NCBI RefSeq assembly: GCF_022899935.1
Contig: NZ_JALJCJ010000013.1
Location: forward strand, 1-36,309
Direction of reading: 5' to 3'
Source: Shinella curvata
Lineage (GTDB): Bacteria > Pseudomonadota > Alphaproteobacteria > Rhizobiales > Rhizobiaceae
Length of the DNA stretch: 36,309 bases
Position 1 is the first letter of the stretch; each line of letters begins with the position of its first letter. The notes beneath the pieces are model-generated. The model had not been told where the DNA came from, did not search any database, and was given only the letters and a program-made list of their open reading frames with translations. Below, piece after piece: positions 1-36,309 of this stretch. A program made the translations under genes and the position numbers.

Positions 1-320
1 CAGCATAAGCTCATTCTCGATGCTCACGGGGCGGAGATACGTGCTTCCTCCACTTCTCTACGATCTCGTAGCCATGGAGGAGAAACTGCCTGCCTCAAGC
101 AATAGCGTGATCCGTGCCCTATCCGCTCGGCAGGTGGTCCGCTATGAATCAGAGCATAGGGCAAGCAACACTTCTTGGCACACCTCCCCGCCACAGTTGA
201 CCATGGCAAGCAAACACCCAGAAATGTTCGGTCCCGTTTTGTGATCGCCGGGATCAGGCGTTGGCGCATGGGGCCGCGTCCATGACGGCTTCACCTAGCG
301 GTCTGTTGTCTACAGCTGCG
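1..320. other. Gene-free stretch, possibly decayed coding DNA
   Basis: No convincing gene is seen here. Open frames of 74 (+) and 81 (-) codons cover 20-269, but neither resembles a known family and they mirror each other, as chance frames in GC-rich DNA do. One minus-strand frame, read from about 190 down to 20, gives protein-like text interrupted by stops (for example FLLHGYEIVEKW near 40-75). This could be a decayed gene, but I cannot assign it. No repeat ends, terminal inverted repeats or transposase motifs were found. Confidence 0.4.
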
Positions 321-587
321 CTACACGGAGGCGCGAAGATCTGCGGTGATGTGTCCTGAAGAGATCGCGTCGGCTTCACGGTCGGTCTCGCGCCAAGTTT
401 CCGCTAGGGCCGCTGTATATCACTCTTCCATTGCAGGTAGTCGACGAAGGCGTTCGGCGTAGGTGTTTGCCTGCGTATTCAGGTCGATTTCGTGGGTTTG
501 GAGACGAATGGCGATAGGTGCGAATAAGGCATCGGCTGCCGTAAATTGGGCCGCTTTAGAAGCGGTCCCCCAAATCTTTCCAAGCCC
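321..587 (-). pseudogene. Glutathione S-transferase C-terminal remnant with in-frame stop
   Basis: Read on the minus strand from 587 to the TAG at 321-323, the sequence encodes the end of a GST-family protein. The text FTAADALFAPIAIRLQT is the conserved helix of the GST C-terminal domain (usual form: S/T-A-A-D-A-x-F-A-P-V-x-x-R-x-x-T). It is followed by AERLRRLPAMEE, a TGA at 420-422, and then YTAALAETWRETDRE in the same frame. Relatives carry Trp after the two acidic residues, so the TGA most simply reflects a TGG to TGA change. The frame is closed upstream by a TGA at 588-590, and no N-terminal thioredoxin-fold half is visible between 590 and 771. The gene is therefore broken twice and should be non-functional. 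It is unrelated in position to the intact GST at 26379-27041. Confidence 0.75.
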
Positions 588-711
588 TCACATCCGACTT
601 TACGACGAATGTGGTCGCCCTATTAGACCAGTTTCAGCAAGGCCAGACGATAAACACAAAACGAAATCCATCCAAATCGCTCTGTGGTTTTTTGCTTATC
701 AATGCGCGTTT

Positions 712-765
712 TGTTGATTTTCTTCATGTTGACAATTTCCACAAAATCAACATAAATCAACATAA
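712..765. repeat. Operator-like TGTTGAT repeats at the amidase-operon promoter
   Basis: A 10-bp motif TGTTGATTTT (712-721) is matched by its exact reverse complement AAAATCAACA (743-752). ATCAACATAA occurs as a perfect tandem duplicate at 746-755 and 756-765. A further partial copy, TGTTGACAAT (727-736), includes the -35 box. Repeated half-sites around the core promoter are what a repressor would use. The operon encodes a DeoR-family regulator, and DeoR proteins often bind repeated sites of this kind. Binding by that protein is inference. Confidence 0.5.
729..756 (+). promoter_or_regulatory. Putative sigma-70 promoter of the amidase/Dpp operon
   Basis: A consensus -35 TTGACA lies at 729-734 and a -10 like CATAAA at 751-756, with 16 bases between. 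Transcription would start near 763, just before the amidase start. The boxes are embedded in the TGTTGAT/ATCAACA repeats, consistent with repression at this site. Confidence 0.5.
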
Positions 766-771
766 CGGGAG

Positions 772-2250
772 ATGAAGGTCGTGGATTTTTCTGTTCTTGC
801 GCTCAGATCGGCACTTGCTAGCGGCAGCCTCACCTCCGAGGCGCTTGTGCGCGAAAGCCTTGAGCGCATTGGGCGATTGAACCCGATCGTCAACGCCTTC
901 AGTCAGGTCTATGACATGGAAGCGCTGGAAGAGGCGCGCGCCTGCGACCGGGAGAGGGCGCAGGGGCGGTTACGCGGTCCGCTGCATGGAATTCCGATGG
1001 GCGTGAAGGATCTTTTCTTCGTGGCGGACAAGCTCTGCCAGCGAGGCTCCGCCGCCTACAAGGATTTCGCTCCCAAGGCGACGGCGCCGATCGTCCAGCG
1101 GATGATCGATGCCGGATCGATCATGATCGGCAAGACGACGACAACCGAAATGGGCTGGTCCGGCTCCGGCTGTTCGGAATTCTACGGACCGACCCGCAAC
1201 CCCTGGAACCCTGAACGGACGAGTGGCGGCTCGAGTTCCGGTTCCGGTGCGGCGCTTGCCGCGCGGATGGTACCCTTCACGTTGGGGTCCGACGGCGGCG
1301 GCTCCGTGCGCATCCCGGCAGCCTTTTGCGGCGTTTTCGCCATGAAGGGGTCGCTGGGGCGCGTACCGGCCTGGCCGTGGAGTGCCACGGAAATGCTGTC
1401 TCATGCCGGCCCGATGAGCCTTTCGGCCAAGGACAGTGCTGTCCTGTTCAATGTCGTCAAGGGACCGGATCCTCGGGATCATCAGGCGCTGCCCGATGAC
1501 GGCGCCGATTATACCGTGCCGCAATCTCTCGGTTCGTTGCGCATCGGCTTTGCGCCGAGCCTGTTCGGTTTTTCCGTCGCGCCTGAAATCGATCGGGTGG
1601 TTCGGCAGGCCGTTGCGACGCTGTCCGCGACGCTGGGTGTTGATATCCACATGGTCGCTCCCGATTGGCAGGATCCGATCCGGATTTTTGAAACGCTCTG
1701 GGTCGCCGGCCGTGGCGTCGCCTATGGTGCGCAGACTGATCTATCGGCTTTCGGCAGCGGGTTCCGCGGTCTCGTTGAAGCTTCGGCACACTACAATCTT
1801 GCCGATTACCTCTCGGCTGCAAAGGCGCGCGCGGAATTCGCCGGCAGCGTCCATGCGCTTTTTGAGGATATCGACCTCCTGCTTTTGCCCACCGTGCCGG
1901 TCGAGCCTTTCGCCGCCGATCGCGAGGCGCCGGCGGGGTTTACGTCACCGTCCGCGGTTCTGGCCTGGACGGGTTGGACGCCCTTCACCTATCCCTTCAA
2001 CCTGTCCGGCAGTCCGGCCGCTTCGCTGCCCTGCGGACTGACCGCAAATGGCCTGCCGGTCGGCCTTCAGGTGGTTGGCCAGCGGCATGCCGATGCGCTT
2101 GTCATGGCGTTCTGCCAGCAGGCCGAAGATCACATTTTCCAAAATAAAATACCTCCGCTTGTCGTTGCTGGCGACAAAGCGGGGTGGGGAACACCCAGCA
2201 ATCCAACTGCGGAGAAATCGTCATGCAATTCAACAGGAGAGCATTCCTAA
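772..2250 (+). CDS. Amidase-signature family amidohydrolase
   Basis: Cytoplasmic amidase of the amidase-signature (GatA/AtzF-like) family, about 492 residues, which is normal length. The Ser-cisSer-Lys triad is visible: Lys79 in GVKDLFF, cis-Ser154 in SGGSSSGS and nucleophile Ser178 in DGGGSVRIPA. The 24-residue gap between the two serines is the family value. These enzymes hydrolyse carboxamides to acid plus ammonia or amine; the substrate cannot be read from sequence. It is the first gene of the operon and overlaps the binding-protein gene by 28 bases. Start: GGGAG (767-771) abuts ATG 772, which is too close for a normal Shine-Dalgarno. GTG at 781 (codon 4), nine bases downstream of GGGAG, may be the real start. 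Its place with a peptide-type importer suggests it acts on the imported compound. Confidence 0.9.
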   Translation: MKVVDFSVLALRSALASGSLTSEALVRESLERIGRLNPIVNAFSQVYDMEALEEARACDRERAQGRLRGPLHGIPMGVKDLFFVADKLCQRGSAAYKDFAPKATAPIVQRMIDAGSIMIGKTTTTEMGWSGSGCSEFYGPTRNPWNPERTSGGSSSGSGAALAARMVPFTLGSDGGGSVRIPAAFCGVFAMKGSLGRVPAWPWSATEMLSHAGPMSLSAKDSAVLFNVVKGPDPRDHQALPDDGADYTVPQSLGSLRIGFAPSLFGFSVAPEIDRVVRQAVATLSATLGVDIHMVAPDWQDPIRIFETLWVAGRGVAYGAQTDLSAFGSGFRGLVEASAHYNLADYLSAAKARAEFAGSVHALFEDIDLLLLPTVPVEPFAADREAPAGFTSPSAVLAWTGWTPFTYPFNLSGSPAASLPCGLTANGLPVGLQVVGQRHADALVMAFCQQAEDHIFQNKIPPLVVAGDKAGWGTPSNPTAEKSSCNSTGEHS

Positions 2251-3788
2251 AGAGTTCCGCGCTCGCTGGCGTCGCCGTCGGCCTTCCGGTCCTCAATACT
2301 GCCTTTTTCGTCAATCCGGCGCATGCCGCCGAGGGCAAGGTCCTCAATTTCATGTCGGCGGAAAACCTGACCGGCAACTGGGATCCGTCCTCGCACACCA
2401 CGCTCGCTCAGATCAATCTGGAGAGTTTCGTCTTCAGCTATCTCACCCGTGCGCCGATGCGGCCGGACAAGCCGGACGAGCTGGTGATGGAACTGGCGAC
2501 CGACATGAAGCTCGTCGACGAGCACACGCTCGAATTCACGCTGCGCGAGGGTGTCACCTTCCACGACGGCAAGCCTTTCACCGCCGAAGACGTGAAGGCG
2601 ACCTTCGAATATGCCAGCCAGCCCGACCGCCCGGCAGCCTGGTATCCCGGCCCCTGCGAGGTCGAGGTGGTGAGCGATCATGTCGCCCGCATCAAGACCG
2701 ACAAAGGCGGCTACCCGGCGAGCCTCTTCTGGTTCCTCTCCGCCTTCCTGCCGATCTTGTCGGCAAAGGATGTCGCCGACCCGAAGACGCTGTCCTCCCG
2801 TCCGAACGGCACCGGCGCCTTCAAATTCGCCCGCCAGGACGGCAATACCACGGTGCTTGAAGCCTTCGACGGCTTCTATCTCGGCAAGCCGGCCATTCCC
2901 GGCATCAATTTCAGTTTCGTCGGGGATGCGACCACGCGCACGCTGGCACTGCTCAACGGCGAGGCGGATCTCATCGAACGTCTTGAGGCCGAGCAGGTCC
3001 AGACCATCGAGGAGACCGGCGGCTACAAGCTGAACAAGGCGGTGTCTGTCGAGAACAAATATCTCTGGTTCCGCTGCTCCAAACCGCCCTTCAATGACCC
3101 GCGCTTGCGCAAGGCGGCCGCCCATGCCATCGACCGCGCCGTGCTGCTCGATATCCTCGGCGTCTCGGGCCACGCCTCGAAAGCCTGGATCTCGCCGGTC
3201 AAGTTCGGTTACGTCGATACGCCGAACTATCCGGAATACAATCCGGAGGAAAGCCAGCGGCTTCTTGCGGAAGCCGGTTTCCCGAAGGGCGAGGGCCTGC
3301 CGGAGCTCGAATACATCACTTCGGTCGGCTTCTATCCGAAGACCAAGGAATATGGCGAGGTCATCACGGCCATGCTGCAGGAGCAGGGTTTCCCGGTGAA
3401 GCTCAACGTGATGGAAGTGGCGGCCTGGAACGAGCGGCTTTACGATCGTCCGGGTGGCGGGCCGGGACACATGATCGACTGCGGCTGGTCGACGGGCTCG
3501 CCGGAACCGGATTTGGTGCTGCGCACCCATTTCCATTCGAGCTCGAAGCGCATCTGCGGCATCGATGACAAGGATCTGGACGCGGTGCTCGACAAGGAGC
3601 GCAACACGCTGGATCCTGCCGAACGCAAGGCCGTGATCCAGAACGAGGTGATGCCGATGCTGGCCGACAAGGTGCCGGCACTGTCGCTTTTCACCTCGGT
3701 CTTTATCCACGCCATGCGCGAGGGTCTGGACGGCATGTACTTCTATCCGAACGGCATGATGGACGCGAACAAGGCGACCCTCGCCTGA
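2223..3788 (+). CDS. Dipeptide/oligopeptide-type ABC substrate-binding protein
   Basis: Periplasmic solute-binding protein of the peptide/nickel family (SBP_bac_5, DppA/OppA-like), 521 residues. The N-terminus is a twin-arginine signal, RRAFLKSS, followed by a hydrophobic stretch and an AHA-type cleavage site near residue 35, so it is probably exported folded by Tat. Family landmarks include VTFHDGKPFTAEDVKATFEY and the later DPRLRKAAAHAIDR region. ATG 2223 is chosen because it places the Tat motif at the N-terminus and has GGAG at 2210-2213. An in-frame ATG at 2184 lies inside the amidase gene and adds no sensible sequence. Ligands of this family include peptides, opines, amides and sugars, so the ligand is unknown. 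A strong hairpin follows the gene. Confidence 0.92.
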   Translation: MQFNRRAFLKSSALAGVAVGLPVLNTAFFVNPAHAAEGKVLNFMSAENLTGNWDPSSHTTLAQINLESFVFSYLTRAPMRPDKPDELVMELATDMKLVDEHTLEFTLREGVTFHDGKPFTAEDVKATFEYASQPDRPAAWYPGPCEVEVVSDHVARIKTDKGGYPASLFWFLSAFLPILSAKDVADPKTLSSRPNGTGAFKFARQDGNTTVLEAFDGFYLGKPAIPGINFSFVGDATTRTLALLNGEADLIERLEAEQVQTIEETGGYKLNKAVSVENKYLWFRCSKPPFNDPRLRKAAAHAIDRAVLLDILGVSGHASKAWISPVKFGYVDTPNYPEYNPEESQRLLAEAGFPKGEGLPELEYITSVGFYPKTKEYGEVITAMLQEQGFPVKLNVMEVAAWNERLYDRPGGGPGHMIDCGWSTGSPEPDLVLRTHFHSSSKRICGIDDKDLDAVLDKERNTLDPAERKAVIQNEVMPMLADKVPALSLFTSVFIHAMREGLDGMYFYPNGMMDANKATLA

Positions 3789-3797
3789 TGGCAAGCG

Positions 3798-3822
3798 GCG
3801 GCCGTCCCTGAGGGGCGGCCGC
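3798..3822 (+). other. Intercistronic hairpin after binding-protein gene
   Basis: GCGGCCGTCCC (3798-3808) pairs with GGGGCGGCCGC (3812-3822), forming an 11-bp stem with one G-T pair and a three-base loop. No T-tract follows, so it is more likely an mRNA-stabilising or attenuating structure than a full terminator. Such hairpins commonly let the binding protein be made in excess over the membrane subunits. Confidence 0.6.
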
Positions 3823-3851
3823 TCCATACCGATCAGTGCAAGGGGAGACGC

Positions 3852-4832
3852 ATGTTCGTCCTATCGTTCCTGTTGAGACGCCTCCTGCAGGGAGCGCTCA
3901 TCATTCTGCTCGTGACCTTCATCATCTTCACGCTCCTGCGTGTGGTGCCGGGCGATCCCGCGCGCCTTATCGTGGGCGGCATGGCGCCGGACGAGGTGGT
4001 CGCGATGAAGGCCAAGGAGCTCGGCCTCGACCGGCCCATTCCGATCCAGTTCGTGTCCTATCTCGGCGATCTCGTGACCGGCGATCTCGGTACGTCCTTT
4101 GTCCGGCCGAAGAGTGGCGCAAGCCTCGGCGGCGCATCCTTCGATGATGCCACCCGTGAAGAACGGGCCAAGGTGCTGGATCTCATCCTCGCCACATTGC
4201 CGATGACGCTTCAGTTGGCGGCCGTCGCCCTTGCCCTGGCTCTTCTGGTCGCCGTGCCGCTTGGCACGCTCGGCGGGCTCTATCCGGGAAAGTGGCCGGA
4301 CAAGCTGGCGCTGGCCATCGGCTCCCTCTGTGTATCGACGCCGAATTTCTGGCTCGGTATCGTTCTGACACTGTTCCTGTCGGTGAAACTGAAATTGCTG
4401 CCGGCCATCGGCTATCGCGGTTTCAGCTACACCATACTGCCGGCGATCGTGCTGGCCGTCGAGATCGTGCCCTTCATCCTGCGCACGCTGACTGTTTCGG
4501 TCGCGCAGGTGATGCGTGAGGATTTCATCCAGCTGGCGCCGATCCGCGGCCTTTCCCGCAGCCGCACGATCTTTTCCCATGCGCTCGGCAATTCGGCGAT
4601 CCCGCTCATCAACCTGCTCGGGGTCCAGCTCGGCATGCTGCTCGGCGGCGTGCTCGTCATCGAGTTCATCTTCGACTATCCCGGTCTTGGCCTCCTGACG
4701 ATCAACGCCGTGCTGCAACGCGATTTCCCGCTCATCCAGGGCATCGCCATCTTCATTTCCGTGATGTTCGTGATGATCAACGTGCTCGTCGATCTCATCG
4801 CGATGACCATCGATCCGAGACTGGAGTATTGA
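3852..4832 (+). CDS. Peptide-type ABC permease, DppB family
   Basis: Inner-membrane permease of the DppB/OppB type, 326 residues. The N-terminal FLLRRLLQGALIILLVTFIIF is the usual first helix, and VVPGDPARL is the conserved segment just after it. Several further hydrophobic segments follow. The coupling (EAA-type) loop is around residues 225-250, at QLAPIRGLSRSRTIFSHALGN. It ends with the typical VNVLVDLIAMTIDPRLEY-like tail. AAGGGGAG upstream of ATG 3852 is a good ribosome-binding site. It pairs with the DppC-type permease that starts one base after its stop codon. Confidence 0.93.
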   Translation: MFVLSFLLRRLLQGALIILLVTFIIFTLLRVVPGDPARLIVGGMAPDEVVAMKAKELGLDRPIPIQFVSYLGDLVTGDLGTSFVRPKSGASLGGASFDDATREERAKVLDLILATLPMTLQLAAVALALALLVAVPLGTLGGLYPGKWPDKLALAIGSLCVSTPNFWLGIVLTLFLSVKLKLLPAIGYRGFSYTILPAIVLAVEIVPFILRTLTVSVAQVMREDFIQLAPIRGLSRSRTIFSHALGNSAIPLINLLGVQLGMLLGGVLVIEFIFDYPGLGLLTINAVLQRDFPLIQGIAIFISVMFVMINVLVDLIAMTIDPRLEY

Positions 4833-4833
4833 C

Positions 4834-5751
4834 GTGGCCGATATCGCTCATGAGACCGTTGCCGCGCGTCCGGCTTTAAAACGGGGTGTCACCCCCACCC
4901 GGCGCATGCTGCAGATCGCTGCTGCGCGCACGGATTTTCGGATTGGGCTGATCGGTTTCGGCCTGCTCGGCGGGTTGGCGATCTTCCTGCCGCTGATAAG
5001 CTCGATCGACCCGATCAAGATCGCCTACGGTTCCAAGCTATTGCCGCCGTTTCCGTCGGAGGGCTGGAAGTGGCCTTACCTTCTCGGGACCGACCAGCTC
5101 GGCCGCGATGTGCTGATGCGCTGTCTGGTGGGCCTGCGCTATTCGCTGCTGATCGGCATCACCACCGTCGTCCTGATGTTCGTCGTCGGTTGCAGCTTGG
5201 GCCTCTATGCCGGCTTCCGCGGCGGCTGGGTGGACGCCGTCATCATGCGGCTCACCGATGCGCAACTCTCGATCCCGATGATCATTCTCGCCATCACCAT
5301 TCTCGGCGTTTCCCGCCCGACGGTGCCGGCGATTATCCTCGTGCTCGGCCTTTCCGGCTGGCCGCTCTATGCCCGTGTCGCCCGCTCCGTGGCCCTTGGC
5401 GAACGCAGCCGCGGCTATGTGTTGGGTGAAAGGGTGCTCGGGGCTTCGGATCTGCGCATCATGTTGCTCTTCGTTGCGCCTGTCGTCCTGCCGCCGATCG
5501 CCTTCGTCGCTGTGCTCGACATCGCCCGCATGATGATCTTCGAATCCATTCTCGGCTTCCTTGGTCTCGGCGTGCAGCCGCCGACACCCACCTTCGGAAA
5601 TGTCATCGCCGATGCGCGGAAATACCTCCTGAACGCCTGGTGGATCGCCACCATGCCCGGCGTCTTCATGCTGGTTTCGCTGACCTGCCTCAACCTGATG
5701 GGATCGGCGCTGGAGCGCGCGCGCAATGCGGTTCTGCGAGGAGAAGCGTGA
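4834..5751 (+). CDS. Peptide-type ABC permease, DppC family
   Basis: Second membrane subunit of the importer, DppC/OppC type, 305 residues. It has a cytoplasmic N-terminal tail, a first helix around residues 35-55, then LLGTDQLGRDVLMR, the conserved DppC signature (GTDxxGRDxxSR). The coupling loop is near YVLGERVLGASDLRIM. Translation starts at GTG 4834, one base after the upstream TGA, with GGAG in the preceding codons, indicating translational coupling. The stop overlaps the ATG of the ATPase gene by one base. Together with the DppB-type partner it forms the translocation channel. Confidence 0.93.
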   Translation: MADIAHETVAARPALKRGVTPTRRMLQIAAARTDFRIGLIGFGLLGGLAIFLPLISSIDPIKIAYGSKLLPPFPSEGWKWPYLLGTDQLGRDVLMRCLVGLRYSLLIGITTVVLMFVVGCSLGLYAGFRGGWVDAVIMRLTDAQLSIPMIILAITILGVSRPTVPAIILVLGLSGWPLYARVARSVALGERSRGYVLGERVLGASDLRIMLLFVAPVVLPPIAFVAVLDIARMMIFESILGFLGLGVQPPTPTFGNVIADARKYLLNAWWIATMPGVFMLVSLTCLNLMGSALERARNAVLRGEA

Positions 5752-7574
5752 TGCCAGTCCCCATTCTCGCCGTCTCCAATCTCAGTGTCGATCTCGATCG
5801 GGAAGGACGCAACCGGCGCATTGTCGATGACGTCACCTTTTCGCTGGCGCCGGGGGAGGTGCTCGGCCTCGTCGGCGAGGCCGGCTCGGGCAAGTCCGTG
5901 CTGGCTCGCGCGCTGGTCCGCGCTGTGTCTACACCTCTGGAAATCGCGGCCGGCAGGATCGTCTTCGAAGGAAAGGACATCCTGTCGCTGCCGCCGCGCG
6001 CGCTGTCCGCCATCCGCGGCAACCGCATCGGTTTCATCGGCGCCAATCCGATGGGGTCGCTCGATCCCCGTTTGCCGATCGGTCAGCAGATCGTCGAGAA
6101 GCTGCGTTGCGTGCGCCCCGAGATCGGCCGGGCCGAGGCGCGCGACAAGGTGCTCGACCTGCTGGGCCGCGTGCGCATTCCCTCACCGGCCGCCCGCTTC
6201 CACGAGGCGCCGTTCCAGTTTTCCGGCGGCATGATGCAACGCGTGATGATCGTTGATGCGCTGGTTTCCGATCCCTCGCTTGTGATCGCCGACAACATCA
6301 CCCAACCGCTTGACGTGACGGTGGCCGCGCAGATCATCCGGCTCATCGACGGGCTGCGCCAGAGCCTCGACACGGCCTTCCTCTTCATCTCGTCGTCGCT
6401 GCCGGTGGTGGCGCAGATCGCCGAACGCACGCTCGTCATGCAGCGTGGTCGCATTGTGGAGGAAGGGCGTACTGCGGAACTCGCCACACGGCCCGCGCAG
6501 TCCTACACCCGCGCGCTCATTTCCCGCATCCCCTCGATCTGGAAGGATGTGGGCGCGCCGCCCGCGCGGGACGGTGAGGCAGTGCTGACGGTCGACAATG
6601 TCAGGCGTTCCTACCTCGTGCGCCGGCGCGGATCCTTCAACGCCTATAATGAAGTAAAGGCGGTGCGCGACGTCTCCTTCAGCGTGAAGGCGGGAGAGAA
6701 TTTCGGCATCGTCGGTGAAAGCGGCTGCGGCAAATCCACCCTGACCCGCCTTCTCGCCTGGCTAGAGCAGCCGGACGGCGGGCGTATCGCCTTCCTCGGC
6801 AAGGACCTCTCGCATCTCTCCGCCCGCTCGCTGACGGAAATGCGCCGGTCCTTCCAGCTGCTCCTGCAGGACCCCTATGGCTCGCTGCCGTCAGGCATGC
6901 CGCTCCAGCGCATGATCGAGGAGCCGCTGCTCATTCATGGCGTCGATCGGGCGGAGGCGGCGCGGCGAGCACAGGAGGCGATGGCCGAGGTGGGGCTCGA
7001 TCTGGATCTCGCGGACCGGCTGCCCGTGGGCCTGAGCGCCGGCCAGCGCCAGCGCATCAACATCGCGCGCGCTCTGGTGCTGAAGCCGCGCCTGCTCATC
7101 CTCGACGAGACGCTGTCGGCGCTCGACCAGGTGGAGCAGGCCGAGCTTCTGGATCTCTTCAACCGGCTGCAGGCAACACACGGATTTTCCTATGTGTTCA
7201 TTTCGCACGACCTCGCGCTCGTGCGCCGGATGTGCCACCGTATCGCCGTCATGTATCTCGGGCGCATCGTGGAATTGGCCGACAACAGCACGCTTTTCGA
7301 ACAGCCGCACCACCCCTATACGCGGGCACTGCTGAGCGCCATGCCGACGCTGGAGGACAACCGTTTCCCGCGCCCCCGCTATCTGCTCGACGGCGAGCCG
7401 CCGAGCCCGATCGATCTGCCGCTCGGTTGCTCGTTCCGCTCGCGCTGCCCGCGTGCGCAGGGCGACTGCCAGAAAACCGACCCACCGCTGCTGGCTCTTG
7501 CCGGCGGCAACTACGCCGCCTGCCTGCATCGGCACGAGGCGCTGCATGAGGAGGAAGCCGTTCATGTCGAGTGA
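5751..7574 (+). CDS. Fused DppD-DppF-type ABC ATPase with degenerate first half
   Basis: Cytoplasmic ATPase of 607 residues with two nucleotide-binding domains in one chain, replacing the usual separate DppD and DppF. Half 1 has Walker A GEAGSGKS (42-49) and signature FSGG (157-160). However, the Q-loop Gln is Ala98, the catalytic Glu after Walker B is Asn182 (VIADNITQPLD), and the switch His is Ser215 (FISSSLPVV). Half 2 is canonical: GESGCGKS (322-329), Gln373, LSAGQ (428-432), LDE with Glu453 and His486. After half 2 comes the oligopeptide-transporter C-terminal region with Cys560, Cys566, Cys573 and Cys591, a pattern that can hold an iron-sulfur cluster in this family. ATG 5751 overlaps the upstream stop and has GAGGAGAAG before it. 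Confidence 0.93.
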   Translation: MPVPILAVSNLSVDLDREGRNRRIVDDVTFSLAPGEVLGLVGEAGSGKSVLARALVRAVSTPLEIAAGRIVFEGKDILSLPPRALSAIRGNRIGFIGANPMGSLDPRLPIGQQIVEKLRCVRPEIGRAEARDKVLDLLGRVRIPSPAARFHEAPFQFSGGMMQRVMIVDALVSDPSLVIADNITQPLDVTVAAQIIRLIDGLRQSLDTAFLFISSSLPVVAQIAERTLVMQRGRIVEEGRTAELATRPAQSYTRALISRIPSIWKDVGAPPARDGEAVLTVDNVRRSYLVRRRGSFNAYNEVKAVRDVSFSVKAGENFGIVGESGCGKSTLTRLLAWLEQPDGGRIAFLGKDLSHLSARSLTEMRRSFQLLLQDPYGSLPSGMPLQRMIEEPLLIHGVDRAEAARRAQEAMAEVGLDLDLADRLPVGLSAGQRQRINIARALVLKPRLLILDETLSALDQVEQAELLDLFNRLQATHGFSYVFISHDLALVRRMCHRIAVMYLGRIVELADNSTLFEQPHHPYTRALLSAMPTLEDNRFPRPRYLLDGEPPSPIDLPLGCSFRSRCPRAQGDCQKTDPPLLALAGGNYAACLHRHEALHEEEAVHVE

Positions 7575-8322
7575 GATCCGCAAGGAGGTCATCCTGGAGC
7601 GCCTGGACCGCGATCAGCGTGTCAGTGTGCTCGAGCTTTCGGCCGAATTCGGCGTTTCCGGGGAAACGATCCGGCGCGATCTGAAGGATCTCGAGGCTGA
7701 GGGGGCCGTGCGGCGCGTGCATGGCGGCGCCATCCCGGCGGGCCGTACCGCCGACACGCCGATCACCGAACGCATCAAGCTGAATGCGTTGGAAAAGGAC
7801 GAGGTCGCCGGCCTGGCGCGCGATCTTATCATCGACGACTGCGTCATCTTCCTCGACACCGGCACGACGACACTGGCGCTGGCCCGCCGGCTCGTCGGCT
7901 TCAAGAAACTCAGGCTCTACACCAATTCGCTACGCATCGCGCAGGCGGCCTGCGAGCATTTCGGCGTTCAGGTGCTGATGACGCCGGGGCATCTGCGCCC
8001 GGTGGAGCAGGATCTCGTCGGCTACGACACGATCGCCTATATCCAGCAATTCCATTTCGACATGGTCTTCATGGGCGCGGGGGCCATCAATGTTGACTAC
8101 GGTTTCATGGATTTCGAGGAGGACGAGGCGCGCATTCGCCAGGTGCTGGTGAAACAGACCTCGCGCAGCGTCATGCTTTCCGACCACTCCAAGTTCGGCA
8201 AGGTCGGCAATGTCATTACCGCTCCCTTCTCCCGCGTCCATACGCTGGTGACCGACCGGCCGCCGCCGGAAGTCATCGTCCAGGCGGTGGCGGCGAAAGA
8301 CCTGGAGATCATTCATGGATAG
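7564..8322 (+). CDS. DeoR-family transcriptional regulator
   Basis: Transcription factor of 252 residues, normal for DeoR/GlpR. The N-terminal winged helix-turn-helix spans about residues 5-56 and includes VSVLELSAEFGVSGETIRRDL and RVHGGA, the classic DeoR ending. The C-terminal sensor (DeoRC) shows FLDTGTTTLALARRL and YTNSLRIA, which normally bind a phosphorylated sugar or polyol. ATG 7564 follows GAGGAGGAA and overlaps the ATPase gene by 11 bases. Being inside the operon with two kinases and a phosphatase suggests it senses a phosphorylated intermediate of this pathway. The probable target is the repeat cluster at 712-765. Confidence 0.9.
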   Translation: MSSEIRKEVILERLDRDQRVSVLELSAEFGVSGETIRRDLKDLEAEGAVRRVHGGAIPAGRTADTPITERIKLNALEKDEVAGLARDLIIDDCVIFLDTGTTTLALARRLVGFKKLRLYTNSLRIAQAACEHFGVQVLMTPGHLRPVEQDLVGYDTIAYIQQFHFDMVFMGAGAINVDYGFMDFEEDEARIRQVLVKQTSRSVMLSDHSKFGKVGNVITAPFSRVHTLVTDRPPPEVIVQAVAAKDLEIIHG

Positions 8323-9583
8323 TGCGGCGAGGAACCCCAAGATGGACCTGGCGGCGATCTTCGACCGCATATCCGCCATCGGCGCAAAGGGCGGCGAAGG
8401 CGTGACGCGGCTTGCCGCAAGCGCCGAGGACGGCGTTGCCCGTGCGATTTTTGCGGACTGGATGACGCAGGGTGGCGCACGCATGGCGCATGATGCGATC
8501 GGCAACCAGTTTGCGTGCTTCGATTGGGCGGGCGAGGGAGCGCCCTGGATTTTCGCCGGTTCGCATCTCGACACGCAGCCGCGCGGTGGCCGCTTCGACG
8601 GTACCCTCGGCGTTCTCGCCGCCGGCTGTGCGGCACTCGATCTCCAGGCCGAGACGCAGGCCGGTGGTTTCCGCCCGAGCCGCAACCTCGCCGTCGTCAA
8701 CTGGACGAACGAAGAGGGCGCGCGCTATCAGCCCAGCCTCACCGGTAGTGGTGTTTTCTCCAAAACCCTGCCGCTTGATGACGCGCTTGCCCTTCGCGAC
8801 GGGGCCGGCATCACGCTCGGCGAAGCATTGGCGGCCATCGGCGTCGATGGCGGAACGGGAACCGTTCCGCCACGGCCGGAAGGTTATGTCGAGCTGCATG
8901 TCGAGCAGGGGCGCATCCTGACCGAGGCCGGTCGTCGCATCGGCATCGTCGAAGGGACCTGGGCCGCTCGCAAGATGACCATCCGCTGGATGGGCCGCGC
9001 CGCCCATACGGGGCCGACGCCGATGGCAGACCGACGCGATGCGCTTCTCGCCGCCGCGCAGGGCATTGCAGCCTTCGAAACGCTGCTTGCCGCACATTAT
9101 CCTCACCTTCACCGCTCGGCCGCGCGCCTTGTCATCGAACCGAATTCGCCCAATGTGGTGGTGGAGCGGGCCACGGTCTGGTTCGAGCTGCGGGGCCTCG
9201 CCGTCGCCGAACTCGATAGGGCCGGGCAGGCGGTTCTCGCGGCCTTCGAAAAGGCGGCGGCCGATACCGGCACGCGATTGGAGATCATTGCCGATACGCT
9301 GCGGGAGCCGGCCGGCATGGATAGCAGGCTGATGGCCAGCGCCGACAATGCGGCGCGCGCCTGCGGCTTCGAGCCACTGACCATGCGCTCGGTGGCGGGA
9401 CACGATGCGGTGGCGCTGCAAAACAGCGGCATTCCCTCCGCTCTGATCTTCATTCCAAGTGTCGACGGCATCGCGCACCATCCGGACGAATTGACCCATC
9501 CTGACGATGTTGCGGCCGGCATCCTCATGCTGACCACACTCCTGCGCCGCCTTGCCGAAGGAGACTCTCATGCCGAACGATGA
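8315..9583 (+). CDS. M20 Zn-amidohydrolase (hydantoinase/carbamoylase family)
   Basis: Metallo-amidohydrolase of about 422 residues from the N-carbamoyl-L-amino-acid hydrolase / allantoate amidohydrolase branch of M20. Metal-binding positions are visible: His84 and Asp95 in GSHLDTQPRGGRFDG, Glu133/134 in NEEGARY, His195 in ELHVEQG, and a late His in IAHHPDEL. The lid/dimerisation domain carries GRAAHTGPTPMADR. These enzymes cut N-carbamoyl or related amide bonds in the cytoplasm. It overlaps the regulator gene by 8 bases. ATG 8342 (codon 10) is an alternative start. With the amidase, it gives this operon two different amide-cleaving enzymes. Confidence 0.9.
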   Translation: MDSAARNPKMDLAAIFDRISAIGAKGGEGVTRLAASAEDGVARAIFADWMTQGGARMAHDAIGNQFACFDWAGEGAPWIFAGSHLDTQPRGGRFDGTLGVLAAGCAALDLQAETQAGGFRPSRNLAVVNWTNEEGARYQPSLTGSGVFSKTLPLDDALALRDGAGITLGEALAAIGVDGGTGTVPPRPEGYVELHVEQGRILTEAGRRIGIVEGTWAARKMTIRWMGRAAHTGPTPMADRRDALLAAAQGIAAFETLLAAHYPHLHRSAARLVIEPNSPNVVVERATVWFELRGLAVAELDRAGQAVLAAFEKAAADTGTRLEIIADTLREPAGMDSRLMASADNAARACGFEPLTMRSVAGHDAVALQNSGIPSALIFIPSVDGIAHHPDELTHPDDVAAGILMLTTLLRRLAEGDSHAER

Positions 9584-10499
9584 GGCGATGGAGACCGCGC
9601 TCGCTGCCGTCGGCCTTTCCGGGGCGGCGCTTTCCCCGCCGATCGGCGGGGTGGTCTCACCCGTCCATCGGGCGGTGGAGAACACATGTGTTTTCGCCAC
9701 CATGCCCGGCCGGCCGGCGGTTTTCGTCAAGCGCCGGCACGATGACATGGCCGGTTTCATCGCGTTGGAGCATGTTGCCGATGCCAGCCGCAAGGCGGGG
9801 GAGCTCGGTGTCGCGCCGCGCCTGCTGCATGCCGATCCAGCCGGCGGCATTCTCGTCTTCGAGGCGCTGGGCGCGGAATGGGCGTGGGGGCATGCGGATG
9901 TGCTGCGCCGTCCTGCGGTGTTTGAAAGTCTGCTTGCCGCCAAGCGCCGCTTCCAGGAGGCGGCGCCGCTTGCCGATAATCGCAGCGTGTTCGATCTCGT
10001 TGCCGCTTATCGAAGACTTGCTGAAGCGCCGGGCGTGATCCTGCCTGCGCTGGTGCAGGCAACCGTCGCTGCCGTCGATCAGATTGGCGCGGCGATTGCG
10101 GCAGCCGGAGTGGATACAGTGCCTTGCCATGCTGATGGTGTGTCGTCGAATGTGATGGTCGGGCCGGAAAGTGCCGTTCGACTGGTCGATTTCGAATGGG
10201 CGCGACAGGCGGACCCCGCCCATGATCTCGGAACAGTGCTTGCCGAGCTGCTTCCGTTCGACGGGGAAGCGCTGCTCGCAATCGAGATCGCGACTGGCAA
10301 ACCGGACGCGCAGACGCTTGCCCGTGCAAGGCTCTACGGTGCAGCGGACGATCTGATGTGGGCGCTGTGGGGCTTCATCAGCGCGGCCCGCTCGCCGAGA
10401 ACACACGTCGAATTCTTCAAGTATGCCGAATGGCGGTTGCTCAGGGCACGGACCGTGATCGAGGGGCCGCGTTTCGAGACATGGCTGAAACAGGTGTGA
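9570..10499 (+). CDS. APH/choline-kinase-fold phosphotransferase (first copy)
   Basis: Small-molecule kinase of 309 residues from the aminoglycoside phosphotransferase/choline kinase superfamily. The probable ATP-binding Lys54 is in VFVKRR. The catalytic loop CHADGVSSN gives His187-x-Asp189-x4-Asn194, and Asp207 in LVDFEWA is the metal ligand, so the active site is complete. Families of this fold phosphorylate choline, ethanolamine, homoserine, hydroxylysine, methylthioribose and others; the substrate here is unknown. AAGGAG lies six bases before ATG 9570, and the gene overlaps the M20 gene by 14 bases. It is followed 11 bases later by a related kinase. Confidence 0.85.
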   Translation: MPNDEAMETALAAVGLSGAALSPPIGGVVSPVHRAVENTCVFATMPGRPAVFVKRRHDDMAGFIALEHVADASRKAGELGVAPRLLHADPAGGILVFEALGAEWAWGHADVLRRPAVFESLLAAKRRFQEAAPLADNRSVFDLVAAYRRLAEAPGVILPALVQATVAAVDQIGAAIAAAGVDTVPCHADGVSSNVMVGPESAVRLVDFEWARQADPAHDLGTVLAELLPFDGEALLAIEIATGKPDAQTLARARLYGAADDLMWALWGFISAARSPRTHVEFFKYAEWRLLRARTVIEGPRFETWLKQV

Positions 10500-10510
10500 C
10501 GGAGGAGCGC

Positions 10511-11449
10511 ATGCGACGCAGCTTGGGTGAAGGCGTATCTCCGGGAGAGCGGGCGATCGAAGCCGCCATCGTCGCCGTCGCGGACTGGCAGGGGCGGACG
10601 GTTTCTTACGAGCCGGTGCCGGGCGGCATCAGCAATCCGAACTGGCGGGTGCATGTCGAAGCCGCGCCGCACAGTTTCTTCGTCAAGATTCCGGGCGAAG
10701 GCACGGAAATGTTCATCGACCGCCGCACGGCCAACGAGGCTGGTCGCAAGGCGCATGCTGCCGGCGTCGGCGCGCGTATCATTGACTTCTTTCCGGAAAC
10801 AGGCGTGGAGATCAGCGAGTTCGTCGAGGGGCTGCGCACCTCCACCAATGCCGATTTCCTTGATCCGGTCGTGCGTTTCAACGGCCTGCGCGCATTAAAG
10901 GCCTTCAACGACAGCGCGCCGCTCACCCAGCGCAAGACGACCTTCGACATGATCGACGAACATTTCGAGCAGGCCCTGACGCTCGGCGGCGAATTTCCTG
11001 AGGACTTCGGCTGGCTCAACGCGCGCTACCGCGAGGCGCGGCGGGCTTTGGAGGCCTCTGGCCTCGATCTGGCGCCCTGCATGAACGACACGCTTGCCGG
11101 AAACTTCCTGCTGCATGCCGATCGCCGGGTCATGCTGGTGGATTTCGAATATGCCTCGACCAATGACCGGGCCGCCGAGCTGGCCTTGTGGTTCAGCGAA
11201 ATGTGTTTTTCGCCGGAGGTGGAGGCAGAGATGATCGAGGAGTACTACGGCCGTCTCGATCCGGCCCTTCTTGCACGGGTCTGCCTGTTCAAGGCGCTGG
11301 TCGATCTCAAATGGTCGACCTGGGCCATGGTCCAGAACCGGATCTCCCGCCTCGATTTCGATTTTTTCAAATACGGCTTCTGGAAGCACATGCGGGCGCG
11401 CTTCGTGATGAGCGATCCGCGCTGGGCGGTGTGGCTGAGGGCAGTTTGA
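10511..11449 (+). CDS. APH/choline-kinase-fold phosphotransferase (second copy)
   Basis: Second kinase-fold protein of the pair, 312 residues. It has an ATP-loop region GGISNPNWRV, Lys59 in FFVKIPG, a catalytic loop CMNDTLAGN and LVDFEYAS with Asp211. The usual His of the H-x-D motif is Met191, whereas Asp193 and Asn198 are kept, so catalysis is still plausible. The overall look is closer to bacterial choline/ethanolamine kinases than is the first copy. GGAGGAG precedes ATG 10511. The two proteins share layout and the C-terminal sequence (EFFKYAEWRLLRAR versus DFFKYGFWKHMRAR). They probably arose by duplication and may act on successive substrates or as a heterodimer; neither is shown. Confidence 0.85.
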   Translation: MRRSLGEGVSPGERAIEAAIVAVADWQGRTVSYEPVPGGISNPNWRVHVEAAPHSFFVKIPGEGTEMFIDRRTANEAGRKAHAAGVGARIIDFFPETGVEISEFVEGLRTSTNADFLDPVVRFNGLRALKAFNDSAPLTQRKTTFDMIDEHFEQALTLGGEFPEDFGWLNARYREARRALEASGLDLAPCMNDTLAGNFLLHADRRVMLVDFEYASTNDRAAELALWFSEMCFSPEVEAEMIEEYYGRLDPALLARVCLFKALVDLKWSTWAMVQNRISRLDFDFFKYGFWKHMRARFVMSDPRWAVWLRAV

Positions 11450-11462
11450 GCAGGGCGAAGCG

Positions 11463-12236
11463 ATGATATCCGTCGAATTCATGCACAGGCTCGCCGCGGT
11501 TGCGACGCGCGAGACCCTGCCGCGGTTCCGGCAGACGGGGCTCGTTTCCAACAAATTGGCGGACGGTTTTGATCCCGTTACGGAAGCCGACCGTGAGACG
11601 GAAAGGGCCATTCGTAACCTGATCCGGACGGAATTCCCGGATCATGGCATCCTGGGCGAGGAGTTCGGTGTGGAGGGCGGGCAGAACGCTTGCATCTGGG
11701 TTGTCGATCCGATCGACGGCACGCGCTCCTTCATTGCCGGGATACCGCTCTGGGGCACGCTTGTCGGGTTGACGGAAAACGGCGATGCGGTCGCCGGCAT
11801 GATGGCGCAGCCCTTCATCGGCGAACTGTTCTACGCGACCCGTCATGGCGCGCATTATGAAGGACCGCATGGCGCAGCATCGCTTGCCACGCGTGCGACG
11901 AAGGACCTTGCGCAGGCCACGCTCTGCACCACCACCCCCGCAATTTTCCAGCCGTCGCAGCGGGTCGCCTTCGACCGGTTGGAACAACGGGTCCGCCTGT
12001 CGCGCTATGGCACGGATTGTTATGCCTATTGCATGCTGGCCGCCGGCCAGATCGACCTCGTGGTGGAGGCCGGTCTGCGACCCTATGACATCGTCGCCCT
12101 CATTCCGATCATCGAGCAGGCGGGCGGTGTCGTCACGGATTGGAACGGTGGACCGGCCGAAAAGGGAGGCGCGATTGTCGCGGCGGCCACGGCGGAACTG
12201 CATGCACAGGCGCTGGAGATACTGACGCCGCTTTGA
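11463..12236 (+). CDS. Inositol-monophosphatase-family phosphatase (HisN-like)
   Basis: Mg-dependent phosphatase of 257 residues in the IMPase/HisN family. Metal ligands are visible: Glu66 in GEEFG, Asp82 and Asp85 in DPIDGTRSFIAG, and Asp209 in PYDIVALIPIIEQAGG. DPIDGTRSF followed by WGTLVGL is typical of the histidinol-phosphatase (HisN) branch common in rhizobia. In this setting the substrate is more likely a product of the two upstream kinases than histidinol phosphate. It is the last gene of the plus-strand operon, 13 bases after the second kinase, and a terminator follows. A role as an ordinary HisN paralogue cannot be excluded. Confidence 0.85.
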   Translation: MISVEFMHRLAAVATRETLPRFRQTGLVSNKLADGFDPVTEADRETERAIRNLIRTEFPDHGILGEEFGVEGGQNACIWVVDPIDGTRSFIAGIPLWGTLVGLTENGDAVAGMMAQPFIGELFYATRHGAHYEGPHGAASLATRATKDLAQATLCTTTPAIFQPSQRVAFDRLEQRVRLSRYGTDCYAYCMLAAGQIDLVVEAGLRPYDIVALIPIIEQAGGVVTDWNGGPAEKGGAIVAAATAELHAQALEILTPL

Positions 12237-12270
12237 ATCCCCTGCGGAGCGTTCCCTGTCTCCGTGGCTT

Positions 12271-12299
12271 GGCCGGTGCCTTGTGTACCGGCCTTTTTT
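12271..12299 (+). terminator. Rho-independent terminator of the amidase/Dpp operon
   Basis: GGCCGGT (12271-12277) pairs with ACCGGCC (12287-12293) around a nine-base loop and is followed by six T (12294-12299). It lies 35 bases after the phosphatase stop and marks the operon end. The TRAP genes converge on it from the other strand. Confidence 0.9.
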
Positions 12300-12345
12300 G
12301 TGCCGGTCGGTCGTGGTGTCCGCTCCCGACATTGCCAGCTCGGTC

Positions 12346-13788
12346 CTAGTTCAGCAGGTGCACCAGCCACAGCGACAGTGCCGGGAAGGTGAGGAGGGTG
12401 GCGAGGCGGATGAAATCGGCGACGACGAAGGGGAGCACACCACGATAGGTGCTGAGGATCGGCACGTCGCGGGCGATCTTGTTGATGATGAAGACGTTGA
12501 GGCCGATCGGCGGGGCGGTGAGGCCGATGCCGACGACGACGAGCACCAATATGCCGAACCAAAGCGCGACGTCTTCGGTCGGCATGCCGAAATCGAGCGA
12601 CAGCACGACGGGAATGAAGACAGGCAGGGTCAGCAGGATCATCGCCAGTTCGTCCATCACTGCGCCGAGGATGATGTAGGCCAGCATCATGCAGCAGATG
12701 ACGACATAGGGCGGCAGGGAGCTGTCGCCGATCATTGCGGCGAGCGTCATGGGCATCTGGGTCAGGGCCAGAAAGGCTCCGAACACCTCTGCCCCGAGCA
12801 GGATGAGGAAGATCATCCCGGTCGTTTCCGCCGTCTGGAGAAAGCTCTGCTTGATATCCTCCATGTTGAGAGTTTTTTGCAGGGCTCCGACGGCCAGCAT
12901 GACGGCGGCTCCAACGGCCGCTCCCTCGGTTGGCGTGAAAACCTGGCCGTAGATGCCGCCGACGACGACAACTGCAATGCCTGCCGCAGGGATGACGGCG
13001 AAGTCTGCAAACAGCATGAGCAGGCCAAGGATTGCCAGCAGGATCCCGCCGACCGAGCCGAGATAACCCGAAAGCCAGGCACCGGCGGCAATAAGGATAA
13101 GAACGGCGCCCGCCGGGCGCGCCCAGGCGGGTCGTGGGGTGGCGGCCGGCGGCGTGAACGCGACCGGCGGTGCAAGATCGGGGTTGCGGCGAACGGCGAT
13201 GGCGATAGCGAGGATATAGAATGCCGCCGCCAGGAGGCCGGGGATCAGGGCGGCCTGGAAGAGCTTGGCGATGTTCTGTTCAGCCGTGATGGCGTAGATG
13301 ACGAGAATGACCGAGGGGGGAATGAGAATGCCGAGCGTGCCGCCGGCTGCGATCGTGCCGGTGCCGAAGCCGGGATCCACCTTCGCCCGGCGCAATTCCG
13401 GCAGCGCCGCCCGCCCGAAGGTTGCTGTCGTCGCCACCGACGAGCCGCAGATCGCTCCGAAGCCGGCGCAGGCGGCGATCACCGCCATCGGCATGCCGCC
13501 CCTCAGGCGTGAAAGGCCGCGTTCAGCCGCGCGCAGAAGCGTTGCCGCTATGCCGGAGCGCTCCGCCAGCGCCCCCATCAGAACGAAAAGCGGAATGACC
13601 GACAGCGTATAGCTGGCGAACTGGCTATAGGCATTGGTTTGCAGGTAGTAGATCAGCGCATGGGGGCTGGAGAGCCAGGCATAGCCGGCCGCACCCACCA
13701 CCAGCATGGCCAGCGCGATGGGCATGCGCGCGGCGATCAGCAACAGCATGGCGCCGAAGCCGAGAAGCGCAAGGGAGAAACCGCTCAT
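12346..13788 (-). CDS. TRAP transporter large permease (DctM family)
   Basis: Large membrane subunit of a tripartite ATP-independent periplasmic transporter, 480 residues, nearly all hydrophobic with about 12-13 membrane segments. Family features include LAERSGIAATLL, GASSVATTATFG-like text (GSSVATTATFGRAALPELRR) and GTIAAGGTLGILIPPSVILV. A second conserved stretch is PVFIPVVLSLDFGMPTEDVALWFGI. It uses an ion gradient to drive uptake of a carboxylate-type solute. The ATG overlaps the stop of the small permease (ATGA), showing translational coupling. The length exceeds the minimal DctM (about 425-430) because of an extra loop around residues 215-245. Confidence 0.93.
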   Translation of the reverse strand: MSGFSLALLGFGAMLLLIAARMPIALAMLVVGAAGYAWLSSPHALIYYLQTNAYSQFASYTLSVIPLFVLMGALAERSGIAATLLRAAERGLSRLRGGMPMAVIAACAGFGAICGSSVATTATFGRAALPELRRAKVDPGFGTGTIAAGGTLGILIPPSVILVIYAITAEQNIAKLFQAALIPGLLAAAFYILAIAIAVRRNPDLAPPVAFTPPAATPRPAWARPAGAVLILIAAGAWLSGYLGSVGGILLAILGLLMLFADFAVIPAAGIAVVVVGGIYGQVFTPTEGAAVGAAVMLAVGALQKTLNMEDIKQSFLQTAETTGMIFLILLGAEVFGAFLALTQMPMTLAAMIGDSSLPPYVVICCMMLAYIILGAVMDELAMILLTLPVFIPVVLSLDFGMPTEDVALWFGILVLVVVGIGLTAPPIGLNVFIINKIARDVPILSTYRGVLPFVVADFIRLATLLTFPALSLWLVHLLN

Positions 13789-14279
13789 GGGCTGCCTTTG
13801 ATCTTGAGCAGTGCGACCGCCAGCGTGACGAGGCAGGCCAGCGCGGCGAGAAGGGAACAGACGAGATAGACGGGCCAGATCGGCCAGGCGAGCTGGATAA
13901 GTGTTTCGCCGTAGGCGCGTGCGTTCAGTCCGCCGGCAAGCAGCCCCCAGGAAAAGAAGCCGAGAAACGCCGCCAGCACCAGATCCCAGACCCCGTCGAT
14001 GACGGCAGTCAATCGCGGGCGCAGCTTGAGCGTGAAGGTATCGACGGCGATATGGCCGCTCTTGGCCGCCGTATAGGCCAGGAAAGCGAAGACGGCGATG
14101 CCGACGCTGATCTCGACCATTTCATAGTCGCCTGGAACGGGTTTGTTGAACAGCCGGCGCCCGGCGACGCTGATCGTCACCAGCACGGCCGCAAAGCAGA
14201 TCAGGATGCCGCCTGCGACGGCCAGAAGGCCGGCCAGCCGTTCGACCCGGCTTATCCGGGGTTGTTCGACCTTTTCCAT
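13785..14279 (-). CDS. TRAP transporter small permease (DctQ family)
   Basis: Small four-helix membrane subunit, 164 residues, normal for DctQ. Helices lie around residues 15-40, 50-70, 90-110 and 130-155. The segment NKPVPGDYEMVEISVGIAVF matches the family's G-x-x-E-x-x pattern between helices 1 and 2. ATG 14279 is preferred over an upstream in-frame start at 14327 because GGAG lies eight bases before it and the extra residues are not family-like. It connects the periplasmic binding protein to the large permease. Confidence 0.88.
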   Translation of the reverse strand: MEKVEQPRISRVERLAGLLAVAGGILICFAAVLVTISVAGRRLFNKPVPGDYEMVEISVGIAVFAFLAYTAAKSGHIAVDTFTLKLRPRLTAVIDGVWDLVLAAFLGFFSWGLLAGGLNARAYGETLIQLAWPIWPVYLVCSLLAALACLVTLAVALLKIKGSP

Positions 14280-14309
14280 GAAAGGCTCCGTCGCGATCGT
14301 GGAGGATGC

Positions 14310-14336
14310 GCCGGAACGGCCAGGCACCGTTCCGGC
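14310..14336 (-). other. Intercistronic hairpin between TRAP binding protein and DctQ
   Basis: GCCGGAACGG (14310-14319) and CCGTTCCGGC (14327-14336) form a perfect 10-bp stem with a seven-base loop, a few bases after the binding-protein stop. No T-tract is present on the minus strand. It probably stabilises the binding-protein message or lowers read-through to the permeases. Confidence 0.6.
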
Positions 14337-14343
14337 TGTCCGG

Positions 14344-15399
14344 TCAGGCCTTGGCGTATTTCTGGATCGCGTCCTGCGCCGCCTTGAGGAGCGCCTCGCC
14401 GTCGAGGCCTTTCGCCTTCATGTCCGCCACCCATGTGTCGCGAACCGGCGCGGTGGCTTCCACCCAGCGCGCCTTTTCCGCCTCGCTGATCGTGGTCACC
14501 TTGTTCTTGCCGCTTGCCTCGACCTTGGTGCGCACCTCGGCGCCGATCCTGTCCCACATGTCTCCGGCGGCTTTCGCAAAGGCAAGGCCGCTGTTCCGGT
14601 CGAGGATCTCGCGGAGTTCGGGGGCGAGGCCCTCGTATCGCGCCGTATTCATCGCCAGGAAGAAGGTGGCGGTATAGAGCGTCGGCGTGCCCGGGATTTC
14701 GAGGTGGTAGGAGGTCAGTTCGTTGATCTTCAGCGAGGGCACCACTTCCCAGGGCACGACGCAGCCGTCGATTGCGCGCTGCGCCAGAGCCTCGGGGATC
14801 TGCGGGGTCGGCATGCCGACCGAGGTTGCGCCGAGTGCTGCCAGCGCTTCGCCGGCGAGACGCGTCGGGTTGCGCAGCTTGAGGCCCGCAAGGTCCTCCT
14901 TGGTCTTGATCTCGGTGTTGGTGTGGATCAAGCCGTGGTCATGCGCCCAGAAGCAGAGGATTTTGGTATCCGTGATGCCCGGCGCGACATGGGTCTGGGA
15001 ATAGTCCTCGCAGGCCGGGGCATTCACTGCGCCCTTCTGCGCGGCGATGAACGGCAGCTCGAAGACTTCCGTTGTCGGAAACCGGCCGGGTGTGCTGCCG
15101 GGCAGTGTCCAGACGATGTCAACGACGCCGTTGACCGCCTGGTCGTAGAGTTGCGGCGGCTTTCCGCCGAGCTGCATGGCCGGGAAGATTTCCACCTTGA
15201 GCTTGCCGCCGCTCTGTTCGTCGAGCGCCTTGGCCCAGGGCATCAGCAGGTGCTGGTGCACATTGGCGGCCGGGGGCAGGAAATGATGCAGCCGCAGCGT
15301 CACCGCTTCCTGAGCGCGCAAGGTCGTGGATTTCAGGATGACGGGCACGGCAAGTGCAGAGCTTGCGCTCGCGATGAATTTTCGCCTTGTGAATTGCAT
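14344..15399 (-). CDS. TRAP transporter periplasmic binding protein (DctP family)
   Basis: Periplasmic solute receptor of 351 residues. The N-terminus carries a twin-arginine signal, TRRKFIAS, with cleavage likely near residue 29 (LRAQ). The conserved ligand-binding region LKLRNPTRLAGEALAALGATSV contains the Arg that usually salt-bridges a substrate carboxylate. VGMPTPQIPEALAQRAIDG is another DctP hallmark. It is the first gene of the three-gene TRAP operon, with GGAGGAGGAGAG just before ATG 15399. The substrate, probably an organic acid, is unknown. Confidence 0.93.
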   Translation of the reverse strand: MQFTRRKFIASASSALAVPVILKSTTLRAQEAVTLRLHHFLPPAANVHQHLLMPWAKALDEQSGGKLKVEIFPAMQLGGKPPQLYDQAVNGVVDIVWTLPGSTPGRFPTTEVFELPFIAAQKGAVNAPACEDYSQTHVAPGITDTKILCFWAHDHGLIHTNTEIKTKEDLAGLKLRNPTRLAGEALAALGATSVGMPTPQIPEALAQRAIDGCVVPWEVVPSLKINELTSYHLEIPGTPTLYTATFFLAMNTARYEGLAPELREILDRNSGLAFAKAAGDMWDRIGAEVRTKVEASGKNKVTTISEAEKARWVEATAPVRDTWVADMKAKGLDGEALLKAAQDAIQKYAKA

Positions 15400-15816
15400 T
15401 CTCTCCTCCTCCTCAGTTCGGTCGCGATGCAGCCTGCTCCTCCTCGAACAGGCAAGCGTTCGGATATCGACTGTGCTTCAGTTCTCCGAGATGTCCATGA
15501 TTAACATGATAAATGAATTGTGCGCGTCCTGAGCTGCAGTCAACAAAATGTGATCGCGCCTATCAAGTCTGTTTCTGAGCTTACCCAAAATCGCGTGTCT
15601 TTGTTCAATCGGAGTGATTGACCGCTGGCCGCGACGTCGTCGGCGGTCGGCTGGGTGGCGAGATCACGCCCGATGACAGACCGTTGCCACGCAGCGGCAT
15701 GTGCACCAGTTTCAATTCGGGCGTGCCGGATGCAACTTTCTGGACATGTGGCATCTTCGCTGTAAGATCATTTTCAGCGGGAACGACATTCGCAATCCGG
15801 AAGAGTGGGGAGACAT
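15400..15816. promoter_or_regulatory. Divergent regulatory region between TRAP and glutaminase genes
   Basis: This 417-base gap has no supported gene. CATGATTAACATG (15496-15508) is a 13-bp palindrome with one mismatched pair, upstream of the TRAP operon; on the minus strand it overlaps a TATCAT box. It is operator-like and could serve a GntR-type regulator. On the plus strand, TGGACA (15741-15746) and TAAGAT (15763-15768), 16 bases apart, form a plausible glutaminase promoter. Both assignments are by eye and tentative. Confidence 0.35.
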
Positions 15817-16815
15817 ATGGAACTCTTGGAGCCACTTGTCGATGCGCAGACGTCCTACCTTTCCACGGGCACTCTTCCTCCGTCCGATTTCGCCGCGCGG
15901 CTGGTGACGGAAGCGCACGAGCGCTTCCGTTCGGTAGAGCTCGGGCAAAATTCCCAGGTCTATCCGGCCCTTGCCCGCGTTCCGCACGATCTGTTCGGCA
16001 TTTGCGTCGTCGGGGTCGATGGACGTGTCTTCTCGATCGGGGATGCGGAGTATGGATTCACGATCATGAGCGTGTCCAAGCCCTTCCTGTTCGCGCTGAT
16101 CTGCGATGCCATAGGCGCGACCGGTGCGCGCGAAAGGCTGGGAGTGAACGCGACTGGATATGCGTTCAACTCGATAACGGGTGTCGAGCGTACGACCGAT
16201 GGGCGCACCAACCCCATGGTCAATGCCGGAGCTATCGCGACAACAAGCCTTGTGCCCGGGGAGAACGAAGCGGCGAAGTGGCGGTTCATTCACGAGGGCC
16301 TTTCCCGTTTCGCGGGCAGGACGCTGCCATTGAACGATGAGGTCTACACCTCCGCATCGCAGACCAATTTCCGCAACCGCTCCATCGCCTGGATGCTCGA
16401 AAGTGTCGGGCGGATCTATTGCGACCCGGCCGAGGCGGTTGAGCTGTACACGCGGCAATGCTCCCTCAATGTGACCGCGAGAGATCTCGCGGTGATGGGG
16501 GCAACGCTTGCGAATGGGGGCTTCAATCCGGTGACGCGCGAGCAGGTCGTCAAACCGGACGTCTGCCACTACGCGCTGGCAGTCATGTTGACGGCCGGTC
16601 TTTATGAGACCTCCGGTGACTGGTTGTATGAGGTCGGCCTTCCCGGCAAGAGCGGTATCGGAGGCGGCATCGTGACTGTTTCACCCGGAAAAGGCGGATT
16701 GGCAACCTTCGCGCCGCCGCTCGACGAGGCGGGGAATTCCATTAAAGGGCAATTGGCCACGCAGTTCCTGTCGCAGCGGCTCGGGCTCGATCTTCTGGTG
16801 TCGGCGCCCGCCTGA
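15817..16815 (+). CDS. glsA: Glutaminase A
   Basis: Glutaminase of the serine-dependent beta-lactamase-like family, 332 residues, slightly longer than the usual ~310. It hydrolyses L-glutamine to glutamate and ammonia in the cytoplasm. Catalytic Ser85 and Lys88 form the SxxK motif in MSVSKPF. Conserved Asn118 (YAFNS), the VNAGAI loop (Asn136) and the C-terminal GKSGIGGGIV complete the site. ATG 15817 is preferred to GTG 15805 because the GGGGAG ribosome-binding site at 15807-15812 lies between them. An MFS carrier gene follows after 63 bases on the same strand, suggesting co-transcription. Confidence 0.93.
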   Translation: MELLEPLVDAQTSYLSTGTLPPSDFAARLVTEAHERFRSVELGQNSQVYPALARVPHDLFGICVVGVDGRVFSIGDAEYGFTIMSVSKPFLFALICDAIGATGARERLGVNATGYAFNSITGVERTTDGRTNPMVNAGAIATTSLVPGENEAAKWRFIHEGLSRFAGRTLPLNDEVYTSASQTNFRNRSIAWMLESVGRIYCDPAEAVELYTRQCSLNVTARDLAVMGATLANGGFNPVTREQVVKPDVCHYALAVMLTAGLYETSGDWLYEVGLPGKSGIGGGIVTVSPGKGGLATFAPPLDEAGNSIKGQLATQFLSQRLGLDLLVSAPA

Positions 16816-16878
16816 GAGCTCTTTTGCAGCAATCGACGTTCGAAAAATTGAAACTGACGGAAATTGAGAGAGAAGATC

Positions 16879-18498
16879 ATGGTAAACGCGTCCTCCTCCT
16901 CCCGCGGTGTATCCGAAACCCGCAATTCCTGGGTGCCGATGATCGCGATCGCCTTCGGGCAGGCGATCATGTCGTTCAATGTCGCGTCGCTTCCGGTCGC
17001 GCTGGGCGGAATGGTGAACAGCTTCGGCGTGCCACCGACCACGATCGCCACGGGTATCGTGGCCTATTCGATGATCGTGGCGGGTTTCGTCATGCTGGGC
17101 GCCAAGCTGGTTCAGCGTTTCGGTGCGCTCAAGGTCTTCCGCCTTGCGGTTGTGATCTTCGGTGCTGGACAGGTTTTCATGACGCTGAGTGCGAACGCGT
17201 CGATGATGATCACCGCTCAAATCCTGTGCGGTGCGGCGGCCGCTGTCATCGTGCCGGCGCTTGTCGCGCTGATTGCCGAAAACTACCGCGGCTCCCAGCA
17301 GGCGACGGCTCTGGGTGCTCTGGGGTCGGCTCGTGCGGCTGCCGGTGTTCTCGCCTTCCTTATCGGTGGTGTTTTGGGCACCTATATCGGCTGGCGGCCT
17401 GTCTTCGGTCTGTTGGTCGGCGTTTCCGCATTGGTCCTGGTCTTGAGTTTCAAGCTGAAGCCGGACCAGGGCCGTCCTGAAATCAGCATCGATATCCTCG
17501 GCGTCCTGTTTGCCGCTGCGGCGATCATCCTCATCAGTTTCGGCTTCAACAATCTGAACGGATGGGGCCTTGTCTTCGCGCGGTCAACGGCGCCGTTCAA
17601 CCTGCTTGGCGTATCGCCGGCGCCGATCATGATCGTCGTCGGTATCGTCCTGGGACAGGCGTTTTTTCTGTGGACGCGCCGGCGTGCGGAAAGCGGGAAA
17701 ACTCCGCTTCTGGCTCTTTCCATCCTGGAATCACCGCAGGAACGAGCCGCCGTCTATGCCATGTTCACGGTCGTCGCTCTGGAGGCTGCTCTCAATTTCA
17801 CGGTCCCGCTCTATATCCAGATCGTGCAAGGGCGTTCTCCGCTGGCAACAGCGGTTGCGATGCTGCCCTTCAATCTGACCGTATTCTTTTCGGCCATGCT
17901 TATCGTGCGCTTTTATGAAAGGTTCACGCCGCGACAGATCGGGCGTTTTGGCTTCGTGCTTTGCACGGTCGCCCTGCTGTGGCTGGCTTTCGTCGTTCGC
18001 AATGATTGGAGTTCCATTCCGGTTCTGCTCGGCCTCGTCCTGTTCGGCATCGGCCAAGGGGCTCTCGTAACGCTGTTGTTTAACGTTCTCGTCACTGCGG
18101 CTCCCAAGGAGCTGGCTGGCGACGTGGGTTCGCTGCGCGGCACGACCAACAATCTCGCCGCCGCTGTCGGCACGGCGGTTGTCGGCGCGTTGATGGTCGG
18201 TTTGCTCACGTCTGCCGTTACGCGCCAGCTGGCGGAAAACCCCACTTTGCCGATCGAAATCCAGTCTCAAGTCAATCTCGACAGCATCACCTTCGTGAGC
18301 AACGATCATTTGGAGCAAGTGCTTGCCGCGACGAGCGCCACGCCTGAGCAGAAGGCAGAGGCTCTTCGCGTCAATACCGACTCCCGCCTGCTTGCCTTGA
18401 AAATCGGACTTCTCATCATGGCGGGCCTGGCCATGATTGCAATCCTTCCGGCCGGGCGCCTGCCGAACTATCGGCCTGGCGAAATTCCCGAGGATTGA
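16879..18498 (+). CDS. MFS transporter, DHA2-like (14-helix) type
   Basis: Inner-membrane major facilitator protein of 539 residues with about 14 hydrophobic segments, like DHA2 (EmrB/QacA) drug:proton antiporters. The loop after helix 2 has LVQRFGALKVFRL in the place of motif A. A hydrophilic segment near residues 460-505 precedes the last helix. ATG 16879 is chosen because GAGAGAGAAG lies just before it; a TTG at 16864 is also in frame. Location behind the glutaminase hints at amino-acid or acid-stress export, but sequence alone cannot give the substrate. Confidence 0.85.
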   Translation: MVNASSSSRGVSETRNSWVPMIAIAFGQAIMSFNVASLPVALGGMVNSFGVPPTTIATGIVAYSMIVAGFVMLGAKLVQRFGALKVFRLAVVIFGAGQVFMTLSANASMMITAQILCGAAAAVIVPALVALIAENYRGSQQATALGALGSARAAAGVLAFLIGGVLGTYIGWRPVFGLLVGVSALVLVLSFKLKPDQGRPEISIDILGVLFAAAAIILISFGFNNLNGWGLVFARSTAPFNLLGVSPAPIMIVVGIVLGQAFFLWTRRRAESGKTPLLALSILESPQERAAVYAMFTVVALEAALNFTVPLYIQIVQGRSPLATAVAMLPFNLTVFFSAMLIVRFYERFTPRQIGRFGFVLCTVALLWLAFVVRNDWSSIPVLLGLVLFGIGQGALVTLLFNVLVTAAPKELAGDVGSLRGTTNNLAAAVGTAVVGALMVGLLTSAVTRQLAENPTLPIEIQSQVNLDSITFVSNDHLEQVLAATSATPEQKAEALRVNTDSRLLALKIGLLIMAGLAMIAILPAGRLPNYRPGEIPED

Positions 18499-18523
18499 GA
18501 TCGGAATATTCTTCAACCGGACA

Positions 18524-18595
18524 TCCCGAGCCGCTGACAGTGGCTCGGGACTGATAGGCGTGGTCCATAGTTCGCAAGGAGACCCGATATCGGGT
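18524..18595. other. Hairpins between two convergent MFS genes
   Basis: TCCCGAGCC (18524-18532) pairs perfectly with GGCTCGGGA (18542-18550) around a nine-base loop. ACCCGATATCGGGT (18582-18595) is a perfect 14-bp palindrome followed ten bases later by five T. Both sit in the gap where a plus-strand and a minus-strand gene converge, so they probably act as terminators, although neither has an ideal T-tract directly after the stem. Confidence 0.45.
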
Positions 18596-18653
18596 GCTCG
18601 TCCTTTTTGCGTAAGGCGTCGCAAAGCCGCTGCGCGCTTCTGCTGAAATTGCT

Positions 18654-19880
18654 CTAGGTGGCGCCTTCTTCGATCTTCGGCAGAAACCAGGCGAGAAGCC
18701 CCGCGAGCGGCAGGAAGGAGCAGAGGGTGTAGACGGCCTCGACGCCGTAGCGATCGGCCGCAACCCCCAAAAGCGCTGCGGCAAGGCCACCGAGCCCGAA
18801 GTTCAAGCCGTAGAATAGCCCTCCGATCAGTCCGATGCGATTGGGCAGGAGCTCAATCGCGTAGATCAGGATCGATGCGAAGGCGCTGGCCATGATCAGG
18901 TTGATCAATACGGTCAGAACGCCGGTCCAGAACAGATCGACATGCGGGAGGATCAGCGTCAGAGGCAGCGGCCCCAGCACGGAGATCCAGATGATCCGGT
19001 AGCGGCCGATCCGGTCGCTGACGATGCCGCCGATAAGGGCACCCACGGCCGAGGCCAGGAGGAAGATGAACAGCATCATCTGGGCTGAGGGGATGGAGAG
19101 GCCGAATTTCTCCATCAGATAGAATGTATAGAACGATCGGAAGCTCTCGCCATAGGCGTTCTTGGTGAACATCAGCAGCGTCAGAACCACCAGTCCCATG
19201 CCGATCGTCGCAGGTGCGTGGCGGGCGGCGCTTCCGGTCTTTCCTGCTTCCGCCCGCGTGGCCGCGAATTCTGCGCTGATCTGGCGCTGTTTCCCGCCGA
19301 TCCAGACCAGAAGCGCCATGGCCAGCAAGGCCAGGACAGCGAACCAGGCAAGGCTCGGCTGTCCCCACGGCACGATGATCAACGCCGCGAAGACCGGGCC
19401 GAGAGCACCGCCGGCCTGCCCGCCGACCTGGAACAGTCCTTGTGCCAGTCCCTGCCGGCCGCCGGCGGCGTAGCGCGCCATGCGGGTCGCCTCGGGATGG
19501 AAGATGGACGATCCGATGCCGATCAGCGCGACCGAGACGAGGATTACCGCATAGCTGTGGGCGAAGGCGAGACTGACTAGGCCGGAAAGCGTGAACATCA
19601 TGCCCACAACGGGCGAATAGGGGGCGGGATGTTTGTCTGTCACCATGCCGATCGCGGGTTGCAATAGCGACCCGGCAATCTGAAATGTCATTGTGATCAT
19701 GCCGATCTGCACGAAATCCAGGGCATAGGCATCCTTCAGGATAGGATAGGCCGCTGGGATCAGCGATTGCATGAGGTCGTTGAGAAGGTGCGTCAGGCCG
19801 AGAACCGCCAGTACGGCAATATGGGTTCTCGGCCGCGCGATAGTCGGGGCGGCGGCTGTCATGTCTGCTTCCGTGGCCAT
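18654..19880 (-). CDS. fsr: MFS transporter, fosmidomycin-resistance (Fsr) family
   Basis: Twelve-helix major facilitator protein of about 408 residues. GLTHLLNDLMQSLIPAAYPIL and GIGSSIFHPEATRMAR are characteristic of the Fsr (fosmidomycin resistance) family. DKHPAPY follows helix 2, and the pair GLAQGLFQVGGQAGGALGP marks helix 5. It most likely exports a toxic or waste metabolite across the inner membrane. The start is uncertain: ATG 19880 has a weak upstream site, while ATG 19862 (codon 7) has GGAAG upstream. It converges with the DHA2-like carrier. Confidence 0.88.
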   Translation of the reverse strand: MATEADMTAAAPTIARPRTHIAVLAVLGLTHLLNDLMQSLIPAAYPILKDAYALDFVQIGMITMTFQIAGSLLQPAIGMVTDKHPAPYSPVVGMMFTLSGLVSLAFAHSYAVILVSVALIGIGSSIFHPEATRMARYAAGGRQGLAQGLFQVGGQAGGALGPVFAALIIVPWGQPSLAWFAVLALLAMALLVWIGGKQRQISAEFAATRAEAGKTGSAARHAPATIGMGLVVLTLLMFTKNAYGESFRSFYTFYLMEKFGLSIPSAQMMLFIFLLASAVGALIGGIVSDRIGRYRIIWISVLGPLPLTLILPHVDLFWTGVLTVLINLIMASAFASILIYAIELLPNRIGLIGGLFYGLNFGLGGLAAALLGVAADRYGVEAVYTLCSFLPLAGLLAWFLPKIEEGAT

Positions 19881-19952
19881 TCAGACGCTACGGTGGAAGA
19901 TTGGCGACAGATCCGCAAGCGTCACGCGCAAGGGATTGCCTTTGCGGTTCGC

Positions 19953-20156
19953 TCAGAGCGTGCGAACGTTTTCCGCCTTGGACTTACCGGTCTTGCGGTC
20001 CTGTCCGATGTCATAGCTGACCTTGGAACCGTCCCGCAGCGGGGCGCCGGGCTGCACGGCCGACACATGGACGAAAACGTCTGCTCCGCCATTGTCGGGG
20101 GTAATAAAGCCAAAGCCCTTGTCTTGATTGAAAAACTTAACGGTTCCGGTTGCCAT
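19953..20156 (-). CDS. CspA-family cold-shock protein
   Basis: Single cold-shock domain of 67 residues, the usual size, that binds RNA and single-stranded DNA. RNP1 is KGFGFI (13-18) and RNP2 is VFVHVSAV (27-34). ATG 20156 starts MATGTVKFF, the family's standard N-terminus, with GAGGA nine to five bases before it. An in-frame ATG at 20261 would add 35 unconserved basic residues and is probably untranslated leader. A long leader is common for cold-shock genes. Confidence 0.94.
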
Positions 20157-20265
20157 GGTATCCTCGTGATCTACGCGGCGTTCTTGTTGCCGCTTGAGCT
20201 TATGCGTCGTCTGATGGCCCTGCAACCGCTTATTCGCGCTGACATGGCGGAATGAGAACAATCAT

Positions 20266-20286
20266 ACGCGTAATATTCTCACGCGT
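20266..20286. repeat. Paired ACGCGT motifs upstream of cold-shock gene
   Basis: ACGCGT, itself palindromic, occurs at 20266-20271 and again at 20281-20286, separated by AATATTCTC, about 110 bases upstream of the cold-shock start and below the last permease gene. The AT-rich centre and symmetric arms look like a protein-binding site or promoter element. No function is known to me. Confidence 0.3.
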
Positions 20287-20363
20287 CATGCGAATCTATA
20301 CACAGGTTGTTGGAACCTGCCCACCCTTCCAGACGGTATCTTTCAATGGTCGTCGCAACGATC

Positions 20364-21275
20364 TTATCGCTCGAAAGGCTCCCCGAGCGAGGCGACGCCA
20401 TTGAGCTTGAGCAGGCGCCGGTCGGCGGAGATGATGCCGAGCACGATGATGGTGACGATGTAGGGCAGGCTCGACAGGAGTTGCGAAGGCACATCGAGAC
20501 CGGTCGTCTGGGCGGCAAGGCTCATCAGGGAGACGGCGCCGAACAGGCAGGCGCCGAGGAAGACGCGCCCCGTCAGCCAGGTGCCGAAGACGACGAGGGC
20601 AATGGCGATCCAGCCGCGGCCGGCGATCATGCCGTCAGCCCAGAGCGGCGTATAGACCACCGAGGCATAGGCGCCGGCGAGGCCCGCCATCATGCCGCCG
20701 AAGGCGACGGCGGCGACCCTGACGGCGATGACCGGATAGCCGATGGCATTCGCCGCCTTGGGGTTTTCGCCGACGGCGCGGATGATGAGGCCGGTCTTGG
20801 TGAAGGCGAAGGTCGCCCAGATCGCCAGCGTTGCCAACAGCGACAACCAGACGACGATGTCCTGCGTGAAAAGGCCGCCGATGACGGGCAGATCGGAGAG
20901 GCCGGGAATGCCGATCTTTGGCAGGCCCTTCACCGTCAGGCTCTCGTAGCTCTTGCCGAACAGCGCGGAGAGACCCTGGCCGAGAATGCCGATGGCAAGG
21001 CCCGTCGCGACCTGGTTTGCGCGGAAGCCGAGTGCGATGAGGGCGAAGACGAGCGAGAGCAGCGCGCCGCAGACGCCTGCGGCGATGAAGGCGATGAAAT
21101 GCCCGCCACCATGATAGACGATGATGAAGGCGATGACCGCACCGAAGGCCATCAGACCCTCGACGCCGAGATTGAGCACGCCGGCGCGCTCGACCACCAG
21201 TTCGCCAAGCGCTGCGAGCAGGAAGGGCGTTGCCGCCGCCAGCATGCCGGCGAGAATGAATTCGACGGCGTTCAT
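20364..21275 (-). CDS. BMP-type ABC permease 2 (YufQ-like)
   Basis: Membrane subunit of 303 residues from the branched-chain/ribose-type permease family, in the group that pairs with BMP (PnrA-like) binding proteins. ERAGVLNLGVEGLMAFGA is the conserved early signature and about nine hydrophobic segments follow. ATG 21275 overlaps the stop of the other permease gene (ATGA) and has GGAG seven bases upstream. The longer frame from 21305 lacks a proper site. It is the last gene of the oxygenase/deaminase operon. Related transporters import purine nucleosides or nucleobases. Confidence 0.9.
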   Translation of the reverse strand: MNAVEFILAGMLAAATPFLLAALGELVVERAGVLNLGVEGLMAFGAVIAFIIVYHGGGHFIAFIAAGVCGALLSLVFALIALGFRANQVATGLAIGILGQGLSALFGKSYESLTVKGLPKIGIPGLSDLPVIGGLFTQDIVVWLSLLATLAIWATFAFTKTGLIIRAVGENPKAANAIGYPVIAVRVAAVAFGGMMAGLAGAYASVVYTPLWADGMIAGRGWIAIALVVFGTWLTGRVFLGACLFGAVSLMSLAAQTTGLDVPSQLLSSLPYIVTIIVLGIISADRRLLKLNGVASLGEPFER

Positions 21276-22366
21276 GACTGGCTCCGCGCGGTGGTATGCG
21301 GCCATTCGAGACGGTAGCGCACGAAGGCGACGGCGACGAGATAGGCGAGCAGAAGGCTGCCCTGGAAGACGCGAACGGCGGCGATCGGCAGGTTTGCCGA
21401 GACCATGGCATTGTCGCCGCCAATCGAGATCGCGGCCATCACCAGCGCGGAGACGACGATGCCGATGGGATGCAGGCCGCCGAGATAGGCGACGATGATC
21501 GCGGAATAGCCATAGCCGGTGGAAATCGAGCGCTGGAGCTGGCCGAGCGGACCGGCGACCTCCGCCGCTCCCGCAAGACCGGCAGCAAAACCGCCGATCA
21601 GGAGCGACAGCCAGATCGCCCGCCCCTCGCTGAAACCGGCATAGCCGGCCGCACGCGGTGCAAGGCCGCCGACCTGCAGCTTGTAGCCCATGAAGCTCTT
21701 CTGCATGAAGACCCAGGCGGCCAGCGACAGCACGATCGCGATCAGAAGCGAGACGTTGACGCGTGTACCGGCAAAGAGTGTGGGCACCATGGCATCATAC
21801 TGGAACATCACGGATTGCGGGAAATTGAAGCCGTTCGGATCCTTCCAGGGGCCGAGCAGCAGGTAATAGAGCAGCTGGGCGGCCACCAGGCTCAGCATCA
21901 GCGAGACAAGGATTTCGTTGGCGTTGAGCCGCACGCGCCAGAAGGCGGTTATGCCGGCCCAGAGCGCACCGCCGATGGCGCCGAGCAGCAGCATGGAAGG
22001 CCAGATCCAGCCGCCCGTCGCCTGTGGAAACCAGATCGGAATGGCGGAGGCGAAGATCGCACCGAGGATGAATTGCCCTTCCGCGCCGATATTGAACACC
22101 TTGGCGCGGAAGCCGATGGCGAGGCCCTGCGCGATGAGAAGCAGCGGCCCGGTCTTCAAGAGCACTTCGGAAAACGACGACCAGGAGAGGAAGGGTTCCA
22201 GCAGCATGGCATGCACGACGGCGGCGGGATCCCGGCCCATCAGTACATAGAGTGCGAGATTGAGCAGGATCGCAGCGGCGAGCGCCAGCGGCGGGGCGAG
22301 CAGCATCGCCTTGCGCGAGGCGCGCTCGCGGCGCACGAGATTGGGCAGAAAATGGGTCATGCTCAT
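21272..22366 (-). CDS. BMP-type ABC permease 1 (YufP-like)
   Basis: Partner permease, 364 residues, with an arginine-rich cytoplasmic N-terminus (LVRRERASRKA) and about nine to ten membrane segments. GFRAKVFNIGAEGQFILGA is the family signature, and FWRVRLNANEILVSLMLS is the coupling region. ATG 22366 overlaps the ATPase stop; ATG 22360 is an alternative two codons on. The longer open frame back to 22600 runs antisense-like text inside the ATPase gene and is not used. With the downstream permease it forms the channel of the BMP-dependent importer. Confidence 0.9.
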   Translation of the reverse strand: MSMTHFLPNLVRRERASRKAMLLAPPLALAAAILLNLALYVLMGRDPAAVVHAMLLEPFLSWSSFSEVLLKTGPLLLIAQGLAIGFRAKVFNIGAEGQFILGAIFASAIPIWFPQATGGWIWPSMLLLGAIGGALWAGITAFWRVRLNANEILVSLMLSLVAAQLLYYLLLGPWKDPNGFNFPQSVMFQYDAMVPTLFAGTRVNVSLLIAIVLSLAAWVFMQKSFMGYKLQVGGLAPRAAGYAGFSEGRAIWLSLLIGGFAAGLAGAAEVAGPLGQLQRSISTGYGYSAIIVAYLGGLHPIGIVVSALVMAAISIGGDNAMVSANLPIAAVRVFQGSLLLAYLVAVAFVRYRLEWPHTTARSQS

Positions 22367-23880
22367 GCGTCGGCCTTTTCCGGCTTTGCGCCCATCATGT
22401 AGCGGCCGATTTCTTCCGGCCTTGTATCGCGCGTCACCAGCGGCGGGCTGAGGCGGCCGTGATAGAGCACCTGGATCGTGTCGGCGAGTTCGAACAATTC
22501 TTCCAGTTCCTCGGAGATGACGAGGATCGCCATTCCGGCATTGCGCAGCGCGATCAGCCGCCGGCGGATGGCCGAGGCCGCACCGATATCGACGCCCCAA
22601 GTCGGCTGGGCGACGAAGAGCAGTTTTGGGGCCAGCATGATCTCGCGCCCGACGATGAATTTTTGCAGGTTGCCGCCTGAAAGCGCTCCGGCTTCCGTCT
22701 GGGGGCCGGGCGTGCGCACGTCGTAGTCGCGGATGCAGGTTTCGGCAAAAGCGGTGGCCTGCGCTCTATCCACCAGGCCGTTTTTCAGAAGCTTCAGCGG
22801 ATGGGCGGTGAGCAGGCCGTTCAGCACCAGCGACATTTCGGGCACGGCACCGCGACCGAGCCGGTCTTCCGGCACGAAGGCGAAGCCGCGCGCGCGCCGC
22901 GCAGCCGGGCCGAGCTGGCCGACATCGGCGTCCATCATGAAGATGCGGTCTTTCTCATGGCGGGAGAGCCGGGTCTCGCCGGAGATCAGCGCGGCGAGTT
23001 CGCTCTGGCCGTTACCGGAAACTCCGGCGATGCCGAGGATTTCGCCGGCCCGCACCGTCAGATTGATATCGGCGAGCGGGACGGCGAACGGATCGTCGGG
23101 CGTATGGTTCAGGCCGATGATCTCGAGCTGCTTGTCGCCGCCGGTCCGGGGTTCGGCGGGCATCGGCTCGGGCATGTCGCGGCCGATCATCATGCGGGCC
23201 AGATCATGCGCGTCGTGCTCACGCGGATCGACATTGCCGGTCACGCGGCCGGCACGCAGGATCGTTGCCCGGTCGCAGATTGCCCGGATTTCCTCCAGCT
23301 TGTGCGAAATGAAGAGAATGGACACGCCGCCATCGCGCAGGCGCCGCAGCGTGTCGAAAAGCCTCTCCACCAGCTGCGGCGGCAGGACCGAGGTCGGCTC
23401 GTCGAGGATCAGCAGTTTTGGATTGGTCATCAGGCAGCGGATGATTTCCACCCGCTGGCGCTCGCCGACCGAGAGCGCGTGCACATGGGCGAGCGGATCG
23501 ACCTCCAGGCCGAAATCGCGGCCGAGCGTGCGGATCCGCTCGGTCAGTTCTGCGGTCTTGCCGTGCACGACGAGGCGGATATTTTCCACCACCGTCAGGG
23601 TCTCGAACAGCGAGAAATGCTGGAAGACCATGCCGATGCCCTGTTTGCGGGCCTCGGCAGGGGAGGCGAGGGCGAGAGGCTCGCCCTGCCAGGTGGCTGT
23701 GCCATCGTCGGGCTGCTCGACGCCGTAGATGAGTTTCATCAGCGTCGATTTACCTGCCCCGTTCTCGCCGAGGATCGCGTGGATCGACCGGTCGGCCACG
23801 TCAAGGTCGATGCCCTGGTTGGCCTTGATCGGTCCGTAGCTCTTCGAGATGCCGCGCAGCGACAGGAGGGGCGGGGTCAT
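22363..23880 (-). CDS. Duplicated ABC ATPase of BMP-type importer (YufO-like)
   Basis: Two-domain ATPase of 505 residues like RbsA/MglA/YufO. Domain 1 is canonical: GENGAGKST (about 36-44), LSVGERQRVEI and LLILDEPTSVLPPQ, with FISHKLEEI as the switch His. Domain 2 has the altered Walker A GVSGNGQSE and LLFVAQPTWGVD (Gln instead of Glu), substitutions that are usual in this family and therefore not a defect. LSGGNLQKFIVGREI is its signature. The start ATG 23880 lies four bases after the binding-protein stop. Confidence 0.93.
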   Translation of the reverse strand: MTPPLLSLRGISKSYGPIKANQGIDLDVADRSIHAILGENGAGKSTLMKLIYGVEQPDDGTATWQGEPLALASPAEARKQGIGMVFQHFSLFETLTVVENIRLVVHGKTAELTERIRTLGRDFGLEVDPLAHVHALSVGERQRVEIIRCLMTNPKLLILDEPTSVLPPQLVERLFDTLRRLRDGGVSILFISHKLEEIRAICDRATILRAGRVTGNVDPREHDAHDLARMMIGRDMPEPMPAEPRTGGDKQLEIIGLNHTPDDPFAVPLADINLTVRAGEILGIAGVSGNGQSELAALISGETRLSRHEKDRIFMMDADVGQLGPAARRARGFAFVPEDRLGRGAVPEMSLVLNGLLTAHPLKLLKNGLVDRAQATAFAETCIRDYDVRTPGPQTEAGALSGGNLQKFIVGREIMLAPKLLFVAQPTWGVDIGAASAIRRRLIALRNAGMAILVISEELEELFELADTIQVLYHGRLSPPLVTRDTRPEEIGRYMMGAKPEKADA

Positions 23881-23884
23881 GGAC

Positions 23885-24982
23885 TTACTTCGGCAGCGGG
23901 GTGGTGACGCCCTTGACGTGCCAGTCCATGGCGACGATCTCGGCATCGGTCATGGTTGCGCCGGCCGCCACACCTTCGCTGCCGTCCGCCTTGGCGATCG
24001 GGCCGGCGAAGGGCGAGAAGCTGCCGTCGGCGATCTTGGTCTCGATATCCTTGATCTTCGTCATCATGTCAGCCGGAATGGCGGGGTTCCAGTCCGTCAC
24101 CTGCACGACCTTGTCGGCGACGCCGAGGAAGGCATTGGCCCCCTTGAAGGTGCCGGCGAGATGCGCCTCGACCGATGCCAGGAAGAAGGGCGACCAGTCG
24201 GTGGCGACGCAGCCGAGATAGGTCTTCTCGGCGTATTTCTTCATCGAGGAATTCAGGTTGAAGGAATAGACGCCTGCATCCTCGCAGGCCGCCACGACGG
24301 AGGGCGTGTCCTGCGCGTTGGAGAAGATCACGTCGCATTTCTGGGCGATCAGCGCCTTGGCCGCTTCCTGCTCCTTGGCCGGATCGAACCAGGAATTGAC
24401 CCAGACAACGGAGACTTCGATATCCGGATTGACAGCCTGGGCGCCGAGCGCGAAAGCATTGATCGAGGTGATCAGTTCCGGGATCGCGAAGGCCGAGACG
24501 GAGCCGAGCTTGCCGGTCTTCGAGACAGCGGCAGCCGCCATGCCGAGCAGATAGGTGCCCTGGAAATATTTTGCCGCGAAGGGCGAGAAGTTCGGCGCGA
24601 CTTGGAAGCCGGAGGCGTGCAGCACAGTAACGCTGGGGTCGCGGCGGGCCACCTGAAGCGCGCCGTTCTGATAGCCGAAGGAACCGGCGATCAGGAACTT
24701 GTTCCCGTCGGCCACCGTCTTGGTCATGATGCGGTCGGCATCGGGGCCTTCCATGATGTTTTCCAGCACGGTGACCTTCACCTTGTCGCCGTACTTGGCC
24801 TTCACCGGCTCCAGTCCGGCGGAAAGCGCGTGGCCCCAGCCCACGTCGCCGATCGGCGAGGGCACGACGAGCGTGATGCCGAGCGGCTCGTCGGCGGCAA
24901 AGGCAAGGCGGCTGCCGAGCGCGCCGGCAAGGCCGGTGGCGGCCGCGGCCTTCATCAGGTTTCTGCGGGTCAGCTTGGTCAT
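23885..24982 (-). CDS. BMP-family periplasmic binding protein
   Basis: Substrate-binding protein of the basic membrane protein (BMP/PnrA/Med) family, 365 residues. The N-terminus RRNLMKAAAATGLAGALGS is a Tat-type signal, cleaved near AFA-AD at residues 29-30. Conserved parts include GDVGWGHALSAGL, NKFLIAGSFGYQNG and FQGTYLLGMAAAAVSKTGKLG. VIFSNAQDTPSVVAACEDAG is in place of the ligand-loop region. Characterised BMP proteins bind purine nucleosides, so a purine-like ligand is reasonable. GAGGGA precedes ATG 24982, and the gene begins 24 bases after the deaminase stop. Confidence 0.92.
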   Translation of the reverse strand: MTKLTRRNLMKAAAATGLAGALGSRLAFAADEPLGITLVVPSPIGDVGWGHALSAGLEPVKAKYGDKVKVTVLENIMEGPDADRIMTKTVADGNKFLIAGSFGYQNGALQVARRDPSVTVLHASGFQVAPNFSPFAAKYFQGTYLLGMAAAAVSKTGKLGSVSAFAIPELITSINAFALGAQAVNPDIEVSVVWVNSWFDPAKEQEAAKALIAQKCDVIFSNAQDTPSVVAACEDAGVYSFNLNSSMKKYAEKTYLGCVATDWSPFFLASVEAHLAGTFKGANAFLGVADKVVQVTDWNPAIPADMMTKIKDIETKIADGSFSPFAGPIAKADGSEGVAAGATMTDAEIVAMDWHVKGVTTPLPK

Positions 24983-25006
24983 GGTCAGTCCCTCTGTTGG
25001 TTCTTT

Positions 25007-26377
25007 TCAGAATTCTACGGTGGCGAGCGCGGCTTCCGCGTCGGCGGCGAGCTTGGCCTCATCGAGGCCGGGGAATTCGCCGTTCTGCCAGACGATGCGG
25101 CCGTTGATCATCGTCATGTCCGTCGCCATGCCGATGCCGACGCGCGGGATCAGGCTTATCGGGTCATGCCGCGTGCCGACATAGTCCATGCGGCGCGTGT
25201 CGATGGCGAAGAGATCGGCGGCCATGCCGGGGGCGAGGCGGCCGATATCCGGCCGTCCGAGCAGGCTCGCACCACCCGTCGTGCCATAGCCGAGGAAATC
25301 GACGGGATCGGGCACGGGGTGCTTGCGTGTGGAGGCGACGAGGCATTGCAGCATATAGGCGGAATGCAGGCAGTGCATGAGGTTGGAATTATCGTTGGAG
25401 GCGGCACCATCGCAGCCGAGGCCGACGCGCAGGCCAAAGGCTTCCATGGCGGGAATGTCGGTGACCTCGGCGCCGACGAGATAGACCGGCTCCGGGCAAT
25501 GGGAGACGCCGGTGCCGCTTGCCGCCATGGTCTTCAGCTCATCATGCGTCAATTCCCAGCAATGGGCGTAGAAGGCATCCGGGCCGGCGAAGCCCAGTTC
25601 CTCCAGATAGTCGACGGTGCGCTTGCCGTGGCGCGCTGCGATAACAGGGCTTTCGCCCTCGCCGACATGGGTGTGCAGCAAGACGCCGCGGTCGCGCGCC
25701 AGCGCGACGGACTCCACGAAGGTCTCGCGGTAACAATTGACCGGCTGGCAGGGGGCGACGACGACCTGGCGCATGCTGAAGGGCTTTGCGTCGTGATAGG
25801 TGTCGATCAAGCGGGCGCAATCGGCGATGAACTCGTCCGTCGTTTCCAGCATGGCGTCGGGGATGGTCGATCCCTCGGATTTCGGCAGCGTGTTGCCGCC
25901 GCGGCCGGCGTGGAAACGCATGCCGAGCAGCTCGGCTGCCTCGAATTGCCGGTCGATCAGCCGCTTTCCGGCATGACGCGGGAAATTGTACTGGTGGTCG
26001 AAGGCGGTGGTGCAGCCGTGCTTGATCAGCTCGGCCATGGCCGTGACGGAGGAATGGTAGAAGCATTCCTCGTTGAGCTGTGAGAAGATCGGATAAATGC
26101 GGTCCAGCCACTCGATGACGGAGAGTTTCGTCCAGTCGAGATCGGCGTGGTTGCGCACGAAGCACTGGAAGAAATGGTGATGCGTGTTGACGAGGCCGGG
26201 ATAGACGAACCAGCCGGTAGCATCCTGGACCTGAACGCCGGGGCCGGCGGACAGGTTTTCGCCGATCGCCTTGATGGCGGGGCCTTCGGTGAGGAGGTCG
26301 ACATTGCGCCGGACCGCGGGGCCGTTGCCGTCATTGACGATCACGGCGGCGCAATTCTTCAGGAGATGGCCGCTCAT
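25007..26377 (-). CDS. Amidohydrolase, purine/pterin/triazine deaminase type
   Basis: Metal-dependent amidohydrolase of 456 residues (SsnA/guanine-deaminase-like, COG0402 type). Metal-site motifs are PGLVNTHHHFFQ, LLHTHVGEGE, YAHCWELTHDE and GVSHCPEP, plus GLGCDGAASNDNSN, whose Asp is catalytic. The G-x-D-G-x-A/S-SND-x-SN form is shared by 8-oxoguanine deaminase, isoxanthopterin deaminase and hydroxyatrazine hydrolase. This points to hydrolytic removal of an amino group from a purine, pterin or triazine ring. ATG 26377 comes one base after the GST stop; GTG 26389 is also in frame. Its place between an oxygenase and a BMP importer suggests the imported heterocycle is its substrate. Confidence 0.88.
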   Translation of the reverse strand: MSGHLLKNCAAVIVNDGNGPAVRRNVDLLTEGPAIKAIGENLSAGPGVQVQDATGWFVYPGLVNTHHHFFQCFVRNHADLDWTKLSVIEWLDRIYPIFSQLNEECFYHSSVTAMAELIKHGCTTAFDHQYNFPRHAGKRLIDRQFEAAELLGMRFHAGRGGNTLPKSEGSTIPDAMLETTDEFIADCARLIDTYHDAKPFSMRQVVVAPCQPVNCYRETFVESVALARDRGVLLHTHVGEGESPVIAARHGKRTVDYLEELGFAGPDAFYAHCWELTHDELKTMAASGTGVSHCPEPVYLVGAEVTDIPAMEAFGLRVGLGCDGAASNDNSNLMHCLHSAYMLQCLVASTRKHPVPDPVDFLGYGTTGGASLLGRPDIGRLAPGMAADLFAIDTRRMDYVGTRHDPISLIPRVGIGMATDMTMINGRIVWQNGEFPGLDEAKLAADAEAALATVEF

Positions 26378-26378
26378 G

Positions 26379-27041
26379 TCACGTCTCACTCTTTTCGAGC
26401 TGTGGCTCGGGTTTCAGTTCGTGCAGCCTGTGGATGCCGGGCATTTCGATGAAGCCAGGAAGCGAGCGAAGCCGGCGCGACCAGAGGCGGATAGCCGGAT
26501 AGGGATCGAGCGACACGCCGCCATCGGGCGCGAGCGCCACATAGGGGAAACAAGCAATATCGGCGACGGTCGGCCGGTCCGCCGCCAGGAATTTCTGTCC
26601 GCGCTCCGCCTGTTCGACGAGGCCGAGTTCCAGTTCGCGTAGGGCCGCAATGCCCGAGGATTGAAGGGCGCCGATATCGCCGGGCCGAAGAAGCATTTCG
26701 TGCAGGCGCGCACCGCCGAGGCTGGACGTCAGCCGGCCGGAGAAAGACAGCCATTGCTGTACGCGGGCGGCTTCTTTTGCATCGCTGCCGGCGAGCCAGT
26801 CCGGTGCCGCCTTCGCCGCGAGATAGACCAGCATGGCCGAGGATTCGGTGAGCAGCACGTCGCCGTCTTCGAGGATGGGGATGGAGCCGGCCGGGTTGAG
26901 CGCCAGGAGCTCCGGGCCGCGATGTTCGAGGCCGGGATGGAAATCGACGGCGCGCAGATCGAGCGTGGTGCCCGTCAGCGCCGCCATCAGGCGCACCTTG
27001 TAGCAGCTCGGCGAGAGAATGTAGTCGTATAGCTTCATCAT
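26379..27041 (-). CDS. Glutathione S-transferase family protein (NdmE-like context)
   Basis: GST of 220 residues with both domains. The N-terminal thioredoxin fold starts MKLYDYILSPSCYKVRL, with Ser10/Cys12 at the usual catalytic position. NPAGSIPILEDGDVLLTESSAMLVYL carries the cis-Pro and the ESSA glutathione-binding motif. The C-terminal helix has RPTVADIACFPYVAL. The start overlaps the stop of the oxygenase gene (ATGATG). In the caffeine system of Pseudomonas putida CBB5, the GST homologue NdmE is needed to assemble the N7-demethylase NdmC with the reductase NdmD. A similar structural role is inferred here, though an ordinary glutathione-dependent step remains possible. Confidence 0.9.
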   Translation of the reverse strand: MMKLYDYILSPSCYKVRLMAALTGTTLDLRAVDFHPGLEHRGPELLALNPAGSIPILEDGDVLLTESSAMLVYLAAKAAPDWLAGSDAKEAARVQQWLSFSGRLTSSLGGARLHEMLLRPGDIGALQSSGIAALRELELGLVEQAERGQKFLAADRPTVADIACFPYVALAPDGGVSLDPYPAIRLWSRRLRSLPGFIEMPGIHRLHELKPEPQLEKSET

Positions 27042-27883
27042 TGTGCCACCAGCTGCGCACCATAGGTAAAGTTGTGACGCTTCAGCCAGCGCCGGTAGGC
27101 GACGGAGGTCAGGTCCGCGCGCGTCGGCATTTCCATGCCCGGATCGAGCGGCAGGAGGCGCGGCACCTGGTTTTCCAGGATCGAACGATCCTGCAGGAAA
27201 ATCGTCTGCTGGAAATGGATGAGATCGGTCATCGGCGTGTCATCGTCGAACAGCGCCATCCACGGCCAGACGTCGCAGAGATCCTCGGCGAGCGGCTGCA
27301 CGAACAGCGTGATGACGTCCCATTCGCTCGGCCGCGGCGGGCAGGTCTTGTAGAGCACGGTCGAGGTCGGTCCGGCCACGCGATACATATATTGCGTGGT
27401 GATACCGCCGCTCGCCGATTTCGCGGCCTGCGGCTGGTAGAACTCGACCTGCGTGGCCCAGACTTCATCGACATCCTCGCGAATCTCGACCTTGTAGGCC
27501 TGCACTTCCGTATGTGGCTCGGCGCCGAGAATATCGGTGTGCACGAAGGGGAAATGGGCGATGTCCAGAAAGTTCTCGACGGCGCGCAGCGGCGAGCAGC
27601 GCACGCGCACCACGCCGACATCGACGAAGCGGCGGCCCGGCTGGTCGGCCTCGGGAATGGCGAAGAGCTTCTTCTTGGGATCGCCCAGCGATGTCCAGAC
27701 ATGGCCGTAGCGCACGCAGACCGGCAGGCTGCGGCCCGTGCCGTCGGTCACTTTGGCGTCGCCGTTGTCATCGCGCGCAACCACGATTGGTTCGCCCATC
27801 AACATGGTCTTGCGGCCGGCCGCGTCGAGCTGGCCGAAGATACCGACGGGGTACCATTCATCGAACATGGGGCCTACGGTCAT
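27038..27883 (-). CDS. Rieske-less oxygenase catalytic domain (NdmC-like)
   Basis: Protein of 281 residues corresponding to the catalytic half of a Rieske non-haem iron oxygenase. It opens with FDEWYPVGIF and GEPIVVARDDNG, the usual first strands of the alpha subunit. It then jumps to VRYGHVWTSLG, which normally follows the Rieske domain; no CxH...CxxH motif exists anywhere. The mononuclear iron site is kept: Asp107, His110 and His115 in ENFLDIAHFPFVH, with Asp232 (FLQDRSILENQ) as a probable third ligand. It should need electrons from a Rieske centre in trans, and the next upstream gene supplies one. Overlaps of 4 bases on both sides show tight coupling. NdmC, which removes the N7-methyl of 7-methylxanthine, is a known Rieske-less relative. 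Confidence 0.88.
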   Translation of the reverse strand: MTVGPMFDEWYPVGIFGQLDAAGRKTMLMGEPIVVARDDNGDAKVTDGTGRSLPVCVRYGHVWTSLGDPKKKLFAIPEADQPGRRFVDVGVVRVRCSPLRAVENFLDIAHFPFVHTDILGAEPHTEVQAYKVEIREDVDEVWATQVEFYQPQAAKSASGGITTQYMYRVAGPTSTVLYKTCPPRPSEWDVITLFVQPLAEDLCDVWPWMALFDDDTPMTDLIHFQQTIFLQDRSILENQVPRLLPLDPGMEMPTRADLTSVAYRRWLKRHNFTYGAQLVAQ

Positions 27884-28509
27884 TGGGCGGCTCCCTTCTT
27901 CTGGATATCCTCGGCCCTGCGGCGGAGCGCTTCGGCGGTGCGGGCCGCCGCGATGCGTTCGGCGGGGCCGGCATCGGCGGCGATCAGCACGTGGATGAGG
28001 GTTTCGCCCTCCCGCGTGGACGACAGTAGGAGGCGGATGTCTCCGGCGTCCAGCAGCCCCTCTGCCGTCGCCTTTGCGCCGGCGGCAGCCTCGATGGCGG
28101 CAATGTCGACGAAGGCGGTGATCGAACGCAGGGGCACCAGGCCGGCAAGGCCCGGCGGCGTGGCGGCGGGCTCGCCGACGGCGACCCAGACCACGCCATC
28201 CGCTTCCGCTACAGGATGGGTGACGGTGCGGATGGCTTCAGGCGGCGTCAGTCCGGGATGGGCGGGGATGCGAAGACAGTTCCCGGCCTGTCCATAGCTC
28301 CAGCCGTGATAGATGCAGGACAGCGTCTCGCCGCGCACGAAGCCGTGCGAAAGGCTCATCCCGCGATGTGGACATCGATCCGCTGAGGCGGCGACACGAC
28401 CCGACTGGCTGCGCCAGAGTGCAAGGGGGCCGGCGGGAATGCGCGCCGGCAGGACGGTTCCGGAGGGCAGATCCGAAGAAAGGGCGACCGGCACCCAGGA
28501 GCCCGTCAT
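27880..28509 (-). CDS. Stand-alone Rieske [2Fe-2S] protein with C-terminal extension
   Basis: Protein of about 209 residues. Residues 5-112 form a Rieske domain: Cys46-Pro-His48-Arg-Gly, then Cys65-Ile-Tyr-His68-Gly-Trp with the standard 16-residue spacing. VVWVAVGEP follows, as in oxygenase alpha subunits. There is no iron-binding catalytic motif, so it cannot be an oxygenase alone. About 95 residues follow (rich in Ala, ending ALRRRAEDIQKKGAAQ) that I do not recognise; they could be a docking domain or a shrunken catalytic remnant. It overlaps the Rieske-less oxygenase gene by 4 bases, so the two probably form one electron-transfer pair. The start is uncertain: ATG 28509 or TTG 28536, neither with a clear ribosome-binding site. 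Confidence 0.88.
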   Translation of the reverse strand: MTGSWVPVALSSDLPSGTVLPARIPAGPLALWRSQSGRVAASADRCPHRGMSLSHGFVRGETLSCIYHGWSYGQAGNCLRIPAHPGLTPPEAIRTVTHPVAEADGVVWVAVGEPAATPPGLAGLVPLRSITAFVDIAAIEAAAGAKATAEGLLDAGDIRLLLSSTREGETLIHVLIAADAGPAERIAAARTAEALRRRAEDIQKKGAAQ

Positions 28510-28666
28510 GTCGGAAGGAGTGGGGATATTTTCCAAGTTATTTCAACCGCTTGATTTGGCAGCAATGAAGGAGCTCGTCCTTCGCTTCCACCAGTTGTCC
28601 GTAGCTTTTGCACAAACATTCCGCATTGGCAAGTTTGATCAAATAAGAGGCATTCGACTTTCCAGC

Positions 28667-28957
28667 CTATCCACCGGCATTGCCGACGGGCCTGCGGTCT
28701 ATCGTCTCGACCCACACGTCTATGGGACCGAGAAGGCAGCCGACCTCCAGCATGTCGATCAGTTCCGGTGCGCCGGAAAGGTCGATTTCGATACGATCGG
28801 GACTGTGATGGGTGATGGCCTGCGTGACGCCGAGCTTGGCGGCGTGGCGGCGGATCCAGGGCACGAAGCTGTCGGCATCGAGTTCGCCGTGGATCGTCAT
28901 GCGTTCTTTTAGAGGATTTTGGGCTTCACCCGCCATGGGATGCTCCAAGACTGCCAT
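28667..28957 (-). CDS. Acylphosphatase-fold protein lacking catalytic residues
   Basis: Small protein of 96 residues. Residues 20-90 follow the acylphosphatase layout: strand MTIHG, helix FVPWIRRHAAKLGV, DRIEIDLSG, helix APELIDMLEVG and GPIDVWVETI. The phosphate-binding loop, normally GxVQGVGFR, is GELDADSFV, so the catalytic Arg is Val32. The catalytic Asn of the V-R-N-x-P-D segment is replaced by His50/His51. It is therefore probably not an acylphosphatase but a partner or ligand-binding protein. GGGAAGG precedes ATG 28957. It is the first gene of the oxygenase/deaminase/transport operon, 130-160 bases before the Rieske gene depending on that start. Confidence 0.75.
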   Translation of the reverse strand: MAVLEHPMAGEAQNPLKERMTIHGELDADSFVPWIRRHAAKLGVTQAITHHSPDRIEIDLSGAPELIDMLEVGCLLGPIDVWVETIDRRPVGNAGG

Positions 28958-29094
28958 TGCCTTCCCAGCATAGCGGCTTGATCGGTTTGTGGAAGGGGTA
29001 TGCAGGTTGTAGAGCGGCCCGTCCAGTGCTCCGTTCGCTTGTCCCGGAGTTTGATCCGCGCGGATGCGTCTGGATGGCCGGCGTGGCGGAGCGG

Positions 29095-30174
29095 CTATGC
29101 CGAACGGCGCAGCATCAGTTCGGATTTGAGCAGGATCTGCTCCCTGCCGAACGCCGGATGATCCGCTTCGTCAAGCTTGTGCAGCAGGAGCTGGATCGCG
29201 AGGCGGCCGATCTCGTCGTAGTTCTGCGCGACGGTGGTGATCGGCGGGCAGGCATATTGCGAAAGCGGATGGTCGTCGTGGCCGGCGACGCGTAGGTCAT
29301 AGTCGTTGCCGTGGCCAATCTTCAGGCCCTTTTGCCAGGCGGCGGCGAGGACACCGAAGGCAAGACGGTCGTTGGCGCACAGGATGGTGCGGCTTTTGAG
29401 ATCGGCCGGCTTTTCGAGCAGGCGACTCGCTTCCTCGAAGGCGAAGTGTTCGAAGTCCCAGCTTGCCGCTTCGGAGACGGGCAGGACATGCGGCTCCATG
29501 CCAAGCCGTGCCATGGCTTCGAGATAGGCGGTCTCGCGGGTGAGCGCGTTGGTGTTGACATGCGGCATGCCGAAATAGCAGGGCGGCTCGCCGGAACGGC
29601 AGAGATAGTCGACGATCAGCCCGAAACTCTGGCGATTGTCCGTGCCGACGAAGGCTGAGGTCTCGTCGAGCGGTGAGTCGACATAGACGAGCGGGATGGA
29701 CTGCCCAAGCTGTTCCAGCGTCTTCGGGCGGGCGGTCGAACCGAGCGGGGCGATGATGGCACCGGCAACATTCATCGACTTAAATGTCTTGATCGCATTG
29801 TCCTCGATATCGGCACGGCCGTCCGCCGAGAGCACGAAGGCGTGGAAGCCAGCCTCGTTGGCGATGAGTTCGATGCGTCGTGTCAGCGCCATGTAGAACG
29901 GGTCGATGGAGGTGGGTACGACGATGCCGATGATGTTCGAGCGCCGGCGGTTGAGGTTGACGGCAAAAATGTTCGGCCGGAACCCGGATTTCTTCAGCGC
30001 CTCTTCGATGGTGTCGCGCGTCTTCTTGCGCACGGAGGACGGGTCGTTGAAGTATTTCGACACCGTGGGCCGCGACAGGCCGACGAACTCGGAAAAATCC
30101 TCCATGGTTCTGATCGACTTGGCCAAGCGGCTGCTCCCTGCGGTTCCGGTATTCGCCTTCTTAACCGGCCTCAT
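29095..30174 (-). CDS. LacI-family transcriptional regulator
   Basis: Repressor-type regulator of about 359 residues. The DNA-binding domain covers about residues 20-75. It has TMEDFSEFVGLSRPTVSKYFN as the helix-turn-helix, then hinge text SGFRPNIFAVNLNRRRSNIIGIVVP. The effector domain is a periplasmic-binding-protein fold, with RIELIANEAGFHAFVLSADG and ILCANDRLAFGVL as conserved blocks. The N-terminus is about 20 residues longer than in LacI. ATG 30174 is used although no clear ribosome-binding site precedes it; TTG 30207 is another option. As the last gene after the two dehydrogenases, it probably controls the polyol cluster through the sites near 33494-33704. Confidence 0.88.
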   Translation of the reverse strand: MRPVKKANTGTAGSSRLAKSIRTMEDFSEFVGLSRPTVSKYFNDPSSVRKKTRDTIEEALKKSGFRPNIFAVNLNRRRSNIIGIVVPTSIDPFYMALTRRIELIANEAGFHAFVLSADGRADIEDNAIKTFKSMNVAGAIIAPLGSTARPKTLEQLGQSIPLVYVDSPLDETSAFVGTDNRQSFGLIVDYLCRSGEPPCYFGMPHVNTNALTRETAYLEAMARLGMEPHVLPVSEAASWDFEHFAFEEASRLLEKPADLKSRTILCANDRLAFGVLAAAWQKGLKIGHGNDYDLRVAGHDDHPLSQYACPPITTVAQNYDEIGRLAIQLLLHKLDEADHPAFGREQILLKSELMLRRSA

Positions 30175-30219
30175 TTCGCGGGAAAAGCTGAAATCGAGGC
30201 CGGTCAAGCGGTTCTGCGA

Positions 30220-31242
30220 TCAGTCGGCGACGTACTGGACTTTCATCGTCGCCGGGTCCGTCGGCTTCTTGACGAAGAAGGGTAGCACCTCGTCGAGTGT
30301 TAGCCGATGCGAGACGAGCCGGGCCATGCGTCCGTCGTCCTTTTCGAGGATGGCGAGCGCGTCGGGGATGTTCCGGTTCAGAGAATGCGAGCCGGCGAGC
30401 TTCAGCTGGCGGCGGAAGATCTCAAAGGGGGCGACGGAGATGCGGGCATCCGGTGCGCAGACACCGAAAAGCAGCGCCGTGCCGCCGTCGGCCACGAGAT
30501 TGATCATGCCTTCGACGACGCTGGCGATACCCGTCGCATCCGCGACGAAATCGTAGGCCTGTCTATTGGCTGCAAGCGCGGTGGAGCCGGAAACGATCCC
30601 GCCGAGGCCGAGATCGGCCGCGAATGCGAGCCGGCTCTCGTTGATGTCGGCGACCGTGACTTTTTCGACGCCCTCGGCTTTCAGCGACAAGGCAAGCAGC
30701 AGGCCGATCGGCCCTGCGCCGATGACGAGGGCTTCCTGCGGTCGTGCCGCGCCGCTGCGCAGGCCCGCGCTGTTGAGGCCGTTCACGACGCAGGCAAGCG
30801 GCTCCGCAAGTGCGGCGACCGGGAAGGGCAGGTCGCCGATGTCGTGCAGCTGATCGGCGCGCACGCAGCTGTATTCGGCAAAACCGCCATTGTGCGAGAC
30901 CCCGTAGGCCTTCAGGTCGCGGCAGAGGTTGGTCAGGCCCTTGCGGCAGGACGGGCAGCTGCCGCATGGCAGGTTCGGATCGACGGCGACACGCGCGCCG
31001 ACGCGAAGGCCGGTGACATCGGTGGCAATGGCCTCCACCACGCCGGCATATTCGTGGCCCGGCACCAGCGGAAAGGCGCCGTCGCCGTAGCGGGCGTGCA
31101 ATACGTCGATATCCGTGTGGCAAAGGCCCGATGCCTTGACCTTGACGAGGGCGTGGCCGGCGGGCAGGTCGCCGACCTCGAGGTCGGCAAGCCTTGCTTT
31201 GCCCTTGGCGGTGAACTGGATCGCTCGCATGATGCGCGTCAT
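30220..31242 (-). CDS. Zinc-dependent polyol dehydrogenase (D-altritol 5-dehydrogenase candidate)
   Basis: Medium-chain alcohol dehydrogenase of 340 residues. Catalytic zinc ligands are Cys41 (GLCHTD), His63-Glu64 (PGHEYAG) and Glu147 (ALAEPLACV). The structural zinc site is Cys93, Cys96, Cys99 and Cys107. VIGAGPIGLLLAL (about 173-185) is the NAD-binding turn. In the Agrobacterium D-altritol/galactitol pathway, a dehydrogenase of this Pfam family (PF00107) oxidises D-altritol to D-tagatose next to a PfkB kinase and a PF08013 protein, exactly the neighbours seen here. The start is three bases after the SDR stop. A related sorbitol or galactitol activity is possible. Confidence 0.87.
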   Translation of the reverse strand: MTRIMRAIQFTAKGKARLADLEVGDLPAGHALVKVKASGLCHTDIDVLHARYGDGAFPLVPGHEYAGVVEAIATDVTGLRVGARVAVDPNLPCGSCPSCRKGLTNLCRDLKAYGVSHNGGFAEYSCVRADQLHDIGDLPFPVAALAEPLACVVNGLNSAGLRSGAARPQEALVIGAGPIGLLLALSLKAEGVEKVTVADINESRLAFAADLGLGGIVSGSTALAANRQAYDFVADATGIASVVEGMINLVADGGTALLFGVCAPDARISVAPFEIFRRQLKLAGSHSLNRNIPDALAILEKDDGRMARLVSHRLTLDEVLPFFVKKPTDPATMKVQYVAD

Positions 31243-31245
31243 GGT

Positions 31246-32016
31246 TCAGCTCATCCAGTTGCCGCCGTCGACATTGTATGTCTGGGCGAGAATGTAGTCG
31301 CTGTCGCCGGAAGCGAGAAAGACGGCAAGGCCCTTGATGTCGTCGGGCGTGGCAAAGCGGCCGATCGGCACGGACTTCGCGACTGCGGCCTTCTTCTCTC
31401 CGGGTTTCAGGCCTTCCCATTCGGCGAACTTGGCATCGACGATGTCCCAATGTTCGCCGTCCACGACGCCGGGCGCGATCGCGTTGACATTGATGCCGTA
31501 TTTTACCAGTGCGAGTGCTGCGGACTGCGTGGCCGAGATGATCGCGGCCTTGGAGGCGCAATAGAGCGTTACCAAGGCTTCGCCGCGCCGACCGGCCTGG
31601 CTTGCCATGTTGATGATCTTGCCGCCGCGACCGCGGGCGATCATCACGTTCGCCACCGCTTTCATGGTGAAAAGCGGTCCTTTGAGGTTGACGTCGAAGA
31701 CGCGCTGGTAGCTCTCCTCGGTGATCGCCTGGATCGGCGCCATGTCGAAGATTGCGGCATTGTTGACGAGGATGTCGATACCGCCGAAATCGGCATCGAT
31801 CCTGCCGACGACAGCCTCGATGTCTCGGAGATCGGTAACGTCGATCCGCATGGCGGTCGCAGCCGGGCCGATGGAGGCGGCCGCTTCCTCAGCGCGGGCT
31901 AGATTGATGTCGGCGATGACGATCTTCGCGCCTTCGGCGGCGAAGGCTTCGGCAAAGCCGAGGCCGATGCCGCGTGCACCGCCGGTAATCAGCGCCACCT
32001 TGTCCTTGAGTTTCAT
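31246..32016 (-). CDS. SDR polyol dehydrogenase (SmoS/galactitol dehydrogenase type)
   Basis: Classical short-chain dehydrogenase of 256 residues. The cofactor motif is TGGARGIG (11-18), and Asp36 after strand 2 favours NAD. NNAA at 85-88, Asn110, Ser139, Tyr152 and Lys156 (YCASK) form the active site. GKIINMASQAGRRGEALVT, APGVVDGEHWD and the final YNVDGGNWMS are the hallmarks of the sorbitol/galactitol dehydrogenase SmoS group. It oxidises a hexitol to a ketose in the cytoplasm. Galactitol to L-tagatose is reported for a close Agrobacterium relative, and sorbitol to fructose for SmoS; sequence alone does not decide. It lies after the polyol-binding protein and its hairpins. Confidence 0.9.
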   Translation of the reverse strand: MKLKDKVALITGGARGIGLGFAEAFAAEGAKIVIADINLARAEEAAASIGPAATAMRIDVTDLRDIEAVVGRIDADFGGIDILVNNAAIFDMAPIQAITEESYQRVFDVNLKGPLFTMKAVANVMIARGRGGKIINMASQAGRRGEALVTLYCASKAAIISATQSAALALVKYGINVNAIAPGVVDGEHWDIVDAKFAEWEGLKPGEKKAAVAKSVPIGRFATPDDIKGLAVFLASGDSDYILAQTYNVDGGNWMS

Positions 32017-32093
32017 GTTTCGTCTCCATATGCGACGGGCAAAGCCGGTGCCGCGAATTCCAACGGTTGATGGTGTCGGCCTGAGCGGGAAAA

Positions 32094-32147
32094 CCCGGCG
32101 CCGAAGCGCCGGGCCCTCCTGGGAGGGCCTGCGGGTTGATCCGCAGG
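32094..32147 (-). terminator. Three stacked hairpins between binding protein and SDR gene
   Basis: On the minus strand the first stem met is CCTGCGG/CCGCAGG (32128-32147, six-base loop). Next comes GGCCCT/AGGGCC (32112-32129). Last is CCCGGCGC/GCGCCGGG (32094-32113), which reads with a TTCG loop and is followed by TTTT. The last stem is terminator-like. Neighbouring stems share two bases, so they compete. They probably make the binding-protein message more abundant than the downstream dehydrogenases. Confidence 0.65.
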
Positions 32148-32155
32148 CGGGAGCT

Positions 32156-33469
32156 TTACTTGATGTAGCCGGCGCGCGTCATGTCGCGCTCGACCTGGGC
32201 TTGCGCCGCCTCGAGCGCGGCATCGACCGTCTGCTGGCCGGCAAGCGCTGCGCTGACCTGCTGGCCGACGAAAGTGCCGATCGCCTGGAATTCCGGTATG
32301 GCGACGAACTGCACGCCGGTGTAGGGCACCGGATCCTTGGTCGGCTTCGACGGGTCGGCGGACATGATCGCCTCCAGCACCGTTGCAGCGAAGGGCGCGG
32401 CCTTCTGGTATTCCGGCAGGGCGTAGGTGGATTTGCGCGTGCCCGGCGGCACCGCGACCCAGCCTTCGCTCTCGCCGACGAGCTTCACATAGTCCTTGGA
32501 GGTCGCCCATTTCAGGAAGGATTTTGCGACCTCGGCCTTCTGCGATGTCGCCGGGATCGCGAGGTTCCACGACCAGGACCAGCTGGAGCCGTTGGCCGTT
32601 TCGGCGATCGGCGCGCGGGTGAAGGCGATCTTGTCGGCGACCTGGCTCTGCTTGGGATCGTAGACGCGGCCGGCGGCCGATGTCGCATCGATCCACATGG
32701 CGCAATGGCCGGTCGCAAAGAGTGTCTGGTTCTCGTTGAAGCCGTTGGCGGTGGCGCCTTGCGGGCCGTAGTTGGTCAGCAGCGCGACATAGTCGGTGAT
32801 CGCCTTCTTCCAGGCATCCGAGTTGAGCTGCGGTTTCCAGTCCATGTCGAACCAGCGGCCGCCATAGGCGTTCACCATGGTGCCGACGAAGGCCATGTTT
32901 TCACCCCAGCCCGGCTTGCCACGCAGGCAGATGCCGTATTGCTGCTTGTCCTTGTCGGTCAGCTTGGCGGCGAATTCCTTGATCTGTTCGTAGGTCGGCT
33001 GTTCCGGCATCGTAAGGCCTGCCGCCTCGAACAGGTCCTTGCGGTAGAGCGTGAACGAGCTTTCCGTATAGAAGGGCACGGCATAGAGCTTGCCGTCGAC
33101 CGTCAGGCCGGCCTTGATGGGCTCCAGGAGGTCGCCGTAATCATAGTCGTCACCGAGATCGTCGACCGGTGCCAGCCATCCCTGCTTGCCCCAGATCGGC
33201 GCCTCGTAGCCGCCGATGGTCATGATGTCGAACTGGCCGCCCTTGGTGGCGATGTCGGTCGTCACGCGCTCGCGCAGCACGTTTTCCTCCAGCACGATCC
33301 AATTGATCTTGTTTCCGGTTTCCTTCTCCCAGGCGCCGGAAAGCTTCTGCATGATGATCATGTCGCCGTTGTTGACAGTGGCGATGCTGATGTCTTCGGC
33401 CTGCGCAAGGCCGGTCATCAGGCCGAGGCCGACGGCGGACGACGATAGAATGCGGGTCATGTTCCTCAT
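32156..33469 (-). CDS. Polyol ABC transporter substrate-binding protein (SmoE/MtlE-like)
   Basis: Periplasmic binding protein of 437 residues from the extracellular solute-binding family 1, sorbitol/mannitol type. A Sec signal (MRNMTRILSSSAVGLGLMTG) ends at AQA, about residue 24. FDIMTIGGYEAPIWGKQGWL and YAVPFYTESSFTLYRKDLFEAAGL match the polyol-binding subgroup. GGRWFDMDWKPQLNSDAWKKA is another block. AGGAGGA lies seven bases before ATG 33469. The matching permease begins at 36103 on the other strand, so the transporter genes are divided between two divergent operons. The likely ligand is a hexitol such as galactitol or D-altritol. Confidence 0.9.
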   Translation of the reverse strand: MRNMTRILSSSAVGLGLMTGLAQAEDISIATVNNGDMIIMQKLSGAWEKETGNKINWIVLEENVLRERVTTDIATKGGQFDIMTIGGYEAPIWGKQGWLAPVDDLGDDYDYGDLLEPIKAGLTVDGKLYAVPFYTESSFTLYRKDLFEAAGLTMPEQPTYEQIKEFAAKLTDKDKQQYGICLRGKPGWGENMAFVGTMVNAYGGRWFDMDWKPQLNSDAWKKAITDYVALLTNYGPQGATANGFNENQTLFATGHCAMWIDATSAAGRVYDPKQSQVADKIAFTRAPIAETANGSSWSWSWNLAIPATSQKAEVAKSFLKWATSKDYVKLVGESEGWVAVPPGTRKSTYALPEYQKAAPFAATVLEAIMSADPSKPTKDPVPYTGVQFVAIPEFQAIGTFVGQQVSAALAGQQTVDAALEAAQAQVERDMTRAGYIK

Positions 33470-33493
33470 TGGTCCGTTCCTCCTTTACGGATG

Positions 33494-33519
33494 TTCACGC
33501 ATAAAATGTCATGCGTAAA
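33494..33519. promoter_or_regulatory. Operator-like inverted repeat at polyol-binding-protein promoter
   Basis: TTCACGCAT (33494-33502) and ATGCGTAAA (33511-33519) form an inverted repeat with eight of nine positions matching, separated by eight bases. It begins four bases downstream of the -10 box and covers the probable transcription start of the minus-strand operon, an ideal place for a repressor. The TTTACGC half-site recurs upstream of the plus-strand kinase, and the LacI regulator in the cluster is the natural candidate. Confidence 0.55.
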
Positions 33520-33522
33520 GTT

Positions 33523-33552
33523 TTTATCGAGTGAAGTGGCGGTTATTGTCAA
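33523..33552 (-). promoter_or_regulatory. Promoter of the polyol-binding-protein operon
   Basis: On the minus strand a perfect -35 TTGACA (33547-33552) is followed after 18 bases by GATAAA (33523-33528) as -10. Transcription would begin near 33515, inside the inverted repeat, about 45 bases before the ATG at 33469. Confidence 0.55.
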
Positions 33553-33690
33553 GCGGCAAAATTCGCATCCTGCCTGATGCGGTGACGCGTTGCGGCACCA
33601 ATCGGCTGTTTCAAAAGAGAATAAGTGGCAAAAGTACATTTTCTGACCGAGTGTTTGTGCTTTCAGCCTACGGACCTGTTTGGTCATAAA

Positions 33691-33740
33691 TTTACACGCG
33701 TAAAAAATTATTGACTTTTATTGGGCGCTTCCGTTATCAC
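33691..33740 (+). promoter_or_regulatory. Operator and promoter of the kinase operon
   Basis: TTTACACGCGTAAA (33691-33704) is a near-perfect palindrome with one mismatched pair and shares the TTTAC/GTAAA arms with the repeat at 33494-33519. Six bases later comes TTGACT (33711-33716) as -35 and, after 18 bases, TATCAC (33735-33740) as a weak -10. Transcription would start near 33747. This supports co-regulation of the two divergent arms. Confidence 0.5.
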
Positions 33741-33791
33741 CGATAGGAGATGATCGCGGCTGCCTCGGGGTCCTGCGACGGGGAGGATGCA

Positions 33792-34781
33792 TTGAAAAGA
33801 GCAAGCACATTGGCGCCGGAGGCCCTGGGGCCGACGGTGACCGTCGGCGAAATCCTGGTGGAAATCATGGCGACGACGGTCGGCGCCGGATTCCTGTCAC
33901 CCCAGCCGCTTGTCGGCCCGTTCGCCAGCGGCGCGCCGGCGATCTTCATCGATCAGGTCGCGCAATTCGGCGGGGCGGCGGGTATCGTCGCGGCCGTTGG
34001 TGCGGATGACTTTGGCACGCTCAATGTGGAACGGTTGCGGACGGATGGCGTCGATGTCTCGGCCGTCGCGATCGTGCCTGGCAAGCCGACCGGCAGCGCC
34101 TTCGTGCGGTATCGGGCCGACGGTTCGCGTGACTTCGTTTACAACATCACCCATTCCGCGGCCGGGGATACGAGCATGACGGCGGCGGCGCGGACGCTTA
34201 TCGCGCGCGGGGGACATGTCCATGTCATGGGCTCCGCCTTCGCGATTCCTGGCATCGGTGCGGTCATTCTCGAGGCTGTCGCCTCCATCAGGGCGCGCGG
34301 AGGCTCGGTCTCCTTCGATCCGAATATCCGCAAGGAACTGGCCCAGGGCGACGAAGGCCGCAGGCTCATCGACGACATGCTGGCGGTGACCGATCTCCTG
34401 CTGCCCTCGGGCGACGAATTGCTTGTTGCCGCCGATGCGGCGACGGAACCTGCCGCCATCGCGCGCCTGCTCGATCTCGGTATCGGCGAAGTCGTGCTGA
34501 AGCGTGGCAGCGCCGGCTCCAGCCACTTCAGCCGCGCGTTCGGTCGCGTCGATTGCCCGGCCTTTGCCGTGGAGGAAGTCGACCCGACGGGGGCGGGTGA
34601 CTGTTTTGGCGCGGCCTATCTCACCAGCCGCCGCGCGGGTTTGCCGCCCGCCCGAGCGCTCCTCTATGCCAATGCCGCGGGTGCCCGCACGGTTACCCGC
34701 CAGGGACCGATGGAAGGGGTTTCCAGCCGCGAGGACCTTGAGCGTTTCATCGCGGCGGCCGGTCGGGAGGTGAAGCAATGA
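33792..34781 (+). CDS. PfkB-family sugar kinase (D-tagatose kinase candidate)
   Basis: Ribokinase/PfkB-family kinase of 329 residues. [10 protein letters not shown] is the N-terminal signature and [17 protein letters not shown] the substrate-side block. [20 protein letters not shown] near the C-terminus contains the catalytic Asp and anion hole (second PfkB signature). In the Agrobacterium altritol/galactitol pathway, a PF00294 kinase phosphorylates D-tagatose to D-tagatose 6-phosphate, and the neighbours here fit that role. Start: TTG 33792 has GGGAGG five bases upstream. ATG 33750, 14 codons earlier, has GGAG touching the ATG and would be nearly leaderless given the promoter near 33735, so TTG is preferred with moderate certainty. 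It overlaps the next gene by four bases. Confidence 0.85.
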
Positions 34782-36046
34782 CCCGTTTTCTCACGAATCT
34801 TGCCGGAGCCCGTCGTGCGGGCCGGCCCTGTGGCATCGCCTCCGTCTGTTCTGCCCATCCAACCGTGTTGCGTGCGGCGCTGCGCCGTGCCGCAAAGCGG
34901 GAGGGGCCGTTGCTGATCGAAGCGACCTGCAACCAGGTCAACCAGTTCGGCGGCTATACCGGGATGACGCCCGCCGATTTCATCGCCTTCGTCGAAACGA
35001 TCGCCAGGGAAGAGGGTGTCATACGGGAAAAGATCATCTTCGGCGGTGACCATCTCGGCCCCAATCCGTGGCGCAAGGAGCCAGCTTCGGTCGCGCTCGA
35101 CAAGGCGGCCGGCATGGTGGAGGCCTATGTCGCGGCCGGTTTCACGAAAATCCATCTCGATGCTTCGATGGGTTGCGCCGGCGAGCCCGTTGCCCTGGAC
35201 GATCAGACCGTGGCCGAGCGGGCTGCCGCCCTCTGTGCCATTGCAGAGCAAACCGCCAGGCGGGTGAACCTGCCCCTGCCTGTCTACATCCTCGGCACGG
35301 AAGTGCCCGTGCCCGGTGGCGCCGATCATGCGATTGCAAGCGTTGAGCCGACCGCTGCGGGGGCAGCGCGCGAAACGATCGCCGTGCACCGCGCCGCCTT
35401 TGCCAAGGCCGGTCTTTCCGATGTCTTTGAGCGGGTCATCGCCTTCGTCGTGCAGCCGGGCGTGGAGTTCGGCAGCGACAATGTCGTAGCCTACGATCCG
35501 CCGCGTGCCGCTGCTCTCAGCGCCCTGCTGGACGAAGAGCCCACGCTGGTGTTCGAGGCGCATTCCACCGATTACCAGACAGAGGCGGCGCTGGCCGCGC
35601 TGGTTGCCGATGGGTTTCCTATCCTGAAGGTCGGACCGGGCCTCACCTTCGCCTATCGCGAGGCGCTCTACGCGCTCGATCTCGTCGCCTCCGACATCGT
35701 GCCGGCCTATGGCGACCGTCCGCTGGCGCAGGCGATGGAGGCGCTGATGCTCGCCGTGCCGGACTATTGGAGCGGCTACTATCATGGCGACGAGACGGCG
35801 CTGCGTATCCAGCGCCATTTCAGCTACAGCGACCGCATCCGCTATTATTGGACCCGACCGGAGGCAGCAGCGGGTGTCTCGGCTCTGCTGGCGGCGCTTG
35901 ATGGGGTGCACATTCCCGAAACGGTGCTGCACCAGTATCTGCCGGGCATCACGCCCGAAGAGGCGGGCAGCGCTGAAGACATCCTGATCGCGGCGGTGGA
36001 CCGGGTTCTGGCGATCTACGACAACGCGGCGGCAATCCGGCCGTGA
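34778..36046 (+). CDS. PF08013 (KbaZ/GatZ-like) protein, likely D-tagatose-6-phosphate 4-epimerase
   Basis: Protein of 422 residues in the family once called tagatose-bisphosphate aldolase non-catalytic subunit (GatZ/KbaZ). Landmarks are [51 protein letters not shown] and [11 protein letters not shown]; late in the chain is [16 protein letters not shown]08013 member in Agrobacterium was shown to epimerise D-tagatose 6-phosphate at C4 to fructose 6-phosphate in the D-altritol/galactitol pathway. No KbaY/GatY aldolase partner gene is seen in the window, which favours the epimerase role. ATG 34778 overlaps the kinase stop (ATGA). Confidence 0.87.
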
Positions 36047-36056
36047 CGAAGAGCGT

Positions 36057-36077
36057 GCGGCGGGCTGATCCCGCCGC
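36057..36077 (+). other. Hairpin between PF08013 gene and permease
   Basis: GCGGCGGG (36057-36064) pairs with CCCGCCGC (36070-36077) around CTGAT, eleven bases after the stop codon. No T-tract follows. It probably modulates mRNA stability or read-through into the permease gene. Confidence 0.5.
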
Positions 36078-36102
36078 CTGAGGACTTGGGGAGGTCAGGT
36101 TT

Positions 36103-36309
36103 ATGGCGACGGAGAACACGCGCGGCTTGGCGCGGATGATGTTGGCACCCTCAGTGGGTTTGCTGTTGGTCTGGATGATCGTGCCGCTTGCGATGACGCT
36201 GTGGTTTTCGTTCCAGAACTACAATCTCCTGGACCCGGCCAATGTCAGCTGGGCGGGGCTGTTCAACTACCAGTATTTCTACACCGATCCCGCCTTCTTC
36301 CAGTCGATC
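36103..36309 (+). CDS. Sugar/polyol ABC permease (SmoF/MalF-like), truncated by window edge
   Basis: The first 69 codons of an inner-membrane permease. After a short tail (MATENTRGLARMMLAPSVG) comes a hydrophobic helix LLLVWMIVPLAMTLWFSF, then QNYNLLDP and WAGLFNYQYFYTDPAFFQSI. This is the standard opening of the MalF-type sugar permeases that serve sorbitol/mannitol transporters. GGGGAGG eight bases before ATG 36103 is a strong site. It is probably the partner of the binding protein encoded at 32156-33469. The remainder, the second permease and the ATPase should lie beyond the window. Confidence 0.88.
   Translation, partial: MATENTRGLARMMLAPSVGLLLVWMIVPLAMTLWFSFQNYNLLDPANVSWAGLFNYQYFYTDPAFFQSI

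Follow-up and report, generated by a model that had tools for sequence, protein, structure and literature searches.

The window analysed here, the whole stretch of 36,309 nucleotides, carries on its minus strand a module that begins upstream with a gene for an acylphosphatase-like small protein (96 aa, 28667..28957). It is followed by genes for a free-standing Rieske protein (209 aa from an ATG start, 27880..28509; an alternative TTG start at 28536 would give 218 aa), a Rieske-less, NdmC-like catalytic subunit (CAT; 281 aa, 27038..27883) and an NdmE-like GST protein (220 aa, 26379..27041; GST_N/GST_C). The Rieske and CAT genes overlap stop to start as ATGA. Downstream of the oxygenase genes, on the same strand, lie a gene for an 8-oxoguanine-deaminase-like amidohydrolase (460 aa, 25007..26389) and a putative guanine-type (AtzT-like) ABC importer, which comprises a BMP/PnrA-type substrate-binding protein with a TAT signal (23885..24982; PF02608, 141.7 bits), an ATPase (22363..23946; PF00005 in two stretches) and two permeases (21272..22600, with PF02653 at residues 144–420, and 20364..21305, also PF02653). 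The true start of the ATPase may be further in, and the open reading frame of the first permease probably overshoots its start. Gene order is kept in 79–80 of 80 related loci: the Rieske/CAT/GST trio is found in all 80, the deaminase, BMP and acylphosphatase-like genes in 79 each, and the order of the ATPase and permease genes is likewise conserved.

The two redox sites of a Rieske oxygenase are distributed over two of these proteins, as the initial annotation had proposed. In CAT the 2-His-1-carboxylate site is complete and Rieske ligands are lacking: the protein contains the sequence E103-N-F-L-D107-I-A-H110-F-P-F-V-H115, with the non-heme iron motif N104-x2-D107-x2-H110-x4-H115 at 27539..27574, and a late carboxylate region at Q231-D232. 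The upstream protein carries the Rieske cluster ligands C46-P-H48 and C65-I-Y-H68 (28306..28374), which are invariant in alignments, and lacks D..H....H. In agreement with this, Pfam VanA_C matches CAT only (68.2 bits) and Pfam Rieske matches its partner only (76.5 bits). In the iron motif, which is invariant in the CAT alignment, H110 and H115 are the two histidine ligands and D107 the presumed bridging aspartate; the presumed third ligand, Asp232 (27188..27190), is likewise invariant, and phmmer pairs it with the Asp in the E-E-D/E-Q-D-I-R-I-L helix of SxtDIOX/SxtT.

The same separation was seen in 82 homologous loci (the 80 related loci together with L109 and L110). N..D..H....H and QD...L.NQ are preserved in every one of the 82 CATs, none of which has a Rieske motif, whereas D..H....H is present in none of the 82 Rieske partners. 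A scripted scan detected the Rieske motif in 81 of the 82 partners; the exception (L003) reflects a wrong start site in the scan, since the motif is present in the full 218-aa ORF of that locus. Judged from the sequences, the separation of the motif sets between the two proteins is not a matter of chance. Neither protein falls among the one-chain Rieske oxygenase alpha subunits, which hold both sites in one chain, and in a tree the Rieske-less CATs are split from the one-chain enzymes by a 96/96 branch. When the 82 loci and the window were scanned with a sequence pattern for complete one-chain alpha subunits, none was detected, although the pattern is not fully sensitive, since it finds only 9 of 13 control stretches (it missed L082, L084, L087 and L089).

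How the separation arose was addressed by profile and fold comparison. The model of the Rieske protein is confident (pLDDT 95) and matches one-chain oxygenases over its whole length; it consists of a Rieske [2Fe-2S] domain (residues ∼1–112) and a shrunken catalytic-type domain (∼113–209) from which the iron ligands are absent, the blocks of the second domain having pLDDT 92–98 and the last block 85. Conversely, CAT residues ∼7–66 resemble a Rieske fold without the cluster-binding part. The CAT N-terminus matched the Rieske N-terminus in hhalign (P 5e-7; GST control, P 0.15), and in an earlier profile comparison of the two proteins the N-termini alone matched (P 9e-4). For the catalytic-type domain, the middle region of NdmD served as a bridge: its profile matched both the CAT catalytic domain (P 7.7e-6) and the Rieske protein C-terminus (P 1.6e-8), compared with P 0.22–0.27 for unrelated controls, and a profile built jointly from NdmD middle regions and the C-termini of Rieske proteins matched CAT with P 7e-4 and 26% probability. 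Against a small one-chain oxygenase profile of six rows, neither the Rieske C-terminus (P 0.64) nor the NdmD middle region (P 0.23) gave a match. For CAT, the model built from 43 near-identical rows is of low quality (pLDDT 54.7; residues ∼10–75 alone are mostly confident), so that its catalytic domain was set aside; its fold matches superpose badly, with an rmsd of about 8–14. The shrunken catalytic domain of the Rieske protein is deduced from the two NdmD comparisons and the structural match. Together, the sequence and model comparisons indicate that each protein retains a shrunken copy of the domain that the other uses.

Since a degenerate remnant of the partner's domain persists in each protein, CAT and the Rieske protein seem to descend from two complete alpha subunits, which lost opposite parts. 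The initial annotation had described one oxygenase split into two genes, and a simple cut of this kind (fission of a single gene, as opposed to two paralogues losing opposite halves) now appears improbable. Fission would agree with the position of the Rieske gene upstream of CAT, which is the domain order of the one-chain enzyme, with the same solved subfamily being closest to both proteins and with the direct profile comparison of the Rieske C-terminus and CAT, which was not significant (P 0.061); a clean cut, however, would leave no remnants.

The small upstream protein was overlooked in the initial annotation, as was the GST-like protein. The pair in trans stands, but the module is more than the two-component oxygenase that had been proposed. 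The match of the 96-aa protein to acylphosphatase (PF00708) is weak, at 17.3 bits below the cut-off of 22.5, and does not make it a member of that family. Its own family motif is (L/I/V)-D-x2-E-x2-C-(S/L)-L-G-P; G24, A39, G62, L66, D68, E71, L76, G77 and P78 are invariant in 16 aligned rows and C74 is present in 15 of them. At the position equivalent to the catalytic arginine of acylphosphatases, an arginine is read in only 2 of the 16 rows.

To place the module in a wider context, 297 genomes of the window's order were sampled. The free-Rieske form occurs in 31, the NdmD form (a Rieske-reductase fusion) in 15 and a one-chain match only in 4, so that the free-Rieske form is the commonest of this split-oxygenase family among the sampled genomes of the order. 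Other arrangements were also seen: L113, L115 and L116 are Rieske-reductase fusion relatives, L117 combines a CAT-reductase fusion with a free Rieske protein, and in L208 and L213 every part has its own gene, a reductase gene being included in the cluster. The acylphosphatase-like protein is specific to the free-Rieske form: at a threshold of at least 75 bits it was found in 30 of the 31 free-Rieske genomes and in 0 of the 266 others, counts that represent relatives from 12 family codes and not independent events. Five of the 30 genome matches cross one TGA, and the ORFs at the loci themselves are open there. In one genome (G010, locus L204) the gene is on another contig, and the free-Rieske genome that misses it is G226 (L194). 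A genome of the phylum sample read as free-Rieske (G636, L217) is also without it. Genome G591 (L213), in which a reductase follows the GST gene, does have it.

The electron donor of the free Rieske protein was sought next to the module and elsewhere in the genome. No reductase was found near the module in 80 close loci by motif or by tblastn, which bears out the earlier remark that a reductase was unseen. Among 30 free-Rieske stretches, two (L179 and L194) have a reductase nearby; both also hold a one-chain oxygenase, which this reductase may serve. A plain NdmCDE system, in which CAT would depend on a distant NdmD and the Rieske gene beside it would be superfluous, would draw on the observation that CAT stands without a partner within the stretch at L162, L188 and L189, so that partners may act at a distance. 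In the window's genome, however, no reading frame contains a Rieske match together with PF00175 or PF00111 (10, 3 and 14 matches, respectively), and the two genes in which both reductase domains occur sit among genes read as a phenylacetate cluster, beside a Rieske oxygenase. Moreover, the free-Rieske genomes G180 and G223, both with an estimated completeness of 100%, each contain a single PF00175 protein, read as Fpr, and a Fer2-fused reductase was not found in either. We consider a distant NdmD barely credible.

The genomic setting, as read from gene content, points to purine bases. The deaminase-like protein scores 369.5 bits against PRK08203, short of the curated cut-off of 532 for an 8-oxoguanine deaminase, and its best solved relative is 7ww2 (8-oxoguanine deaminase/hydroxydechloroatrazine ethylaminohydrolase; E 6.8e-86). 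The best solved relative of the BMP protein is AtzT (6pi5; E 1.7e-78). Of the seven guanine-contact residues named in PMC6834077, five are identical (S, F, E, W and N), one Tyr is replaced by Trp and one Asn, beside a gap, by Asp. Purine genes or the importer are present in 19 of 30 free-Rieske stretches, the other 11 giving no such hint, and guanine-deaminase-like genes adjoin the module in 9 of the 30. A formaldehyde gene was not identified in the module. We infer that the substrate is a methylated guanine- or xanthine-type base, for example 7-methylguanine or 7-methylxanthine. Alternatively, the same split enzyme may hydroxylate or dealkylate another purine-like ring, such as an 8-oxo- or N-alkylpurine, a pteridine or an s-triazine-like base. 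The names of the solved relatives would fit such a substrate, as the deaminase resembles a hydroxydechloroatrazine ethylaminohydrolase, a published account gives guanine and 2-hydroxyatrazine as AtzT ligands, and both oxygenase proteins are closest, among solved structures, to SxtT and SxtDIOX/GxtA of the saxitoxin pathway. On the other hand, among characterised enzymes the closest relatives with the same kind of split are, in the published descriptions, methylxanthine N7-demethylases, and the guanine-deaminase-like neighbours also speak against it; we regard such a substrate as rather unlikely.

Taken together, we think it likely that the module encodes a hetero-oligomeric Rieske oxygenase of the NdmCDE kind, with its redox sites on different chains, that N-demethylates imported methylpurines with electrons from a shared reductase or ferredoxin. 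We infer its complex, electron path, donor and reaction as follows. A purine base would be brought in by the ABC importer, and the [2Fe-2S] cluster of the free Rieske protein would be reduced by a reductase or ferredoxin encoded elsewhere. In a ring with CAT subunits, the Rieske cluster would lie adjacent to a CAT iron, and electrons could pass via Asp107 to the Fe(His110, His115, Asp232) site. There, O2 would be activated and an N-methyl group of the purine hydroxylated, to be lost as formaldehyde, with the deaminase acting before or after demethylation. The GST-like protein may be structural, as postulated for NdmE, and the acylphosphatase-like protein would be an extra component, perhaps for assembly or for docking of the shared electron donor. 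A bolder version is possible, if clearly short of probable: two mutually crippled alpha-subunit paralogues, one retained solely for the Rieske centre and the other solely for the iron site, would form one mixed ring, and the free-Rieske branch would have recruited a dead acylphosphatase-like protein, with its conserved Cys-(Ser/Leu)-Leu-Gly-Pro motif, as an obligate subunit through which a shared ferredoxin or reductase could feed the ring instead of the fused NdmD reductase.

Rieske oxygenases have been studied for electron transfer between neighbouring chains. When each centre has a chain to itself, either half can be changed, swapped or reduced separately, and the gating of O2 activation by Rieske reduction is therefore directly testable. 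The family also illustrates an enzyme rebuilt from two complementary half-lost copies, and the acylphosphatase-like protein is a predicted new component of its free-Rieske form. Many bacteria of soil and roots carry the split oxygenase, accompanied by two helper genes and frequently by genes for purine uptake, and the operon hints at scavenging of methylated purines by many rhizobia.

In three-component dioxygenases, Rieske ferredoxins supply electrons to an oxygenase equipped with a Rieske centre of its own. Like the window's Rieske protein, they are free-standing and deliver electrons (2qpz), but they are single domains of ∼100 residues, whereas the window's protein has 209 aa with a second domain that is folded in the model. 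That it is an ordinary ferredoxin of some one-chain oxygenase, and CAT an inactive remnant, is very improbable. The best solved relatives of both CAT and the Rieske protein by sequence and fold (the CAT model being poor) are SxtT and SxtDIOX/GxtA, which, unlike the pair, have both centres in one chain. The N1- and N3-demethylases NdmA and NdmB likewise act on purine N-methyl groups through Rieske chemistry but have both centres in each chain; electron transfer in them is thought to be inter-subunit, over 12.1 Å compared with 44.7 Å within the monomer (PMC10380055).

Among known systems, NdmCDE, the methylxanthine N7-demethylase of Pseudomonas putida CBB5, comes nearest; it shares with the module a Rieske-less catalytic subunit, a Rieske cluster on another chain, a GST-like third protein and a purine context. 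A review of NdmCDE describes NdmC as having no Rieske cluster and terms the GST-like NdmE absolutely required, and a published account gives the complex as 3:3:3. In the sequence of CAT the iron site is likewise present without a Rieske cluster, and the NdmE-like GST gene occurs in all 80 loci. Compared with the products of L207, a cluster of the caffeine type that has genes for two one-chain oxygenases, NdmC-, NdmD- and NdmE-like genes and two formaldehyde genes, CAT is 47% identical to the NdmC-like protein, the Rieske protein 35% to the NdmD-like protein and the GST 44% to the NdmE-like protein, and the earlier assignment of an NdmC-related subunit with a Rieske protein in trans holds. The difference lies in the partner. 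NdmD fuses Rieske and reductase, whereas the window's Rieske protein is free, without a reductase domain in its 209 aa, as first noted, and the acylphosphatase-like protein of the free-Rieske module is absent from all 15 NdmD fusion-type stretches examined. Titles and the starts of abstracts in open-access PMC gave no description of an NdmC-like protein served by a free-standing Rieske partner. The earlier remark that the partner is unlike NdmD is borne out. The free-Rieske arrangement is a variant of the known NdmCDE kind and not a local peculiarity, with 31 genomes of the order having the free form and 15 the fusion.

The module occupies the minus strand of the window. In transcription order, the gene of a 96-aa acylphosphatase-like protein (28957-28667) is followed by those of the free Rieske protein (28509-27880) and of the catalytic protein without a Rieske centre, here called CAT (27883-27038). 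After these come genes for a GST-like protein (27041-26379), for an amidohydrolase that falls in the 8-oxoguanine deaminase group (26389-25007) and, last, for a BMP/PnrA-type ABC importer (24982-20364). The Rieske and CAT genes overlap by 4 bases (ATGA), as do the CAT and GST genes, and the window sequence bears out the coordinates and motifs that the initial annotation had assigned to the Rieske/CAT pair, read there as an oxygenase split into two genes. An adjacent cluster of sugar-alcohol type (29095-36046) encodes a LacI regulator, an alcohol dehydrogenase, a sugar-binding protein, a PfkB kinase, an SDR passing the L-iditol 2-dehydrogenase model and a GatZ/KbaZ-like protein; close matches to its regulator and dehydrogenase adjoin the module in only one of 80 relatives (L002). 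Elsewhere in the window are DctM and DctP genes of a TRAP transporter (12346-15399) and, on the plus strand (772-12236), genes that include an amidase, dipeptide-type ABC permeases, an M20 peptidase, a choline-kinase-like protein and an inositol-monophosphatase-family protein.

A search for CAT relatives across contigs representing one genome per species gave 470 places, of which the best 80 were retained. In all 80, the Rieske, CAT and GST genes occur in the same order; the deaminase and a complete binding protein are each present in 79 (L013 stops at a contig edge), and the acylphosphatase-like gene is also found in 79, with no match in L052. The closest named relative is a Shinella, at 96% in CAT. 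When motifs were counted in 82 loci (the best 80 plus two plasmid loci), N..D..H....H and QD...L.NQ were kept in every CAT, while a Rieske motif was found in none of the 82 CATs and D..H....H in none of the 82 Rieske partners. No reductase was detected alongside: no Fer2-type motif turned up in any non-overlapping ORF at 81 loci, and tblastn with three reductase parts (two of the NdmD type and one from a Variovorax fusion) gave no match at the close loci. The sole match, 34 residues long, fell in L114, a more distant locus from S. meliloti whose stretch breaks off within an NdmD-like gene. On Sinorhizobium pSymA, three CAT paralogues in L114 and two in L116 adjoin a single NdmD-type gene, suggesting that several specificities share an electron donor.

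To survey architectures at the level of the order (Hyphomicrobiales, an assignment based on the named relatives), eight aligned CATs were used as the query against 297 genomes. Matches reached E 1e-40 or better in 50 of them, and 52 stretches were taken from the 49 genomes besides the window's own, with a second place in G293 left out and one-chain enzymes under the E threshold outside the counts. A free Rieske protein is encoded in 30 of the 52 (including L164, added by hand, whose Rieske ORF is over-extended), a Rieske-reductase fusion in 15, a one-chain oxygenase of 336-347 aa in four, and a CAT with no partner within the stretch in three. The three genomes with partnerless CATs (G237, G099 and G278) carry a free-Rieske locus elsewhere, which in G237 is on the neighbouring stretch. 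Two CATs for one NdmD are also seen in several loci of the fusion type, so that several CATs may be served by a single Rieske partner. GST genes accompany 29 of the 30 free-Rieske stretches (L156 stops inside the Rieske gene), 14 of the 15 fusion stretches (the exception is L169) and none of the four one-chain stretches, one of which (L198) spans only 5.8 kb. A reductase is present in 2 of the 30 free-Rieske stretches. The one-chain oxygenases (L195-L198) are adjoined by a BMP importer gene in three of four cases and by a guanine-deaminase-like gene in two, and are possible undivided counterparts of the module.

In a 75-row tree, a starred branch (96/96) separates all Rieske-less CATs from the one-chain enzymes. 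Within the tree, 35 of the 36 free-Rieske rows and four partnerless rows form one starred group (98/92). L194, the one free-Rieske row outside it, has a long branch and an uncertain placement, as do Variovorax and Klebsiella. The "fusion type" label of L114 was set by hand, its partner gene being cut by the end of the stretch.

The acylphosphatase-like protein follows the free-Rieske form closely. A 16-row family profile (A8), run over the same 297 genomes, gave bimodal scores, with 30 genomes scoring at least 75 bits and the next 53 bits and below, the latter presumably ordinary acylphosphatases. The protein is present in 30 of the 31 free-Rieske genomes (the 30 stretches and the window; the exception is G226, with L194), a figure that partly reflects construction of A8 from such loci. 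The informative part is thus the absence elsewhere, together with a phylum sample: no match of at least 75 bits occurred in the 266 other genomes of the order (Fisher P 2e-40; the genomes are related, though 12 family codes are represented), and the comparison with the fusion-type genomes alone (0/15) gave P 3e-11, again among related genomes. In G010 the gene lies on a separate contig. The phylum sample of 398 genomes, which partly overlaps the 297, contained eight carriers; in all four new ones (G537, G591, G506 and G643; L209-L213) the gene lies near CAT, GST and Rieske genes, the CAT ORF of G591 being short (189 aa) and possibly broken or misread. Strong CAT matches (E under 1e-90) occurred in 15 genomes of this sample, eight weaker ones being excluded (the two inspected, L218 and L219, are one-chain enzymes). 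Nine of the 15 have a free Rieske protein, eight of them with the acylphosphatase-like gene; the exception, G636 (L217), has an over-extended Rieske ORF read as free. The others are five fusion genomes and G582, in whose Rieske-Fer2 protein no NAD domain could be recognised, and A8 detected the gene in none of these six. From this distribution we guess that the protein helps in assembly or in delivering electrons.

As regards electron donors, two genes in the window's genome combine NAD and Fer2 domains; one belongs to a cluster read as phenylacetate (L118) and the other adjoins a Rieske oxygenase (L119). Two free-Rieske genomes estimated to be 100% complete (G180 and G223) each encode a single PF00175 protein, read as an Fpr-type ferredoxin reductase, in whose frame Fer2 has no match. 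PF00175 gives NdmD-type reductase parts no more than 24-32 bits, against 51-59 bits from Fer2, so the absence of a Fer2 partner weighs more heavily. A dedicated fused reductase thus seems not to be needed in these genomes, where ferredoxin and Fpr are a plausible donor.

Differing fusions argue that the Rieske protein, CAT and a reductase are parts of one machine. A Variovorax paradoxus plasmid (L117, 9289-12436) encodes a free Rieske protein, a GST and a CAT fused to a complete reductase (604 aa), the mirror image of NdmC/NdmD, and on a Komagataeibacter nataicola plasmid (L208) a PDR/VanB reductase shares one cluster with CAT, GST, a free Rieske protein and an acylphosphatase-like ORF. At 2993-5926 of L208, a second, divergent CAT-Rieske-GST set adjoins a PDR/VanB reductase, and its Rieske protein seems to have lost one cluster Cys (CxxH to G-x-x-H). 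Other variants are a 418-aa Rieske-Fer2 fusion adjoining CAT and GST, with no NAD-binding domain found (L216, 6604-7860), and a free-Rieske module spread, importer included, over two divergent operons of a Rhizobium grahamii plasmid (L111, 1-13544), with several amidohydrolases read as purine deaminases, two of which match that of the window.

Clues to the substrate come from the binding protein, whose best solved relative is AtzT, described as holding guanine with a Kd of 110 nM (PMC6834077). Five of seven AtzT contact residues are identical in the window (Ser101, Phe102, Glu169, Trp198 and Asn222); in the other two, Tyr is replaced by Trp49 and Asn by Asp225. In 19 of the 30 free-Rieske stretches the module has a deaminase-type gene or the importer nearby, and in nine a guanine-deaminase-like gene. 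NdmC being the nearest characterised catalytic relative, our best guess is that the reaction would be N-demethylation of methylated guanine or xanthine.

NdmC of the caffeine pathway is described as lacking a Rieske cluster, an extra one being carried by NdmD, with the GST-like NdmE required (PMC4408171); the complex reportedly contains three of each protein (PMC10380055). Homologous ndmCDE clusters of unknown function are mentioned for Sinorhizobium and Mesorhizobium (PMC4408171). For comparison we used a cluster of Paraburkholderia caffeinilytica p1 (L207), where NdmC-, NdmD- and NdmE-like genes occur together with two one-chain oxygenases and two formaldehyde genes. The ndm labels are based on layout and similarity; the sequence record carries no such names. 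In the window, CAT shares 47% identity with the NdmC-like protein, the Rieske protein 35% with the start of the NdmD-like protein and the GST 44% with the NdmE-like protein, and from these identities the module would operate in the manner of NdmCDE. The open-access literature, covered mainly by titles and abstracts, yielded no description of an NdmC-like subunit with a free Rieske partner, of an acylphosphatase-like protein as part of this kind of enzyme, or of reciprocal remnants, each protein retaining a shrunken copy of the domain used by the other. In contrast to NdmCDE, the module lacks the defining Rieske-reductase fusion, and we do not class it as NdmCDE. A Rieske centre in trans with a GST-like protein is already known, and the module is a variation on that theme.
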